Shown one piece after another: positions 1 through 64,000 of a stretch of DNA of 64,000 bases; position 1 is the stretch's first letter; each line of letters starts with the position of its first letter. Under the pieces are notes generated by a model. It saw only the letters and a program-made list of their open reading frames with translations. It searched no databases and was not told the DNA's origin. The position numbers and the translations under genes were made by a program. Source of the DNA: Sedimentisphaerales bacterium (lineage in GTDB: Bacteria; Planctomycetota; Phycisphaerae; Sedimentisphaerales; SM23-30). The DNA is taken from NCBI GenBank assembly GCA_028281535.1, contig JANQJS010000038.1, positions 62,001 through 126,000 of the forward strand. The letters are read 5' to 3'.

Positions 1-396
1 AGTTTGAGTTTGTTCTAGGCAATCCTGAACAATCATTAAGTCACTCTTTTCTAAAAAACATGCACCTTTCAAATGAGCAAAACGTCCCATCGAAACGATT
101 TCTTCTACGGTATACTCATAATTGCTGTTGACTTGTTGTGGTAAATACGCGAGTGATTTAGCAATCACTTTTCTAGAAAATTGGTTGATGAGCGTGCCAT
201 GTAGAGACACTGTCCCTTTGCTGGGTTGGATTAATCCCGCAGAAATTTTAAGTAGCGTACTTTTGCCGGCGCCGTTCGGGCCGATGATACCAACCAGTTT
301 TCCTGGCGACAGGTTAAGCGAAACATGCTCCAATTGCCAATCTGAATGCGAATATGAAAAATCGACTTGATCTACATGGAGATAGGACAATGTCAT
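1..396 (-). CDS. ABC transporter ATP-binding protein, BtuD/FepC-like (partial, 3' end outside window)
   Basis: Translating the minus strand from the ATG at 396 gives 132 residues before the window edge. The Walker A motif GPNGAGKST and the Q-loop LPQQ are visible, typical of the ATPase of cobalamin/siderophore/heme importers; the signature motif and Walker B lie outside the window. The start overlaps the stop of the upstream binding-protein gene as ATGA (393-396), so translation is probably coupled. With the B12 riboswitch at the head of the operon, cobalamin import is the likely role. The permease BtuC is not between binding protein and ATPase and would have to lie further left. Iron-chelate import cannot be excluded from this fragment alone. 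Confidence 0.85.
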   Translation of the reverse strand, partial: MTLSYLHVDQVDFSYSHSDWQLEHVSLNLSPGKLVGIIGPNGAGKSTLLKISAGLIQPSKGTVSLHGTLINQFSRKVIAKSLAYLPQQVNSNYEYTVEEIVSMGRFAHLKGACFLEKSDLMIVQDCLEQTQT

Positions 397-1322
397 TGAT
401 CCAGATCTCCACGCAATATTACCGATAGAGTTTTGGCTGCGATTGCTAGTCTTGGGCCTGGTATAAACAAAGAACTTTCTTGGGTGAAATAGATTTTGTC
501 ATTTTGCACTGCAGGGATATCTGGAAAAAATTGCCAATTTCCTGCCAGGCTCGTTTGGATCTCTGGTGTAAGATTGTCACTGTTATGAATTTCAATAATT
601 ATTTCGGGCGTTCGCTTTAATAATGATTCTTTTGATATTTTAGGGTAAAGCTCTTTAACATCATCGAAAATATTTTTACCGCCTGCAATTTCTACGAGTT
701 CATTGATAAATGTATTTGGACCTATTGTTGCCAGGCTGGCCATCGACCCTTTTTCGCGAAACATGGAAATGAAAACCTTTTTTGGAATTTGACCTTGATG
801 TGACGATTCGATTTTGCTGAGCTCTGTTTTTATCTTTTGACACATTTCTGCCGATTCTTGCAATCGTCCTATTTTTTTTCCTATTTTTAGGATAGCCGTA
901 AACACATTATCAATATTATCTAATTCGAAATTTAGGAACTCGATCTTTTGATCCTGACAAAATTGAGTCATTTTTTCAAAGTGGCCCTGATAGATAATTA
1001 AATCAGGATTTAAAGCAATAATTTTTTCAAAATTTGGATTAATATAAGCACCGACTTTTTGAATGTCTTGGGCGGCTTCTGGGAACTTGCAGAATTCTGT
1101 TACTCCGACAATCTGTTGCTGGCCACCTAAAGCAAAAACTATTTCTGTAATACTGGGTGCGAGGCAAATAATTCGTTGGTACTCAGGGGGTGCATTGGTT
1201 GCCGGAGCTTCAGCCGGTACTTGGGTCTGTTTATGACTTAATATTTGTTTTGCAAAAAAAACACCAGCTGTACTGATGCCAAATAGTAATATGATAAGTA
1301 GTAATGTTTTTTTAAGGGACAT
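393..1322 (-). CDS. btuF: Periplasmic cobalamin-type substrate-binding protein (BtuF-like)
   Basis: About 309 residues. The N-terminus from MSLKKTLLLII is a signal sequence or uncleaved anchor, followed by a Pro/Ala-rich linker and a TroA/FhuD-type ligand-binding domain (IICLAPSITEIVFALG near the start, then VGVTEFC). This opening is typical of BtuF-like proteins, which deliver corrinoid to BtuCD. An ORF start exists at 1340, but that ATG lies inside the upstream gene; the ATG at 1322 is 4 bp after the upstream stop, has an AGGA just before it and begins right at the hydrophobic segment, so I prefer it. The gene overlaps the downstream ATPase gene by 4 bp. Substrate assignment rests on the riboswitch at the head of the operon and on fold; binding residues were not aligned. 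Confidence 0.8.
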   Translation of the reverse strand: MSLKKTLLLIILLFGISTAGVFFAKQILSHKQTQVPAEAPATNAPPEYQRIICLAPSITEIVFALGGQQQIVGVTEFCKFPEAAQDIQKVGAYINPNFEKIIALNPDLIIYQGHFEKMTQFCQDQKIEFLNFELDNIDNVFTAILKIGKKIGRLQESAEMCQKIKTELSKIESSHQGQIPKKVFISMFREKGSMASLATIGPNTFINELVEIAGGKNIFDDVKELYPKISKESLLKRTPEIIIEIHNSDNLTPEIQTSLAGNWQFFPDIPAVQNDKIYFTQESSLFIPGPRLAIAAKTLSVILRGDLDQ

Positions 1323-1326
1323 GATC

Positions 1327-2223
1327 CTATTGTAAGTCAAATAGAGAATTATTTAAAGGAGCAAACCAGCCAACATTCATTTTTTGGGCATCAGCACCAA
1401 AGGTGTTTAGCGTGTTCGTCTCAATTTGATCCTCTGATGATTCAATATAAGCCATTTTTTCTTGAGTGACATGACCATCTATCCAGGCAACATTCGCAAA
1501 TCCGCCATGACGAAAATGTATCGTAGGGTCATATTCCTGAATGGTGCCATATTCATCACTGCCATCTAATTCCTGTCCATTCTGAACCACATATCGAGGC
1601 CATGCAAATGACGTTTCGATGTAATAGGAATGTCCCTGATTGACTCTGGGCATCGCTACGTCAGCAAACATAAGTGTCTCAGATGGCTGCTTGATACTTG
1701 AGGCCTGTGGTGTGGTTGCATAAGCTTCCTGGTAAGATGACATACTCCTTGTTGCACCTGGTAAATGAAGACGCGAACCAATATAAATCATATTGTAACC
1801 ATACCCTCCAGAGCCATTTTCATAGCTAACATTCCATTGCCCTTTAACAAAGTCGATCAATTCAGGGCATTCCTGGATTCTCGCATCAGAGAGGTAATCA
1901 ATCAGTGGGCTACGGGATGAATCAAAAGGGGCGTTGATGTGATTTCGGCTTCCATGCCAACGGTGCAGGCTATCCTGTTGCCATAAATCAGGTGCCGCGG
2001 CAACAAAATGATCGTTGTTATCAAAGGTAAATGAAATATTAGCTTGTGCGAGTAGCCGAATATTTGATTTGCAAACAAGTGAGCGTGCTTGAGTTTTGGC
2101 TTTACCTAATGCGGGCATCAGAATGGATATTAACAATGCGATGATGGAGATTACCACAAGTAATTCTACAAGGGTAAATCCTTTTATGCGTTCATCGTTT
2201 ATGGGCTTTGATTGATATGCCAT
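1327..2223 (-). CDS. Prepilin-like protein with H-X9-DG C-terminal signature (pseudopilin)
   Basis: A 298-residue protein with a classic type IV prepilin N-terminus, GFTLVELLVVISIIALL: cleavage after Gly, then Glu at +5 and a hydrophobic helix. The C-terminal part carries the planctomycete H-X9-DG signature (HFRHGGFANVAWIDGHV). Such proteins are cleaved and methylated by prepilin peptidase and assembled by type II secretion/type IV pilus-like machinery. It sits between the dockerin surface protein (25-bp overlap with that gene) and the BtuF-like gene in the B12-riboswitch operon, so its expression should respond to cobalamin. A role in surface display or uptake of corrinoid is inference; planctomycetes encode many H-X9-DG proteins of unknown role. 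Confidence 0.85.
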   Translation of the reverse strand: MAYQSKPINDERIKGFTLVELLVVISIIALLISILMPALGKAKTQARSLVCKSNIRLLAQANISFTFDNNDHFVAAAPDLWQQDSLHRWHGSRNHINAPFDSSRSPLIDYLSDARIQECPELIDFVKGQWNVSYENGSGGYGYNMIYIGSRLHLPGATRSMSSYQEAYATTPQASSIKQPSETLMFADVAMPRVNQGHSYYIETSFAWPRYVVQNGQELDGSDEYGTIQEYDPTIHFRHGGFANVAWIDGHVTQEKMAYIESSEDQIETNTLNTFGADAQKMNVGWFAPLNNSLFDLQ

Positions 2224-3326
2224 TGCTCAACCTCTTGATATTGACTCACTAATATCGACCAGTCTTTCATATTTACTTGATGATCCTCCGGTTTTGCTAA
2301 ATCAGAACGAGAGATCCAATGATCCTGCCCAAATTTCGATTGCCAGGATGACAAGAAGAAAGACAGGTCTACCTCTGAGACAATTCCATCAAAATTAATA
2401 TCTGCTTGGTATTGTTGCTCTTCTAGTACGCCGACAGCATCTAAATCAAACCCGCCAGATCCACTGGTTACCCAGGCATCATAAATAGAGTGATTGCTGG
2501 TATACTCTGTCCAGAAAGGCAAACTTTCAGGATCTGTGAATTGAGTCGCATGATCAATAAAATCCCCTCTACCTGGAATGTCAACAATTCGGACATATTT
2601 GATATTATCAAGGTCAACATCACCATTTAAAACTTCAGGCGTATCCTTTAGTATATCTAAGTCAAAGGGGGTTCCCTGGCTAACTAAATGGTTGTTAGGG
2701 TGTTTTCCTGCCAGGTAAAATATATCGGTTATATCAATGGTCAAAAACGCTTGAAACCCGGTAGGTGTAGGAGTCAGTGATACTGAAGGAAATTCTACAA
2801 AGTCTTGCCCATTGGTAGATACCTCAACATAAGCGAGTTCAGAAAACATTTGGCCGGATATGGTTCCGGCTGAGGTACTAAAATTGGAAATAAAGCCATT
2901 TTCAAAAACAGCAAAATCATATCCATTGCCATTTCGAATCCGATCAGGATCTCCTGCAGGAAGATTTGGATCGCCAAAGCTTAAAGTGATTTCACCGGGT
3001 TGTTCTGAAGGGATATCCAACATAAATCCTGTCATATCGCCTAAACTAACAATATCAAGTTGATCGGCTGCAACAGGTCCTAAGGCTTGAGTGGGATTAC
3101 TCCAAATGCCATCGATAAATTGTGAAGAAGGACTATAGTCAGTCACGCTGGTGGCCCAGCCACGGAAAATAGTGTTGAGTGCTGCCTGTGGATCATCTTT
3201 TGAAATGGCTTGATGATTAGGATCTACAAAACCATTAATGCCCTGTTCGGTGTAGGGGCCTGCCCAGCAAGGTAAATGGATTAATGATAAAAAGAAAATA
3301 ACGTATATCGTTTTTAAAATATTCAT
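2199..3326 (-). CDS. Secreted surface protein with C-terminal dockerin-like repeats
   Basis: A 375-residue protein with a signal peptide (MNILKTIYVIFFLSLIHLPCWA). Residues about 30-300 form a beta-rich domain with motifs such as YDFAVFENGF and YVEVSTNGQDF, also seen in surface proteins of unknown fold in other phyla. The last about 65 residues have two dockerin/EF-hand-like segments (DINFDGIVSEVDLSFFLSSW and one ending MKDWSILVSQY), suggesting calcium-dependent docking to a cell-surface partner. No clear Shine-Dalgarno precedes the ATG at 3326; a strong hairpin lies in the preceding 62-bp gap. It is the second gene of the B12-riboswitch operon. Corrinoid capture is inferred from context; I see no proof of binding. 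Confidence 0.8.
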   Translation of the reverse strand: MNILKTIYVIFFLSLIHLPCWAGPYTEQGINGFVDPNHQAISKDDPQAALNTIFRGWATSVTDYSPSSQFIDGIWSNPTQALGPVAADQLDIVSLGDMTGFMLDIPSEQPGEITLSFGDPNLPAGDPDRIRNGNGYDFAVFENGFISNFSTSAGTISGQMFSELAYVEVSTNGQDFVEFPSVSLTPTPTGFQAFLTIDITDIFYLAGKHPNNHLVSQGTPFDLDILKDTPEVLNGDVDLDNIKYVRIVDIPGRGDFIDHATQFTDPESLPFWTEYTSNHSIYDAWVTSGSGGFDLDAVGVLEEQQYQADINFDGIVSEVDLSFFLSSWQSKFGQDHWISRSDLAKPEDHQVNMKDWSILVSQYQEVEQWHINQSP

Positions 3327-3349
3327 AATGTAGTTTATAAGGTCAGGAT

Positions 3350-3377
3350 GGAAAGGGTACCTCCGGATACCCCTTCC
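3350..3377 (-). promoter_or_regulatory. Intercistronic hairpin between the first two genes of the B12 operon
   Basis: The minus strand reads GGAAGGGGTA, an 8-nt loop, then TACCCTTTCC: a 10-bp stem with one G-U pair, starting 11 nt after the stop of the DUF4465-like gene. No T-run follows, so it is not a standard terminator. It could protect the 3' end of the first cistron's mRNA or reduce read-through, making the first protein more abundant than the transporter subunits. Confidence 0.55.
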
Positions 3378-3388
3378 AACCTTTTTGC

Positions 3389-4174
3389 TTATAACATTTT
3401 CCTTTTTCGTATCACGACTAAAGAGCCGATAGATAACAAACTTAAGCTTAGAGGCTCTGGGACAACATTATCGACTGCAAAGTAAGCCGGTGTATTCATT
3501 CCAAATTGACCTACATCACTAGAAGATAGTGAGAATTCTAATGACTTTACTAAACCTAAGGACGACAGGTCGAGATTGACCCATTCATCTACAATATAGT
3601 CTTGGCTATTATCACTAAAGCGATAATCCGCCAGGTAAAAATCAAATGTACCAGTCGTTTGATTGCTGGCATCTTTTCCGGTAATGGTTAATAAAAACCA
3701 ATCTTCATCATTGCCACTAACGCCACCGAACTGTTTTGAAAACGTATCGCCATTCTGCATTGATAGACCGGCGTAAGTTGTGTTCGTAATGTCAATGCTG
3801 CTGGCAATTGTTTCATTGGCAAAGCTGATGGTTGGCGTAATCCCAACAAACCCGATTCCATAATTATCACTGCCACCAGAGCCACTGCCAGGAAATGCGC
3901 TGAATTGATTACCGAATCCGGGTGTGGTGTTGTCTGTTATATTTGAATAGGCAAAGCCTGACCAGAAAAACCAGTCGCCATCAGAGAAGTTATTAAATGA
4001 AACACCTCCCGTATTGAAAGAGGTTGTTTCGCCCGTTCCTCCGACTGAATCGATTGGGTAGTTACCACTCCAGGATGATTCTGGTGTTAAGCTTAGATCT
4101 TCAAAAGTACCTGTACTACTAAACGCTAATTGTGTGCATACGCAGACCATGAGTCCTACACTCCAAATTTTCAT
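3389..4174 (-). CDS. DUF4465-like PEP-CTERM surface protein, first gene of B12-riboswitch operon
   Basis: A 261-residue exported protein: signal peptide (MKIWSVGLMVCVCTQLAFS), a beta-rich body resembling DUF4465 proteins (FEDLSL near the start, then SFNTGGVSFNN, DWFFWSGFAYSN, FYLADYR, EWVNLDLSSLG and a final YFAVDNV), and a C-terminal PEP-CTERM sorting tag (VPEP, a hydrophobic helix, then RKRK). The tag predicts processing by an exosortase, which is not encoded in this window. A strong AAGGAGAGG precedes the ATG. It is the first cistron behind the cobalamin riboswitch. I recall DUF4465 proteins near B12 uptake loci in Bacteroidetes, so a role as a cell-surface corrinoid-binding protein is attractive. 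The domain call is from memory of the family, not from a search. Confidence 0.75.
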   Translation of the reverse strand: MKIWSVGLMVCVCTQLAFSSTGTFEDLSLTPESSWSGNYPIDSVGGTGETTSFNTGGVSFNNFSDGDWFFWSGFAYSNITDNTTPGFGNQFSAFPGSGSGGSDNYGIGFVGITPTISFANETIASSIDITNTTYAGLSMQNGDTFSKQFGGVSGNDEDWFLLTITGKDASNQTTGTFDFYLADYRFSDNSQDYIVDEWVNLDLSSLGLVKSLEFSLSSSDVGQFGMNTPAYFAVDNVVPEPLSLSLLSIGSLVVIRKRKML

Positions 4175-4384
4175 TTTCCTCTCCTTAAAAATTTAAAGGG
4201 ATTAACTAAGTAAATTAAGAAAAAATAATAAAAAAATATTCAATGATCTAAATGTCGAGCTAATCCTTTCTTTGGCAATAATCCTTCTTGCAAATCACAC
4301 AGAGTTATTAATATAATGTCAGCGCTGACGACATAGACGTACATGAGCATCACCTAATTACGTTCATGTATGTGGTAAAGTTAT

Positions 4385-4430
4385 GTCGCGAAGGTATTAC
4401 CAAATAGACTTTGCGACTTTTTTATATCAA
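4385..4430 (+). terminator. Orphan intrinsic terminator-like hairpin on plus strand
   Basis: GTCGCGAAG, a 15-nt loop and CTTTGCGAC form a 9-bp stem (one G-U) followed by TTTTTTA. No plus-strand gene lies upstream. About 50 bp before it, around 4332-4372, is a second imperfect inverted repeat (ACATGA ... TCATGT with flanking ACATA/TATGT). Read on plus, the pair looks like a short structured RNA ending in a terminator; read on minus, the same hairpins lie in the long leader between the riboswitch terminator and the first cistron. Confidence 0.45.
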
Positions 4431-4467
4431 TCGATTTTCTTACTGAATTGATAAGTTATTTGTGGCT

Positions 4468-4506
4468 ATAAAAAAAGCCTCATGATTCCGTAGAAAAATG
4501 AGGCTT
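4468..4506 (-). terminator. Intrinsic terminator of the cobalamin riboswitch (expression platform)
   Basis: On the minus strand AAGCCTCAT and ATGAGGCTT form a perfect 9-bp stem around a 14-nt loop, followed directly by TTTTTTTAT. It lies about 70 nt after the B12 box and about 290 nt before the first gene, as expected for a riboswitch that stops transcription when B12 is bound. A GGCTTCGT stretch at about 4553-4560 could pair with the 5' arm region (ACGACAAGCC, 2-nt bulge) as a competing antiterminator; that pairing is my inference. Confidence 0.8.
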
Positions 4507-4571
4507 GTCGTATCAAACATACTTAGTCTGACTAAGATCCACCTGACTTATTCCACGAAGCCACTTCTTGG

Positions 4572-4738
4572 GGCAAAGACAGGCAGGTCTTCTGGCTCTC
4601 GGCAATAAAACCAAACCTTCCCGTTCAAAATGATGAACAGTGGTATATATTGATTTATGAACCGATTACAGCGGCGGGTCCGCGACGGTTTTTCACCGTA
4701 CTTCCCTATTAAGGCTTGTGAGGCCACCTGAAATCACT
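4572..4738 (-). promoter_or_regulatory. Cobalamin (adenosylcobalamin-type) riboswitch aptamer
   Basis: Read on the minus strand, the segment shows the landmarks of the B12 aptamer in order: a 5' P1-like segment CAGGTGGCC, the AATAGGGAAG element followed by the GGTGAAAA...CCG stem, CGCGGACCCGCCGCTGTAA core, and finally the B12 box GCCGAGAGCCAGAAGACCTG. The order, spacing and near-consensus B12 box make this a confident assignment. It is followed by an intrinsic terminator and then by the operon of surface proteins and BtuF/BtuD-like transport genes, so the operon is expected to be shut down by sufficient cobalamin. It is transcribed divergently from endonuclease V. Confidence 0.93.
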
Positions 4739-4837
4739 GTATTAACTTGTCAATGTTGACTATTTAAGCGAGCTATGGTAATTATGTCAAGTCCTATAAA
4801 TAAAAATAAATTAATTGTTATAGAAGGCATTGGATTG

Positions 4838-5509
4838 ATGCAAAATGATAAGCAGACAAAGTATCAAAAGGCTGTTGAGCAGCAAAGAGTTATGGCTTCT
4901 CAGGTTCAACTGGAACCCTTAAATAAAAAAATCAATCTTATTGCTGGAGCTGATGCCGCATTTCCATCTGGGGCTAATCTCTGTCTTGCTGCCATTGTTA
5001 TCTTAACATATCCAAAGTTAGAAGTCATTGAGAAGGTTACAGCGACGGTACCATTAGACTTTCCCTATATTCCAGGATTACTATCTTTTCGTGAAGCGCC
5101 AGCAATTCTTGAAGCCTATAAAAAACTGAAACATAAACCAGATATTATGATGTTGGATGGCCAGGGCGTTGCGCATCCCAGACGATTTGGCCTAGCCTGT
5201 CATGTAGGAGTCGAATTGCAATTGCCAACCATTGGCTGTGCAAAAAGTCGATTTATTGGTGAATATGTTGAGCCTGATATAGAAAAAGGAAGTACGAGTG
5301 ATTTGTTAGATGGTCATGAAGTAATTGGCCAAGTATTGCGCAGTCGACATCATGTTAAGCCTATATTTGTTTCAGCGGGGCATTTATTGACATTAAAAGA
5401 TGCGACGATGATAACGAAAAGTTGCTGTGTAAAATACCGTATACCTGAACCCACTCGGCTTGCAGATCAATGGGTATCAAAATGTCGTAGTCACATTGGT
5501 GAGGATTAG
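4838..5509 (+). CDS. nfi: Endonuclease V (deoxyinosine 3'-endonuclease)
   Basis: From the ATG at 4838 the product is 223 residues, the size of the E. coli enzyme. It nicks DNA one nucleotide 3' of deoxyinosine and starts repair of deaminated adenine. The metal-binding residues are recognisable: Asp39 in IAGADAAF, Glu86 in FPYIPGLLSFRE and Asp107 in LDGQGVAHPRR; the family end motif YRIPEPTRLAD is present. An in-frame ATG exists at 4775, but a promoter-like TTGACT (4757) with TAATTA 17 bp downstream (4780) would put the transcription start after that ATG, and the extra 21 residues have no family counterpart. The gene converges with the next one, their stop codons overlapping. Confidence 0.9.
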   Translation: MQNDKQTKYQKAVEQQRVMASQVQLEPLNKKINLIAGADAAFPSGANLCLAAIVILTYPKLEVIEKVTATVPLDFPYIPGLLSFREAPAILEAYKKLKHKPDIMMLDGQGVAHPRRFGLACHVGVELQLPTIGCAKSRFIGEYVEPDIEKGSTSDLLDGHEVIGQVLRSRHHVKPIFVSAGHLLTLKDATMITKSCCVKYRIPEPTRLADQWVSKCRSHIGED

Positions 5510-5937
5510 TTGACTTTTTTCCAAACGTAATAATCCATATCGTCCGTTGCCGCGGACTTGTAGGCCATATAATTACCATTCAGCAATGTTAACGTCACTG
5601 ATGTCTCCTTTGAGCCAATTTTCATCGAAAGCGAAATGGACTCATCTGTGGATGACATGAATTCGTAGGGCGTTTTATTTTCTTTGTTGCTCACCAAATA
5701 GATAAAATCTGAATCGGTGATTTTTAATTTCATGGTTTTGATATATTTTTTGATTATATTTGGAAATTGCAGAGCAGTCTTTTCATTATATTTAGGGCTT
5801 TTTTGAATTTCCATCAGACTCCTATCGAAATCAATTTCCCAGGTACCATAAAAATTTTCAGGTGACAGCTCTTTATTTTCTGAGCCACAGCCAGAAAAGT
5901 TCAGGCAGACCATACATAAAAGTAGAATCCATTTCAT
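5506..5937 (-). CDS. Small putative lipoprotein of unknown function
   Basis: A 143-residue protein with a lipoprotein signal: MKWILLLCMVCL followed by the lipobox-like NFSGC, then GSENKE. The mature part contains FYGTWEIDFDRS, and its pattern of short strands suggests a small lipocalin-like or beta-barrel fold, as in lipoproteins beginning with a G-x-W motif. It ends YYVWKKVN. The gene is 31 bp downstream of hslU and may be read from the same transcript. Its stop overlaps that of the convergent endonuclease V gene by 4 bp. I do not recognise a specific family. Confidence 0.7.
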   Translation of the reverse strand: MKWILLLCMVCLNFSGCGSENKELSPENFYGTWEIDFDRSLMEIQKSPKYNEKTALQFPNIIKKYIKTMKLKITDSDFIYLVSNKENKTPYEFMSSTDESISLSMKIGSKETSVTLTLLNGNYMAYKSAATDDMDYYVWKKVN

Positions 5938-5968
5938 CTTTTACCCCTTTGTCTAACAATATTAATTA

Positions 5969-7375
5969 TTACTCTTGTTGTTGAATTGCCGTTGCAAAAC
6001 CAAACACATTCAGATCTTCGTCACTATTCGCTTTGCTTAAATGTTCATTAACAAAATTTGAATCAATCGTATACTTTTTCTGTTTGCAATCTGGTGCTTC
6101 AAAACTGATATCTTCAAGCACTTTTTCCATAATGGCATATAGTCGTCTAGCGCCAATATTTTGCTGTGTCGCATTGATTTCAGCGGCTTTTGTTGCCATC
6201 ATGTCAATACCATCTTCAGAAAAATTGACTTTAATACCTTCCGTTTCCATTAATGATATTTGCTGAGTTGTTAAAGAATTACGCGGTTCGGTCAGAATAC
6301 GTTTGAATTCGTCTTTTCCGAGATCCTGTAATTTAACTCGAATTGGAAACCGACCTTGCAATTCAGGCATTAAATCAGAGGGTTTGTGTCGACTAAAGGC
6401 TCCGGCGGCAATGAAGAGGACATGGTCAGTTTTTACCATGCCATGTTTGGTATTCACGCTGCTTCCTTCAACCAGCGGTAGTAAATCGCGTTGTACACCG
6501 TCGCGGGAGACATCCGCACCACCGGAATCGTTGCTACAGAGTTTGTCAATTTCATCTAGAAAAATAATGCCATTTTGCTCAGTTAAGGTGATTGCTTGAT
6601 CAACGACTTTTTCGTGGTCGATAAGTTTGTCAAGTTCCTGTTGATAGACGATCTGACGTGCTTCGCCCACTGTTAATGTCCGTTGTACAGATTTAGAAGG
6701 CATCATTTTTTCAAGCATATCTTGCATGCCGGGATCAATTTGATCCATGCCGACATTAGATAATATATTGACAGGCCCCGATTTTTCTTCAATGCTTATT
6801 TCAATTTTACGATCTTCCAGCATGCCGCTTCTCAACTGGTCACGTAATTTGTTGCGAGTGCGTTCATAGCGTTCTTGAGGATTTTCTGAATCTGCTGCTG
6901 TTGCGTCAACGGACATCGATATCGGTCGGGGGAGCAATAAATCTAAGAGGCGATCTTCCAACGCTTGTTTTGCTTTTTCTTCACAAATCTTTGTTTGTTC
7001 TTCACGCACCAATTTTATAGCTCGTTCAACTAGATCTCTGACCATGCTTTCTACATCACGTCCAACGTAACCGACTTCGGTAAATTTCGTTGCTTCAACT
7101 TTTACAAAAGGCGCATTAACAAGGCTGGCAAGGCGACGAGCGATTTCTGTTTTTCCGACCCCGGTTGGTCCTGCCATAACGATATTTTTGGGAGCAACTT
7201 CATCCCGCATGCTTTCCGGCAACTGCTGCCTACGCCAGCGATTGCGAATGGCGACAGCAACCGCTCGTTTTGCGTCTTGTTGGCCTATAATAAATTTATC
7301 TAATTCCGCAACAATCTGTTTTGGTGTTAGATGATCTTTTTTATTTTGGTTATCTTTATCTACCCTCAATCTCAT
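5969..7375 (-). CDS. hslU: ATP-dependent protease ATPase subunit HslU (ClpY)
   Basis: A 468-residue AAA+ unfoldase that normally docks on the HslV peptidase. LTPKQIVAELDKFIIGQ opens the domain, Walker A is GPTGVGKTE, a long I-domain follows, Walker B is IIFLDEIDK, and sensor regions (GRFPIRVKL, IGARRLYAIMEK) are intact. AGGAG is well placed before the ATG. Oddities: no hslV is adjacent (rlmN lies upstream, a lipoprotein downstream). The C-terminus, which in E. coli ends EDLSRFIL and inserts into HslV, here reads DEDLNVFGF followed by ATAIQQQE, about eight residues beyond the usual end. Either hslV is elsewhere with a compatible pocket, or this HslU works differently. Confidence 0.95.
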   Translation of the reverse strand: MRLRVDKDNQNKKDHLTPKQIVAELDKFIIGQQDAKRAVAVAIRNRWRRQQLPESMRDEVAPKNIVMAGPTGVGKTEIARRLASLVNAPFVKVEATKFTEVGYVGRDVESMVRDLVERAIKLVREEQTKICEEKAKQALEDRLLDLLLPRPISMSVDATAADSENPQERYERTRNKLRDQLRSGMLEDRKIEISIEEKSGPVNILSNVGMDQIDPGMQDMLEKMMPSKSVQRTLTVGEARQIVYQQELDKLIDHEKVVDQAITLTEQNGIIFLDEIDKLCSNDSGGADVSRDGVQRDLLPLVEGSSVNTKHGMVKTDHVLFIAAGAFSRHKPSDLMPELQGRFPIRVKLQDLGKDEFKRILTEPRNSLTTQQISLMETEGIKVNFSEDGIDMMATKAAEINATQQNIGARRLYAIMEKVLEDISFEAPDCKQKKYTIDSNFVNEHLSKANSDEDLNVFGFATAIQQQE

Positions 7376-7414
7376 GTTATGTCTCCTGTTGCAAGAATAT
7401 TTGCAACGATATAT

Positions 7415-8455
7415 TTATGTATTGTTTTGCACATAACGCCGACGAAGTTGACCACAGGCAGCATCTACATCACGCCCACGTGATGGTCTAATATGTGCAT
7501 TAACACCCTTGTCAATGAGCCAATTTTTAAATTGTTTGGCATGGTCTGTATTGGCCCGTTTGTAGGGCAGTCCATCTACCTCATTATAATTAATTAAATT
7601 GACATTACAACGAGAACGTTTTGACCAATAGGCAAGTTTATCAGCATCTTCCTTAGAATTATTAACGCCATCTAGCATGATATATTCCAAAGTTACTTCT
7701 CGATGAGTTTTTTGATAAAAATAATCAATCGCTTCAAATAACTCTTTGGTAGAAGTACGAGATGCCCAAGGGATGATATCCTGCCGCACTTCTTCATTGC
7801 CTGCATGTAAACTGATTGCTAATGTCAATTGAAGCGGTTCGTCTGCCAACTGCTTAATTCGGTCTACCAGGCCAACAGAGCTAACGGTAATATGCCGTGC
7901 ACCAATGCCAAGCCCCCAAGGGGCATTCATTGTTTTTACGGCTTTTATCATTTGTTGATAATTGGCAAGCGGTTCCCCCATACCCATCATGACAACGTTA
8001 CTAATTCGTTCTTCAGGATTTAATTGTCTCTTAATCCAGAGAAGTTGTTCGACGATTTCACCCGTTTTTAAAGATCGTTCTAAACCTTCCAGGCCAGAAG
8101 CGCAGAATTTGCATTTTACGGGGCATCCCACTTGCGAGGAAACGCATACTGTCATTCTGTTCCTGTCAGGAATCATCACCGTTTCAGTCATTTTTTCGTC
8201 TGGCCATTTAAGAAGAACTTTTAAAGTGCCATCTTCACTTTCTGTGACTTTGACTAAAGATGCAGTATATAAGCTAAAATGGTCGGTTAAATAATTCCGC
8301 AAAGATTTAGGCAAGTTAGACATTGCATCGATAGATTCTGCGCCTTGATGAAAAATCCACTTAAAAATTTGCTCACCACGGTAGCCAGGAAAACCGGCTG
8401 ATTCTAATAGGGCCTGAAATTCAGATAAATGAAAGTTTAGCAAATGTTGCTTCAT
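7415..8455 (-). CDS. rlmN: Dual-specificity rRNA/tRNA methyltransferase RlmN (radical SAM)
   Basis: A 346-residue enzyme that methylates C2 of adenine in 23S rRNA (A2503) and in some tRNAs. The radical-SAM cluster motif CxxxCxxC is present as CPVKCKFC (Cys111, 115, 118). The second catalytic Cys is likely Cys334 in DAACGQL, and GMGEPLANY is the family's SAM-contact motif. Its ATG overlaps the stop of the upstream oxidoreductase gene as ATGA, and hslU follows after 39 bp, so oxidoreductase-rlmN-hslU probably form one transcript. Confidence 0.96.
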   Translation of the reverse strand: MKQHLLNFHLSEFQALLESAGFPGYRGEQIFKWIFHQGAESIDAMSNLPKSLRNYLTDHFSLYTASLVKVTESEDGTLKVLLKWPDEKMTETVMIPDRNRMTVCVSSQVGCPVKCKFCASGLEGLERSLKTGEIVEQLLWIKRQLNPEERISNVVMMGMGEPLANYQQMIKAVKTMNAPWGLGIGARHITVSSVGLVDRIKQLADEPLQLTLAISLHAGNEEVRQDIIPWASRTSTKELFEAIDYFYQKTHREVTLEYIMLDGVNNSKEDADKLAYWSKRSRCNVNLINYNEVDGLPYKRANTDHAKQFKNWLIDKGVNAHIRPSRGRDVDAACGQLRRRYVQNNT

Positions 8456-9513
8456 GAGTGCTCTGGTATCGATGGAGGTGTATACTGTTTATGATCAATG
8501 TCAAATAGCCTACCATACATTTTTAATGATTCTGGAGAATGAGTTCTTGAGGATAAATAGGCTGATTCGATGATTGCTACATTAACTAAATGGTCTTGTG
8601 CGAGACTGACGGCGTTTGTTTCTGGATCATGAATAAGATTCGCAAAATGTTCGATTTGCTGGTTGATTAGTTGATCCATCGGGTCTTGGTAACATTTTTT
8701 TTCAATGCTATTCCCTTCGGGGTCTATTAAATGCAAATGAGTGGGGCTAACTTCTAATGTCCCATTGACACCATGAAAAATTAATTGTTCTTTTTCTGGG
8801 CCAGTCATGCAACTCGCAGTGATGTTTGCCATGGCACCATCTTGGAATTGCATATTCAATATCATGGTATCTTCTGTACGATAAGGTGGGACAACACGTT
8901 TGGCACAAAAGTTTGTATGCATGCAATAAACTCGTTCAGGTGCCTGGTATGCCCATACAATTTGGTCTACCAGGTGATAAGCCATTTCTTGCAATACACC
9001 ACCTCCGGCTAATACAGGATCACCACGCCAATCCCAGCTGCCTTCAAAATTAAAAAACAACTCGCCTCTGATTAAAAAGATATTACCAAGTTTATTTTCA
9101 GCTAATAAATCTCTTGCCTGCTGGTAACTAGGGGAAAATCGTCTCTGGGCACCAATGTGTAAATGACGAGACGCTTTATCCATATTTTTTACCATTTCGG
9201 TTGCTTCAGGTAATGTACGGGCAAAAGGAGCTTCTTTAAAAACATGCATATTCGATTTTGCGGCAAGACGAATGCTGTCTCCGCATAGGAAGGTTGGAAG
9301 AGTGAGAAATAGGGCATCAAGCTTTTCTTGTACGATTAAGCTTCGATAGTCATCATAAGGGGTTGCGTCAAATTGTTGCGAAAGGTTTTCAGCTAATTCT
9401 CTATCTTGATCAGCGATAGCTATAATGTCAAATTGTTCACTTTGGTATAAGTGATCTAAAATAGTGCGACCATAACCGCCAACACCTATGATTCCGCATT
9501 GCAATTTATTCAT
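8452..9513 (-). CDS. Gfo/Idh/MocA-family NAD(P)-dependent oxidoreductase
   Basis: A 353-residue protein with an N-terminal Rossmann fold (CGIIGVGGYGRTILDHL, a GxGxxG-type motif), the HVFKEAPFA segment that corresponds to the family's EKP motif but with Glu-Ala-Pro, and a C-terminal alpha/beta domain containing GGGVLQEMAYHLVDQ. These enzymes oxidise or reduce sugars, inositol and related alcohols; substrate cannot be told from sequence. The Lys of the usual EKP motif precedes the Glu here (KEAP), which may alter catalysis. It overlaps rlmN by 4 bp, an arrangement with no obvious functional link. Confidence 0.88.
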   Translation of the reverse strand: MNKLQCGIIGVGGYGRTILDHLYQSEQFDIIAIADQDRELAENLSQQFDATPYDDYRSLIVQEKLDALFLTLPTFLCGDSIRLAAKSNMHVFKEAPFARTLPEATEMVKNMDKASRHLHIGAQRRFSPSYQQARDLLAENKLGNIFLIRGELFFNFEGSWDWRGDPVLAGGGVLQEMAYHLVDQIVWAYQAPERVYCMHTNFCAKRVVPPYRTEDTMILNMQFQDGAMANITASCMTGPEKEQLIFHGVNGTLEVSPTHLHLIDPEGNSIEKKCYQDPMDQLINQQIEHFANLIHDPETNAVSLAQDHLVNVAIIESAYLSSRTHSPESLKMYGRLFDIDHKQYTPPSIPEHS

Positions 9514-9630
9514 TAAATTTAATTACCTCATCTTGTTGATAGTTCATGCATGTGCTAAAGCCATCATACCATAACAAAATATTTGTAAGATACAAGATTC
9601 TCCGATAACTAAATTCTTTAAAAATAAAAA

Positions 9631-9656
9631 AAGCCCCGCAAAAAAATGCGAGGCTT
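9631..9656 (-). terminator. Intrinsic terminator after ahcY
   Basis: On minus, AAGCCTCGCA and TGCGGGGCTT form a 10-bp stem (one wobble) around a 6-T loop, followed by TTTTTATTTTT. It lies about 20 bp beyond the ahcY stop, so ahcY is separated from the oxidoreductase gene downstream. Confidence 0.85.
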
Positions 9657-9676
9657 TTGACTTTATCTTGAGTCGA

Positions 9677-11098
9677 CTAGTAGCGGTAATGGTCAGGTTT
9701 GTATGGACCTTCAACCGGTACATCAATGTATTCTGCTTGTTCTGGTGTCAGTTTGGTTAATTTGGCACCAATTTTACCCAGGTGCAAGCGAGCCACTTCT
9801 TCATCCAGAAGTTTAGGTAGTACATATACACCAGGCTGGCGTTCATTTTTCCATAAGTCAATTTGTGCTAGAACCTGGTTAGTGAATGAATTACTCATTA
9901 CGAAGCTAGGATGGCCTGTAGCGCAGCCTAAGTTAACCAGACGTCCCTCAGCGAGTAAAATGATTTCATGGCCATCAGGGTAAATAAATTTGTCCACTTG
10001 TGGTTTGATATTCACTTTTTCAATACCTGGCCATTTTTCTAGCTCATTCACTTGAATTTCATTATCAAAGTGGCCAATGTTACAGACAATAGCCTGATCT
10101 TTCATATTTGCCATATGATCGGCGGTAATGATATTGAAGTTGCCTGTCGTAGTGACATAAATGTCGCCAATCGCTAGTGCGTCTTCGACGGTAACAACCT
10201 GGTAACCTTCCATTGCAGCTTGCAGTGCACAGATAGGGTCGATTTCAGTTACCATAACCCGGCAGCCGAGGCCTTTGAGTGCTTGAACACATCCTTTGCC
10301 GACGTCGCCATATCCGCATACAACAGCAACTTTACCTGCAATCATGACATCTGTTGCACGTTTGATGCCATCAACCAGGGACTCGCGGCAACCATAGAGA
10401 TTATCGAATTTACTTTTGGTTACTGAGTCATTCACGTTGATCGCTGGTACCAGTAGTTCACCTTTGGCTTGCATTTGGTACAAACGGTGAACGCCTGTGG
10501 TCGTTTCTTCTGAGACACCTTTCCATTCTTCAACGGTACGATGCCAGAAGGTGGGATCTTCTGCAAGCGTATCTTTTAATAACTGATTGACCAGTTGTAA
10601 TTCTATATTGTCAGTGGGTTCATCCAGAATCGAAGCATCATCTTCGGCTTTAAAGCCCCGGTGGATAAGAAGCGTTGCGTCACCACCATCATCAACAATC
10701 AGCTCTGGGCCTTTGCCATCAGGGAACGTTAACGCTTGCTTAGTGCACCACCAGTAATCTTCTAGCGTTTCGTTTTTCCAAGCGAAGACTGGCACGCCCG
10801 CTTTGGCAATCATAGCCGCGGCATGATCTTGTGTTGAGAAAATATTGCAGGATGCCCAGCGAACATCCGCTCCCAAGTCAACCAGGGTTTCGATGAGAAC
10901 CGCTGTTTGGATCGTCATGTGAAGACTTCCGGAAATACGGACACCATCTAATGGTTTTTCTTTTTTGTATTTTTCACGAACAGACATTAAGCCAGGCATT
11001 TCCTGTTCAGCCATAATGGTTTCCTGACGACCCCATTCGGCAAGGGTAATATCTGCTACTTTATAATTTTCAGTACTGGATTGTATCGCTTCTGGCAT
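9677..11098 (-). CDS. ahcY: Adenosylhomocysteinase (S-adenosylhomocysteine hydrolase)
   Basis: A 473-residue NAD-dependent enzyme splitting S-adenosylhomocysteine into adenosine and homocysteine in the methylation cycle. Substrate-site sequences [33 protein letters not shown] and the NAD-binding [16 protein letters not shown] are intact; the C-terminus ends in the family's PxKPDHYRY motif. It is a single-gene unit with a promoter at 11174-11202 and a terminator at 9631-9656. I looked for an SAH riboswitch in the about 70-nt leader and saw none. Confidence 0.97.
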
Positions 11099-11173
11099 AC
11101 GTCATTTTCCTTCTTTTGGGTGATAATAATCCTGTTACAAAATTTGTTTTTTCTGAATGAATATAGAACCGCT

Positions 11174-11202
11174 ATTGTAAATTTAACACCTTATAGGGTC
11201 AA
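11174..11202 (-). promoter_or_regulatory. Sigma70-like promoter of ahcY
   Basis: On minus, TTGACC (11202-11197), a 17-bp spacer and TACAAT (11179-11174). The start would be near 11167, giving a leader of about 70 nt. The rest of the 11099-11397 intergenic stretch shows nothing else I can name. Confidence 0.65.
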
Positions 11203-11397
11203 CAATTATTCACTTATCATCCATCGCCAATATTCAAAAGTTTCTTAAATAATTAGCCATAAAACAGTTATTAATTGACACGATTTTCACAAATTATCTG
11301 TCAAAATGCACAATATAATGGCTATAACGAATATCTGGCGTATTTGTTCAGGAAAATGTTTAGAACTATCTAAATGCCAATACGTTGTAAAAGGTGG

Positions 11398-11772
11398 TTA
11401 CTCTTGCACAACAAATGTTGCACTGGCTTCACGGCCGCGAAAGATAGGGAAGATCAAAAAGGCTTCATTATCATCCAATTTGTCAACAATCGTGACTTTG
11501 TGTTTACCTGGTGAGCCACCCTGGTCTACAGCTGGGACCGTAAATGAGCCGGGGAATGGATCTTTGATCGTTTTTCCGTCCCATTTAACACTTTGCTTGG
11601 AAGGATCTCCAAACATGCCAGAACATTTGACGTAAACCACGGTTCCTGGAGGACCAGATTTTGGTGACATCTCAACCACTTGAGTGCAACCTGTCATGAC
11701 AAACAAGGCGATAAAACCTGACAAACACACTAATCCATGACGGATTTTGTTGCGAACTTTGGGGGTACGCAT
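11398..11772 (-). CDS. Small putative lipoprotein with an IPT/TIG-like domain
   Basis: From the ATG at 11772 the protein is 124 residues. It has a basic N-terminus (MRTPKVRNKIRHG), a hydrophobic helix and the lipobox VMTGC. The mature part opens VVEMSPKSGPPGTVVYVKCSG, a typical start of an IPT/TIG immunoglobulin-like domain, and ends in TFVVQE. AGGAG stands 7 nt before this ATG; the ORF can be extended to 11841, but that start lacks a ribosome site and would bury the signal. Function unknown; such domains usually mediate binding at the cell surface. A 9-bp inverted repeat (11849-11879) lies upstream. Confidence 0.72.
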   Translation of the reverse strand: MRTPKVRNKIRHGLVCLSGFIALFVMTGCTQVVEMSPKSGPPGTVVYVKCSGMFGDPSKQSVKWDGKTIKDPFPGSFTVPAVDQGGSPGKHKVTIVDKLDDNEAFLIFPIFRGREASATFVVQE

Positions 11773-11848
11773 AGACGCTCCTTTTATCTTATAAAATTTG
11801 TTTTTATCAGATGCTACCGACCATGAGGAGTAAATCCCCAAAACCTTT

Positions 11849-11879
11849 AATAACCTATATTTAGAAATGTTAGGTTATT
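11849..11879. repeat. Inverted repeat upstream of the TIG lipoprotein gene
   Basis: AATAACCTA and TAGGTTATT are perfect 9-bp arms 13 bp apart, about 75 bp upstream of the lipoprotein start. It could be a protein-binding site or a leader hairpin; neither is shown. Confidence 0.5.
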
Positions 11880-12026
11880 ATAGAAAGATTTCTCACATTT
11901 CGAGATCTGATGTCTAATTCCTGCTAACCAAGTCAAGAATTAGTTCTAACATATAACTATAAACATTGACGCATTAGATTTCAATATGTTACAGCTATTT
12001 TTTAAAAAAATATTTGCGACATCTCA

Positions 12027-12054
12027 TTGACCTACCCCTAAAGATGAGTATAAT
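12027..12054 (+). promoter_or_regulatory. Sigma70-like promoter of ndk
   Basis: TTGACC (12027-12032), a 16-bp spacer and TATAAT (12049-12054). The transcript would start about 40 nt before the ndk start codon and may continue into ligA. Confidence 0.7.
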
Positions 12055-12102
12055 CTTGGCTTTATATATCACATTGAAAATAATATAGTTAGGAGAAAAA
12101 TT

Positions 12103-12561
12103 GTGGAAAAATCACTCATCATTCTTAAGCCAGATGCTGTGCAACGTCAGCTGGCAGGTAAAATTATTTCACGTTTCGAAGAAAAAGGCATTCAAATTGT
12201 TGGCTGCAAGTTAATGAAAATCACAATGGACCTTGCTTCAGAGCATTATGCTCCTCACAAAGGTAAGCCTTTTTACGAAGGATTGGTAAATTATATGACC
12301 AGCAGTCCAGTGATCGTTTTGGTTCTGCAGGCCAATGGTGTGATTGCCATGGCAAGGAAGTTGATGGGTGCTACCTTTGGCTGCGATGCTGAACCTGGAA
12401 CAATTCGGGGTGATTTTGGCGGTTCGAAAGGCTTTAACCTGATTCATGGAAGCGATTCACCAGAAGCTGCTGAAAAAGAAGTTTCGCTCTTTTTCAAACC
12501 TGAAGAATTGGTCGATTACACATTAACCAATGAGCATTGGCTTTTTGGTGATAATGACTAA
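12103..12561 (+). CDS. ndk: Nucleoside diphosphate kinase
   Basis: A 152-residue enzyme that transfers the gamma phosphate of ATP to other (d)NDPs through a phosphohistidine. The active-site motif NLIHGSDS is present with His115; the N-terminal SLIILKPDAV and the RKLMGAT segment fit the family throughout. It starts with GTG preceded by AGGAG 8 nt upstream. ligA follows 39 bp downstream, likely co-transcribed, pairing nucleotide supply with DNA joining. Confidence 0.97.
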   Translation: MEKSLIILKPDAVQRQLAGKIISRFEEKGIQIVGCKLMKITMDLASEHYAPHKGKPFYEGLVNYMTSSPVIVLVLQANGVIAMARKLMGATFGCDAEPGTIRGDFGGSKGFNLIHGSDSPEAAEKEVSLFFKPEELVDYTLTNEHWLFGDND

Positions 12562-12600
12562 TTGCTAAAATGAATAAATTCACGAATTGCGTGGGTTGAT

Positions 12601-14607
12601 ATGTCTCAGAAGATTAAAAATCAAATAGAAGGATTGCGCGACCAAATTCGCCATCATGATCATCAATATTATGCATTAAATATGCCTGATATATCAGACC
12701 AGGATTATGATCATCTGTTTGCCCAATTGCGAAAATTAGAGGATGACCATCCTGAATATGCGTCCCCTGAATCGCCCACGCAGCGTGTCTCTGGTGAACC
12801 TTTGGATGGTTTCACTTCGGTGGAGCATTCCCTTCCCATGTTGAGTATTGATAATACCTATTCGGCTGAGGATCTAAGGCTGTTTGATCAGCGAGTAAAA
12901 AAAATTATTGAAGATCACCCGTTTCAATATGTCGTTGAGCCAAAAATTGATGGTGTTGCAGCCAGTCTACGATATGAAAATGGCTTGTTGACGTTAGCTA
13001 CAACTCGAGGTGATGGTAAGGTGGGGGATGATGTGACGAATAATGTTCGCACGATTGCGTCAGTACCATTAAAATTATCACAGATAAACAAAGCTCCCGA
13101 AGTCTTAGAAATTCGTGGCGAAATATTTATGCCAAATGCCGTATTCAATCAAATTAATAAAGATCGATCAGATGCCGGAGAAGCTGCGTTTGCAAATCCT
13201 AGAAATGCAACCGCTGGCAGTTTGAAAATGCTGGATCATCGTATTGTTGCTCAGCGTAAATTGCAATTTATAGGATATGCCTTGGGATTGGTCGAACCTG
13301 CTGGGTTTAGTCAGTCACATGATGAAACCTTAAAGAAATTAAAAAGTCATTCCCTGCCAGTGCATCAGGAGTATGGCGTTGTAAATGATATCGAAGAAGT
13401 CATTGACCTATGCAATCAGTGGGACAAGAAGAAAAATGACCTGGGATATATGATTGATGGCATGGTCATCAAAGTGAATGATGTTTCTCTTCAGCAGCAG
13501 CTCGGAATGACGGCGAGAGCACCACGCTGGTGCATTGCTTATAAATTTCCAGCAGAGCGTGTCGAGACCAAGGTTGAAAGTATTGACGTACAAGTTGGTA
13601 AAACAGGTGCCTTGACACCCGTGGTCAATTTGATTCCTGTTTTGCTTGCAGGGACAACCGTTAAGAGGGCAAGTCTGCATAATTTCGAAGAGTTGGAACG
13701 AAAAGACGTGCGGATTGGTGATGTTGTCACTATTGAAAAAAGTGGTGAAATTATCCCGCAAGTTGTAGAAGTGTTACTGGGTAAAAGACCTGGAGGCACA
13801 AAGTCTTTTTCTGTACCAACAGAATGCCCAGCTTGCGGTGGCCAGGTCCAAAAAGATCAACAGGGTGTTTCTGTTCGATGTCTAAACCCACAATGCCAAG
13901 CAAAAATGATCGAACAATTAAAGCATTTTGCCGGCCGAAATCAGATGGATATTGATGGCTTAGGTGAATCAATTATTGAGCAACTTGTTCAAGAAAAGCT
14001 TGTAATGACTATTCCCGATTTGTATCGATTATCCCAAGAGCAAGTTGAATCTCTCGAAAGAATGGGAGAAAAATCTTCACGTAACTTGATTGATTCTATT
14101 CAGGTTAGTAAAGAGCGTCCTCTTGCAAATGTATTGTCTGGCCTGGGGATTCTTCATGTTGGAGCAAAAGTTGCTGAGATTATCGCTGAACATTTTGGTC
14201 GTATTGATTCAATCATGAAAGCTGACATTGAAACACTTGAAGCAATTGATGAAGTTGGGCCTGTCATTGCTAAAAGTTTATATGATTTCTGTCGAGATAC
14301 TGAAAAGCGTAATATTTTGGAGCAATTAATTGAATTAGGATTAAAGATGCCAGGGCCTGATAAAACCGCTCCAAAATCAAATGTTTTAGACGGTAAAACC
14401 ATTGTCGTGACGGGTACACTCGAAGGGCTTTCGAGGAAAGATATTGAGCAGCTTGTTAAGCAGCATGGTGGTAAACCCTCTAGCAGTGTTAGTAAGAAAA
14501 CCAGCTTTGTTGTGGCGGGAGAGAATCCTGGAAGCAAAGTTGAGAAAGCCAAATCATTAGGTGTCGAGATTTTATCTGGTAAAGAATTCATTGATTTGAT
14601 TTCTTGA
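12601..14607 (+). CDS. ligA: NAD-dependent DNA ligase LigA
   Basis: A 668-residue ligase joining Okazaki fragments and repair nicks with NAD as the AMP donor. The adenylation lysine is Lys115 in the K-x-D-G motif EPKIDGVAASLRY; the SPTQRVSGEP segment of the N-terminal NAD-binding region is present. The OB fold, a four-Cys zinc finger (CPACGG ... CLNPQC), helix-hairpin-helix repeats (DIDGLGESIIEQL, LGILHVGAK) and a C-terminal BRCT domain (KTIVVTGTLEGLSRKDIEQL) follow in normal order. Length is normal. A promoter for the next gene lies in and just beyond its 3' end. Confidence 0.98.
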   Translation: MSQKIKNQIEGLRDQIRHHDHQYYALNMPDISDQDYDHLFAQLRKLEDDHPEYASPESPTQRVSGEPLDGFTSVEHSLPMLSIDNTYSAEDLRLFDQRVKKIIEDHPFQYVVEPKIDGVAASLRYENGLLTLATTRGDGKVGDDVTNNVRTIASVPLKLSQINKAPEVLEIRGEIFMPNAVFNQINKDRSDAGEAAFANPRNATAGSLKMLDHRIVAQRKLQFIGYALGLVEPAGFSQSHDETLKKLKSHSLPVHQEYGVVNDIEEVIDLCNQWDKKKNDLGYMIDGMVIKVNDVSLQQQLGMTARAPRWCIAYKFPAERVETKVESIDVQVGKTGALTPVVNLIPVLLAGTTVKRASLHNFEELERKDVRIGDVVTIEKSGEIIPQVVEVLLGKRPGGTKSFSVPTECPACGGQVQKDQQGVSVRCLNPQCQAKMIEQLKHFAGRNQMDIDGLGESIIEQLVQEKLVMTIPDLYRLSQEQVESLERMGEKSSRNLIDSIQVSKERPLANVLSGLGILHVGAKVAEIIAEHFGRIDSIMKADIETLEAIDEVGPVIAKSLYDFCRDTEKRNILEQLIELGLKMPGPDKTAPKSNVLDGKTIVVTGTLEGLSRKDIEQLVKQHGGKPSSSVSKKTSFVVAGENPGSKVEKAKSLGVEILSGKEFIDLIS

Positions 14608-14624
14608 GAAATATCTGTTATAAT
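14596..14624 (+). promoter_or_regulatory. Promoter for pgsA at the end of ligA
   Basis: TTGATT (14596-14601), a 17-bp spacer and TATAAT (14619-14624). It overlaps the ligA stop. The predicted leader contains a hairpin, CCTGGTG (14639-14645) with CACCAGG (14661-14667), which lacks a T-run. Confidence 0.6.
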
Positions 14625-14697
14625 TAATATAGCAAGTTCCTGGTGATCATGTCTTTGTCGCACCAGGTTAAACTGTTGAGTTCAGGATGGCCCAGCG

Positions 14698-15339
14698 ATG
14701 AGCAAGCTGAAAATGTCGTGGCCGAATAGAATCAGCATTATGCGCATTATTCTAATTGTGCCATTTGTCATTGTCATGCTTCATGTCAATGATGTTCCCG
14801 ATCATAGCAGTATGTCTAAGCATATGCCTCGATATATTGCATTGTTGATTTTTTTTGTCATGGCAATCAGTGACGCATTTGATGGTTGGTTAGCACGACG
14901 AACCAATAGTGTCACTGAGTTGGGTAAATTTCTTGATCCTCTGGCAGATAAAATCCTCATCACCTGTTCTTGTATATTATTAGCAACGCCATCTACTGCA
15001 ATTGATCCTTTATTGCTACCCAAAGTGATCGTGGTCATTGTAATTGGTAAAGATCTATATACGGTTATGGGATTTATGGTAATATACTTTTTGACGTCTA
15101 AAATTCATATTGTGCCTTGTCAAGAAGGCAAAATCAGTACGACACTTCAGCTTTGTATGGTTTTAGGGATTTTAATTTCTCCAGAAGTGATCCGTATTTT
15201 TTCAGCTTTTGTATATGTCATACAATTTCTTTGGTGGTTATGTGCTCTGATGGCAGTATTGACCATTATAGCTTACACACGTAAAGGGGCAAAATTCGTC
15301 AATGAGTACGAGCATGGCGTACATAAGGTGGTAGAATAG
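14698..15339 (+). CDS. pgsA: CDP-diacylglycerol--glycerol-3-phosphate 3-phosphatidyltransferase
   Basis: A 213-residue integral membrane enzyme making phosphatidylglycerol phosphate. The CDP-alcohol phosphotransferase motif D-G-x2-A-R-x8-G-x3-D-x3-D is complete in FDGWLARR ... GKFLDPLADK (starting Asp59/Asp62). About five hydrophobic segments are visible, and the N-terminal SWPNRISIMRIILI is typical of PgsA. It has its own promoter within the ligA end. A related CDP-alcohol phosphotransferase acting on another alcohol is possible, but the N-terminus favours PgsA. Confidence 0.88.
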   Translation: MSKLKMSWPNRISIMRIILIVPFVIVMLHVNDVPDHSSMSKHMPRYIALLIFFVMAISDAFDGWLARRTNSVTELGKFLDPLADKILITCSCILLATPSTAIDPLLLPKVIVVIVIGKDLYTVMGFMVIYFLTSKIHIVPCQEGKISTTLQLCMVLGILISPEVIRIFSAFVYVIQFLWWLCALMAVLTIIAYTRKGAKFVNEYEHGVHKVVE

Positions 15340-15384
15340 GGCCAAACTTACCTCAAAATTACTATCCCACCCCCTTGACAATTC

Positions 15385-15393
15385 TGCTATAAT
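15385..15393 (+). promoter_or_regulatory. Extended -10 promoter of ribBA
   Basis: TGC immediately before TATAAT (15388-15393) is an extended -10 element. Transcription from about 15400 excludes the ORF start at 15400 and supports the ATG at 15439. No FMN riboswitch was seen in the short leader. Confidence 0.6.
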
Positions 15394-15438
15394 TACACAT
15401 TGAATAAATTTAAATTAATATATCAGGGTAGATTATTT

Positions 15439-16668
15439 ATGACATTTAATACGATTCCGGAAATTCTCGATGATATTCGTGATGGGAAAATGGTCATTAT
15501 TATCGACGATGCTGACCGTGAAAATGAGGGGGACTTGGTGTGTGCTGCCGAGAAAGTGACACCTGAAATCATTAATTTTATGGCGAAATACAAAGGCATG
15601 ATTTGTCTATCACTGACCGAACAACTTTGCCATGAATTACATCTGCACCCTCAAACCACCGAAAGTACGGCATCCTTAGGAACGGCCTATATGGTAACCA
15701 TCGATGCAAAAGATGGTGTAGGTACTGGAATATCTGCAAATGATCGAGCAACAACCATTCGCACCGCGGTCAGTGATTCCTGCAAACCAGAAGATTTAAA
15801 TCGGCCCGGTCATGTAACGCCTCTAAAGGCGAGGGATGGTGGCGTGCTCGTTCGTGCTGGGCATACTGAAGCCTCCATCGATTTAGCCCGCATGGCAGGA
15901 CTGAAACCTGCTGGTGTCATTAGTGAAATTATGGCTGAAGATGGTCAGGCTGCGACAACCGAAGAGTTAATGGTTTTGGCTGAAGAGAATAATTTAAAAA
16001 TCGCTCGTATCGCAGATCTGATTGAATATCGTTACGTGCGGGAACCATTAATTAAGCGTGTCGAATGCGTCGATATGCCGACTGAGTATGGCCAGTTCCG
16101 GTTGATTGGATTTAAAGCAGAGCATGATCAGAAATTACATCTGGCGATTTGCAAAGGTGATGTTGGGTTAATTGGTAATGATGGTGAAGTGATTGAACAA
16201 GAAGATACTGTGCTCATTCGTGTCCATAGTGAATGCATGACTGGCGACATCTTTGGTTCGAATCGATGTGATTGTGGTCCGCAATTGCACGAAGCGATGA
16301 AGCGGATTGAAAAAGCAGGTAAGGGTGCAATCATTTATTTGCGTCAGGAAGGTCGAGGCATTGGCCTGCTCAATAAGCTTCATGCTTATCATCTGCAGGA
16401 TGTTGGCATGGATACAGTGCAGGCAAATGTCTGGTTAGGGCATAAAGCGGATAAGCGAGATTATGGTGTGGGGGCACAAATCTGTCGGGAGTTAGGTCTC
16501 AAAAAAATTGCGAACATGACAAACAATCCAACAAAAACAAGTCGTTTGGAAATTTATGGAATCGAGGTTGTAGAACAAATTCCGATCGAGGTAGGGCAGA
16601 ATGAACACAATGAGTATTATTTAAAAACTAAACGAGATAAAATGGGGCACAATCTTAACAATTTATAA
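15439..16668 (+). CDS. ribBA: Bifunctional RibBA: DHBP synthase / GTP cyclohydrolase II
   Basis: About 409 residues, covering the two entry steps of riboflavin synthesis. The N-terminal RibB half has the acidic active site DDADRENEGDLV and the RPGHVTPL and RAGHTEASIDL motifs; the C-terminal RibA half has the zinc site HSECMTGDIFGSNRCDCG and the RQEGRGIGLLNK segment. Both catalytic halves look intact. AGGG precedes the ATG at 15439; an upstream in-frame start at 15400 coincides with the predicted transcription start and is rejected. The stop codon lies inside a 13-bp inverted repeat shared with the end of the convergent S1 gene. Confidence 0.96.
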   Translation: MTFNTIPEILDDIRDGKMVIIIDDADRENEGDLVCAAEKVTPEIINFMAKYKGMICLSLTEQLCHELHLHPQTTESTASLGTAYMVTIDAKDGVGTGISANDRATTIRTAVSDSCKPEDLNRPGHVTPLKARDGGVLVRAGHTEASIDLARMAGLKPAGVISEIMAEDGQAATTEELMVLAEENNLKIARIADLIEYRYVREPLIKRVECVDMPTEYGQFRLIGFKAEHDQKLHLAICKGDVGLIGNDGEVIEQEDTVLIRVHSECMTGDIFGSNRCDCGPQLHEAMKRIEKAGKGAIIYLRQEGRGIGLLNKLHAYHLQDVGMDTVQANVWLGHKADKRDYGVGAQICRELGLKKIANMTNNPTKTSRLEIYGIEVVEQIPIEVGQNEHNEYYLKTKRDKMGHNLNNL

Positions 16669-16679
16669 TTGTTAAGATT
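16651..16679. repeat. Perfect 13-bp inverted repeat between ribBA and rpsA ends
   Basis: AATCTTAACAATT, a 3-bp loop and AATTGTTAAGATT form a symmetrical hairpin that includes the ribBA stop codon. It is AT-rich with only short T stretches on either side, so it may act as a weak bidirectional terminator for the two convergent genes. Confidence 0.55.
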
Positions 16680-16685
16680 CAAGTT

Positions 16686-18311
16686 TTACCAAGTAAGCCC
16701 GCCGCGGCGTGGACGTTTAGCATTTTTCCTTGGAGCTGATTTTGCTTCAGGAGACGATGTTTCTTGCTGGAAATTTTCAACGTTTAAATTTTTCATCGTT
16801 AAAGAAATCTTACGGTCTTTTGCAATGACGCCTTTGACCTTAACTTGAACTTCCTGGCCTTCGGTAACAACTTCGCTGGCTTTCGTGATTCTACGATCGG
16901 AGAGTTCGGAAATATGGACCAGACCATCAATGCCTTCTTCAAGGCTAATAAATGCTCCAAATTCTGTCAGGCGAGCAACTTTGCCTTTATATATTTCATC
17001 TTTCAGGTAACGTTCTTCAATGCTATCCCAGGGATTGGCTTGAAGTTTTTTCATCGATAATGAAATTTTACGTTTGGCAGAGTCAATTTTCATGACTTCG
17101 ACTTCGACAAGGCTACCCATTTGAACCACATCAGACGGATGGCGAACTCGGCCGCCCCAGGTCATTTGACTAACAGGAATTAGCCCTTCGACACCAGGTT
17201 CCAGTTCGGCAAAAGCACCAAAATCCATGAGGTTTGTGATGCTAACGGAATGCTTTGAGCCAACAGGGTAATTTTGTTCAACGCATGACCATGGGTCGCC
17301 ACCAGCTTGTTTTAAGCTTAGGCCGATGCGTTTTTTATCTTTATCGATGTCAATGACGACGACATCAATTTCCTGTCCTTCAGATAAAATTTCTTTGGGG
17401 TCTTTTACTCTGGCCCAGCTCATTTCGCGCACATGTAGTAATCCATCTGCGCCGCCCAGGTCAACAAAAGCACCATAATCCATAATGCTTCGAACGACGC
17501 CATGACGTGTCTGGCCTTTTTCAAGTTCTTCCCATAGTTTATCTTTTTGTTTTTCAGCTTCGCGTTCGAGAATATTTCGTCGGCTAATGACGACATTGTG
17601 GTCGCCACGATCAACTTGGGTTACTTCGCAAACCAGTTTTTGCCCAACATATTGTTGAAAATCTTCTACGCGGTATATATCAATTTGAGAGGCTGGCATA
17701 AAAGCTTTGATGCCTTTGATCTGTAATTCCAGACCGCCTTTATTGTGGCCTGTTACGCGGCCTTCCACTACGGAGCCTTCTTCTAAATCATGCCATACTA
17801 AACGTTCGTCAGCACCTTTTTTAGATAGAATCACTAAGCCATCACGAGAATCATAACGGACAATAACTACATCTATCGCTTGTCCTTCTTTTAATTCTTC
17901 GTCTGGGTCTAGTTCATCTTTTTGAAGTAAACCTTGGGATTTACCTCCTAAGTCGACAAAAATATCACTACCACTGATGCTCGTGACTGTTCCTCGAACA
18001 ACACCTTCTGCGGCTCTTTGTGACGTATCCAGAGAATCTCGTTTTGCCGCTTGGGCTGCTGACTGAGATGCTTTTTCGTCATCGAGTTCATATAAATCCA
18101 TCATGCTGGCATCGCCTAAGGCGGCATTAATTTCTGCATCAAGACTATCATCTAATTTTAATGAATCAACGGTCACGGGTTTTGGCGCAGATGACTTTTG
18201 TTGATCAGCTGCACTTGCATCAGATGGTTCATTGGTTTGAGATGTTTGAATTGCCTTCGTGGCATCCTTTTTGTCTTGTGGTACGCTATTTTCAAATTCA
18301 GAATTAATCAT
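16686..18311 (-). CDS. rpsA: 30S ribosomal protein S1-like protein (five S1 domains)
   Basis: A 541-residue protein with an acidic, low-complexity N-terminus of about 100 residues, then five S1 OB-fold RNA-binding domains; the repeat core is clear in DYGAFVDLGGADGLLHVREMSW, MDFGAFAEL and LTEFGAFISLEEGIDGLVHISELS. It ends in a basic tail (RKNAKRPRRGG). Ribosomal S1 helps the 30S subunit bind structured mRNA leaders. E. coli S1 has six S1 domains; five, with a non-homologous N-terminus, is a variation on that. A non-ribosomal multi-S1 RNA-binding protein cannot be fully excluded. Confidence 0.9.
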   Translation of the reverse strand: MINSEFENSVPQDKKDATKAIQTSQTNEPSDASAADQQKSSAPKPVTVDSLKLDDSLDAEINAALGDASMMDLYELDDEKASQSAAQAAKRDSLDTSQRAAEGVVRGTVTSISGSDIFVDLGGKSQGLLQKDELDPDEELKEGQAIDVVIVRYDSRDGLVILSKKGADERLVWHDLEEGSVVEGRVTGHNKGGLELQIKGIKAFMPASQIDIYRVEDFQQYVGQKLVCEVTQVDRGDHNVVISRRNILEREAEKQKDKLWEELEKGQTRHGVVRSIMDYGAFVDLGGADGLLHVREMSWARVKDPKEILSEGQEIDVVVIDIDKDKKRIGLSLKQAGGDPWSCVEQNYPVGSKHSVSITNLMDFGAFAELEPGVEGLIPVSQMTWGGRVRHPSDVVQMGSLVEVEVMKIDSAKRKISLSMKKLQANPWDSIEERYLKDEIYKGKVARLTEFGAFISLEEGIDGLVHISELSDRRITKASEVVTEGQEVQVKVKGVIAKDRKISLTMKNLNVENFQQETSSPEAKSAPRKNAKRPRRGGLTW

Positions 18312-18512
18312 AATGGTTTCTTTAAAAAATATGAAAACTACATCGAATTATGCTTAACAGTATAGACACTCTGTCTCAGGGGTAATTAAATACCCTAAGT
18401 TTAATTGAATAATCAATTGTACTATATCAGATATTTGATGTCTACCATTAAATAATGGCCTTGTTGTGAGTAAGCTGCTGAAATATAAAAGGTTACCGCG
18501 GGCATTTTTTAG

Positions 18513-18542
18513 TTGAGTTAATGGTGATGATTTTACTATAAT
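18513..18542 (+). promoter_or_regulatory. Promoter of the candidate small RNA
   Basis: TTGAGT (18513-18518), an 18-bp spacer and TATAAT (18537-18542). It lies between divergent rpsA and the candidate RNA, and its product would stop at the terminator ending near 18633. Confidence 0.55.
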
Positions 18543-18548
18543 GGAATC

Positions 18549-18633
18549 TTTGTGGGATAAGGAGAGTTTTCCCCAAGAGTTTTTACCCAGATAGAGAGAG
18601 AATAATAGGCTCGATCTCTGCCTGGGTTTTTTT
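18549..18633 (+). ncRNA. Candidate small non-coding RNA of about 85 nt
   Basis: This intergenic stretch has its own promoter and a strong intrinsic terminator: ACCCAG and AGAGA pairing with TCTCT and CTGGGT across a small AT/GC internal loop, followed by seven Ts (stem 18585-18627). A second small hairpin (TGGG ... CCCA, 18553-18575) sits in the 5' half and contains AGGAGAG in its loop region. No ORF of size is present. It does not match a small RNA or riboswitch I know; it could also be an attenuated leader of the PEP-CTERM gene 170 bp downstream. Confidence 0.45.
18585..18633 (+). terminator. Intrinsic terminator in the rpsA / PEP-CTERM intergenic region
   Basis: ACCCAGATAGAGA (18585-18597) pairs with TCTCTGCCTGGGT (18615-18627) through 11 base pairs and one AT/GC internal loop, with a T7 tail. 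The remaining bases to 18801 hold only a TATAAT-like element near 18713, a plausible -10 for the next gene. Confidence 0.75.
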
Positions 18634-18801
18634 ATAGTTATTTTGCCTTACAACTTACATGAGTAGCAGGGAAAATACTGGATGCATTAAACGCTAGGTG
18701 AGCTGGATGTTTATAATGTGTCTTCAAGAAGAGTTATCAAGACTGTGTATAAAAGTCTCCGTTTTATTATTTTTTAATGTGTTATTTTTCAGGAGAATTT
18801 C

Positions 18802-19377
18802 ATGAAAAAAACGATGAGTATTCTTATTGTGATGCTGTGTTTTGTAAGCACCAGTTATGGTTTTATCTCTTTCGATATCGAAGTGAATGATGCCCCTTAT
18901 GTTGGACAGGATTTATATCCAGGTGACTTTGTCGATGTGACCATGAGGGAAACGGTGCTTTGGTTTGGAGGACATTCTGGGGTAAAAACTAATTTTTCAT
19001 TTGGGAATGAAATAAGTATTTCCGATTTGATTTTTCCGCATCCAAATTTTCTTGCAAGTTTCGCAAGGCCAGCTCCGTTGGATCCTGGTTTAACCGGATT
19101 TACTGTTGAGAGTGGTTTTTCTACGATCGACGGAAGTATACTTGGGACTGCATTTGATTTTTGGCATACGCGATTACAGATCCCGGTTAATGCTCAGCCA
19201 ACAACTTTGGTGATTGATATGTATCAAGGAGCTTTTGGAGGTACTTCCCGTGGTAATGCAGCAGTTGGGCCAAATGATGGGTGGGCATATCAGGAACTTA
19301 CCGTATTGCCTGAACCTGCTACTATGGCGTTGCTAGGACTGGGTTCGCTAACTGTTTTACGTCGCCGACGTAGCTAG
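18802..19377 (+). CDS. PEP-CTERM protein of unknown function
   Basis: A 191-residue exported protein: signal peptide (MKKTMSILIVMLCFVSTSYG), a beta-rich domain of about 145 residues, and a C-terminal PEP-CTERM tag (LPEPATMALLGLGSL, then VLRRRRS) for exosortase-dependent sorting. AGGAG lies 8 nt before the ATG. The central domain contains FISFDIEVNDAPYVG and YPGDFVDVTM and resembles other short planctomycete PEP-CTERM proteins, but I recognise no function. Its last 21 bp overlap the end of the convergent mtnA gene. Confidence 0.82.
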   Translation: MKKTMSILIVMLCFVSTSYGFISFDIEVNDAPYVGQDLYPGDFVDVTMRETVLWFGGHSGVKTNFSFGNEISISDLIFPHPNFLASFARPAPLDPGLTGFTVESGFSTIDGSILGTAFDFWHTRLQIPVNAQPTTLVIDMYQGAFGGTSRGNAAVGPNDGWAYQELTVLPEPATMALLGLGSLTVLRRRRS

Positions 19378-20415
19378 GTGGTTTTTAACAGAGGCTTGAT
19401 TCGGTGATTGAATAATACCCGTTTCTGTTATAATCGCTCTAATATATTCATGCGGTGTTACGTCAAAAGCCGGGTTATAAGCCGAAATTCCTTCTGGGGC
19501 GATGGTGTTATCCCAGGGCGAAGTGATTTCTTTTGGATCGCGAATTTCAATCGGGATCTCTTTGCCAGATGGTATGGATAGATCAAACGTACTGGAAGGT
19601 GCTGCAATATAAAATGGAATATTGTGAGCTTTAGCTAAAACGGCCAGGCTATAGGTTCCAATTTTATTCGCCGCATCACCATTCGCGGCAATACGATCAG
19701 CCCCCGTAATGATTCGGTCAACTTTTCCAAGACTCATTAAATGGCCTGCCATATTATCACAGATTAGTGTTGCCTTAATCCCTGCTTGTTGTAATTCCCA
19801 AGCAGTTAGTCGTGCCCCCTGAAGTAAAGGGCGGGTTTCATCAACATACACATGGAAAGATTTACCTTGCTCGTGGGCACTGAACATTAAAGCGAGTGCC
19901 GTTCCATATTCAGCGGTTGCCAGGCCACCTGCGTTGCAATGGGTTAAGATATTATCATTTTTCTGAATGATGTCAGCGCCATGTTTTCCGATGCTGCGGC
20001 ACATGTCTGCATCTTGCTGGCGTATGAGATTTGCTTCTGCTAATAGTCGATTTTTCAGACTTTTTGTATCAGGGAAATTATCCTGGCAAATCCTATGCAT
20101 ACGGTTGAGTGCCCAGAAGAGATTTACCGCAGTAGGTCGGCTGGTAGCTAAATAGTCTTTCGTTTCAGCAATCGATTTCAGGGCATCATTTAAAGGGGTG
20201 TTGTCTTCAACTTGCTTTAAACCAAGGCAAATGCCGTATGCTGCGGCAACTCCGATTGCCGGAGCGCCGCGCACTTTGAGTTGCTTGATCGCATGCCACA
20301 TATCTGTAGGGGTTTCAATCTTTATGATAAGATATTCACCAGGTAGACGAGTTTGGTCGATCATTTCGACATGACCGTTCTCGTCACCAATCCATTCAAG
20401 CGTCTTCTGGTTCAT
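19357..20415 (-). CDS. mtnA: S-methyl-5-thioribose-1-phosphate isomerase
   Basis: About 352 residues; converts methylthioribose-1-phosphate to methylthioribulose-1-phosphate in methionine salvage. Family sites are intact: VRGAPAIGVAAAYG, the catalytic Cys in LTHCNAGGLAT and the Asp in ITGADRIAANGD, plus NKIGTYSLAV. The ATG at 20415 is preferred; the longer reading uses a TTG two codons upstream. purE lies 15 bp upstream, so the two may be co-transcribed. No other methionine-salvage genes are in the window. Related aldose-phosphate isomerases of the eIF2B family are possible, but the motifs favour MtnA. Confidence 0.93.
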   Translation of the reverse strand: MNQKTLEWIGDENGHVEMIDQTRLPGEYLIIKIETPTDMWHAIKQLKVRGAPAIGVAAAYGICLGLKQVEDNTPLNDALKSIAETKDYLATSRPTAVNLFWALNRMHRICQDNFPDTKSLKNRLLAEANLIRQQDADMCRSIGKHGADIIQKNDNILTHCNAGGLATAEYGTALALMFSAHEQGKSFHVYVDETRPLLQGARLTAWELQQAGIKATLICDNMAGHLMSLGKVDRIITGADRIAANGDAANKIGTYSLAVLAKAHNIPFYIAAPSSTFDLSIPSGKEIPIEIRDPKEITSPWDNTIAPEGISAYNPAFDVTPHEYIRAIITETGIIQSPNQASVKNHLATSAT

Positions 20416-20430
20416 GGGCAATGCTTAAAA

Positions 20431-20940
20431 TTATGCTAGAGTGCTTTGTAGCTTTGCGTCTTTAGCTGCGACACCTTCTACCATTGATTTTTTATGGTCA
20501 AGCATTTTTTGTACTAGGCTTTTGTCACCAGTGCTGAGAATTTGAACTGCTAGCAGAGCCGCATTCTTTGCACCAGCAGAACCAATGCCAACGGTTGCAA
20601 CCGGAATACCTGGTGGCATCTGAACGGTACTCAGTAGAGCATCAAAGCCTGGAAGTGGTCCACTATTGATTGGTACACCAATGACGGGTAATGGGCTATG
20701 AGCTGCCAGAACACCTGCCAGGTGGGCTGCCATGCCAGCTGCAGCAATGAGAACTTTGCAACCGTTTTCGTGGGCAGTTTTGGCAATTTCTCCCGTTTGG
20801 TCTGGGCAACGGTGGGCACTTGAGACTTTGACAGAGCAGTTAATGCCAAAATCTTTAAGCGTTTTGTAGCAACTTTCCATCATTGGCCAGTCGCTGTCTG
20901 ATCCCATTAAAATCATCACTTGTGGATTTTCTGAACTCAT
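20431..20940 (-). CDS. purE: N5-carboxyaminoimidazole ribonucleotide mutase (PurE)
   Basis: About 169 residues; moves the carboxyl group of N5-CAIR to C4 in purine synthesis. The phosphate-binding GSDSDWPMM, the catalytic SAHRCPDQ segment and IAAAGMAAHLAGVLA are present. An ATG at 20952 is in frame, but its own bases form part of GGAG placed 7 nt before the ATG at 20940, so the latter is the likely start. SAHRCP has Cys where Thr is most common, a known kind of variation. purK is not adjacent. It is divergent from uvrC across about 75 bp. Confidence 0.95.
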   Translation of the reverse strand: MSSENPQVMILMGSDSDWPMMESCYKTLKDFGINCSVKVSSAHRCPDQTGEIAKTAHENGCKVLIAAAGMAAHLAGVLAAHSPLPVIGVPINSGPLPGFDALLSTVQMPPGIPVATVGIGSAGAKNAALLAVQILSTGDKSLVQKMLDHKKSMVEGVAAKDAKLQSTLA

Positions 20941-20976
20941 TTTTAACTCCATATTGTTAGTTATTGCATGTCAAAT

Positions 20977-21005
20977 TTGACGTTATTTACTGAGAGCCGT
21001 ATAAT
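20977..21005 (+). promoter_or_regulatory. Near-consensus promoter of uvrC, giving a leaderless mRNA
   Basis: TTGACG (20977-20982), exactly 17 bp, then TATAAT (21000-21005). The ATG of uvrC is at 21015, only 9 bp after the -10 element, so transcription would start at or within about 3 nt of the start codon. No Shine-Dalgarno sequence can fit. Confidence 0.75.
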
Positions 21006-21014
21006 AGCAACATC

Positions 21015-22352
21015 ATGACCGACAAGCAACCAAAAGACGTTGAATCTCTCCGTGAAACGATAAGAACTTTTCCAAAAGTTCCCGGTGTTTATTTGATGAA
21101 AGATATAGACGGTCTTGTCCTTTATATTGGTAAGGCAAAAGTGTTGCGTGACCGTGTGATGAGTTATTTCCAACCATCTGCAGATTTAATGGGCACGCGT
21201 GGTCCCAAAATCGTTGAAATGCTGCAGAAGGTTGATGATATCACTTTTCTTGAATGTGAAAGTGAGGTCGAGGCTATTCTTAATGAGTCTCGATTGATCA
21301 AAGATATCCAGCCTCAATATAATACACGTCAAACTGATGATAAAACATTTCCCTATTTGGAAGTCACCATGGGCGATGATTTTCCAGGTGTTTTTGTTAC
21401 GCGGGAACCCAATTTTAAAGATAGTAAGTTGTATGGCCCATTTTCAAGTACGGGGGAGTTGCGGCGTGTGGTACAGGTGCTTCAGCGAGTATTTAAATTT
21501 CGAACATGTCACTTAGACATCGATGCCGATGATGATAAACGAAAATATTTTCGTCCATGTATTTTGGCAGACATTGATCAATGCACTGCACCTTGTGCTG
21601 ATTTCATTTCCAAGAAAGTTTACCGCGATGACATAAAAAGGTTGCAGCGTTTTCTTGTATCAAAACGATCGGTTATCATAAAACAGCTCAGAGAAGAAAT
21701 GGAAGACTATTCTAAGAAACAAGAATATGAAGACGCTGCTCGTGTTCGTGATGAAATTAAAGCGTTGGATCGCTTAGATGATCGTGGCAATGTCGATGAG
21801 CATGTACAGCCTGAATTATTTCAGATTGATCCACTCAAAGGGCTTGAGCTTCTTGGGCCACTGTTAGAGTTGTCGCAACCGATTCGAGTGATAGAGGGGA
21901 TTGATATTGCACATATTCAAGGGCAGGAAACGGTGGGGTCGCTGGTTTGTTTTATTGATGGGCGTCCATTTAAAAATGGCTATCGTCGTTTCAGGATTAA
22001 AGAGGTTGATGGTATTGATGATTATGCCTCCATTCGTGAAGTGGTTAAAAGACGATATCGTCGTGCTGGCAGTAGTGAAGAATTATATCCTGATGTGATA
22101 TTAATCGATGGTGGTTTGGGGCAACTGCATGCAGCAATGGAAGTATTTGATGACATGTCGATAAAGCCTCCAAGAGTTATTTCGCTTGCCAAGAAAGAAG
22201 AACTTATTTATATCCAGGAAAAAAGCGAACCGATTCGATTAACCCGTGATCACCCGACCTTACGTCTTTTACAATATCTACGGGATGAAGCTCACCGGTT
22301 CGCACAACACTATTTCCATATTTTGCGTCAAAAGAAAATGTTTAATGAATAA
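21015..22352 (+). CDS. uvrC: Excinuclease ABC subunit C, short form lacking the C-terminal HhH domain
   Basis: A 445-residue version of the nucleotide-excision-repair nuclease, against about 600 in E. coli. The GIY-YIG domain (PGVYLMKDIDGLVLYIGKAK, making the 3' incision) is followed by a Cys-containing linker, the UVR UvrB-contact motif (about residues 215-250, YSKKQEYEDAARVRDEI) and the RNase H-like 5'-incision domain (EGIDIAHIQG, ILIDGGLGQLHAA and RDEAHRFAQHYF carry the Asp, Asp and His). The protein stops right there, with no helix-hairpin-helix DNA-binding domain. The stop is followed by unrelated sequence, so this looks like a natural short form, not a recent frameshift. The mRNA appears leaderless. 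Confidence 0.92.
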   Translation: MTDKQPKDVESLRETIRTFPKVPGVYLMKDIDGLVLYIGKAKVLRDRVMSYFQPSADLMGTRGPKIVEMLQKVDDITFLECESEVEAILNESRLIKDIQPQYNTRQTDDKTFPYLEVTMGDDFPGVFVTREPNFKDSKLYGPFSSTGELRRVVQVLQRVFKFRTCHLDIDADDDKRKYFRPCILADIDQCTAPCADFISKKVYRDDIKRLQRFLVSKRSVIIKQLREEMEDYSKKQEYEDAARVRDEIKALDRLDDRGNVDEHVQPELFQIDPLKGLELLGPLLELSQPIRVIEGIDIAHIQGQETVGSLVCFIDGRPFKNGYRRFRIKEVDGIDDYASIREVVKRRYRRAGSSEELYPDVILIDGGLGQLHAAMEVFDDMSIKPPRVISLAKKEELIYIQEKSEPIRLTRDHPTLRLLQYLRDEAHRFAQHYFHILRQKKMFNE

Positions 22353-22375
22353 GTGCTATGGTTGTTGTGCGTTTT

Positions 22376-22615
22376 TTATAAGTCTTCTTCAATATCCTCA
22401 ATGACTTCTTCGATTTGATTGATGGTCATTTCGGTCATGACGTTATAATCGTGAATAATATCATTCAAAATGGATTGTTCACGCTGCAGCATTAAATTAA
22501 CTGTTTTGTCGTAAAGATTAACATAAGAGTCTAGATTTAGATGCTTTCGGGGATTTTTAGCTCTGTGAGTTGTTTGGTCCAGCAGTTTTTTAGATTGTTT
22601 TGCGTAAGGTTTCAT
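22376..22615 (-). CDS. Small hypothetical protein, charged helical
   Basis: A 79-residue protein, basic at the N-terminus (MKPYAKQSKKLLDQTTHRAK) and acidic at the C-terminus (IEEVIEDIEEDL), with long helical, coiled-coil-like stretches. AGGAG stands 7 nt before the ATG, which supports translation. It has no signal peptide or recognised domain. It converges with uvrC and is 195 bp downstream of the large LptC-like gene. Function unknown. Confidence 0.55.
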   Translation of the reverse strand: MKPYAKQSKKLLDQTTHRAKNPRKHLNLDSYVNLYDKTVNLMLQREQSILNDIIHDYNVMTEMTINQIEEVIEDIEEDL

Positions 22616-22809
22616 GCCAGGCTCCTTATGTCGTTTTAATGCGGGGTTGTATGGAAGTTCAGGGCATTACTATATTTACTTATTATTTTTATCCTCTCTC
22701 TCTCCCATCTATTTTTATTATTCGAGGGTAATACGCAAAAGGCAAAAAAAAACTCTAAAAAAGCATTAATTATTATATATACCAGTACGTATAAAGAAAT
22801 GAGATCGGT

Positions 22810-25800
22810 CTAAAGATTTGAGACGATTTTACTATGCCCGAAAGGTATGGTGTCGATGGCACCAGAGTTTAAGTTGATGATGACTTCGAGGAATTTGACT
22901 TCGTCCATGATAACAGGATAATCTTTTGTCCCGAAGCATTGGATGGTTTTGGTCGTATTTGAGTAGTCAAATTCTTTGCCCGCAACAAATAAATGACGCT
23001 TCTGATCTTTTAACTCGAAAACAATATGTCCTTGGGCGTTGATCTTGCTGATGCGTTGAAGGCGGTCATTTTCTTTGGGGTCTTCTTGTGGAGGCTTGTT
23101 GGTGTTGTTGTTTTGAGTCAAGCCAACATTTAGCAAATCACAGGATAGTCTTTTGATATTTTTAGTTAGGTGGTGGGGTTCCAGAGTATCAAGCGTCAGA
23201 TCGTTGCTATCAAGAATGATCTGGTCCAGGGTGACATCGCCAAGAAAAATGGCTTCACCGTTTGTTGTCGAAAATTGCAATTGCTCTTTAAAAGTTAGTA
23301 GCGTGTAAGCGGGTTGTTGCGAATCAAAGAAATTGATTTGGGTCGTGGGTTGTTGTGATTTTGTCGGCTTTGCTTTCTTTGTTGGTTTACTTTGATAATT
23401 CATATAATGCAGCCAGCCAGCCCCATTTGCGATTAGCAAAGACCTGGATGTGTCAAATCGCAATTCTGGTACTTCCATGGCCATTAATGAAACGGGTTCA
23501 TGTGAGTTTAGTAATATTTGGTTTGACTCAATTTGAACAATAGGGCCTGGAGCGTAAAAACCTCCAACTTCTCGACTGTTCGTTGATTGGGAAGTCGAAT
23601 TACTGGTGGTCTCAACTAAATCAACCGTAAGGATGTCGGTTGTGATATTCGTGGTTGTTTTGGCTTTTTTGTCTGTTTGCGTTATTTCAACTTGGACGTC
23701 ATTTAAATCAATTTGATTTTTACTTAAATGATACGTTGCTCCTTTGTTCCACTGGATAATAACAGGGGTGTCGCTGTTGCTATTTGACGAAGATAAGCTT
23801 TGGCTCAATTGCGTTGTTAATTTGCCATTACCAGGTATGCTATATTTTTCATTAAGTAGATCTGCGATGATGACGTCGCTTTCAAGCTGGTCAGTGTGAT
23901 TCTGTTTGTTGGGGGAAATAAATTTGGCTTTTTGGCCATACACTTTAAATTGCTGAGTGGTAAAATCACCTTCAAGTCGATCGCCCAAGATTTGATTCTG
24001 GTTTTTCTTTTCAATGATTTGGACGCCATCATGTCGTCCTGTTGCAATCGCATATTTGATATTGTTCTGTTGGCTTAGCAGTGTGTCAACGCCTAATGAA
24101 TCCTTTTGGTTCGTGGATGTGGTATTGCGTGTGTGATCAAATTCTATGATGATGTTTTCGCTAGCCTTAATGATATAATCAATGGATTCAGCTTTCGCCG
24201 ATTCAAGTGCTTTTACCTGGTGTAATTCGCTCTTACCTTCATCGTTGAGGTTAAATTCTGCCACCAGGCGGTTTCCAGAAAAAACAAATTCCTGGCCGAT
24301 AGCAAAGACCTGTCCTTTCCAGTCAATCGAGTTGATAATGGGTGTTGACGAATTTTTTGTGCTAGAATGGTGTTTTGAGAAGTGTAATTTGCATTCATCA
24401 GATTGAATTTGCCCGTTGGTCGATTCTGCAAAGATGCCACCTTGAAAATGTATCCATTCAACTTTTTGCTTTGCATCATATTTGATCACTGCTCTGTCGT
24501 CATATTTGACATGCAATGTGTCACTGTGATTATCGTTGGATGCTTGGATAATGCCTGGTCCAATTAATGTTGCAAGCCCATTGCGGTGATCGATCGTTGT
24601 GAGTATTGAATGAGCCCATTGATCTTGTGCAAAATGGAATTTGTTTGGGGTTTCTTTCGTTCCTATTAGTTGGATTTGATTAATAGCATCATGGTAAGTT
24701 AGTTTTAACGTCGTAGAGCTGAGCTGGTTATTTTGCCAGAAATTAATAGGAGATCCTTGTGCTTGAATTGACAACGAAGCGTTGTCGGTGAGATCGTCTA
24801 CTGTTGCAGGTGTAATGACAAGAGGTCCTTTGCATGTTAATGATGTTTGTGATGAATTAAAGTCGATCAATGCCATGTTGCTATTAGCATTGGTTGAGTT
24901 AGATTTAGTTTCTAAAGGAGTTTTTGTTTCGGGTTTAAGAAAATCATCTTTTGCAATAATATCCAGGCTATCCATTTCGATAAGTGAATTTTCCTGAATG
25001 ATTTTAACTTGATCCGTTAAAGAAATCCTATAGATATTTGGCGTTTTAGGTTTGGGTGGCTTCTGTTGTTTTGGAGATGGAGGTGAGTTCGGTTTGACTT
25101 TTTCTGAGTTGTTTGATGTTGGAGTGGTTGAATTGACAAATTGAAGGTGTTCAAGCTCTCTTAGTACCAATTCCTGAAGATGATTTTCTTTTAGCTGATC
25201 ATAGCGAACTGAGAGATCGCTTCCTAATACAGAAAATTGTTTCGAGGTTAACCGCACCTGCCCAATTGAATTGATTTGAGAAAATTCTCGTTGAAAATCG
25301 ACCTGGTTTAATTCTACCAGCATGTCTAAATCATCAACATTGATCGGTTGATCTTTCTGTTGTGCCCAGAGGGGATATACTTCTATTTGGACATCACCCT
25401 TTAAAGAGCCACTATCAGGCAGCTTTTCTTCAGATTCAACAGCAGTTTCAAGTGAATCAGCTGTGATGCGAACCACTTGCTGTTTATCATAGAATTTTAT
25501 CCAGGGATTCACGAATTCGTGATCACCTGACTCATTCACATTTCGGTGGTCAAATCCAAATTCATTTTTTATGACGCCTTTGGGGCTTCGTGAAGTGAAT
25601 TTGAATGATTTTACATCCGAGACACGTACATTGCTTCCCATCCTGACACTGTTTTTGGTTTCGTTTGATGTAGAAGTATTGCTTGGGGGATCAGCGACTG
25701 GATCGTCAGGCAGCACCATGGGAGCTTGTTTTTTATCATCAACAAGCTGTGGTGTTTCTGAGGTAAACTGATATACAATGAGACCGATTATCACGGCCGC

Positions 25801-25836
25801 CAAAGTGATCAGTGCGGGTGCCAGACGTTTAATCAT
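22810..25836 (-). CDS. Very large LptC/OstA-like periplasmic protein (LPS export)
   Basis: A 1,008-residue protein with an N-terminal membrane anchor (about residues 5-24, LAPALITLAAVIIGLIVYQF), a Pro/Ser-rich linker and then long runs of short beta-strands with LptC/LptA (OstA)-like character, e.g. FYDKQQVVRITADSLE, RLEGDFTTQQFKVYGQKAKF, VELNQVDFQREFSQINSIG. Low-complexity Ser/Asn/Thr/Lys linkers separate the modules. It lies 33 bp after kdsC and belongs to kdsD-kdsC, so a role in moving LPS across the periplasm is likely. E. coli LptC is 191 residues; this one looks like several jellyroll modules fused, perhaps forming the periplasmic bridge by itself. No lptB follows directly. Confidence 0.7.
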   Translation of the reverse strand: MIKRLAPALITLAAVIIGLIVYQFTSETPQLVDDKKQAPMVLPDDPVADPPSNTSTSNETKNSVRMGSNVRVSDVKSFKFTSRSPKGVIKNEFGFDHRNVNESGDHEFVNPWIKFYDKQQVVRITADSLETAVESEEKLPDSGSLKGDVQIEVYPLWAQQKDQPINVDDLDMLVELNQVDFQREFSQINSIGQVRLTSKQFSVLGSDLSVRYDQLKENHLQELVLRELEHLQFVNSTTPTSNNSEKVKPNSPPSPKQQKPPKPKTPNIYRISLTDQVKIIQENSLIEMDSLDIIAKDDFLKPETKTPLETKSNSTNANSNMALIDFNSSQTSLTCKGPLVITPATVDDLTDNASLSIQAQGSPINFWQNNQLSSTTLKLTYHDAINQIQLIGTKETPNKFHFAQDQWAHSILTTIDHRNGLATLIGPGIIQASNDNHSDTLHVKYDDRAVIKYDAKQKVEWIHFQGGIFAESTNGQIQSDECKLHFSKHHSSTKNSSTPIINSIDWKGQVFAIGQEFVFSGNRLVAEFNLNDEGKSELHQVKALESAKAESIDYIIKASENIIIEFDHTRNTTSTNQKDSLGVDTLLSQQNNIKYAIATGRHDGVQIIEKKNQNQILGDRLEGDFTTQQFKVYGQKAKFISPNKQNHTDQLESDVIIADLLNEKYSIPGNGKLTTQLSQSLSSSNSNSDTPVIIQWNKGATYHLSKNQIDLNDVQVEITQTDKKAKTTTNITTDILTVDLVETTSNSTSQSTNSREVGGFYAPGPIVQIESNQILLNSHEPVSLMAMEVPELRFDTSRSLLIANGAGWLHYMNYQSKPTKKAKPTKSQQPTTQINFFDSQQPAYTLLTFKEQLQFSTTNGEAIFLGDVTLDQIILDSNDLTLDTLEPHHLTKNIKRLSCDLLNVGLTQNNNTNKPPQEDPKENDRLQRISKINAQGHIVFELKDQKRHLFVAGKEFDYSNTTKTIQCFGTKDYPVIMDEVKFLEVIINLNSGAIDTIPFGHSKIVSNL

Positions 25837-25869
25837 ATTGCTATCCTTGCAAATTTAACAAACATGACT

Positions 25870-26406
25870 CTACTGAGTTTTAAAAGCCTCATCATAATTG
25901 AAATAACGTTGCATTGCACCTTCCAATAATCCTTTTGAGGTGAGCAGGCGATGGATGGTTTCCTGTACGGCGCCTTCGCCACCTTTAGCTTTCGTGATCC
26001 AGTCAGCATGTGCTTTGACATCATCTGGGGCATCTGCAACTGCAATGGCAAAGCCCACTTTTTGCATGACAGGAATATCGATGACATCGTCGCCAATATA
26101 GCAAATCTGGTCAACGGGAACACCACTATCACTTAATAATTGTTCCAGGACCTCGGCTTTGAAGTAAGCTTTCTGATAAAGATAATCAATTTCCAAATCT
26201 TCAGAACGTAACTGAACGGCTTTGGATACTTTCCCAGTGATGATAGCTGTTTTTAAGCCTTCTCTTTTCCAAATGCGAAGCCAGGCACCATCTTTGACGT
26301 TGAATTTACGCATTTGATTGCCATCATCGGTGATATAAATACCACCATCGGTTAAGACGCCATCACAATCCATTGCTAATAGTGTTATATTTTTTTCTTT
26401 GCTCAT
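25870..26406 (-). CDS. kdsC: 3-deoxy-D-manno-octulosonate 8-phosphate phosphatase (KdsC-type HAD)
   Basis: A 178-residue HAD-superfamily phosphatase. The nucleophile motif DCDGVLTDGGIY is the KdsC form, followed by AIITGKVSKAVQLR and CYIGDDVIDIPVM with the metal-binding aspartates. It dephosphorylates KDO-8-phosphate, the lipid A-core sugar. Its ATG overlaps the kdsD stop by 4 bp, indicating coupled translation with the preceding step of the same pathway. kdsA and kdsB are not in the window. The general HAD-IIIA fold is certain; KDO specificity rests on motif and neighbour. Confidence 0.9.
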   Translation of the reverse strand: MSKEKNITLLAMDCDGVLTDGGIYITDDGNQMRKFNVKDGAWLRIWKREGLKTAIITGKVSKAVQLRSEDLEIDYLYQKAYFKAEVLEQLLSDSGVPVDQICYIGDDVIDIPVMQKVGFAIAVADAPDDVKAHADWITKAKGGEGAVQETIHRLLTSKGLLEGAMQRYFNYDEAFKTQ

Positions 26407-27401
26407 TCGAGTACTTTCAATGCCAAGACATCCTGTACGTCTATCAAGCCCACAGGCCGATGCTGCTTATCGACGACGGGGAGTTCATCAATCCGGTGCT
26501 GATGAAAAATAGCCATCGCTTCAGATGCCAGTGTGTCTGGATGGACGGTTTTAGGGTTGGTAGTCATAATGTCTGATGCTTTTTTATTGTAAAATTCGGG
26601 GCCTTCTTGTGCTAATCCGCGACGAAGGTCGCCATCGGTTATAAGGCCTGTAAGTGTTTCCTGTTGGTTGATTAATAGAATGCATCCATGCCGAAGAGCA
26701 GTCGCTTCTTCTGCTTGCTTCAGAGCCTCAGCAACAGTCGAGCTATCGGGGGCTTTTGGTAACACTTTATCAGGTGTAAAGAGGGTTGCTTGTTCGACGG
26801 TCATCAATTGACGTCCTAAACTTCCTCCTGGATGATAACGCGCAAAATCTTCCGATTTGAAATCGCGTAATTTCATCACAGTTAATGCAAGAACATCGCC
26901 TAATGCCATCATGCAGGTCGTCGATGTTGATGGTGCGAGACCTAATGGGCAAATTTCTTCAATATTTCCAAGCGAAAGGGCAACCGTGCTATGTTGAGCT
27001 AGAGGAGAATCCAATTGACTGGTTAAGCCAATCATGGGAATTCCCAATTGTTTGAGTAAGCTGATCAAACGAATGATTTCGCTGCTTTGTCCGCTATTAC
27101 TCAATACGATAGCAATATCTTTCGATTGCAAACGACCTAAATCGCCATGAATCGCTTCCGCGGCATGTAGAAAACTACTGGGAGTTCCAGTGGAAGTGAG
27201 CGTGCTGGATATTTTCTGAGCGACGATGCCGGCTTTGCCAATCCCAGAGAGGACCACAGAGCCTTCGCAGCCGTAAATCAGCTCAATGGCTTGAACGAAA
27301 CTTTCCCCGAGATGCTCGGCCATGCTCATCAGGGCCGATGCCTCCTGGCGGACCCATTGCCTCGCCAACTCAAGGTCAACCCCAAGTGTGGTGTTTGCCA
27401 T
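26403..27401 (-). CDS. kdsD: Arabinose-5-phosphate isomerase (KdsD/KpsF/GutQ family)
   Basis: A 332-residue protein: an N-terminal SIS sugar-isomerase domain (VVLSGIGKAGIVAQKISSTL, HAAEAIHGDLG, VLSNSGQSSEI) and two C-terminal CBS domains (about residues 210-332, GLITDGDLRR and VGLIDVQDVLAL). It makes D-arabinose-5-phosphate from ribulose-5-phosphate for KDO. It heads the LPS operon, followed by kdsC and the LptC-like gene. A promoter is visible at 27460-27488. Confidence 0.93.
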   Translation of the reverse strand: MANTTLGVDLELARQWVRQEASALMSMAEHLGESFVQAIELIYGCEGSVVLSGIGKAGIVAQKISSTLTSTGTPSSFLHAAEAIHGDLGRLQSKDIAIVLSNSGQSSEIIRLISLLKQLGIPMIGLTSQLDSPLAQHSTVALSLGNIEEICPLGLAPSTSTTCMMALGDVLALTVMKLRDFKSEDFARYHPGGSLGRQLMTVEQATLFTPDKVLPKAPDSSTVAEALKQAEEATALRHGCILLINQQETLTGLITDGDLRRGLAQEGPEFYNKKASDIMTTNPKTVHPDTLASEAMAIFHQHRIDELPVVDKQHRPVGLIDVQDVLALKVLE

Positions 27402-27459
27402 ATGTAATATCCGTCAAATTAATTAGTTACGTAACTATCACTCCGTTGATAACCTGCGT

Positions 27460-27488
27460 ATTATCCCCCAATTATAACGTTTAGTCAA
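27460..27488 (-). promoter_or_regulatory. Promoter of the kdsD-kdsC-lptC-like operon
   Basis: On minus, TTGACT (27488-27483), a 17-bp spacer and GATAAT (27465-27460). The start near 27453 leaves a leader of about 50 nt before the kdsD ATG. Confidence 0.65.
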
Positions 27489-27531
27489 TGGGTATCTTTT
27501 GAACTAGAGCCTATATGAGATTAGAAATAAA

Positions 27532-27562
27532 AACAGGAAGTAAGCAGTACCTACCTCCTGTT
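27532..27562 (-). terminator. Intrinsic terminator after the giant metzincin-type gene
   Basis: On minus, AACAGGAGGTA and TACTTCCTGTT form an 11-bp stem (one wobble) with a 9-nt loop, then TTTATTTCT. A short GACACC/GGTGTC hairpin (27575-27591) sits between it and the stop codon. Confidence 0.75.
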
Positions 27563-27593
27563 TTCGTCAGCAAGGACACCTGGCCGGTGTCTG

Positions 27594-30500
27594 CTATTGA
27601 TTTAGGTTGAGATTAAGTGTCGTGACAAAGAAATCGTCGAGATTGTAATTACTGGAAATCAGGTCCCGGTCGATTTTAAGTTTTTCGATATTTGTTTGTG
27701 CGATCAGGCCGAATGGATCTGCGTCATTATTGGCATCTACATTTTTAAGAAGGATATCACCGATAAATCCGCTGGCTGTATTGGCTGAGCCTTTAATGAA
27801 ATTTCCCTGGTCATCTGGAGCGATACCCACGGCGATGTTACTTGAGCCGAATGAGCCGTTAACTCGTAATGAATTCAGGGTGGCATTGATTTGTGCGGAC
27901 GCATTAGAACTGTCTTGCTGCTGGTTAAGAGAGTCATAGCCGATAACGATATTACTGTCGATCATGTCATTGTCGACTCTAATCTTATCAATGCTGTTGA
28001 TGGCATTGATCTCGGCATGATTGATATTCATGGCTCTGATTTTTCCAATCGAATTTTGAGATTGGATGGTTGAGCTGATTGTTCCGTCATTAACCAGTAA
28101 TCGGTCAATATTATTTTCAACAGTGACAGCTCCCATCAAATTGCCATGGCTGATTTTCAATGTGTTGAGAGATCCTTCGACGTTGATATCGCCTAAAACT
28201 GAATCATTCTTGACGATGAGTTTATTTAGATTACTTTCTGTGACATTGATATCTGCATCAAGTCGCCCATTGATTTTTAGGTTTTCAATACTTGGGCTGG
28301 ATAGTTGGCCGCCGACAAAATTAGATGCTGAGAAGCTATTAATCGGTGCTTGAATATCAAGCGTGTTGTTACCGACGACGTGGCCTAATTTAATATTGAC
28401 TGGATCGTTATTTGAGAATTGAATGTCTGCATTCGAAAGGACATGACCGAGTTTGAGTCTATTTAGTTGGCCTTCCAGAAGAATGCCATCTCCGACTAAT
28501 TCCACTTTGCTGGCTGAAATACTATTTAAGTCATCACTGCCTCTGATTTCTCCTAATCTGGTTCTGCCCTGGCCATTGACGTTGATATTCAAGTTGGCAT
28601 TTTCATCACCCGTTAAGAGTGTGATAGATTGAATATCAGGTTGAAGATCGGAGCCAAGGGTTACTTCGGCTGTGGCATCGCCACTCAGTGAAATCTTAAC
28701 CTGGTCACCGCTCTGATCGGTGAACTGATAATTTTGGCCTTTACCGATGGTTGCATACCCATCAGCGCTTAAGTCTAACTCCGCAGACGTTTGGTTTAAG
28801 TCATTAGAGGTAAGGATTAATTTATCAGTCACTTCGCGGGCAAGAGCGGTATTGAAATCAACCTGAACCGTATAAGAAGCCCCAGAAGGGATGTAAATTT
28901 GATCGTATGACGCTAAATGAAAATCATTGTCATTGGATAGTACCAAATGAATGGTAATGGGCATGTTGCCATTATTCGTTAGTTCCCATGCATCGAATTG
29001 CGTTTGTGTGTGAACTTCCTGGCGATCGAGGTCGATCTGGCCATCATTGTTGCCATCCAGTTCGGTAATTTGCAATACGCCGGCTAATGTTTCAGCTTGC
29101 AGTGGAATTTCAGTGTAAGGTGATTCGATATCGTTGGTCGTAATTTTCAGCATGCCTTCAGCCAGGCCGATATCATCAGGATTTAAGCCAATGCTTAAAT
29201 CGATTGATTCGCCTGCGGCCAATGACAAATTATCCAGTCCGCTATTCAGTGATGGCGTGACATAGAATCCACCATTTGCGGTAATGGAATTAATGTCTAA
29301 GTCGGCATCGCCGCTATTGGTCAACGTGATTTTCTTTTCTTTTGCATTGCCAACGATCACTGATCCTAAATCAATGGTTTCGGTATTAATATCCAATTCG
29401 CCACCTAAGACGTTCGCTTGGATGTCGATGGTTTGTGTTGGGGTATCTGGGTCATTGCTGCTAATGGTCAGGTCACCTGAAAATAGTCCGCGTTGTGTGG
29501 CTAATATTTCCAGTGTTAAATCATGACTTTGTCCAGGAGTGAGTGTTTCGGATTGCGGATTCACTAAAATAAGATTACTGGATACGTCGATTTGATCTAA
29601 TGTCAAATTTGCATGTCCGGTATTTGTGACAGTGATGGTTTGAGTAAACGTTTCACCACGAATGAGATCGCCAATAGTTAATTGGTTATTATCAAACGAT
29701 CCCTGGCCAACGTGAATATCAATGTCTGGTTGCGCTTCCAGCACGTTTGAAGAGAGTGCGATATAGCTGACTGGTTGATCAGGATCATTGCTGGCAATTT
29801 TAATGAGCCCGTTCATCGGACCAAGTTGAGTCGGGGTAAACGACAAGATAACTGGTAAATTGCTGCCTGGTGTAATAATGATATCATCCGAGCTGGTCGA
29901 GGCCAGGCTCGTAGTATTGATTGAGAATCCTGCGGTAGCAATTAACTCTGTTACATGTAAATCAAGTAAGCCATTATTGCTGATGGTGACAACAGCGGAC
30001 TTGTTTGTATTGATGGTAATGTCACCAAAATTCATCACGCGATCTGAGCTATTGCCAATACTATCGGTGATTTGAATATCACCTGATTGCTGTGGCATTG
30101 AAAAATTGACATCGAGAACATAATTACCAACTGATTTTAGGTCTTCACTACCTATGCGAGCATAATAGGTTTGGCCTGCAATGATATTACTTGCCAGGAT
30201 CGATTCTGAACCACTTATGCCATTGAAATCAGACCGAGCAACTAAATCTCCATTGATATCATACAATGATAATACGCCATCCCAGTTTCCAGTAATATCC
30301 AGACCTAAATCGAGGCTGCCTGTCGTGTTGTGTGGGGAAACAAATCGATAATAATCGCTGTCGGCCTGGCTAATACTTCCCAGACGGCTGCCATGACCTG
30401 TTACGTCCACAGTTAAATTAGAGCTGATCACATTAGAACTATCCAGGCTCAGGGTATAATTTCCGCTGGCGTTCTCATCGATTGATCCTACAACCAGGTA

Positions 30501-32237
30501 ATAGGTTTGCCAGGTTGTAGCCTGCTGACCAAAGGAGGCAGATTGTAATTCGCTATTATCGACATTCCATTCTAAGAGGTCGCCATTGGCATCATAGAGT
30601 GCAGAATATATGCCGGTTTGAGCTCCATCAATATCAATTGACATTGTACCAGAAACATCCAGTGCGAATTTATAGATATCTATTTCTGAACTACTGCTTA
30701 GATTGCTATGGATGACTTGGTTTCCAAAGGGATTTGGTTCAAGCGTTGTAGCATCTGCTGTCACATCAATCTGTTGGTCGGGTTCAAAATCAAGGGCATT
30801 ACCAATATTAAGCGTATAGCTTCCTGAAGATAAATTGTTCAAACTGGATACTTCAATGGTGTATTTTTGTCCAGCAACGGTGGTAAAGCTAATTGAAGAA
30901 TCTTTGCTGTCACTGTCGTTATCATTTTCAGCAATTTGTGATCCATTTTCCAGAACACGCATGAAAGAGTTTAAGTTTGTAAAGCTATGGGTATCAATAT
31001 CGATGGTCAACGACCCACTGGAGGTAGCCGTAAATTCAAAAGTATCAATATCATCGCGTCGTTCCAGGATGCCATCGATACTACTATTTGTTGAGACTTG
31101 ATGAGCAGAGGCTGTGTTATCGCCATAGTCATCACTTCCGTTTGCATAGCCCAGGTTATTACCGAGTAAGCTTTGTGTGTCCTGTTGCATTCCTGATCCA
31201 TACACATTATTACTACCAAACATGCTCGTGCGAGGTGAGAGTGGTAAAAATGGGTTCATGATTGCAGAAATATCGTCAATGTGATTTGCGCCAAAGGTAT
31301 GGGCTGCTTCGTGTGAAATCAAGTTCGCGGCAAATTCGCTGAATTTGAATAGGCTCCCAGCAGACGAATTAAAGTAGACTGACATTTCATCGGTAAAGGC
31401 AAAGCCATAATTGCTATCGCGTTTATTACCAACGTCATAACTGGCGACACCAATCACGCCGCTATTGGCCTGAAACCAATCGTTGTTGCCACCCACAAAA
31501 ATTGTGGTGTATTGATCCGCAGTGGGGCGTTCTGTGACGACTTCAATATTATAAGGTGCATAATCTTCTTTAATAAATTCAACCATGTAGTCAATGGCTT
31601 CAGCTTCGCGTCCACCCCAACCATAGCGAGCTAAGCTAAATTCTGGAACAGTCGCATTGTAACTGTAAAGCCAACTATCATTCGAGCGACCAGAAACTTG
31701 AGCGCCATCAAAATCTAAATAGAGCAGCTTTGGACTACCAGCCGTCATGAAATCATCACCCGATAATTGCATTTCAATGGATTCAGATTCGGTGCTGGCA
31801 TAGGCTTCAGAGCTGCTGCAGGCACATCCAGCGCAACCGCAGTCCTTGCCATGATTATGTGGTTGGTTACCTGCTGATATATCGTCATGAATATGGTCGT
31901 CACCGAAAACCGTATCAACCAATTCATGTAATTGACTATGGTTCAGTGTGGTTGATTCACCAAAAATAGCGGATAAATCCCAAGTGCTTGGGTCTGAATA
32001 AAATGGATCGGCAAATCCATCTGTGTGTTTATGTGGGTGAAAAATGTGGTTTAGATCATCGAGAAGTTGTTGAGCGTCTGGTGTATCTGTGGTGAGTTGG
32101 TTCAGGTCAAAGCCTTGCGTCCATTCCTGGGTGGCGTTTAATAGTAAGCGGGAATCAAGCTTTTCCAATGCAACCTGAGGTCTGCGTTTGGCAGGTGCTT
32201 TTCTTTTTTGCTTGTTTTTTCGATACCTGGATCTCAT
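27594..32237 (-). CDS. Giant secreted surface protein with metzincin protease, PPC and ASH (choice-of-anchor D) domains
   Basis: From the ATG at 32237 (GGAG 7 nt before it) the protein is 1,547 residues; an ORF extension to 32327 lacks a ribosome site. A Lys/Arg-rich start leads into the planctomycete export motif LEKLDSRLLLN (residues 24-34). Next comes a His- and Cys-rich stretch (NQPHNHGKDCGCAGCACSSS), then a metalloprotease domain with the zinc motif HEAAHTFGANH (about residues 309-319) and a Met-turn-like SAIMNPF. Several PPC-like beta domains follow (about 400-720), then ASH-type modules (about 720-1120, recurring VTISNNG / TLTNSGDADL patterns), and finally a beta-helix-like region ending in a module shared with the 52535-60529 protein. 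Likely a cell-surface or extracellular protease. Confidence 0.85.
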   Translation of the reverse strand: MRSRYRKNKQKRKAPAKRRPQVALEKLDSRLLLNATQEWTQGFDLNQLTTDTPDAQQLLDDLNHIFHPHKHTDGFADPFYSDPSTWDLSAIFGESTTLNHSQLHELVDTVFGDDHIHDDISAGNQPHNHGKDCGCAGCACSSSEAYASTESESIEMQLSGDDFMTAGSPKLLYLDFDGAQVSGRSNDSWLYSYNATVPEFSLARYGWGGREAEAIDYMVEFIKEDYAPYNIEVVTERPTADQYTTIFVGGNNDWFQANSGVIGVASYDVGNKRDSNYGFAFTDEMSVYFNSSAGSLFKFSEFAANLISHEAAHTFGANHIDDISAIMNPFLPLSPRTSMFGSNNVYGSGMQQDTQSLLGNNLGYANGSDDYGDNTASAHQVSTNSSIDGILERRDDIDTFEFTATSSGSLTIDIDTHSFTNLNSFMRVLENGSQIAENDNDSDSKDSSISFTTVAGQKYTIEVSSLNNLSSGSYTLNIGNALDFEPDQQIDVTADATTLEPNPFGNQVIHSNLSSSSEIDIYKFALDVSGTMSIDIDGAQTGIYSALYDANGDLLEWNVDNSELQSASFGQQATTWQTYYLVVGSIDENASGNYTLSLDSSNVISSNLTVDVTGHGSRLGSISQADSDYYRFVSPHNTTGSLDLGLDITGNWDGVLSLYDINGDLVARSDFNGISGSESILASNIIAGQTYYARIGSEDLKSVGNYVLDVNFSMPQQSGDIQITDSIGNSSDRVMNFGDITINTNKSAVVTISNNGLLDLHVTELIATAGFSINTTSLASTSSDDIIITPGSNLPVILSFTPTQLGPMNGLIKIASNDPDQPVSYIALSSNVLEAQPDIDIHVGQGSFDNNQLTIGDLIRGETFTQTITVTNTGHANLTLDQIDVSSNLILVNPQSETLTPGQSHDLTLEILATQRGLFSGDLTISSNDPDTPTQTIDIQANVLGGELDINTETIDLGSVIVGNAKEKKITLTNSGDADLDINSITANGGFYVTPSLNSGLDNLSLAAGESIDLSIGLNPDDIGLAEGMLKITTNDIESPYTEIPLQAETLAGVLQITELDGNNDGQIDLDRQEVHTQTQFDAWELTNNGNMPITIHLVLSNDNDFHLASYDQIYIPSGASYTVQVDFNTALAREVTDKLILTSNDLNQTSAELDLSADGYATIGKGQNYQFTDQSGDQVKISLSGDATAEVTLGSDLQPDIQSITLLTGDENANLNINVNGQGRTRLGEIRGSDDLNSISASKVELVGDGILLEGQLNRLKLGHVLSNADIQFSNNDPVNIKLGHVVGNNTLDIQAPINSFSASNFVGGQLSSPSIENLKINGRLDADINVTESNLNKLIVKNDSVLGDINVEGSLNTLKISHGNLMGAVTVENNIDRLLVNDGTISSTIQSQNSIGKIRAMNINHAEINAINSIDKIRVDNDMIDSNIVIGYDSLNQQQDSSNASAQINATLNSLRVNGSFGSSNIAVGIAPDDQGNFIKGSANTASGFIGDILLKNVDANNDADPFGLIAQTNIEKLKIDRDLISSNYNLDDFFVTTLNLNLNQ

Positions 32238-32593
32238 GTCAAAACTCCGTAGATCATAAGTTCGTACAGAGCGTCTGAAGAGCCGACGAGTTAGTCGCGG
32301 CCATCTTTCCCATGCATCCAGGTGCAACGCTACGTTGTAAAAATTCCAAGTGTCAGTGAATTTATTACTGACGACAAATGAGGTATCGGTTCACTTGTCG
32401 GAGTAAATAAGTTAGTACCGAGAAAAAATGATTTTTCAGTACTGATATTCGTGATGTTATTTGACCTAGTTGTTACAGGCCCTATAGCTTAAGAAATGAT
32501 GCCGGAATAGACGGAATAATCCTACTATGAGGCAGCATTTCACTAACCCCTACAGATGGATCGGCTTAACTATTTTGAATCAAGCTACAGAAA
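32238..32593 (-). promoter_or_regulatory. Long leader of the giant metzincin-type gene
   Basis: If the promoter at 32594-32622 is used, about 350 nt of untranslated RNA precede the start codon. The stretch holds no convincing ORF beyond the in-frame extension, and no riboswitch class that I recognise. Length alone suggests post-transcriptional control. Confidence 0.35.
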
Positions 32594-32622
32594 CTATAAG
32601 ATATAAAATGAATGACAGGCAA
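32594..32622 (-). promoter_or_regulatory. Putative promoter of the giant metzincin-type gene
   Basis: On minus, TTGCCT (32622-32617), a 17-bp spacer and TTATAG (32599-32594). It lies between the dus gene end and the giant gene. Confidence 0.5.
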
Positions 32623-32706
32623 ATAAAAGAATGATTTTATTGGTATGTTTATGACTATTTGTTATCGAAAGAGTGGCAGCGTCAAGCAAAGCTTGGCGAT
32701 GGAGAT

Positions 32707-33732
32707 TTACCCAACACCATACCATTTTTTGATGGCTGCTCGTAATTCGTCGGCCGATTCTGCTGCCATGAGGTCCACCTGGACTTTGTTTTTTTCTGGA
32801 TGACGTCGGCAATAACGTACACTGAATTTTCGGAACATGCCTATGGCTTTGCCGCCATAATAATCTTCCGCCATCATATTAAAATGACGCAAGATAACAT
32901 CGCCTTGCTCCTCTACGGTGGGTGGCGTTGGAGCGGGCTCATCATTCATAAGGGCTTTGGTTTCTGGAAAGATCCAGGGATTACCAATCGCACCACGAGC
33001 AATCAGGGCGCCATCAACGCCAGTCTGCTTGAGTTTTTGTGCAATGACTTTCGAACTGAATAAATTTCCGCTGCCAATAATCGTCGTATTTGGAAGTCGT
33101 TGTTTGAGTTCAGCCAGGATCGACCAATCGGGAAAACTTTTATAGCGTTGGATCACCGTTCTGCCATGAACCGCAAGCATATCTACACCGCGATCTGCCG
33201 CCATTTCACAGATTTTCCAGAAATGCTCCATATCTTCATCGTTACGATCAAAGCCTGCTCTCAGTTTCATGGCGACAGGGCATTTGACCGCATCACGTAC
33301 ACGCTGAAAGATTTCAATCAGTTCATCCGGATGGCTCATCAAATGGCCGCCTCGACAACGCCGAAGCACTTTAGGCACAGGACAGGCGAAATTCAAATCC
33401 ACAAAATCATAGCCAAGCGATTCAATCACTTTTGCTGCTTCTGCCATGACATCTGCAGTCGAACCCATAATCTGACCACCAATGGGATGTTCATCATCTC
33501 CGATGGCATTGATTCCCTTGCGAATGACGGTTGGATTTACTGTTGTCGTATCCAGCATCACACCCGGAAGCGTCAGCGGACAACCAAACTCACGAGCCAA
33601 TTGTCGCATCGCGCGATCACTATAGCCACTCAAGGCCGCCTGTATAAAAGGGACATCAAGCTGGATATTGCCAATCTTTAATCCTTTCGGCTTGGCTTCA
33701 GTTGTTTCAATTGGTTGAATCATATTATCCAT
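32707..33732 (-). CDS. tRNA-dihydrouridine synthase (DusB-like)
   Basis: A 341-residue FMN-dependent enzyme reducing uridines in tRNA D-loops. The TIM-barrel start FIQAALSGYSDRAMRQLAREFG, the catalytic Cys117 in LNFACPVPKV, MKLRAGFD, VHGRTV and the FMN-phosphate site (IIGSGNLFSS, ALIARGAIGNPWIF) are all visible. It differs from typical DusB, which has N-[MF]-G-C-P; here it is N-F-A-C-P, and CRGGHLM follows. The protein is thus DusB-like but not typical. It is a stand-alone gene next to tRNA-Leu, read in the same direction. A 6-bp hairpin (CTAGGC/GCCTAG, 33740-33754) lies just upstream. Confidence 0.88.
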   Translation of the reverse strand: MDNMIQPIETTEAKPKGLKIGNIQLDVPFIQAALSGYSDRAMRQLAREFGCPLTLPGVMLDTTTVNPTVIRKGINAIGDDEHPIGGQIMGSTADVMAEAAKVIESLGYDFVDLNFACPVPKVLRRCRGGHLMSHPDELIEIFQRVRDAVKCPVAMKLRAGFDRNDEDMEHFWKICEMAADRGVDMLAVHGRTVIQRYKSFPDWSILAELKQRLPNTTIIGSGNLFSSKVIAQKLKQTGVDGALIARGAIGNPWIFPETKALMNDEPAPTPPTVEEQGDVILRHFNMMAEDYYGGKAIGMFRKFSVRYCRRHPEKNKVQVDLMAAESADELRAAIKKWYGVG

Positions 33733-33903
33733 TGTTTAGACTAGGCTGTGCCTAGCAATATATTTAAGGTAAATGATGGGTAAAAGCAGGTAGGGCAGGT
33801 TTTACCCGCCAATTATTTCTAATGGCTCGCTTTTATGCAGCGACCAGCGGGAGCGAGTTCCCGAATAAAAAGGTCGCGGCGTTAATCCGGACCACTGTCC
33901 GAC

Positions 33904-33987
33904 TACCGAAGGTGGGACTCGAACCCACACTCTGTTGCCAGAATCGGATTTTGAATCCGACGCGTCTGCCAATTCCGCCACTTCGGC
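33904..33987 (-). tRNA. tRNA-Leu, anticodon CAA
   Basis: On minus, an 84-nt class II tRNA: acceptor GCCGAAG pairing with CTTCGGT (one G-U), discriminator A, D-loop with GGCAGACGC, anticodon arm TCGGA-TTCAAAA-TCCGA with CAA at positions 34-36, a long variable arm and the T-arm GTGGG-TTCGAGT-CCCAC. The long variable arm and discriminator A fit leucine. CCA is not encoded. Downstream (33840-33877) is a nested hairpin, GCGACC/GGTCGC around CGGGA/TCCCG, with no T-tail. The rest of 33733-34212 shows no gene. Confidence 0.95.
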
Positions 33988-34212
33988 AAAGCAAGGTATA
34001 CTAACAACTTAGCTAGACAAGATCAATAGGTATTTTTTGAAATTTCGAAGTGGGTTCAATGAGATCTGAGACTTTAAACTTGTCTTAACTAGTTAAAACA
34101 GAGTATATTAGGTTTCAAGAAGAGGTCAGATCCATATCATTATTAATGAAGTGTAAAGAAGGTAGATGTTAATTTCATTATATAATAAAAATATCAGTAG
34201 CGGTTTAAATGG

Positions 34213-34569
34213 ATGGATAATTATTTAATACAATGTGAAAAAGCAATAGAGCATATCGAACGTGAGCAATATGCAGACTCGATAGAGATTTTAATTTTAA
34301 TTGCAGATGATAGTTCGCTCGCACAAGGTTTGCTGGGATTCCATTATATGACTGGGTTGGGTGTTGAGCGGGATCTTGAAAAAGCCAAATCCTATTATTT
34401 GCAGGCCATTGAAGGTAAAAATGCTGTCGCGGCTAATAATTTGGCAACATTGTATATGATTCAATATGATGAAAATGGTCAGAAGGATGAATCTTTGCTA
34501 ATTAAACGTGAAGAGGCATTGCTTCTTGCGAAAGAATTTGGTTTTAATCAGGCTGGCGATTTATTGTGA
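34213..34569 (+). CDS. Small Sel1-repeat protein
   Basis: A 118-residue protein without signal peptide. It contains one clear Sel1-like repeat (AQGLLGFHYMTGLGVERDLEKAKSYYLQAIEG) and a partial second (AANNLATLYM), ending EFGFNQAGDLL. Sel1 repeats are helical protein-binding units. It precedes the large Sel1 gene by 39 bp in the same direction and may be a cytoplasmic companion; partner unknown. The start at 34213 has no strong ribosome site. Confidence 0.7.
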   Translation: MDNYLIQCEKAIEHIEREQYADSIEILILIADDSSLAQGLLGFHYMTGLGVERDLEKAKSYYLQAIEGKNAVAANNLATLYMIQYDENGQKDESLLIKREEALLLAKEFGFNQAGDLL

Positions 34570-34608
34570 GATGAATAATTAAGTTGGTTAGATCGAAAGG
34601 AATGTATA

Positions 34609-36525
34609 TTGAGATTTATTAGGTTAATGGATTTAAGCTTTCTGTTAATGCTGATGACACTTATTGTGTTTTTGGGTTGTTTACCAGCATATGGTGTGGA
34701 TAAAATTATTCAGCAAGGGGTTAAGACATCAAAAAAATCTGCTGAAACAGTTATGCGCTTGGCCAATGAGGGGGATCCAGAAGCTCAGAATACTTTAGGC
34801 AATTCGTATTATAATGTAAAAAGTCCAGCGCACGATTACAAAACAGCATTTGAATGGTATTCAAAATCTGCCAATCAGGGCTATGCCAAAGCTCAACATA
34901 ATTTGGGACATATGTATCAGAATGGATTTGGCTGTAATCAAGATTATCAGAAAGCCTTGGAATTGTATTCCAAGGCAGCAGATCAAGGACTGTCGAATGC
35001 TCAGCATAATTTAGCAACCATGTATTATGATGGGCAAGGAGTTCCAAAAGATTATAAGAAAGCTTTTGATTGGTTTCAAAAATCTGCCATACAAGGACAA
35101 GCTGAATCCCAATACAATTTAGCCGTATGTTATCAATTTGGCGAAGGCGTTGAAAAGGATGCTCAAAAAGCCTTAGCTTGGTATCTCAAAGCTGCGAATC
35201 TGGGCGATGTGACATCTCAACATAATATTGGTGTCATGTATCATACAGGTATCGATATTCCAAAAGATATGAAGAAAGCTGTTGAGTGGTATACGAAAGC
35301 AGCTAGCCAAGGTGAATTGCAGGCACAAATAGCATTGGGAGATTTATATGCTACAGATCATCCTGAGATAGAAAAAGATTTACAAAAATCAAAAAAGTGG
35401 TTAACGAAAGCAGCTGCCCAAGGGGATTTGTCTTCGCAATTTAATTTAGGATTGATGTGTTATTACGGTCGTTCTATGCCCAAAGATATTCAAGCTGCCA
35501 TTCTTTGGTTTACCCAAGCGGCAAATAAGGGGCATGTAAAATCAAATTCTATTTTAGGTCTAATCTATTACAAAGGTAGTAAAGAATTGCCTAAAGACTT
35601 ACATAAAGCAAAAAAATGGTTTACAAAAGCAGCAGAACTGGGAGATATGACTGCACAAGTTAATTTAGGGGTTATATACTCGCAAGATGGGTCTGATTTT
35701 AAGGATACGAAAGCTTCCATTTATTGGCTTAAGCAAGCGGCAAAACAAGGGCATATTAAAGCCAATTCTATATTAGGTGATATTTACGTATTAGGTAAAG
35801 ACGTTGAACAAGATTACCTCAAGGCATTTACCTGGTATGAGAAAGCCGCTAAATTAGGAAGTATTTCTGCTCACATGAACCTGGTTGCATTGTATGAGAA
35901 TGGACAGGGAGTTGAAAAAAACATTGAAAAAGCGACTGAATGGTTAGCGAAAGCAGCCGAGCTGGGGGATAAAGAAGCACAGTTCAATTTGGGTGTTTCA
36001 TATGAATATGGTGAGGGAACTGAAAAAAATATTGATAAAGCGATTTATTGGTATTCTAAAGCTGCAGATCAAGGCGATAGTCTGGCCATGGCGGCTATTG
36101 GTAATTTCTATTACACAGGCGAAGGTGTTGCGAAGGATTTTCAGATCGCAGTAGATTGGTATACAAAAGCGGCAAATTTGGGGCATGTAGCTTCACAGGC
36201 GATGGTAGGGGTGATGTACCATAGTACGGGGTTCTTGCAAGATTTTTCCAAAGCACTTAAGTGGTGTGAAAAAGCGGCCAGTCAAGGTGAAGCGTCTGCT
36301 CAGAGAACGTTGGGAGTGATGTATTATAATGGGCAGGAAGTAAAAAGAAATCCGGTGATGGGATATGCATGGATCATTATTGCGATAGAAAATGGAGATG
36401 AGCGTGCAAAAATGCTCAAAGGTTTAATGGACGAAGCATTGGATGATGAAACGATCAAGCAAGCCATAACGCTTTCAAAAAAACTAAAAGATAAATTGAA
36501 AACAACTCATTTTACCGACCATTAA
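34609..36525 (+). CDS. Exported Sel1-repeat protein (about 15 repeats)
   Basis: A 638-residue protein with a signal peptide (LMLMTLIVFLGCLPAYG) and about fifteen tandem Sel1 repeats of about 36 residues, e.g. AQHNLGHMYQNGFGCNQDYQ and AQFNLGVSYEYGEGTEKNID. The superhelix they form usually serves protein interaction. The start codon is TTG at 34609, with AAAGGA 7 nt upstream; an ATG six codons later is the alternative. It follows the short Sel1 gene and is probably expressed with it. Repeats are diverged at DNA level, so no recent expansion is seen. Some Sel1 arrays bind beta-lactamases or other enzymes; no role can be given here. Confidence 0.85.
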   Translation: MRFIRLMDLSFLLMLMTLIVFLGCLPAYGVDKIIQQGVKTSKKSAETVMRLANEGDPEAQNTLGNSYYNVKSPAHDYKTAFEWYSKSANQGYAKAQHNLGHMYQNGFGCNQDYQKALELYSKAADQGLSNAQHNLATMYYDGQGVPKDYKKAFDWFQKSAIQGQAESQYNLAVCYQFGEGVEKDAQKALAWYLKAANLGDVTSQHNIGVMYHTGIDIPKDMKKAVEWYTKAASQGELQAQIALGDLYATDHPEIEKDLQKSKKWLTKAAAQGDLSSQFNLGLMCYYGRSMPKDIQAAILWFTQAANKGHVKSNSILGLIYYKGSKELPKDLHKAKKWFTKAAELGDMTAQVNLGVIYSQDGSDFKDTKASIYWLKQAAKQGHIKANSILGDIYVLGKDVEQDYLKAFTWYEKAAKLGSISAHMNLVALYENGQGVEKNIEKATEWLAKAAELGDKEAQFNLGVSYEYGEGTEKNIDKAIYWYSKAADQGDSLAMAAIGNFYYTGEGVAKDFQIAVDWYTKAANLGHVASQAMVGVMYHSTGFLQDFSKALKWCEKAASQGEASAQRTLGVMYYNGQEVKRNPVMGYAWIIIAIENGDERAKMLKGLMDEALDDETIKQAITLSKKLKDKLKTTHFTDH

Positions 36526-36599
36526 TTACCGTCCAGGTTGTAAAAAAATGTAATGATAGAATCTTGCGAAAGGGCCCTTTGTTTTTGGTAGTTGTTTGG

Positions 36600-36605
36600 T
36601 ATAAT
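36600..36605 (+). promoter_or_regulatory. -10 element of the DUF454 gene
   Basis: TATAAT at 36600-36605 with a poor -35. The ATG is at 36616, so the mRNA would have a leader of only about 4 nt. Confidence 0.5.
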
Positions 36606-36615
36606 TCTTAGCCAT

Positions 36616-37011
36616 ATGAAAATTGTATTAATCTGTTTTGGATCACTATTTACAGGCTTGGGGGTCTTGGGGATCTTTCTGCCATTACTTCCGACAACAC
36701 CATTTTTGTTGTTGGCCGCGGCCTGTTATGCTCGTAGTAGCGAAAAATGTCATAATTGGCTGATGAATCACAAATGGTTTGGGCCCTATTTAAATAGCTT
36801 CAAACCCGGCCAAGGGATGCCCATGCGAGCGAAAGTAACCACGTTGGTGGTTCTGTGGTGGACCTTACTTGTTTCGGCATATTTTACCAGGGAAAGGACC
36901 TGGCTCTGGATTATTTTGGGATCAGTGGGAATCGGAGTGACCATTTTTATTTCATGCCTAAAAACAGCAAAAAATTCTGAAAATTTGACTAATGTTAGCC
37001 AGAAAAGTTGA
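36616..37011 (+). CDS. DUF454 (YbaN-family) inner-membrane protein
   Basis: About 131 residues from the ATG at 36616. The N-terminal motif LGVLGIFLPLLPTTPFLLLAAACYARSS followed by W-[LM]-x-N-H-K-W-F-G-P-Y is the DUF454/YbaN signature, with two further hydrophobic segments (LVVLWWTLLVSAYF and WIILGSVGIGVTIF). Function in the cell is unknown. A longer reading from TTG at 36592 overlaps the promoter -10 and is rejected. The mRNA seems nearly leaderless. A terminator follows. Confidence 0.88.
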   Translation: MKIVLICFGSLFTGLGVLGIFLPLLPTTPFLLLAAACYARSSEKCHNWLMNHKWFGPYLNSFKPGQGMPMRAKVTTLVVLWWTLLVSAYFTRERTWLWIILGSVGIGVTIFISCLKTAKNSENLTNVSQKS

Positions 37012-37032
37012 CGATATAAAAACCATAAGGCA

Positions 37033-37069
37033 AGCGATTGAAGTTAATGAATAACTCAGTCGTTTTTTT
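37033..37069 (+). terminator. Intrinsic terminator after the DUF454 gene
   Basis: GCGATTG and AGTTA pair with TAACT and CAGTCGT around ATGAA, with one bulged A and two wobbles, and are followed by TTTTTTT. The remaining bases to 37288 are AT-rich with nothing recognised. Confidence 0.65.
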
Positions 37070-37288
37070 ATGCGCTGAAATAATAACAGCGATTACTCAT
37101 TTTTCTACAAATTTTTATATTAGCACAAATGATCGAACTTTTTTCGACTATTTTCGTAACAATTTTTGCTTGGTAAAAGTTATCGGTACCAATTTTACGG
37201 GTGAAAAATATTAGATGATCGAATATAATATACCCATTAATAATTGTTACCCAAATCAATAGATAATATTTAATAAGCGAACAAAAAA

Positions 37289-40200
37289 ATGAAAAAAGTA
37301 GTGTTCATTTGGGTTTTGATTTTTTCCATTTCCAGCGTGGTTTTTGCAGAAACTGTCATAACGGATCCTAGGGCAGATGCAATGCCAGCTTTTGCACCGA
37401 TCATTTCTCAGCTCAAACATCTAGAATCCAATCGCGATGCCAAATGTCATTCAACCGCCTGTCGATTTGAAAATTTTGTCTTTGGTACGCCGCTTAATGA
37501 TGAGAGTCGGCATGTCAGAGAAACCTACCAGAAAAAATTTACCTATTGGGTTTGGAAATCAGCGTCTCAATTAGCTCAAAAGCAGCAAAAGAAACAAATT
37601 CAAAAAGAGGATATTCTCGAAAGCCTCAAACAGTTCTATGTTTTGGAAAAAACAGATCAGGCAAATTTGAAAGTACAGTTTGTTAAATCGAACTTACCGC
37701 CAATTATCTTATCTAAAACACGCCATCGTCAATATAGTACAATTTCCTATTCTTTGAGAGTGGTATTGGGAGTTCAGCAGGATCTTGTAATGAGTGAAGA
37801 TGTTGAACTTCTTGCACTTGACCAGGAGAGTGTTGCTGAAATTGAAAAATCACTAAATATCGTTACGCTTTCGGCATTAATGTTGTCGGATAAAACAGCT
37901 CAAGCAAAACGCAAGCCGATTGTTGAACCAGAATTCATGGATACCGCCTGGAAACAATTATTTGGCGATGAACTAAATTCAATAAAATATATTACGGAAG
38001 TGTCAAGAGTTCAGAATGTTGAAAAAGCTCGAGAAATTCTATTTGAATTATTTCGTGAAAAGATTAATGCATACACTTCTTATAATGAATTAGAGCAGAT
38101 CAACCTGGACCTGCTGTTCAACAATAATGTCTGGCGTTATTATGCTCGGCATCCTGTTCCTGTAGAAAATGAATATCTTATGGAAGTATTCAAAAAAATA
38201 GTACGCGAATTTACTATTACTATTTTGAAAGAATCACAGGCTGTCGCCAAAAACGCTGGTAATGTGGTGATTGACAGCTTGGATGCAAACAAGGCCGTGA
38301 ATAAGCATTTTCCACATTTTATCGATGATTTTGAAGATGTATATCTATTTTATAATTTAGGGCGAGGCGAAAATATCACCTTGGAAGCATATGATTGTGA
38401 TTCGTTTCGGGATACATCATTGCACTGGAGTTTTATTGAATATGCTTATGGGCATCCTGGCCATAATTTTATGCCCGCGGATCCATTTGCTATCGAAATC
38501 ATTGCAGAAGCGGTTTCGGCTTATTCGGTTTTAATTTTTCGAGTTTCAGGTGAAATTTCAAAATCCAGGGAACGTACTGAATTGAGTAGTCGAGACATTA
38601 AAGAAGCAAAAACGCGAATTGTCGATCTGGCTAAAAAACACCATGAAGCAAAACCCTTACCTAAAAATCCCAATCGAATTATATCTGCGAACAATGTCAC
38701 ACAAAAACTTGGCGGGCAATCCAGATTTGTGGATGTAACCAAATATTCACAAATTGATTTTACTCATCGATCCTCTAAATGGCTGGACAAGTTTCGTCGT
38801 AATCAGCTAACCAATGCGCCATCTTTTTCAGGAGGTGGTATTGCTTCAGATGATATAAATAAAGATGGTCTGCCTGACCTGATTTTTGTAGGTGGCTCTG
38901 GGAACAAATTGTACTTAAATGAAGGTAAAGGAAAATTTAAGGATGTGACTGTTGCTTCAGGTATTGATGATGATAAGAAAAACAAAAATCATCCAGAAGC
39001 CAGACAACCCATCATTGCTGATTTTAATAATGATGGTCATCAGGATATTTTAATTACCTACGCAAATGCAGATCACCAGTTATTCAAAAATAAGGGGAAT
39101 ACCCAGTTTGAAGATGTTAGTAAACATGCAGGTTTAGGTGGCAAAGATCTCATCGGTGGCTCAGCGACTGTCTTTGATTACGACAACGATGGCCTGCTGG
39201 ACATTTATATTTCTTATTTTGGACATTATCTAAACGGGGTTCTGCCAACATTAAACAGGGATAATACGAATGCACTCCCAAATAAATTATTTCACAATGA
39301 AGGGGGATTTGTATTCAAGGATGTTACAGAGAATAGTGGTGTCGATGATCTCGGTTGGGCGCAGGCAACGGCACATACCGATTTTAACCGTGATGGACTC
39401 CAGGATATCATCGTCGCAAATGATTTTGGCCTTAATGCCTTTTTGCAAAATAACGGAGATGGTACCTTTCTAAATGTTTCGAAAGATCTCGGGCTGACGA
39501 AATCATACCACTCCATGAATGTAGGCGTAGCAGATTTAAATCAAGATGATTTTCCAGATATCTACATCTCAAATATTACGACGATGGTTAAAGATAATAA
39601 ATATGTTCTTCCCACTGAAGATACCACGATGAATTTCAATTCCAGAGCCTTAGCGAGTATGCTGGTGCGAGAATCCAATATGCTCTATATGTCTCAGGTC
39701 TCTGATGGCAAATTAAGCAGTTACCAGCCCTATGATAAAAGTGAATATGCTCCTGTTTCCGCCGGGTGGGCGTGGGATGCAGAATTTTTTGATTATGATA
39801 ATGATGGTGACGATGATTTGTACGTACTTAATGGCACCAATGATTACAACGTCTTTACTGACATTTTACCTATTGAAAAAGCAGACGGCCAAACAGACCA
39901 GGTGATTATCGATTACGCTCGGGAGGCGAATGTACTTTATGTTAATGAAAGCGGTATCTTAAAAGATGTTTCGAAAGAAAGCGGGTTGAGCATTAATGCG
40001 AATTCTCGCAGTGCTGCCTATTTAGATGTCGATAACGATGGCGATTTGGATATGGCGATTAATAATTTTCATATGCCAGCAAACTTTTTTCTTAATAATT
40101 TGACCACTTCGAATTGGATCAAAGTAAAGTTGATTGGTGATCCAAATAAAAAATGTAATCTGGACGCCATCGGTGCAAGGTTGCTGGCAACCAATAAAAA

Positions 40201-40405
40201 TGGGCTAAGGGTCTATCGAGAATTACAGGGCGGCAGTGGTTATTTGTCCATGGATCCCAAAGTGCAGCATTTTGGACTAGGAGATGCAAAGCAGGTCGAT
40301 CTGGAAATTGTATGGCCAAATGGAGAAATCCAAAAGATCAATTCACTTGCTGCAAATAAAACTTATACTATTCAATTAGGTCAATCTGTCGCTAAACTTA
40401 ATTAA
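37289..40405 (+). CDS. CRTAC1-family protein: FG-GAP/VCBS propeller with ASPIC/UnbV C-terminus
   Basis: A 1,038-residue exported protein (signal peptide ending SSVVFAET). Residues about 20-460 are a largely helical domain I do not recognise, with KCHSTACRFENF near its start. From about residue 490 come FG-GAP/VCBS repeats with calcium-binding Asp motifs (DINKDGLPDLIF, DFNNDGHQDIL, DYDNDGLLDIY, DVDNDGDLDMA) forming a beta-propeller, and the last about 90 residues are an ASPIC/UnbV domain (RELQGGSGYLSMDPKVQHFGLG ... WPNGE). The family is abundant in planctomycetes; binding of carbohydrate or protein is likely but unproven. It converges with the sulfatase gene, overlapping it by 8 bp. Confidence 0.87.
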   Translation: MKKVVFIWVLIFSISSVVFAETVITDPRADAMPAFAPIISQLKHLESNRDAKCHSTACRFENFVFGTPLNDESRHVRETYQKKFTYWVWKSASQLAQKQQKKQIQKEDILESLKQFYVLEKTDQANLKVQFVKSNLPPIILSKTRHRQYSTISYSLRVVLGVQQDLVMSEDVELLALDQESVAEIEKSLNIVTLSALMLSDKTAQAKRKPIVEPEFMDTAWKQLFGDELNSIKYITEVSRVQNVEKAREILFELFREKINAYTSYNELEQINLDLLFNNNVWRYYARHPVPVENEYLMEVFKKIVREFTITILKESQAVAKNAGNVVIDSLDANKAVNKHFPHFIDDFEDVYLFYNLGRGENITLEAYDCDSFRDTSLHWSFIEYAYGHPGHNFMPADPFAIEIIAEAVSAYSVLIFRVSGEISKSRERTELSSRDIKEAKTRIVDLAKKHHEAKPLPKNPNRIISANNVTQKLGGQSRFVDVTKYSQIDFTHRSSKWLDKFRRNQLTNAPSFSGGGIASDDINKDGLPDLIFVGGSGNKLYLNEGKGKFKDVTVASGIDDDKKNKNHPEARQPIIADFNNDGHQDILITYANADHQLFKNKGNTQFEDVSKHAGLGGKDLIGGSATVFDYDNDGLLDIYISYFGHYLNGVLPTLNRDNTNALPNKLFHNEGGFVFKDVTENSGVDDLGWAQATAHTDFNRDGLQDIIVANDFGLNAFLQNNGDGTFLNVSKDLGLTKSYHSMNVGVADLNQDDFPDIYISNITTMVKDNKYVLPTEDTTMNFNSRALASMLVRESNMLYMSQVSDGKLSSYQPYDKSEYAPVSAGWAWDAEFFDYDNDGDDDLYVLNGTNDYNVFTDILPIEKADGQTDQVIIDYAREANVLYVNESGILKDVSKESGLSINANSRSAAYLDVDNDGDLDMAINNFHMPANFFLNNLTTSNWIKVKLIGDPNKKCNLDAIGARLLATNKNGLRVYRELQGGSGYLSMDPKVQHFGLGDAKQVDLEIVWPNGEIQKINSLAANKTYTIQLGQSVAKLN

Positions 40406-42329
40406 ACAAATCACCAAGTTCAAATTTACCATCATTTTTCTTGATGGTTTTCAACAAGGCTTTTGCTTCTTTGTTTTTAGGATCTGACTTTAGAATCGCT
40501 TTACAATATTTTGTCGCTTGTTCGAAATTCTTCTGTTCATAATAGCATTTTGATAGAGCCAGATTGATTTGTTTGGATTCAGGAAATACTTTGATGGCTT
40601 CTTGGTATGTTGACAAGGCCTCTTCTTTGTTATCCAGTTCCATATAAAATTGAGCAAGTTTATAGTAGGCATATTTGTCTTTTAATCCTAAGTACATTGC
40701 CTTTTCTATATGCTCAACGGCTTCTTGTGGGTTTTGTTGTTCATACCGAAGCAGGCCTAAGTAAAAATGAGCTTGTGGTAAATCTGGAAAATCAACAATA
40801 AATTGATCGATGTAACTTTTTTCAACACGATTAAGAACGTTTTCTTGTGGTTGATGCATTTGATGTTCAGCATCCGCTGAAACGCTTAGGTTGCGATAAA
40901 TTTCTCCCATAGCATTGTGGTAGTAGATCACTTCTCTATGATTCAAATCGAGAGGATTCATATTCTCAAGATCAATTTGCCCAACAATATGACCTCGTCG
41001 GCTAAAATCTTCAACGATCCACGGTTCGACGTCAACAGGAATAGGCTTATGATGCTTTGCTTGTGATTCAGCAATGATCTCTGTTAGGTAATTATCCATC
41101 TCATGTAATTGTTCCGTATAATTTTCTGAAACATTATATTGTTCATATTTATCTTTTTTCACATCAAAAAGTTTTAGCGTATTTGTGCGGACATATTTCC
41201 ATTGATCGCTTAGAAGTCCAATTTGAGGCTTTATGCGATATTTTGTAGGAATATAGGTCTCAAAATAGTAAAACTGATTTTTAAAATTACTCTTTTTGGG
41301 ATTTTCAAAAAAAGGGGTTAAGTCATTTCCATGAACAGTATGCTTGAATTTAACGTTTAATAACGAACAAATCGTAGGGACTAAATCTATGATACCTACC
41401 GTATTATCGATTCGTGTTTGAAAGTCGATCCCAGGAAGGCGAAATATCATAGGAATATTGAGCATCTTTTTACCAACAGTAAATGAATGGTACTTCTCAG
41501 CCGACATAGAAACACCTTGGCCATGACCACTAGTAATTACAATCAAGGTGTTTTTTTCAATCTTCATTGTTTTGAGCTGCTGCCAGATCAAGCTGAATGC
41601 TCTGTCTGTATAAGCCAGTTCGGTCTGATAATCTTTTGATCGGTAGGAATCCTGATTATTCCAAAGCATAAAAGGGCCATGTTGTTGTCTCGGCACTGCT
41701 GGAGTTTGAAAACCTTTGGGAGGTAAATATTCCTGGTGAGGATCGAAAAAGTGCACAAAAAGAAAGAAGGGCTTATTGCCATTTTTCTCTAGCCATTGAT
41801 TCGCACGTTCACTGACTTCAACGCCTCGGCGTTCTGCAGGAAAATCAACGGGTATTTCATGGGAGAAAGTATCATCATAAACATCAAAGCCTTGATTTAA
41901 CCCGAATCGTTTATCCATGAGTTTGGAACCAACAAACGCTGCTGTTTTGAAGCCTTTTTTCTTCAAAATTTCAGCCAACGTAATATTTTTTTCATTTAAC
42001 GCAACACTCAGATTATCGCGGATGCCATGATAAGGAGGAATTGTACCTGTGAGCATACTGCTATGTGCTGGAAGGCAAACAGGTGCCGTCGTCATAGCGT
42101 TATCAAAGATGAATGATTTTTTAGCCAAACTATCAATCGAGGGGGTGGTATTATAGGAATACCCACTAAAACCAAAATAGCCTGGGTTGGCACTATCGAT
42201 GCTAATCAAGATAACATTTTTTATATCAGTTTTTGATTTTATATCGATGGGATTTGCTTGGCAAGATGTCTGGGACAAGAGTATGAATGAGAAAAGAAAC
42301 ACACTAAGATTAAGCACTCGATAAGCCAT
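40398..42329 (-). CDS. Sulfatase-family hydrolase with C-terminal TPR repeats (lacks the CxPxR arginine)
   Basis: A 643-residue protein with a signal sequence (a non-canonical lipobox TSC near residue 23), an alkaline phosphatase-superfamily domain (about 35-440; ILISIDSANPG, VITSGHGQG, FVHFFDPH) and three or four TPR repeats at the C-terminus (about 510-630, FYLGLLRYEQQNPQEAVEHI). In true sulfatases the maturation motif is C-x-P-x-R; here it is Cys85-Leu-Pro87-Ala-His89, so the Arg is His. TPR-sulfatases often have S-x-P-x-H variants, so formylglycine formation is doubtful though the Cys is kept. It may be a phosphoesterase or transferase. AGAGGT precedes the ATG. Confidence 0.82.
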   Translation of the reverse strand: MAYRVLNLSVFLFSFILLSQTSCQANPIDIKSKTDIKNVILISIDSANPGYFGFSGYSYNTTPSIDSLAKKSFIFDNAMTTAPVCLPAHSSMLTGTIPPYHGIRDNLSVALNEKNITLAEILKKKGFKTAAFVGSKLMDKRFGLNQGFDVYDDTFSHEIPVDFPAERRGVEVSERANQWLEKNGNKPFFLFVHFFDPHQEYLPPKGFQTPAVPRQQHGPFMLWNNQDSYRSKDYQTELAYTDRAFSLIWQQLKTMKIEKNTLIVITSGHGQGVSMSAEKYHSFTVGKKMLNIPMIFRLPGIDFQTRIDNTVGIIDLVPTICSLLNVKFKHTVHGNDLTPFFENPKKSNFKNQFYYFETYIPTKYRIKPQIGLLSDQWKYVRTNTLKLFDVKKDKYEQYNVSENYTEQLHEMDNYLTEIIAESQAKHHKPIPVDVEPWIVEDFSRRGHIVGQIDLENMNPLDLNHREVIYYHNAMGEIYRNLSVSADAEHQMHQPQENVLNRVEKSYIDQFIVDFPDLPQAHFYLGLLRYEQQNPQEAVEHIEKAMYLGLKDKYAYYKLAQFYMELDNKEEALSTYQEAIKVFPESKQINLALSKCYYEQKNFEQATKYCKAILKSDPKNKEAKALLKTIKKNDGKFELGDLFN

Positions 42330-42573
42330 AACTACCTCTCAAAAATGATTTTTAATATGAGTTTATAAGTGTATTGTAATCGATTTTATCGGTTTTGTAA
42401 AAATCAGTTTTCTTAAAGGGCGTTCTTCTCGAATGTCAATAGTTAAAGAAAGGAGTTGGTTTGTTGTGACCGATTTAAGTTGTTGCTAATCTCGGATTTA
42501 ACAAATAGGCTGCGAAGACCAAGGTGGTACATTCGCAGCCCGTAGCCATAGTGGCCAGATAGACAAAATTGGT

Positions 42574-43011
42574 TTAATAAGGAATACTGTCAGCTAATTG
42601 ACAGAGTTTTTGATAGTAAGTTTCAGTTTCCATGCCGAGTAACGTGGCTCCGAAAATTTCAGCCTCAGCCGATGTGGCAATATCGCCATAATTGACGCAA
42701 ACAAGATGATATGCGATCAATAAAGGCAATGCGTCTAACTGTTGTTCAAAAAATGGATGAATATATAACGTAAATCCTTCTTCTGGGTGACCACCATTCG
42801 GATCCATGTAAGCAAATTCACCTTGTTGTAAATAATCTGCATTAAATTTAATCGCTACTGGATATCGAACAAAACGACTGTCTGTAAGAAGATCCAAAAT
42901 CGAAGAGGCATCGATATGATGACTATAAGCTTCCCTTGCATCATAGGCTTTTTGACCAACATGATCTTGAAGCGATTGTTTTGCTTCAGCTTCGGTAGGT
43001 TTATGTCTCAT
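42574..43011 (-). CDS. Hypothetical protein at the end of the nitrogen-respiration operon
   Basis: A 145-residue soluble protein without signal peptide or heme motif; AAAGGA precedes the ATG by 8 nt. Features include HHIDASSILDLLTDSRFVRYPV, a Y-[MD]-D-P-N-G-G-H-P-E-E-G-F motif and IHPFFEQQLDALPLLIAYHLV. I recognise no family. It lies 22 bp after the tetraheme NapB-like gene and is likely co-transcribed with it, but nothing in the sequence ties it to nitrate reduction. Confidence 0.6.
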   Translation of the reverse strand: MRHKPTEAEAKQSLQDHVGQKAYDAREAYSHHIDASSILDLLTDSRFVRYPVAIKFNADYLQQGEFAYMDPNGGHPEEGFTLYIHPFFEQQLDALPLLIAYHLVCVNYGDIATSAEAEIFGATLLGMETETYYQKLCQLADSIPY

Positions 43012-43033
43012 TGAAAAATCCTTTAAAATAGAT

Positions 43034-43627
43034 TTATTTAGAATCTAAATTTTGATGCATCGTTACATGGCACTGAAAGCAATTGGTTCGCTCATTGTGC
43101 GGGCCTGGTAAGCCAGGTTGGCCTGCAAATTTTGCACTATGGCATGTTGCACAATTTTCCCGCATAAACACACGGTGCGGTAAAGTTGGTGGGGCAAATG
43201 GATTTTGACGGGTACCTTTACCTGGCGTTTCCAAGCCTTCCCAATTGTTTTCTGCCTGCTTTTTTTCTGATTTTATAAAACGAGGCTTAGTACCTTTAAC
43301 ATGGCACTGCTGGCAATTCTTAAAATGAGGATGGGGTGTTTTATTGGCAAAATGCCCCATAAACTCTATGCCATTTTTATGACAATTCAAACATTCGCGA
43401 TCACTGGAACCAATTTCATGCGGAATCACAGGAGGCGCTGTAAAATATGCCCGTCGTGACTCGCGCGTTTCCAATCCTTCTATTACAAAACTAGGCATTT
43501 TAGGTTTTGTAGGTCCTTGCGTATGACTCTGAGCATGAATGACGGCTGGTTCAGGTGTCGACAAAAATAAAGCGATCGTCCCTAAAAGCACCGCGAAGCT
43601 AAAAATATATTTTAGTGTCGATTTCAT
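43034..43627 (-). CDS. napB: NapB-like periplasmic cytochrome c with four heme motifs (duplicated)
   Basis: About 197 residues from the ATG at 43627, which overlaps the napA stop as ATGA; a longer ORF reading starts inside napA. After a signal anchor (MKSTLKYIFSFAVLLGTIAL) there are four CxxCH sites: CLNCH, CQQCH, CATCH and CFQCH. Standard NapB has two. The halves look like repeats: the first is APPVIPHE ... CLNCH ... CQQCHV, the second APPTLPHR ... CATCH ... CFQCHV. The subunit passes electrons to NapA; here it may carry a longer heme wire. It follows napA and precedes the hypothetical gene. Confidence 0.82.
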   Translation of the reverse strand: MKSTLKYIFSFAVLLGTIALFLSTPEPAVIHAQSHTQGPTKPKMPSFVIEGLETRESRRAYFTAPPVIPHEIGSSDRECLNCHKNGIEFMGHFANKTPHPHFKNCQQCHVKGTKPRFIKSEKKQAENNWEGLETPGKGTRQNPFAPPTLPHRVFMRENCATCHSAKFAGQPGLPGPHNERTNCFQCHVTMHQNLDSK

Positions 43628-45987
43628 ACCACAGGCTCCACTTTGACTGCACATTTTTTGTAATCGGGTTCTTTCGACATTGGGCAATATTCATCCAATG
43701 TTACTTCGTTAATAAGTTTTGTCTCGTCGAAGAATGGCACAAAAATTAATCCCCGTTGAGGAATTCCGCGTCCACGTATGGATGCTGGTAATTTTATCGT
43801 ACCACGACGTGAGGTGATTTTAACAAGCTGGCCATCGCTGACACCCATTTCTGAAGCATCTTTCGGATGAAGCTCGACATAAGCCGCTGGCATGGCCCGT
43901 TGCAGCTCTTTAATTCTTCCCGTCATGGTTCCTGAGTGCCAATGTTCGACAACGCGTCCTGTGCATAACCAGAATGGGTATGTCGCATCAGGAATTTCTG
44001 GCGGTGCTTCGTAAGGTCGAGCCCAAATAAGTGCCTTGTCATCTCCAGCTTTCGCCATGTAAAATTGCACTTCTTTACCATCATGGACATAGGGGTCTTC
44101 GCCTTCCACGAAACGGCGTGGAGTTTCTTTCCATTGTCCATTGGTCTTGACCACAGGCCAACGCAAACCACGTTCTTTCGTATAAACATCGTAAGGAGCA
44201 ATATCTTTATGTTTTAGTAGAGTGAGGTTGCGATATTCATTGAATAATTGTCGATCGATATTGACTTTGTCGCTATTAAAGACTTCCCATTTCCAGGCTT
44301 CAATTTCTTTGCCATTGTCATCTCGGACTGTTAAGAGGAATTTTCCATGACGATCTTTCATGCCTTCAAAACCAAGTTCATACATTCGATGAGCCACAGC
44401 AATCATTTGCCAAACATCATCGCGAGCATTTCCAGGTGGATCAACCATTTTGAACCATTGTTGGGTGCGACGCTCAGTGTTTCCATAAACACCATTTTTC
44501 TCTACCCACATGGCAGATGGAAGAATCACTGAAGCAACCCGAGTCGTTTCAGTCGGGTAAACATCTGATACAACCAGGAAGCGATCCTTGGCATTTTTTA
44601 AATTCGCATGTAAATTTGGAATAGTATGGGCAGGATTGGTCACTTGAACCCACATGCCTGTCAAATCACCTTTCGCCAATGCCTGGAACATGGCCATGGT
44701 ATGAAAACCAGGCTTAGGGTTGATCGTGCCAGGGACACATTTCCACAAATCTTCAACTTGCTTACGATGTTCGCCATTTTTTACAACGCGGCCACCAGGA
44801 AGGGCATGGGCAAGGGTGCCAACTTCACGACACGTGCCACAAGCACTTGGTTGACCCGTTAAAGAGAAAGGGGTACTTCCTGGCTTACCGATTTTTCCGG
44901 ATAACAAGTGGACATTGTAAACCAAATTATTGATCCAGGTACCACGAGTATGCTGATTCATCCCCATGCACCAAAGAGAAACGATCTTACGGTTTGGATC
45001 ACTAAATAAATCACCTAAAAGCATGAGTTGCTCTTTGCTGAGTCCTGAATATTCAGCCACTTTTTCTGGAGTGTAGTCCGCCAAAAATGCTTTATATTGA
45101 TCTAGGGTAATATCTTTGCCATCATTGCCTTTAAATCGAGCATTCTTTTCGACAAAAGCTTTGTCATAGGTTCCACGTTCAAGTAGTTGCTGGCAAATAC
45201 AGTTTGCGATTGCTAAATCAGTCTGGGGAATAAATTCAAGATAATGATTGGCTTCTGAAGAAGAGCGTGTGCGCCGTGTTCCAAGATCAATCAAGGTAAT
45301 TTTGTCACCTTTGTTACGGCGATTCATATACCTGGAATATAAAATCGGGTGCATTTCGGCCCAGTTATTACCCCAGGTAATCACCGTATCGCACACGTCA
45401 AGATCATCATAGCAACCAGAGGGTTCATCCACACCAAATGTCGTAATAAAACCTACGACAGCACTAGCCATACATAGACGAGCATTAGGATCAATGTGAT
45501 TGCTTTTTAAGCCGCCTTTTAAAAACTTCATGGCAGTATAACCTTCAGGGATGGTCCATTGACCACTGCCATAGATTGAGAATTTTTCTGGATCTTTCAT
45601 GACCTTTTTAGCAATCAGGTCAATCGCTTCGTCCCAGCTGGCTTTAACATACTTACCATTTTTACGAATAAGAGGATCTGTTAAGCGATCTTTACCATAC
45701 AAAGCCGCGCCGACATGGTAGCCTTTAGCACAGAGCATGCCCTGATTAACAGGATTTTGTTGATCACCTTGAATAGCCACCACGCGTCCATTTTTAAGAC
45801 CAACCATAACGCCGCAACCCGTTCCGCAAAACCGGCAAGGAGCTTTTTGCCAGGTCAAGTCATCGTAGTTTTTTAGGTTAGGACCTTCTTGGCCCAGGGC
45901 ATAGGTTGTAGGACCAATTGACGCCAAAGCGGCCATTCGCGCAGCCTGCTTGATAAAATCACGACGATTGATTGCTTTACTAATCAT
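43624..45987 (-). CDS. napA: Periplasmic nitrate reductase catalytic subunit NapA
   Basis: About 787 residues from the ATG at 45987 (GGAGG nearby upstream); the longer ORF reading starts inside napD. The Tat signal is NRRDFIKQAA. The [4Fe-4S] ligands are C51-x2-C54-x3-C58 with the fourth in GMLCAKG; the molybdenum Cys is probably that in LCMASAVVGF; bis-MGD domains follow to the C-terminus (VKITSRRGTIKLPA). It reduces nitrate to nitrite in the periplasm with electrons from NapB. Operon order is HAO-like cytochrome, napD, napA, napB. NapC, NapG, NapH and NapF are absent, replaced by the upstream NrfCD-type module. Confidence 0.96.
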   Translation of the reverse strand: MISKAINRRDFIKQAARMAALASIGPTTYALGQEGPNLKNYDDLTWQKAPCRFCGTGCGVMVGLKNGRVVAIQGDQQNPVNQGMLCAKGYHVGAALYGKDRLTDPLIRKNGKYVKASWDEAIDLIAKKVMKDPEKFSIYGSGQWTIPEGYTAMKFLKGGLKSNHIDPNARLCMASAVVGFITTFGVDEPSGCYDDLDVCDTVITWGNNWAEMHPILYSRYMNRRNKGDKITLIDLGTRRTRSSSEANHYLEFIPQTDLAIANCICQQLLERGTYDKAFVEKNARFKGNDGKDITLDQYKAFLADYTPEKVAEYSGLSKEQLMLLGDLFSDPNRKIVSLWCMGMNQHTRGTWINNLVYNVHLLSGKIGKPGSTPFSLTGQPSACGTCREVGTLAHALPGGRVVKNGEHRKQVEDLWKCVPGTINPKPGFHTMAMFQALAKGDLTGMWVQVTNPAHTIPNLHANLKNAKDRFLVVSDVYPTETTRVASVILPSAMWVEKNGVYGNTERRTQQWFKMVDPPGNARDDVWQMIAVAHRMYELGFEGMKDRHGKFLLTVRDDNGKEIEAWKWEVFNSDKVNIDRQLFNEYRNLTLLKHKDIAPYDVYTKERGLRWPVVKTNGQWKETPRRFVEGEDPYVHDGKEVQFYMAKAGDDKALIWARPYEAPPEIPDATYPFWLCTGRVVEHWHSGTMTGRIKELQRAMPAAYVELHPKDASEMGVSDGQLVKITSRRGTIKLPASIRGRGIPQRGLIFVPFFDETKLINEVTLDEYCPMSKEPDYKKCAVKVEPVV

Positions 45988-46225
45988 CGATAGCCTCCAT
46001 GTCTTCAAAATTATGGTAAATTGCATTGACGCAAACCACACCTTCAATAGATTGAATCGCAGCAATGAGATATTTATCTTCACCGGGGTCTTCTGTTGCT
46101 GTTACAGCAATAATTTTTTGCTGCTCAACATCGGTGACTTCTGCGTTTTCCAGATCTTCAATTTTTGTTGTGACTGAATTAACACAATCTCTTTCTGCTT
46201 GTATAACTAATCCTGTGACAGGCAT
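45980..46225 (-). CDS. napD: NapD-type chaperone for NapA maturation
   Basis: About 81 residues from the ATG at 46225 (GGAG 7 nt upstream). The compact ferredoxin-like fold with PVTGLVIQAERDCVNSVTTKI and IAAIQSIEGVVCVNAIYH is that of NapD, which binds the Tat signal of NapA and coordinates its cofactor loading and export. The last 8 bp overlap napA. Identification rests on size, fold-like pattern and position right before napA. Confidence 0.85.
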   Translation of the reverse strand: MPVTGLVIQAERDCVNSVTTKIEDLENAEVTDVEQQKIIAVTATEDPGEDKYLIAAIQSIEGVVCVNAIYHNFEDMEAIDD

Positions 46226-46248
46226 GTCAAACTCCAATAAAAGGTTGT

Positions 46249-47694
46249 TTATCGATATCGCGCTTTAAATTCGGCCGCAGCTTTTTCACGTGCAGCTTTT
46301 TCTTCAGGACTCATTTTTCCTAAGAACCATTTATGATCTTTACTGTTAAGAATTTCATCTAAAAGTTTTTGCAGATCTTTAGCTGCTTGAATTTTCTTTT
46401 CATCTTCTGATTTCAAACCTTTATCAATCAACTCTTCAAGTTCAGGGATATATTTCACGTAAAAATGCTTAGCGATATCATAGGTACCATGCCAGTGTGT
46501 ATAATCAGGTCCCATCATGGATGCTCCATGGCGAGCACGACGACCTTCATGGTGCCAAATCTCGAACCAGGTAAAGTCAATTTTATTACCAAACTTCACC
46601 GGCTTCATTAATGGTTTAGCTGCGTTGTAAAGAGCAAGGCCTGGTTTGGCAAATTTGTTGTTATAGAGATCGATCAAACTATCGTACTGAACATACCAGT
46701 TTTCGACCCAATTTTTACTATGGCAATTGTAACAAACATCTTTCATGTTAGCTCGGCGTTGTGTCCAAGGGACATCTTTGCCAGGCAGTCCCATTTTAGC
46801 ATCTGAGACTTCAGGCCGAATCGAGACAGGAGGGCGGTTATTCCAACTAATACGCAAACCAATATCATGAGTGACGTCTTGATTTTTAGTTTGAGACATA
46901 TGACAAGTTGCACAGGTTGGAGCGGCAGAATAATCTTCGCCTACAATCCATTTCTCTGAATCCATATTCATTTTGTCTACATTGGCAAAGAACGCGATAC
47001 CATGTTTGGATTCTTCGTAGATTTCTTTTTGTGGGTGATCAGGTCCCATATGGCATTTACCACAGGTGTCTGGATGTCGTGCCTGTTCTGCCGAAAAAGA
47101 GTGACGGCTATGACAAGCTGCACAAGACCCTTCTGAGCCATCAGGGTTGATACGTCCAATACCTGTATTGGGCCAGGTAGCCGGATCCAGTTTCCCATCG
47201 CCTAATACTTTTACTTCGGAGCCATGACATTGCCAGCAACCATTGACCGCCGCTGCTGATACTCCTTGAGGAAAGGCTTCTGTTATCATGCCATGATTTC
47301 CTTCAACCACTTCCGCCAATACGTTATCCAGGGAACCTAATATCCGGCCACCTTTCGAATGATGTGACCCAAGAAACTCTTCAACTTCTTTTTGATGACA
47401 ACGAGCACAGTCTTTAGGACTCACGATCGTTGCAATGGTATAGTCATAGTGATTAAACGCATCTGGATCATCTGGATCAGCAACATGACATTCATAACAA
47501 CCAATGTTGCCTCGGTAGTGCTTGCTCGCACCCCATTGCTGATAAAGACTGCGATTTTCCTTTTTGTGACATTCAATACAGGCACGTGTCGCAGGGCTGA
47601 GTTCTTTGAGTCCGATGGCACCTCCAGCAAAAGCTTGACTGCTGAACAATAGCATGGAACACAAACCGACTGCGACTAACCGTCTCATAAACAT
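46249..47694 (-). CDS. Octaheme cytochrome c, hydroxylamine oxidoreductase (HAO)-like
   Basis: A 481-residue periplasmic cytochrome with signal peptide (LVAVGLCSMLLFSSQAFA) and eight CxxCH sites: CIECH, CYECH, CARCH, CWQCH, CAACH, CGKCH, CATCH, CYNCH. The context of several (ILGSLDNVLAEVVEGN, PATWPNTGIGR, GPDHPQKEIYEESKHG) and the C-terminal HGASMMGPDYTHWHGTYD are the octaheme HAO-like family. Members next to nap genes reduce nitrite in some epsilonproteobacteria; ammonia oxidisers' HAO runs the other way and has a Tyr cross-linked to the active heme. I cannot locate that Tyr with certainty. In this setting reduction of nitrite to hydroxylamine or ammonium is more likely. GGAG precedes the ATG. 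Confidence 0.9.
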   Translation of the reverse strand: MFMRRLVAVGLCSMLLFSSQAFAGGAIGLKELSPATRACIECHKKENRSLYQQWGASKHYRGNIGCYECHVADPDDPDAFNHYDYTIATIVSPKDCARCHQKEVEEFLGSHHSKGGRILGSLDNVLAEVVEGNHGMITEAFPQGVSAAAVNGCWQCHGSEVKVLGDGKLDPATWPNTGIGRINPDGSEGSCAACHSRHSFSAEQARHPDTCGKCHMGPDHPQKEIYEESKHGIAFFANVDKMNMDSEKWIVGEDYSAAPTCATCHMSQTKNQDVTHDIGLRISWNNRPPVSIRPEVSDAKMGLPGKDVPWTQRRANMKDVCYNCHSKNWVENWYVQYDSLIDLYNNKFAKPGLALYNAAKPLMKPVKFGNKIDFTWFEIWHHEGRRARHGASMMGPDYTHWHGTYDIAKHFYVKYIPELEELIDKGLKSEDEKKIQAAKDLQKLLDEILNSKDHKWFLGKMSPEEKAAREKAAAEFKARYR

Positions 47695-47706
47695 CTCTTA
47701 GCTCCT

Positions 47707-48915
47707 TTATGGTTTCGATGTATCATGATGAACCAATTGTCCGGAAAGTACGGGAATCGTGATCCGAACAAAAATGGTATATAGTAATAAACCAAATGCC
47801 CAGATACCCAGGCATACGAGTATTTCATTGAAGGTCGGGAGATATTCAACAATTTCACCCAGAGGAGTGGGGATAAATGCTGGAATAATCAAACCCATAC
47901 CTTTTTCAATCCAGATACCTAAAATCATCAGCACGCAAGAGATATTTAAGTATTTCATACTGCGGCTGATAGGTAAGAATAATAAAATAAGTGCAACCGT
48001 ATTCATGATGATAGCCGTCCAGATCCATGGCACGAGTGCATGGTAGCCATGCAGGCCAAGGAACAAATACTTGGCGGATGCAACATGAAGTGAGTCGGTA
48101 TAAAATTCAGTAAAGACTTCGCATACAAGTAAAAACATATTGATCGTTAATGCGACCGTAACAATGTTTTTCAGTACGCTCAATGCCTTGTCCGGGACAT
48201 GATAGCCTGTATTTCGGCCAATCACCTGGAGAGTAAGAATAATAAATGCAGGGCCTGCCGAAAACGCTGATGCTAAAAAGCGAGGTGCAATAATCGCCGA
48301 ATTCCAAAATGGCCGTCCACCTAAACCAACATATAAAAATGCCGTGACTGTATGGATGCTAATTGCCCAAATAATGGCAATGAATACAAACGGAATATAA
48401 AATGATTTACTGGGTTGGCGTTTGCGATATGCACAATAAATCAAATAGCCACAAACATGCAGATTCAACAGTAAATATCCATTCAAAACAATGACATCCC
48501 ATGTCAGCATTGAGATGGGGAAATTAAATCGAAGCAGCAAATGATGGAAACGATCCGGACGACCTAAGTCGACCGTGACAAACAACAGGCACATAATAAT
48601 GGCCGCAACAGCTAGCAATTCACCAAAAATAACCAGATCGTGCAAATCTTTGTTTTTATAAATATATACGGGGATAACCAGCATCACCGCTGCCGCTGCC
48701 ATACCTACAAGGAAGGTGAAATTCGCAATATACATTCCCCAGGAAACTTGATCTGTCATACCGGTGGTCACTAAACCATGAACCAACTGTTTGCAATAGG
48801 CGTTTAAACCAAGAAGGGTGATGACGGATAAGACAAACATCCATAAGTGGTATTGCCAGTTGCCAACAAAGCTAATTCGAAAACAGCGATATAAAAATGT
48901 TAAATAAGCACTCAT
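47707..48915 (-). CDS. nrfD: NrfD/PsrC-family membrane subunit (quinol oxidation)
   Basis: A 402-residue integral membrane protein with about ten hydrophobic segments, in the NrfD/PsrC family (WGMYIANFTFLVGMAAAA, VDLGRPDRFHHLLL, SMLTWDVIVLNGYLLLNL). Such proteins hold the quinol site and hand electrons to the ferredoxin subunit. It starts 2 bp after that ferredoxin gene's stop. The gene sits 12 bp upstream of the HAO-like cytochrome, so the complex probably feeds both it and NapAB. The symbol is by family; it could equally be called dsrP- or actC-like. Confidence 0.88.
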   Translation of the reverse strand: MSAYLTFLYRCFRISFVGNWQYHLWMFVLSVITLLGLNAYCKQLVHGLVTTGMTDQVSWGMYIANFTFLVGMAAAAVMLVIPVYIYKNKDLHDLVIFGELLAVAAIIMCLLFVTVDLGRPDRFHHLLLRFNFPISMLTWDVIVLNGYLLLNLHVCGYLIYCAYRKRQPSKSFYIPFVFIAIIWAISIHTVTAFLYVGLGGRPFWNSAIIAPRFLASAFSAGPAFIILTLQVIGRNTGYHVPDKALSVLKNIVTVALTINMFLLVCEVFTEFYTDSLHVASAKYLFLGLHGYHALVPWIWTAIIMNTVALILLFLPISRSMKYLNISCVLMILGIWIEKGMGLIIPAFIPTPLGEIVEYLPTFNEILVCLGIWAFGLLLYTIFVRITIPVLSGQLVHHDTSKP

Positions 48916-48917
48916 GT

Positions 48918-49937
48918 TTAAGCACCCTCCGAATTGTTGCGAGGGTATCGTTCATCAAAGTAGTAGAAAAAGCGAGGAAGCGTACCAACTTCTTCTTTTA
49001 ATACAAAGACACGTTTGTTTTTTAATATTTGAGAAACTTCACTATCTGGATCTAAAACGTTTCCAAATTTACGTGATCCTGTAGGACAGACTTCCAGGCA
49101 AGCTGGCATGCGCCCTTGGCGAGTCCGATGTAAACAGAAATGGCATTTTTCCATTACGCCTTTTTGACGTGGGCGATTGGATAAATAGCTCATGTTTTTA
49201 TTTATTTTTTCAGAAGGGACTTTAGGTTCAGAAAAATTGAATCGACGAGCCCAATATGGACACGCTGCTTCGCAATAACGGCATCCGATGCACCAGTCGT
49301 AATCAATTACCGTGATGCCATCAGCTTCTTGCCAGGTTGCTTCAACTGGGCAAACTTTTACACAAGGAGGATTCGCACATTGGTGACATTGAACGGGCAT
49401 ATAGTAGTGATCATCAGATGGCACTTTAGGTCGATCATAATGATGATTACCTTGTTCAATATCGGTGGTACCGCGCGGCATTTCAAGCACGCGAATGTAC
49501 TGTATTTCAGGACTACGGCTTTGGTTATTTTCTTCAACGCAGGCATGAACACACTTGCGGCAACCAATGCATCGGCTTAAATTCAACGCGTAGACAAACT
49601 CTACACCGTCCATTGGTTTGATGTCTGCAATCTCTGGGCGTACTTGATAACGTTTTTCAACATCGTTGCGAATACGGTCCAATGCAGATTCCATTTCCTC
49701 AGCACTCATTTCTTTATAGTGCTTTTGAATGAATTCTTCAGCAGTTGGGATATCATCTGGATTAAGCTCTGATAATGGTTTCAAGGCGGCTGTAAATGCA
49801 GCTAATCCACCAGCAACGGCTAATCCTTGCCGTAAGAAACTTCGACGCGATGGCTTTTTCTGTGCATCGATGCAACTGCAAGGATTTCCATTACAGCTGC
49901 TTTCATTGTTAACGAGTTTTGGCTTATTGTCTTCCAT
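48918..49937 (-). CDS. nrfC: Tat-exported four-cluster [4Fe-4S] ferredoxin (NrfC/DsrO type)
   Basis: A 339-residue iron-sulfur protein. A Cys-rich start (SSCNGNPCSCID) precedes a Tat motif SRRSFLRQG and hydrophobic stretch. The four cluster sites are CIGCRKCVHAC, CHQCANPPCVKVC, CIGCRYCEAAC and CHFCLHRTRQGRMPACLEVC; the first cluster has CxxCxxCxxxC spacing. It is the electron-transfer partner of the NrfD-type membrane subunit and the tetraheme cytochrome. The extra N-terminal cysteines before the Tat motif are unusual and would be removed on export. Confidence 0.9.
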   Translation of the reverse strand: MEDNKPKLVNNESSCNGNPCSCIDAQKKPSRRSFLRQGLAVAGGLAAFTAALKPLSELNPDDIPTAEEFIQKHYKEMSAEEMESALDRIRNDVEKRYQVRPEIADIKPMDGVEFVYALNLSRCIGCRKCVHACVEENNQSRSPEIQYIRVLEMPRGTTDIEQGNHHYDRPKVPSDDHYYMPVQCHQCANPPCVKVCPVEATWQEADGITVIDYDWCIGCRYCEAACPYWARRFNFSEPKVPSEKINKNMSYLSNRPRQKGVMEKCHFCLHRTRQGRMPACLEVCPTGSRKFGNVLDPDSEVSQILKNKRVFVLKEEVGTLPRFFYYFDERYPRNNSEGA

Positions 49938-49949
49938 GGTTCTATCCGA

Positions 49950-50651
49950 CTAATGGCTACTTTGTTTTTTGCTCCACGTTCGAAGCGGTTGGTGAACTTC
50001 ATGATCTGGCGTATAATGTTCTTTAACTGCTTTGGGATCGCCCATTCGTAATGTGTTGGGGCCAGGCAGTGGTTTCATCGATTTGAAAGCAGGGGAGTGT
50101 GGGTCGTGACATTGCGTACAGGCAAGTTTTTCCGGTTGGCCCTGTTTAATATCCCAGTGGCCAAGTGTTTTACCATGCATACCTTTTTGCCAGTCGCGGT
50201 AAGTTGTGCCATGACACTGAGCACAAAGAAGTTCAACGTTATTGAAATCTGTCGTTTTACCGCCGCGAAGAACAAGCTTATTGCGATCTTTTGTATGATG
50301 GCAATTGTAACAAGTTTTGTTCATGCCATGATCCATGATGATATTACTATGTTGAATCAACTTTTCGGGAGTAATGGGATTGGACTCAAAAAGTTGGTGA
50401 CACTCCATGCATTTTCGCTCGAAACCATTCACGACAGAAACAGGGGGATTGCCTAGTAATTCTCGCATCGGTTCAGTACTTAAATCCGCTGTAGATACAC
50501 CAGCAGGGTCAGGGATGGTTGGAAGGGAGCTCCCTGAGTAATTATAAAGAATGATGGCGAGAACAATAAATACAGGCCCGATAAGACGCCTGATGATAAG
50601 ATCCAAATTGTCTTGAGGCTCCATGGGAGTCTCAGTTTTTCTATCTGACAC
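49950..50651 (-). CDS. Membrane-anchored tetraheme cytochrome c
   Basis: About 233 residues from a GTG at 50651 with GAGG 8 nt upstream; the ORF extends to 50723 without a ribosome site. An N-terminal membrane anchor (RRLIGPVFIVLAIILYNYSG) is followed by four CxxCH motifs (CMECH, CYNCH, CAQCH, CTQCH) with several extra His as distal ligands. It heads the operon and is 12 bp before the ferredoxin gene. It resembles the NrfB-like or NrfH-like partner of NrfCD complexes, but I do not recognise a named family. It may link the NrfCD module to the HAO-like cytochrome and NapB. Confidence 0.82.
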   Translation of the reverse strand: MSDRKTETPMEPQDNLDLIIRRLIGPVFIVLAIILYNYSGSSLPTIPDPAGVSTADLSTEPMRELLGNPPVSVVNGFERKCMECHQLFESNPITPEKLIQHSNIIMDHGMNKTCYNCHHTKDRNKLVLRGGKTTDFNNVELLCAQCHGTTYRDWQKGMHGKTLGHWDIKQGQPEKLACTQCHDPHSPAFKSMKPLPGPNTLRMGDPKAVKEHYTPDHEVHQPLRTWSKKQSSH

Positions 50652-50924
50652 TATTTCTACCTCTATCTGGCAAAGTAAGAAAATATCCTTAATCGACTTA
50701 CTTGTCCTAATTATAGTATACAAATCGGTAAACTAAAGAAGAAATATGATAAAAAGATCAAGAAATATATATATTTTCATATCTACTATTCAGCGTTGTG
50801 GCAGGAAATATTGTAAGTCATTTTTGTGTAATGGTTAAAGAGTTTTTGTGCGTGTGGGGTAGCGATTAGGAAAAACTATGAATTATATTTTTTTACTAAC
50901 AGTTAATTTTTTAGTTTCTCTAGT

Positions 50925-50953
50925 TTGCCTAATCAAAAACTATATCCTATATT
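50925..50953 (+). promoter_or_regulatory. Promoter of the 59-residue protein gene
   Basis: TTGCCT (50925-50930), a 17-bp spacer and TATATT (50948-50953). Transcription from about 50960 gives a leader of about 50 nt with a full GGAGGT ribosome site. Confidence 0.65.
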
Positions 50954-51011
50954 GAAAATGGCGTAAGTAGTAGGTTGATGGGAAAACCTATTATTTTTGG
51001 AGGTCGTTACT

Positions 51012-51191
51012 ATGGCGATTATGAGCAGTCCTTTTAGTCCAGTTATTCCACCTACAGTTAAAATGGATATGTCTCCAGCTCCCCCAAAGCAGGGCACCGC
51101 GGCGGCAATATCAAAAGATCAAAAATCAGAACCAAATGAATTTGCCGCACAAGACACTGTCGATAAGTATGGTGTTGATATCAAAGTATAA
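51012..51191 (+). CDS. Small Pro-rich protein, 59 residues
   Basis: Translation from the ATG at 51012, with GGAGGT 7 nt upstream, gives MAIMSSPFSPVIPPTVK ... DKYGVDIKV. It is rich in Pro, Ser, Lys and Asp and lacks a signal peptide, Cys or hydrophobic helix; it looks disordered. A promoter, excellent ribosome site and a hairpin after the stop make it a credible single gene of strong expression. It converges on nothing and lies between the nitrogen operon and bioD. Function unknown. A longer ORF reading starting at 50997 uses codons within the ribosome site. Confidence 0.68.
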   Translation: MAIMSSPFSPVIPPTVKMDMSPAPPKQGTAAAISKDQKSEPNEFAAQDTVDKYGVDIKV

Positions 51192-51225
51192 GCTTGAAAA
51201 ATGACTTTAAAATGCAATTTTACAT

Positions 51226-51255
51226 AAATGTGGCGAGGTAAAACTCGCCACATTT
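51226..51255 (+). terminator. Perfect hairpin after the 59-residue gene
   Basis: AAATGTGGCGAG and CTCGCCACATTT are perfect 12-bp arms around GTAAAA. The T-run is part of the stem and short (TTTAAT), but the GC-rich centre makes termination likely. Confidence 0.65.
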
Positions 51256-51421
51256 AATCATTGATAGAGCATGCATCCTCGATGGTTTTAGCTTTAGCAA
51301 CAGATATTTTATTTTAAGATAATTGCTAAGTTCTGAATGTACCTGTATCCAATTCTGGATATACTTCCTAGGGTAGTGAGTAACGCAATACATGTTACTC
51401 GATGAGTTTATAGTGTCCTAA

Positions 51422-52183
51422 ATGGTCATAAGTCTTTGTAATTTAAGCGGGTATAGCTTGGATCTTGATTTTGTAGCTGCTAAGGGATTTTTTGTAACTG
51501 CGACCGATACAGGTGTTGGTAAAACATTGGTTTCAGGCACATTGGTCCATCAACTAATTAATTCGGGTAAAAAAGCGGGAGTATTTAAGCCTGTTGCCTC
51601 TGGGTGTAGCGTAGAGGGGGGAGCATACCTTAGCGAAGATGCAGAATTTCTTCACAAATGTTGCCCTTGGCTTTCTGAAGAACTAATATGCCCTTGTCGT
51701 TTTGAGCCACCAGTTGCGCCCATGGCAGCCGAAATGCTCACTGGGAAACTTGTTAATTGGAAAGCAATTTCAGGTGCTTACAGTCAAATTGTAGAGAAGT
51801 CAGATTTGGTGGTTGTAGAGGGTGTAGGAGGCATTATGGTGCCTTTATCAAAAGATATATTGGTCATTGATTTAGTCGCCGCCATGAAGCTACCAGTTGT
51901 TATTGTAGCCCATAATTCTCTGGGAACGATCAGTCATACCATCAGTACGATTAAGATGTGCCGAAATCATAATATTGATATTGCGGCCGTTATCATGAAT
52001 CAAAATCAGCCCTGTGTAAACCCGCAAGCTTCAAAAACCAACGCACATATTATCCAGCAGGTTACCGGCCAACCAATTTTACAAACCATCCCATATGACT
52101 CAAGCTATAAAATAGATCACCTTATAAGCTCAAATAATTGGGAAAATGAGCTTCCAGAGCTACATTTTTCAAAAATCATGTAA
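51422..52183 (+). CDS. bioD: Dethiobiotin synthetase
   Basis: A 253-residue ATP-dependent enzyme closing the ureido ring of dethiobiotin. The P-loop is TATDTGVGKT; GVFKPVASGC, CRFEPPVAP and the VVVEGVGGIMVPLS segment carry the diaminopelargonate/carbonate contacts. The N-terminus has about 20 residues more than usual before the P-loop; a start further in is possible but has no clear ribosome site. No other bio genes are in the window, so biotin synthesis must be split over several loci. Confidence 0.93.
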   Translation: MVISLCNLSGYSLDLDFVAAKGFFVTATDTGVGKTLVSGTLVHQLINSGKKAGVFKPVASGCSVEGGAYLSEDAEFLHKCCPWLSEELICPCRFEPPVAPMAAEMLTGKLVNWKAISGAYSQIVEKSDLVVVEGVGGIMVPLSKDILVIDLVAAMKLPVVIVAHNSLGTISHTISTIKMCRNHNIDIAAVIMNQNQPCVNPQASKTNAHIIQQVTGQPILQTIPYDSSYKIDHLISSNNWENELPELHFSKIM

Positions 52184-52331
52184 AATTCAGGTTAAATCCT
52201 CACTATTTCCTTTTTCTGATGTCTCATAAATCTTTTTATAACAAAAAGATAAGGCCATTTTTTTTCTTTGTTTAGGCCTGTTTTGAGCTATTTAGCAGGG
52301 GAATCTGCCTAGTAAAGCTCAATGAATAAAC

Positions 52332-52360
52332 TTGACACATTTCATTCCCTGAATTAAAAT
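52332..52360 (+). promoter_or_regulatory. Promoter of the 2,664-residue surface protein
   Basis: TTGACA (52332-52337), a 17-bp spacer and TAAAAT (52355-52360). The start near 52367 gives a leader of about 168 nt. Confidence 0.7.
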
Positions 52361-52534
52361 AAGTGCAGCTTTCCGTTGGAATAATAGCAATTACAATAAT
52401 TGCCAAAGCGGCAGATATACTGCAAGAAAAAACCCCGCGAATTGAGGTTTTCCTTCCTAACAAAATGTGTTATGGATCTGCACATAGATTTTTTGCAACC
52501 CATAATATGACTTGACCCAAGGAGACATTTTAAT
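52361..52534 (+). promoter_or_regulatory. Structured leader of the 2,664-residue surface protein gene
   Basis: The leader has a 7-bp hairpin GCAATTA-CAA-TAATTGC (52387-52403), a terminator-like AAAACC ... GGTTTT hairpin (about 52435-52452), and a closing pair GTGCAG (52363-52368) with CTGCAC (52478-52483). AAGGAG precedes the start codon. It matches no riboswitch class I know. Confidence 0.4.
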
Positions 52535-55500
52535 ATGGCAAACAAGTCGCAGCGACGCTTGAGAAAACGTATGTTTAGAAGTCAGCAACAAACGTCCAAG
52601 TCTGATCAACTGCCTTTACGATTAGAAAGCCTCGAACAACGTGTATTGTTAAATGTTGATGGCTTTTGGGATGAACTAGGTTTCGGTGGCGCCTCCGGGG
52701 GTGGGATTACAAGAAACTATGAGGGGTTGAGTGATGATGGCGATGTCCAATTCGTTTTCAGTGAAGATTCAGACCCTGTTGCTATTTGGGTGCACGGATC
52801 AATAAACGAATATGTAAACACTCCGATCAATTATGATTTCCAAGCTCAAGGTGAAATTTATGCAAAGCAATTTGCTGGAAATCCAAATAATATTTCTGAT
52901 GCGTCTGATTTAGGTTGGTGGGATCTCAGTCCTGGAAGTGGTGATACCGTTTCTATCGGAACAGGAACTGAAATCGCAGCAGCGTCTGGACCTAATGGCG
53001 AAATTGTTGTTGTTTGGTTAACCCTGCCTGAAGATGATGGAGATCCAGAAACACCACTGCCAACGAATGATGTTCATGGTAGAATGTGGAATGGGACCGA
53101 ATGGCTGGAAATTGATGGCTCAGCAACAGGCGGGGGCATTAGCAATGATTCCGTGATGAATAGCAATCCGGATGTTGCTATATCGGATGGTGGTGAAATA
53201 TTTGTTTCATATACAGCTACGCACCCTTTAACGAACCAAACAGAAATTGTTGTTAAAGAATTTGGTTTCAATCTTGGTAACAGTAAATTAACAGGACCTG
53301 TTAATCCTGGTGATTTCAGCTGGTTTGAATTGGTCAATTCCGAGGTTGGCGATTTTGGTGTAAATAACCTCAGTGGGATAAGCAACGACTTAGCACAATC
53401 ATTTGATTCTGCTATTGCTTTGGATGTTGATGGTAAACCTATTGTGGTATGGACAAGCCTTGCCGCGCAAGATCAAGCAGAAATTTATGGCCTAAAGTGG
53501 GATGGCGATTCCTGGGAAGAAATTGGACTGGATAGTGCTAGTGAATCTGATAATGATGGTTTGACGGGGATTAGTAGTGATGCAGCCATGTCTATTCAAC
53601 CTGATATTGCTGTTGCAAGAAACGGTGATATTATTGTTACCTGGGTTGGATGGAATGATTGGGATAACTACGAGCCAACGCTTGTAAATCCTGCAGGTGG
53701 TCAAGCGGGCATTTATGTTAAATCCTTAAAGCAAGGTGGTGCTTGGGATGAACATGACACCAATAGTGCATTAGGCCAAGGCATTGCACCTGCTTTTGGT
53801 TGGTATTACAACCCTTCTATTGATACAGACAGCTCAAGCAATCCGTTAATTACCTATCAAGGATTCGCACCCTATGGAGGAGCAAATGGGTATGAAGTAC
53901 GGTTTGAATTAAATCGTGACTCTGATACTGAAACACCTTCTCCGGACGAAGATAGAGTTTCTGAAGCAGCTGTCATGCAAGTCTATGCCAGCCATTTTGA
54001 TGGAAATAATTTTGTTAATTTATCTTACAATGGCACGAATGGTAGAAACAGTGCAAACATAGATAATACTCCCGATCAAAGTATTCTAAACGATGGGGAT
54101 AGCTCAACAAATAATAATACTGGGCAAGAAACATTACAATCCTGGATGCCAAGTGCTTTTGTTGGTCCAAATGATGAACTAATTATAGGTTATTCTCGCT
54201 ATGATGTAAGGATTGATACCCAGCATGTTGATACTGAAATTTTTGTTCAACAGTGGGATGGGAATTCCTGGGAACCTTATGGCAAGGGAAGTAATTCAAC
54301 AGGAAATGTTGATATTAATGGTGAGTTTATCGGTGACTTCCCATCAGAATCCTCTGGTAACAATAAATTAGCGACGATCGATTTTGATAATGATCCTTTA
54401 ACGGATGATGATATTTTATATGCCAAGCAGGGAACTGGGTTTAACAACGATGGACGTTTATTCCTATTCGATCGGCAAACTGGCAGTTGGACCGCAAGTG
54501 CGGATCATGAGCTGGGTGGTGTCTTTGATATTCGAAGTGAACCTGAAAGTGAATTTAATATTACGGGGCCTGCATTGTTGGCGTATATCGATGACGATAC
54601 AGGTTTGCCGGAGGTCTATAAATGGGACTCTGGCATTTGGGCACAAGTGGGTGATAATGATGGTAATAAAGCTGGCACAATTAAGGGGACGAAAAGTGCC
54701 TATCTCGACAATAACAATGTGATAAATGTTGCAGAAGATCGATATGGTATTTCAGTACAAGCGGGTCAAAATAATACTATATTTTTAGCCTATTTATCAG
54801 ATGTGAATGGCGACAAAGATGGTATCCTCGAAGCGGGTGAAACCAACGAGGTGGTAACGCGTTATTATGATGGGAATACCTGGCAGGATGTCGGCAGTGG
54901 TGTTGGGTTAAAGGGCTCACCTTTAACGCCAGCGTATTTAGCTGATTTTACCGGCACGTCAGAATGGGAAATTACTGATCGGGCTCTTGATGAAACTACA
55001 TTTATTCCTACAACGCCATTAACTATGGGCAACTGGTTCTTTTCTGATAGTACAAGATATGACCAGGCAGGTATTGCTCAAGGAGAATATCCCACATTAG
55101 TGACTCATGAAGAGGGTGTCGCAAGCACACTCCTCGAACTGGTTGTTCCAATTGAAACAACAAACAACGGGGATGGTGACAGTGCCGTTGCCATTATATT
55201 AACTGATCCTGTAAGTACTGAAGCGGGAGATGTTGGTAGTCAGGTGAGTGGACGCGATGTGATAGGAAGATTGGATTTCCAGTTTGAGTTAGCAGCATTA
55301 AGTGATATTGTTGTACATACAAATTATTTAGTTGGAACATCTCAAGGTAGTGACGATTCTGTAAATTTTGAAATATGGATAGATAAAGGGTATGGCAACG
55401 ACTTTAACACTGGAACTGAAATTTTTGATTACGTGGATGATATTACACCTAATTTGAATGAAGAACTTAATCCTCTACGTGCCCCCAAACAATTAATTAT

Positions 55501-58500
55501 TGATACAAAAGATAGGTCATTCGCTCAATTCGCACAAGGGCCTCATACGATTTCAATTATAGCTACGATGAGAGCTGATGGAGGTAACGGGCTAACAGGA
55601 GACGCTGCCGCTGATGAATTGGGGATTGCTGCATTTGATGATTTTGCGGTATATCAGCGAATTGATGGGTCAAGTGATGGTTTAGTCGCAGGTTTGCATG
55701 ATCAAGATTTACCAAGCTCAGAGGACACGCGATGGCGAGTAGATGATGCGGGTGTTGATGGAAATAATGCTGTAGGGCCTGATGAGCAATTTGATTTTCA
55801 AGGTAGTTTATTTATTAATGGTTTAAATACTTATAAGGTAGAAGATATTAATCAAGCAGGCGGTGGAGATATGGAAATTAATTTTCGATATCTCCTTGAT
55901 AATGCTTCCAAATTCAAAGTTAGTATCAGTAACTCAGATGCAAGTATCCTGAGTTCACCACTTGAAGTAGAAATTGATGATAACTTTTTGCAGAACACAC
56001 TTGGTCAGCCTGCCATGTCACCCGGCGAATGGTGGAATGAAGCTGTTGAAGCCGAAGATGCTGAATATAATTATGTGTCACTGCGGCTTGAAGATTTTAG
56101 TTCTACACAATTATTGCTACCTGCATCAGATACATATACTGTGACAATTGAAAGTTTAGAAGCAGGCGGGGTATTACGAATTGATAACTTGTCTATTTTG
56201 ACGACGCCTATATCGCATGCAGCAAAGCCTATTGCAACATTGTTACCTGCAGGCTCAGGTGGTACACGGTCTTTTGCATTAGGTATTACCTCTCGAATTG
56301 AAAATATTAGCGTCTATAATTCATTAGGAGATGATACAACCGGTGAAGAAGAGACTGGGATTATTTTGCCACTACCTGATGGCATTGTGACTTCTTGGAC
56401 AAGTGATTTTCTCAGTGGATATCATACCCCATCTATTTTTACGCTTGATATTTCCAATAACAATCTGTTGACGGACTGGTCGCGATTTGGATTGGAATTT
56501 AATAACCTTACTCCTATTGACCTGTTAGGGGGAATCGGGGTTACCTCGAATTTACCGACCAATACCATCTATCGCTTGGAAGATATTGTCACTGGACCTA
56601 ACGCGCAAACCTGGATCGCTTTGCAAAGAGCGACATCTGAGTTTGTAGATGCAAATGAAGATGGCGTGAACGATCGCTTTGATGTGCATCCCTGGGATGA
56701 TCTCGATCCTGAAGATTACTGGAATGTAAATAATACCATTATTGATGCCGAAGTATGGGAATGGAATCCAAGTCCGAATCCGGTGACTGGAGCGCCACCT
56801 GCTTGGGTGATCCGATTTGGAGCACCTCAGGATGATCAAGGTGGAGGTCAGGAGGAACCAGATCCAAATTTTGGTACGCCACGATCCGTCGTGCGGGGGT
56901 ATACCGACATTAGCTTGGCCAGTGCTGGGCAACCTATTTTAGTCTGGAATAATCGCGCAGATAATTCTGCTTATATTGGCAGTGCAAGTGGCCAGATATT
57001 TGTGCCTGGAACTGGGTGGGGAGGTCTTGGCCCTAATCCATTGAATCAGACCTCTGACGGTATCCAGAACGGGCAAAACTGGAGTCGCCAGATTTTGCAA
57101 GATTTGGTGATTATGCCAAATGGCAACCCGATTACGGCATTTGAGTTGGATCAACTTGATGCAGATGGTATACGCGAATTCATACCATCTCAAAGTTTGC
57201 CTGCTATGACTGTCGTTGAAGATGCTGGGATTCAAAATGATAATATTCTGGATTTTGGTTTAGCATTGGATGATGTTGTTAATCGTCCATTCTCTATCTT
57301 CAACAGCGGTCCTGGGGATTTGGTCATTTATGATACCGATTTAGTGGGTGGATTAGGATCTTTAACATCGAATCCATTTTCATTGGGAAGTAATACACCC
57401 GCGTTTCCTATTACGATACCTTCAGGAAGTTCGCGCAGTATTAATGTGCAGTTTGATCCTACAAATGTACCCTCTGGAAGTTATTCATCCATATTGATTA
57501 TCAATAATAGTGACCCATTTCATCCAACCCATGAATTTTCTCATCAATATGAATTGAATCTTGAAGTGGAAGTGATCAATCAGGCAGAAATTTCCGCTCA
57601 GCCTGATTGGTTGATTTTTGGTGACACGGTAGTCAATCAAACCTCTTCTACTGAAAAATTTGTCGTTACCAATGAAGGGGAAGACAATACAAGTCTTGTC
57701 ATTGATGAGTGGTACTTTACTGAAAACAATTACAGTATTATCAGTATTGAGTTCAATGATGCGTCTGCTGGAACGACTCAGCAGCTTGTAACATTAACGA
57801 ATCTTGCCGATAATTCAGCTGATGATATTACCCTGGATAAAGGTGATACATTAGAATTTGAAATACAGTTTGCACCGACGGCTATTGAAGCTGCCAATGA
57901 AGTCTTTTTCATTTCAAGTAATGATACCGACCAACCCATTTTGCCCATTGCATTGACAGGGTTGAGTTTAAGTGGTGCCGCGATTACAGTAGAGAGTAAT
58001 GGTGTTAATGTGGCTGATGGTGGCACGCTGGATTTTGGCAGTGTTGTAACCAATACCAGTGACCAAATCGTTTTGGATATTACAAATAACGGAACAACCG
58101 ATTTAACGGTAGCGTCTGTTCAGGTCACCTCTGCAACCCCGGATTTGACAGTGCCATTTACTGAGAACATTGTGATTTCTGCTGGGCAAACTGTCTCGAT
58201 TCCAGTCAGTTACTTGCCTACATTAGATCCTGATCCTCTCGATCCGGGAGCGCCATTAGATCCTGAAAATCTAGAAGGTCGTGTTATTATTTTTAATAAT
58301 GATCCTGACGCGCTTGAACAGCAGTATCTAGTTAACTTTACGGGGCTAGGCGTGCCGGTTCAGCCGATTATTTCTACGACAGAAGTTAACAGTTCTACGA
58401 TAGTATCCTCATTAAATTTTGGGGCCACGAGTAAGAATGACCCCGTGACTCAATCCTTTGCCATCAATAATATTGGTGGTGATACTTTAACCATTAATAG

Positions 58501-60529
58501 TTTAACTTTTGAACCTGTTGGTATACCATTTTCTGTAACGACGGTGACGCCGTTTGATATTGGTGTTGGTGCTAACGAGTTCATCAACGTTACATTTGAT
58601 CCCTCCGCGGCTGGCAGTTATCAAGGCCAGTTGCGACTATTAAGTAATGATCCATCTAATGGCACGGTATTGCTTTCTTTGTTTGGTTCAGCAACAGATC
58701 CATTGTTGACAGTCTCTGATACAGAGATAGATTTTGGCGCAGTCGGGTTAAATGAAACATCAGAAACACGAACGGTAACGTTAACCAATACTGGTCAATC
58801 GAGTGTAACGATTACCAATTGGTCCATAACGCAAGGCGGTGGTATTTTTACCGTAGAACCTTTTGTCTCAGACATTATTCTAGCATCACAACAGTCTCAG
58901 GTGTTGGATGTGAATTTCATTCCAAATGCTGTGGGTGATTTAGAGGGTGAATTGACCATTACCAGTGATGATCCAAATAATCTTGTTACCGTCGTAGAGT
59001 TAGATGGTGAAGGGCAAACACCTGGTAAAGTTGGGTTAAATAAAACGAGTATTGAATTTTTACTGGATTCACTTGATCCATTGATTGCGTTGAAGGACAC
59101 AGGGCTGGAATTTATTACTATTACAAATAATGGGGAAAGTAATTTAACATTGAAAGGTTTACAGATTGTAAACAGTCAGTTAACAGATCCTGCCAATGAG
59201 GTCGAATTCACGGGTGGACCATTCGAGTTAAATATTGATGATAGCCAAGCAAATATCAGCCGCGATCGTTTAGATCCTGATGATGACAGTGATGATATTG
59301 TGTTAATACCAGGTGAGCCGCAAGTATTTAGTGTGGCATTTGTCCCGAATTCTGTCTATAACGACACGAAACAAATACGATTGTTTACGAGTGATCCTGA
59401 TACACCATATACCTATATCCCCTTAGCAGCTGAAAGTGTGTTTGCTCTTCAAGTCGGTGAAGGAGATGGGTTTACCGAGAAGAATCGTCGTTTCTTTGAC
59501 GCAAATGGTAATTTGGTTCAAGTAAAATTGACCGGAGGTGGTAGTGCCTATATCGTACTTGAAAATGGATTTGGTAGCGGTTCAAATATCTCACGAATTG
59601 AATTAGATGGAACTGAGACGAGTACAAACCTATCAATCAGTTCTTCTGGCCCAACGACCATTGGGCAGATATCAGGTGGGGCCATACGAAATCTTACATT
59701 GAAAAACGTGACAGTCGATGGCTCTTTAGATTTAAATCAAGATACAATTCCTGACTATGAATATGCGATTGATTTACATACCGTTGCCGGCAATTTGAAG
59801 CTAGATGATGTTAATGATGCAAAAATTCGTGTTGAAAATACGCCATCAAAGTCTGGTATGAATTTATCTGCACAAAACGTTGAAGATTCTGAATTTGACA
59901 TTCAAGGAAACACCAAACAGGTTCGATTTGATAGAATTGCCGATAGTTCATTTTCTGCAGATAGTGCAAAAAATGTTCGTATCAATAGTTCGTTTGAGGT
60001 TGACAGCTTGTTTGTTTTTGAAAATGAGTTAGGAAACTTTACTGCCAAGAAAGCAATATTCTCAGGTGCTATCAATGCACAAAGAGCAAATAATATTTCA
60101 TTGTTCAATGTTAATAATGCAGATATCAGTATTGAAGGAGAGCTTCGTGGATTAAATGTCCGCAATGATCTTATCAATTCACGCATACTCGCTGGATTTG
60201 ATCTCGGGTCTGATGGGCGATTAGGCGGTACTGGCACGGCTGCAGATACGTTGAAATCCAATGGGGTAATCAATAGTGCAAATATTCGTGGTGGAATAGA
60301 CGATAGTTTTATCGCTGTCGGGTTGGCATCAACTGTTGGTGATTTCTTTAATCCAACATCAACAGCTCCAGGTGCTATTGGACGCATTTCGATTGGTCAA
60401 ATTATAGGAATCGTTGATGGGTCGCCATTTGGTGTTGCCGCGACGACAAGTATTGGCAGTGTCAATGTTGGCGGACAAAATGTGAATCCTGGCGGATCAA
60501 TTGGTGAATTTAACGTCGAATTAAAATAG
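52535..60529 (+). CDS. Giant secreted surface protein with propeller-like, ASH and beta-helix regions
   Basis: A 2,664-residue protein, start supported by AAGGAG. A Lys/Arg-rich start precedes the planctomycete export motif RLESLEQRVLLN (residues 29-40). Residues about 60-800 hold repeats with the pattern DIAVARNGDIIVTWVG / IALDVDGKPIVVWTS and -W-D-G-x-x-W-E-, suggestive of BNR/kelch-like propellers. About 800-1560 is beta-rich with acidic, probably calcium-binding, stretches (DANEDGVNDRFD). About 1560-2290 has ASH/choice-of-anchor D modules (LDFGSVVTNTSDQIVLDITNNG-like units). The end (about 2300-2664) is beta-helix-like and shares a final module with the metzincin-type protein at 27594-32237. 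Role: adhesin, scaffold or S-layer component are all possible. Confidence 0.85.
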   Translation: MANKSQRRLRKRMFRSQQQTSKSDQLPLRLESLEQRVLLNVDGFWDELGFGGASGGGITRNYEGLSDDGDVQFVFSEDSDPVAIWVHGSINEYVNTPINYDFQAQGEIYAKQFAGNPNNISDASDLGWWDLSPGSGDTVSIGTGTEIAAASGPNGEIVVVWLTLPEDDGDPETPLPTNDVHGRMWNGTEWLEIDGSATGGGISNDSVMNSNPDVAISDGGEIFVSYTATHPLTNQTEIVVKEFGFNLGNSKLTGPVNPGDFSWFELVNSEVGDFGVNNLSGISNDLAQSFDSAIALDVDGKPIVVWTSLAAQDQAEIYGLKWDGDSWEEIGLDSASESDNDGLTGISSDAAMSIQPDIAVARNGDIIVTWVGWNDWDNYEPTLVNPAGGQAGIYVKSLKQGGAWDEHDTNSALGQGIAPAFGWYYNPSIDTDSSSNPLITYQGFAPYGGANGYEVRFELNRDSDTETPSPDEDRVSEAAVMQVYASHFDGNNFVNLSYNGTNGRNSANIDNTPDQSILNDGDSSTNNNTGQETLQSWMPSAFVGPNDELIIGYSRYDVRIDTQHVDTEIFVQQWDGNSWEPYGKGSNSTGNVDINGEFIGDFPSESSGNNKLATIDFDNDPLTDDDILYAKQGTGFNNDGRLFLFDRQTGSWTASADHELGGVFDIRSEPESEFNITGPALLAYIDDDTGLPEVYKWDSGIWAQVGDNDGNKAGTIKGTKSAYLDNNNVINVAEDRYGISVQAGQNNTIFLAYLSDVNGDKDGILEAGETNEVVTRYYDGNTWQDVGSGVGLKGSPLTPAYLADFTGTSEWEITDRALDETTFIPTTPLTMGNWFFSDSTRYDQAGIAQGEYPTLVTHEEGVASTLLELVVPIETTNNGDGDSAVAIILTDPVSTEAGDVGSQVSGRDVIGRLDFQFELAALSDIVVHTNYLVGTSQGSDDSVNFEIWIDKGYGNDFNTGTEIFDYVDDITPNLNEELNPLRAPKQLIIDTKDRSFAQFAQGPHTISIIATMRADGGNGLTGDAAADELGIAAFDDFAVYQRIDGSSDGLVAGLHDQDLPSSEDTRWRVDDAGVDGNNAVGPDEQFDFQGSLFINGLNTYKVEDINQAGGGDMEINFRYLLDNASKFKVSISNSDASILSSPLEVEIDDNFLQNTLGQPAMSPGEWWNEAVEAEDAEYNYVSLRLEDFSSTQLLLPASDTYTVTIESLEAGGVLRIDNLSILTTPISHAAKPIATLLPAGSGGTRSFALGITSRIENISVYNSLGDDTTGEEETGIILPLPDGIVTSWTSDFLSGYHTPSIFTLDISNNNLLTDWSRFGLEFNNLTPIDLLGGIGVTSNLPTNTIYRLEDIVTGPNAQTWIALQRATSEFVDANEDGVNDRFDVHPWDDLDPEDYWNVNNTIIDAEVWEWNPSPNPVTGAPPAWVIRFGAPQDDQGGGQEEPDPNFGTPRSVVRGYTDISLASAGQPILVWNNRADNSAYIGSASGQIFVPGTGWGGLGPNPLNQTSDGIQNGQNWSRQILQDLVIMPNGNPITAFELDQLDADGIREFIPSQSLPAMTVVEDAGIQNDNILDFGLALDDVVNRPFSIFNSGPGDLVIYDTDLVGGLGSLTSNPFSLGSNTPAFPITIPSGSSRSINVQFDPTNVPSGSYSSILIINNSDPFHPTHEFSHQYELNLEVEVINQAEISAQPDWLIFGDTVVNQTSSTEKFVVTNEGEDNTSLVIDEWYFTENNYSIISIEFNDASAGTTQQLVTLTNLADNSADDITLDKGDTLEFEIQFAPTAIEAANEVFFISSNDTDQPILPIALTGLSLSGAAITVESNGVNVADGGTLDFGSVVTNTSDQIVLDITNNGTTDLTVASVQVTSATPDLTVPFTENIVISAGQTVSIPVSYLPTLDPDPLDPGAPLDPENLEGRVIIFNNDPDALEQQYLVNFTGLGVPVQPIISTTEVNSSTIVSSLNFGATSKNDPVTQSFAINNIGGDTLTINSLTFEPVGIPFSVTTVTPFDIGVGANEFINVTFDPSAAGSYQGQLRLLSNDPSNGTVLLSLFGSATDPLLTVSDTEIDFGAVGLNETSETRTVTLTNTGQSSVTITNWSITQGGGIFTVEPFVSDIILASQQSQVLDVNFIPNAVGDLEGELTITSDDPNNLVTVVELDGEGQTPGKVGLNKTSIEFLLDSLDPLIALKDTGLEFITITNNGESNLTLKGLQIVNSQLTDPANEVEFTGGPFELNIDDSQANISRDRLDPDDDSDDIVLIPGEPQVFSVAFVPNSVYNDTKQIRLFTSDPDTPYTYIPLAAESVFALQVGEGDGFTEKNRRFFDANGNLVQVKLTGGGSAYIVLENGFGSGSNISRIELDGTETSTNLSISSSGPTTIGQISGGAIRNLTLKNVTVDGSLDLNQDTIPDYEYAIDLHTVAGNLKLDDVNDAKIRVENTPSKSGMNLSAQNVEDSEFDIQGNTKQVRFDRIADSSFSADSAKNVRINSSFEVDSLFVFENELGNFTAKKAIFSGAINAQRANNISLFNVNNADISIEGELRGLNVRNDLINSRILAGFDLGSDGRLGGTGTAADTLKSNGVINSANIRGGIDDSFIAVGLASTVGDFFNPTSTAPGAIGRISIGQIIGIVDGSPFGVAATTSIGSVNVGGQNVNPGGSIGEFNVELK

Positions 60530-60530
60530 T

Positions 60531-60893
60531 TTACTTTGATGTTGAGTTTACAAGCCAGCGTTCAATAATGTCCAGGCAGTATTGTAGCTGTTCATGCGAT
60601 AATTCAATCCCCATAGGAATGTTATGCCATTTACTCATGCATTTTCGGCAACACAACGCCGTGGCATGTTGGGCAATAAACACAGGGTGATTTCTCATAG
60701 GTGTTTGCTTGCCATCGTTTATAGGTTGGACGGGAGCTAATCTGTTTTTGAGGAAATCTTGAGCGTGTAGCATTATCTCAATAATGCCTTTTTGATTGAA
60801 ATAATCCAATTCTTTGCCCTTAAGGCAGAATCGACTGCGAAACTTTGACTTGGCTAATTGCTCAAAAACTTGATCAATATTTTTCACTGTCAA
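60531..60893 (-). CDS. DUF4186 family protein
   Basis: A 120-residue soluble protein with the DUF4186 signature: FRSRFCLKGKELDYFNQKG, HAQDFLKNRLAP, NDGKQTPMRNHPVFIAQHATALCCRKCMSKWHNIPMG. The CC-x2-C and conserved His suggest a metal site. Function of the family is not known to me; small size and high conservation are consistent with a nucleic-acid or nuclease-associated role, but I would not assign one. It converges with the giant gene (1 bp between ends) and is divergent from rsmD. Confidence 0.85.
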   Translation of the reverse strand: MTVKNIDQVFEQLAKSKFRSRFCLKGKELDYFNQKGIIEIMLHAQDFLKNRLAPVQPINDGKQTPMRNHPVFIAQHATALCCRKCMSKWHNIPMGIELSHEQLQYCLDIIERWLVNSTSK

Positions 60894-60977
60894 ATACCCT
60901 TATCCTTTCGTTGAGAATGCTATCATGAAATAGCAACATGATCTTTGCAAGATAATTATGTACAGTGCAATGCAAGC

Positions 60978-61006
60978 TTGAAATTCATGACAAAACCAAG
61001 TTTAAT
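60978..61006 (+). promoter_or_regulatory. Promoter of rsmD, giving a leaderless mRNA
   Basis: TTGAAA (60978-60983), a 17-bp spacer and TTTAAT (61001-61006). The ATG at 61013 starts 6 bp after the -10 element, so it coincides with the predicted transcription start. Confidence 0.6.
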
Positions 61007-61012
61007 ATTAAC

Positions 61013-61594
61013 ATGAGAATAATCGCTGGAAATAGAGCAAGAACACAACTTATTGGTCCTAAAGATTTAAAAACACGGCCTATTACTGATCGCGTAAAAG
61101 AGGCCTTGTTTAATATCATACAATTTCAAATTGAAGGCGCCAGGGTTGTGGATTTATTTTGCGGTACCGGTTCTTTGGGGCTAGAGGCTGCGAGTCGAGG
61201 AGCTGAATCGGTTCTTATGGTTGATAATGATACAGATGCGATTAAGCGATTAAAGCAAAACATCCATAAGTGCGGATTTCAAAAAACAGTTAAACCATTA
61301 CAATGTGATATTTTTAGTCATGGCATACCTGGTATGGATTCAAATCATTTGAAAGAGGACGTCGATATTGTGTTTATAGATCCTCCATACCCACTGACAC
61401 GGGATACAAGTTTAGACTCAAAATTAGGTGGGATGTTATTACGAATTGGCGACCAGATTGGCAAAAATACAATCATTATGCTTAGACATGAAAAGAAAAC
61501 GAAATTATTAGAGCGATATGGCATTTTAAAACTGGTTGACCAGCGTAAGTATGGCGATATGGTTTTGACGTTTATGGAGCAGTCTTCTGGATAA
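61013..61594 (+). CDS. rsmD: 16S rRNA (guanine(966)-N2)-methyltransferase RsmD
   Basis: About 193 residues from the ATG at 61013, starting MRIIAGNRARTQL as in typical RsmD. Family motifs: RPITDRVKEALFNII, the SAM-binding VVDLFCGTGSLGLEAASRGA, and the catalytic VFIDPPYPL. An ORF reading from 60965 lies upstream of the predicted transcription start. The next gene starts 31 bp downstream and is probably co-transcribed. It modifies the 30S subunit, next to a tRNA-processing gene. Confidence 0.94.
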   Translation: MRIIAGNRARTQLIGPKDLKTRPITDRVKEALFNIIQFQIEGARVVDLFCGTGSLGLEAASRGAESVLMVDNDTDAIKRLKQNIHKCGFQKTVKPLQCDIFSHGIPGMDSNHLKEDVDIVFIDPPYPLTRDTSLDSKLGGMLLRIGDQIGKNTIIMLRHEKKTKLLERYGILKLVDQRKYGDMVLTFMEQSSG

Positions 61595-61625
61595 ATCCAA
61601 ACATAAATCTAAACCACTTACACCG

Positions 61626-62837
61626 ATGCAGGCGGTTCGTAAAGTAATACAAATTCTCAATCAGCATGGTTATGATGCTCTATTAGCAGGTGGCTGTGTG
61701 CGTGATATGTTATTGGGTAAAAAGCCTGCTGATTATGATGTGGCCACCAATGCAACACCGGATGCCATGACAAAAATATTCGATAGAACCTTAACCGTGG
61801 GTGCACAATTTGGCGTTGTGGTTGTGCTTTTGGGGCAACGTCAAATTGAAGTGGCTACATTTAGAAGTGATATAGAATATCAAGATGGTCGTAGACCTCA
61901 ATCCATTGTTTTTACAGATGCCAAAGAAGATGCTCTTCGTCGTGATTTTACCATCAATGGCATGTTTTACGATTTAATCAAGGAGCAAGTCCTTGATTAT
62001 GTGGGTGGGAAAAATGATTTGGAAAAAGGGATCATTCGCGCTATTGGCCATGCTGATGATCGCTTTGCTGAAGATCATCTTCGCATGTTAAGAGCAATAC
62101 GTTTTTCATGTCGATTTGATTTTGATATTGACGATTCAACGCTAGAGGCAATTAAAAAACATGCTCACAAAATAAGCCGAGTGAGTGTTGAAAGAATATT
62201 AGTTGAATTACAAGCGATTCTAATGCACCCAAATCGTTCGATGGGGCTAAAGCTTTCGAAAGAGACAGGACTATTAAAAGCCATCTTTCCGAAAATCGAT
62301 GACACCATAATGGGATTAGGGCTTGAAACCATTCAGTATTTACCTAAAGAGTGCAGTAGTGCATTATCGCTGTCTACTTTGCTGGTTGGGTGCCAGCCAG
62401 ATCAAATTAAAAAGATTGCACGTGAATTAAAAACCAGTAATGACTTACGGAAACAAATGATATGGTTGAGTGAAAACCGTCTCGCACTTGTTGAAAGCTT
62501 GCCACTGACAAAAGGACGTTTAAAGCAATGGCTTAATGAACCATTATTTGAATCCTTAATGAGTTTGCTTACAGCCTATTACAAGGCATGTGATATCGGT
62601 CTGAAACCAATTAAGCAGCTTAAAACGCAAATTATGGATTTGGGAAATGAATCAATATGTCCAGAACGATTATTAGATGGTCGTGATCTTCTTGCGTTGG
62701 GGGCCGTTGCAGGACCGATGGTAGGCCAGCTGAAAGAAGAGATATATCTTGCGCAATTAGAGAATCAAGTAAAATCAAAAGAACAAGCTGAAGCGTGGGC
62801 CCGAGATTGGTTGGAAAAGAATAAACTTAAAGAATGA
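61626..62837 (+). CDS. tRNA nucleotidyltransferase / poly(A) polymerase family protein (CCA-adding type)
   Basis: A 403-residue class II nucleotidyltransferase: LLAGGCVRDMLLGKKPADYDVATNATPD carries the G-G-x-V-R-D and D-x-D metal sites, RRDFTINGMFYD and EDHLRMLRAIRFSCRF follow, then helical neck and body regions. The CCA-adding enzyme is the more likely because the only tRNA gene seen here does not encode CCA, but the poly(A) polymerase has the same motifs; split CCA- and A-adding enzymes also occur. The frame is open upstream of the ATG, so a non-ATG start a few codons earlier (LLDKSKHKSKP) is possible. Confidence 0.88.
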   Translation: MQAVRKVIQILNQHGYDALLAGGCVRDMLLGKKPADYDVATNATPDAMTKIFDRTLTVGAQFGVVVVLLGQRQIEVATFRSDIEYQDGRRPQSIVFTDAKEDALRRDFTINGMFYDLIKEQVLDYVGGKNDLEKGIIRAIGHADDRFAEDHLRMLRAIRFSCRFDFDIDDSTLEAIKKHAHKISRVSVERILVELQAILMHPNRSMGLKLSKETGLLKAIFPKIDDTIMGLGLETIQYLPKECSSALSLSTLLVGCQPDQIKKIARELKTSNDLRKQMIWLSENRLALVESLPLTKGRLKQWLNEPLFESLMSLLTAYYKACDIGLKPIKQLKTQIMDLGNESICPERLLDGRDLLALGAVAGPMVGQLKEEIYLAQLENQVKSKEQAEAWARDWLEKNKLKE

Positions 62838-62849
62838 GATTTTCTTAAG

Positions 62850-64000
62850 TTACATTAAGTAAATTGGATCGACATCAACCAAGATTTGAACATTCATTCG
62901 ACTGAAATATTGCCGACGAATAATTGAGAGTATCGTTTGCATCTCTGTAGCAGAATCCGCAAATAATAAGATTTGGTAGCGATGAATATTTTCCATCCGA
63001 GCAATTTGGGCTGGCATCGGACCTCTTAATTGAATCGTTAGTTCTTTACTTTCGAGAACTTGTTGGATATTTTCTGCTAGTTGCCTGCTGACATCATCTA
63101 ATTTTTGGAGTTTATGATCTTTTAGGAGAATTCTTGCCATGCGCCGATAAGGCGGCATTTGACATCGTTCTCGCCCTTTTAATTCCATATTCGCAAATGT
63201 TGTATAATCATGACGACAGGCCAATTGGATCGATGGATCATGAGGCTCAAAGCTCTGAACGATGACTTTTCCACTGTCCACGGCTCTTCCGCAACGTCCG
63301 GCCACTTGGGTGATTAATTGGAAAGTGCGTTCACTGCTACGAAAATCAGGGATCGAAAGTGACATATCTGCGTTTAACACGCCTACCAGATCTACATTGG
63401 GAAAATCAAGCCCTTTAGCAATCATTTGTGTGCCAAGTAAGATGTCGGTATGTCCTTGAGCGAAATTCTCCAGAACTTCCTGGTATTCATCTGAAGATAA
63501 AGCGTCACTATCCATTCTTTGGATTTTGGCATTAGGGAATTTTTCATGTAATTCTTCTTGAGCTTTTTGTGTGCCTGGTCCAATCAATATTAATTTTTTA
63601 CTGCAGACAGGACACTGCTTAGGAATCATACTTGCATGTAAACAATGATGGCACATTACCCAGGTAGGTTTATCGCTATTCAGCGTGTCAGAAAGATTTT
63701 TCTTGTGGCAGGTTAAGCTTACATCACAATTAGGGCAAGTGACAGAAAATTTGCATGAAGGGCAAAAGATATAAGAGCTATAGCCGCGACGATTTAACAT
63801 TAGAATAATTTGACGCTTTTGATTCAGGCATCGATCCATTTCTTTTGCAAGCGTTTGACCTATAAGGGGTTCTCCTTTAACTCTTGATAGTTCATCTCGC
63901 ATGTTGACGATATTAACTTTTGGAAGCGGTAAATCTAAAACGCGTTCTTTAAGTTCTAAAAGCTGAAAATGATCTCGCGTCAAGCTGTTGTGATAGCTTT
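62850..64000 (-). CDS. priA: Primosomal protein N' (PriA helicase), C-terminal part, 5' end outside window
   Basis: Minus strand open to the window edge; at least 383 residues. PriA is the 3'-5' helicase that restarts stalled replication forks. Visible are the LLELKERVLDLPLPKV segment, the paired zinc-binding Cys sites (CPSCKFSVTCPNC, CHHCL, CPVCSKK), helicase motifs V and VI (LLGTQMIAKGLDFPNV, TQVAGRCGRA) and the family's C-terminal domain. Walker A and the DEAH box lie beyond 64000. An internal TTG at 63983 is not the start: the frame continues SYHNS upstream. Convergent with the CCA-type gene, 12 bp between ends. Confidence 0.95.
   Translation of the reverse strand, partial: SYHNSLTRDHFQLLELKERVLDLPLPKVNIVNMRDELSRVKGEPLIGQTLAKEMDRCLNQKRQIILMLNRRGYSSYIFCPSCKFSVTCPNCDVSLTCHKKNLSDTLNSDKPTWVMCHHCLHASMIPKQCPVCSKKLILIGPGTQKAQEELHEKFPNAKIQRMDSDALSSDEYQEVLENFAQGHTDILLGTQMIAKGLDFPNVDLVGVLNADMSLSIPDFRSSERTFQLITQVAGRCGRAVDSGKVIVQSFEPHDPSIQLACRHDYTTFANMELKGRERCQMPPYRRMARILLKDHKLQKLDDVSRQLAENIQQVLESKELTIQLRGPMPAQIARMENIHRYQILLFADSATEMQTILSIIRRQYFSRMNVQILVDVDPIYLM

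Follow-up and report, generated by a model that had tools for sequence, protein, structure and literature searches.

A predicted beta-solenoid module of giant planctomycete proteins with a LEPR-XLL leader and its possible export through a SecA2/PqqD-M50-HlyD locus

Two giant proteins encoded on opposite strands of the same 64,000-nucleotide stretch of a Sedimentisphaerales genome (the window; contig JANQJS010000038.1, positions 62,001 to 126,000) resemble each other at both ends, which raises the question of whether these ends belong to one sorting system and what the C-terminal one is for. Giant protein 1 lies on the minus strand in an open reading frame of 1,577 aa (27594-32327) that is open to a TTG at 32327, the likely start being the ATG at 32237, which gives 1,547 aa (27594..32237). 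From the N- to the C-terminus it carries an export motif, a metzincin-like peptidase, a PPC domain, choice-of-anchor-D/ASH Ig-like repeats and a C-terminal module, probably a solenoid. The motif LEKLDSRLLL (32139..32168) is of the LEPR-XLL/Planc_extracel type and follows a Lys/Arg-rich stretch; it fits the pattern only, receives no NF012209 score and is a weaker variant. The peptidase shows the metzincin-type zinc site HEAAHTFGANH in its sequence (31281..31313) together with Reprolysin_2/M10 matches that are weak and below the Pfam cut-off, and the choice-of-anchor D/ASH-HYDIN Ig-like repeats were located with Pfam and NCBIfam at 29127..30038. The whole module of 386 aa (27597..28754) starts with a head F-x-D-x-x-G-x-x-V-x-I-x-L-x-G followed by the putative beta-solenoid, and its most conserved last ~146 aa (27621..28058; profile iE 1e-48, a seed member) stop 8 aa before the C-terminus and include SSNIAVG (27825-27845), GFIGDI (27753-27770), DADPFG (27708-27725) and AQTNI (27687-27701).

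Giant protein 2 (52535..60529, plus strand, 2,664 aa) consists of the N-terminal export motif, a long propeller-like region, choice-of-anchor-D repeats and again the C-terminal module. Its motif LESLEQRVLL (52622..52651), located after a basic stretch, passes NF012209 together with its neighbours (17.2 bits, cut-off 17), and the same leader stays under the cut-off of PF07595 (13.6 versus 25.5 bits). The long repeats in the window at 52650-57300 (residues ~40-1600) look beta-propeller- or lectin-like and have no Pfam match. The best-scoring of five choice-of-anchor D repeats is found at 58691..58978 (Pfam/NCBIfam) and the whole module of 360 aa at 59447..60526. The most conserved last ~148 aa in the profile (60077..60520) end 2 aa before the C-terminus and contain SFIAVG (60305-60322), GAIGRI (60371-60388), DGSPFG (60416-60433) and ATTSI (60440-60454).

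The C-terminal regions of the two giants could be aligned over 416 columns with 25% identity (BLASTP of this single pair, E=9e-12), and the last 130 aa of giant protein 2, used as query against the whole 4.44-Mb genome, retrieved giant protein 1 with E=3e-8 and picked up three further giants. As a second genome-wide E-value for the module is 7e-12 and a module profile gave zero matches among 660 shuffled proteins, we regard the likeness as common descent and not as chance. The short motifs that the first-pass annotation had noticed in both C-termini are present where it had placed them, and they mark the best conserved stretch within a homologous region that is longer (~360-390 aa) and, as judged from the alignments, common to both giants. 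Its layout is a small beta head F-x-D-x-x-G-x-x-V-x-V-x-L-x-G-x-G, then a putative parallel solenoid of ~20-residue units reading roughly x-I-G-x-V-x-V-x-G-x-L-x-x-S-x-I-x-A-G-x, and finally a closing cap that contains AG-x-D-x-G-x-DG, IAvG, G-x-IG-x-I, PFG, A-x-T-x-I and F-x-V. No Pfam or NCBIfam family above cut-off covers the module. Using a second query and then the profile we found it at nine places in the source genome, and matches are present in 14 of 392 planctomycete genomes as well as in six named contigs. The C-terminus of a 1,671-aa protein (C36, L068) shows only a weak likeness (hhalign 57%) and was left out of all counts. One protein of the source genome (C26, L014/L018; 4,142 aa) contains two copies of the module, both internal, and a further metallopeptidase (HELGH) close to the C-terminal end.

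The N-termini of the module proteins are just as uniform. We scored 26 full module proteins with a single profile of the module's conserved C-terminal end, and all 26 have the motif [LVIFA][EQ]-x-[LMF][ED]-x-R-x-x-[LMFP] near their start, the C26 protein (AECLESRVLL) being counted only by allowing A as first residue. The shuffled expectation of this motif is 0.00019 per 150 residues (~2e-4 per protein), and since the profile was built from the opposite end of the protein, the pairing had not been selected for. The first-pass annotation had already ascribed a basic N-terminus with an L-E-x-L motif to both giants, which is correct for LEKLDSRLLL and LESLEQRVLL, and the co-occurrence of both ends, for which it had suggested a profile search, is thus the rule. 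The pairing is one-way, as motif proteins without the module also occur in the source genome (C17, C37). The C17 protein (L066 571-13704, minus strand; 4,378 aa) combines the LEPR-XLL-type leader METLEQRVLL with a dockerin-like C-terminus that has two DxNxDxxxxxxD repeats. At the other extreme of size, outside the window, a 464-aa protein (C60:209426-210817; L071 927-2318, minus strand) has little beyond a LEPLERRELL leader and the module, and represents a natural minimal construct for experiments.

The leader itself is not new. According to PMC8567305, which quotes Studholme et al. 2004 for the planctomycete export motif with the consensus RRLxxExLExRxLLA, this motif is present in 8 of the ten longest proteins of Tuwongella immobilis, and the proteomic support for a surface or extracellular location of motif proteins comes only from other species (PMC8567305). 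The window giants share with Planc_extracel (PF07595) and LEPR-XLL (NF012209) the consensus, its position, the basic flank and the giant surface-type proteins; in contrast, the variants seen here often score just under the curated cut-offs, and neither the C-terminal module nor a link to an export locus is part of these families. A variant leader VEALEVREVFDAA at 4390-7920 of L131 (G121), beside an M50/SecA2 locus, suggests that the motif is broader than both families. The leaders of the module proteins are Lys/Arg-rich and nearly all of them have no hydrophobic core, which makes them unlike classical Sec signals. The N-terminal export signal of the first-pass annotation matches a known export motif, its tie to a particular exporter being one of co-occurrence and linkage.

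This tie leads to a locus encoding a second SecA, an M50 peptidase fused to HlyD, GAF-HlyD, HlyD and an outer-membrane efflux type protein (OEP). In the excerpts of Kamneva et al. 2015 (PMC4452313), where a secondary SecA was described together with type-I-secretion-like proteins, its role is given as unknown and no substrate is named for the SecA_DEAD/Peptidase_M50/GAF-HlyD/HlyD locus. The gene set of that report is matched here, dispersed in the source genome and together in relatives (L103, L105, L106, L107); what goes beyond it is the proposal of LEPR-XLL proteins as substrates and a PqqD-like domain seen N-terminally in the M50 protein. Outside Planctomycetota, Methylobacterium extorquens AM1 is one of the genomes with the locus. 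The source genome encodes a second SecA of 654 aa (C53), three M50-HlyD, each adjoining one of three GAF-HlyD genes, and at least one HlyD. Its second SecA lies apart from the M50/HlyD genes, and both window giants are encoded at a distance from the locus. Five of six related genomes have, in addition to a longer SecA, one of 651-690 aa. The PqqD domain PF05402 is above cut-off in one of the three source-genome M50 proteins (C61) and below it in several M50 proteins. Besides the two giants the window has 38 ORFs of at least 150 aa, and a Pfam scan of 34 of them (the remaining four overlap longer ORFs) revealed no secretion locus, but mainly housekeeping and respiratory-chain genes. A respiratory-complex-like cluster with multihaem cytochromes, a molybdopterin oxidoreductase, an Fe-S protein and an NrfD-like membrane protein is located at 43034-50723, and a 1,008-aa ORF at 22810-25836 has no Pfam match at E<=0.001.

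Physical linkage between leader and locus was found in several places. On a Nitrospira-binned contig the genes that come after a giant with motif and module encode GAF-HlyD, an M50-HlyD whose N-terminus is PqqD-like, a SecA of 676 aa, two HlyD-like proteins and an OEP. A motif-bearing giant is encoded in or beside the locus in L103, L112, L113, L114, L106 and on source contig C27, where a 2,936-aa giant with the variant leader VEELEERIAPAA lies directly upstream of GAF-HlyD, HlyD and M50; the locus-linked giant of L103 itself carries the module. In L112, L113 and L114 no more than a few kb separate the motif-bearing gene from the locus, and the same holds for variants in L106 and L131; many other M50 loci have no motif-bearing gene nearby. 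The first-pass annotation had advised looking for a co-occurring sortase-like or secretion gene, and a secretion locus could indeed be found, but it goes with the N-terminal motif and not with the module.

The same association appears at the level of whole genomes. Of 199 planctomycete genomes taken in a single draw, 45 have PqqD-M50, 20 have LEPR-XLL above cut-off and 19 have both (hypergeometric P=2.6e-13, uncorrected for phylogeny and inflated by the kinship of the genomes). All eight module genomes of this draw have M50, and one LEPR-XLL genome (G165) has none. If PF07595 replaces NF012209 as marker, a weak association is left (15 of 40 hits, P=0.013, again inflated by relatedness); we rejected it as a statistical marker of the motif as it is too noisy at 20 positions and many of its hits are probably noise. 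It could also be that LEPR-XLL proteins and the locus merely share lineages and large genomes while the giants leave the cell by another way, e.g. through Sec with an atypical leader. The phylogenetic non-independence of the genomes would fit this, and so would the locus being more widespread than the NF012209 hits, 26 of the 45 M50 genomes having no LEPR-XLL above cut-off. We nevertheless consider such a coincidence rather unlikely, because the 24 families with M50 include 12 of the 13 with LEPR-XLL, the linkage recurs in several unrelated genomes including the Nitrospira-binned contig, and the leader has no hydrophobic core.

The reading that we favour, if only slightly, is that the module is a structural part of giants which are exported via their N-terminal LEPR-XLL motif, likely by the SecA2/PqqD-M50-HlyD/GAF-HlyD/HlyD/OEP locus. 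Recognition of the leader, which is basic and not hydrophobic, would take place at the inner membrane. As binding of leader peptides is a property of PqqD-type domains, the best candidate for the receptor would be the PqqD-like domain in the M50 protein. SecA2 might then push the giant protein chain, the HlyD-OEP conduit might carry it out of the cell, and the module might fold once outside, serving as stalk or terminal cap and perhaps binding a ligand or Ca. A more far-reaching version, to which we give not quite an even chance, would make the LEPR-XLL leader the address of a distinct diderm secretion system composed of SecA2, PqqD-M50-HlyD, GAF-HlyD, HlyD and OEP and lacking an ABC transporter. 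The leader would be read by the PqqD-like domain, and the module would have evolved with, and be restricted to, the substrates. Such a system would resemble type I secretion (RTX) in its HlyD and OEP-type partners and its giant modular substrates. It would differ from it as the proposed signal is N-terminal and the RTX signal is C-terminal, as the excerpts of PMC4452313 report no ABC transporter in the SecA2/M50/HlyD locus, and as the Pfam matches of the two window giants include no RTX repeat family.

AlphaFold2 models of the module from two different lead sequences reached pLDDT 88.6 and 84.8 and pTM 0.88 and 0.84 and are all-beta with regular short strands, values to be read with the shallow alignments (8 and 5 rows) and the tendency of repeats to overconfident prediction in mind. 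Models and repeat pattern together point to a beta-solenoid. A Foldseek search with both models found nothing at E<=0.001 in PDB or BFVD, the best matches having E=0.018 (PDB) and 0.13 (BFVD), and a search by sequence gave no PDB match either; the module is therefore an uncatalogued domain without a close solved structure in Pfam, NCBIfam, PDB and BFVD. For the second model the nearest PDB chains belong to two-partner-secretion domains and to a beta-helical antifreeze protein that depends on Ca (E>=0.018, TM<0.4). Ranked by E-value, beta-helices of the two-partner-secretion/filamentous-haemagglutinin type (HxuA, HMW1, EtpA) come first for this model, although not significantly (E=0.018, TM<0.25). 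Proteins of this type are, like the module giants, large and exported and have a beta-solenoid, which in the giants is predicted, whereas the module is C-terminal or internal and is not an N-terminal TPS domain.

This weak resemblance to adhesin-like beta-helices and to the antifreeze protein, along with the solenoid prediction, the conserved D/G-rich loops and the partner domains that vary from protein to protein, could also mean that the module is a solenoid tip of the giants for adhesion or for binding ligands or polymers, exposed by its C-terminal position and having no part in export. No conserved pocket or catalytic residues were found in the module and internal copies lie away from the tip, and we see in such a purely adhesive module a possibility with clearly less than an even chance. 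It is however compatible with the favoured role as a structural part of exported giants, and the two do not exclude each other.

The position of the module also bears on the proposal of the first-pass annotation that it is a C-terminal anchoring or secretion tag. The module ends 0-24 residues from the C-terminus in 12 of the 26 proteins, and the other 14 run on for at least 93 residues; two of the internal cases (G185 and G172) are cut off by the end of the fetched stretch, yet run on for at least 209 and at least 258 residues after the module. A terminal position was observed in 7 of 8 proteins of the source genome compared to 5 of 18 elsewhere. In L052, L053, G311 and G295b the module directly follows the N-terminal motif, and in Nitrospira- and Acetobacteraceae-binned contigs it stands close behind it. 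The C-terminal preference is thus real in the source lineage, yet the module is not confined to the C-terminus. Since internal copies are no rarer than terminal ones, we rejected an obligatory C-terminal sorting tag.

A less strict tag, similar to the T9SS CTD, PEP-CTERM or LPXTG types, handled by a dedicated enzyme and paired with the N-terminal signal, would agree with the terminal copies and with the constant company of the N-terminal motif. We consider it improbable, as the internal copies speak against a function as signal, the module with its ~360 aa and predicted fold is unlike short tags, and motif proteins of the same genome have other C-termini. The C-termini of the module proteins have no hydrophobic anchor, the maximal 15-aa hydropathy in the last 40 aa of the two giants being 0.32 and 1.05, and a scan of the two giants' C-termini revealed neither an LPXTG-type tail nor a PEP motif, membrane helix or basic tail. 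A sortase, for which the first-pass annotation had suggested looking, was not found, as the source genome contains no PF04203 gene, and with no fitting tail the module as sortase substrate was rejected. Among the Pfam and NCBIfam matches of the two giants scanned there is also no T9SS C-terminal sorting-domain family. An ordinary C-terminal sorting route does exist beside the module, as three exosortase genes are present in the source genome and a PEP-CTERM protein (PF07589 above cut-off) is encoded in the window at 18802-19377; this route is separate from the module, which was rejected as a PEP-CTERM signal since the giants have no such tail. Finally, a convergent beta-helix repeat composition without common descent, conceivable for a repetitive, I/G-rich sequence in 20-residue units, is highly improbable in view of the genome-wide E-values, the shuffled controls and the conserved order of specific non-repeat motifs (head, AG-x-D-x-G-x-DG, PFG, F-x-V end).

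In summary, leader and locus have each been known before, the motif since 2004 and the locus since 2015, and what is added here is the uncatalogued module together with the proposed connection of leader and locus, which our data support but do not prove. In the literature searched, as far as excerpted, the motif is described without exporter and the locus without substrate, and no paper joining the two was found. Should the connection fail, the module would still be an uncatalogued domain, but an ordinary one. If it is true, the link between motif and locus would offer a testable exit route for the giant proteins of planctomycetes and some other diderms, and the new solenoid domain family would mark a subset of its substrates.
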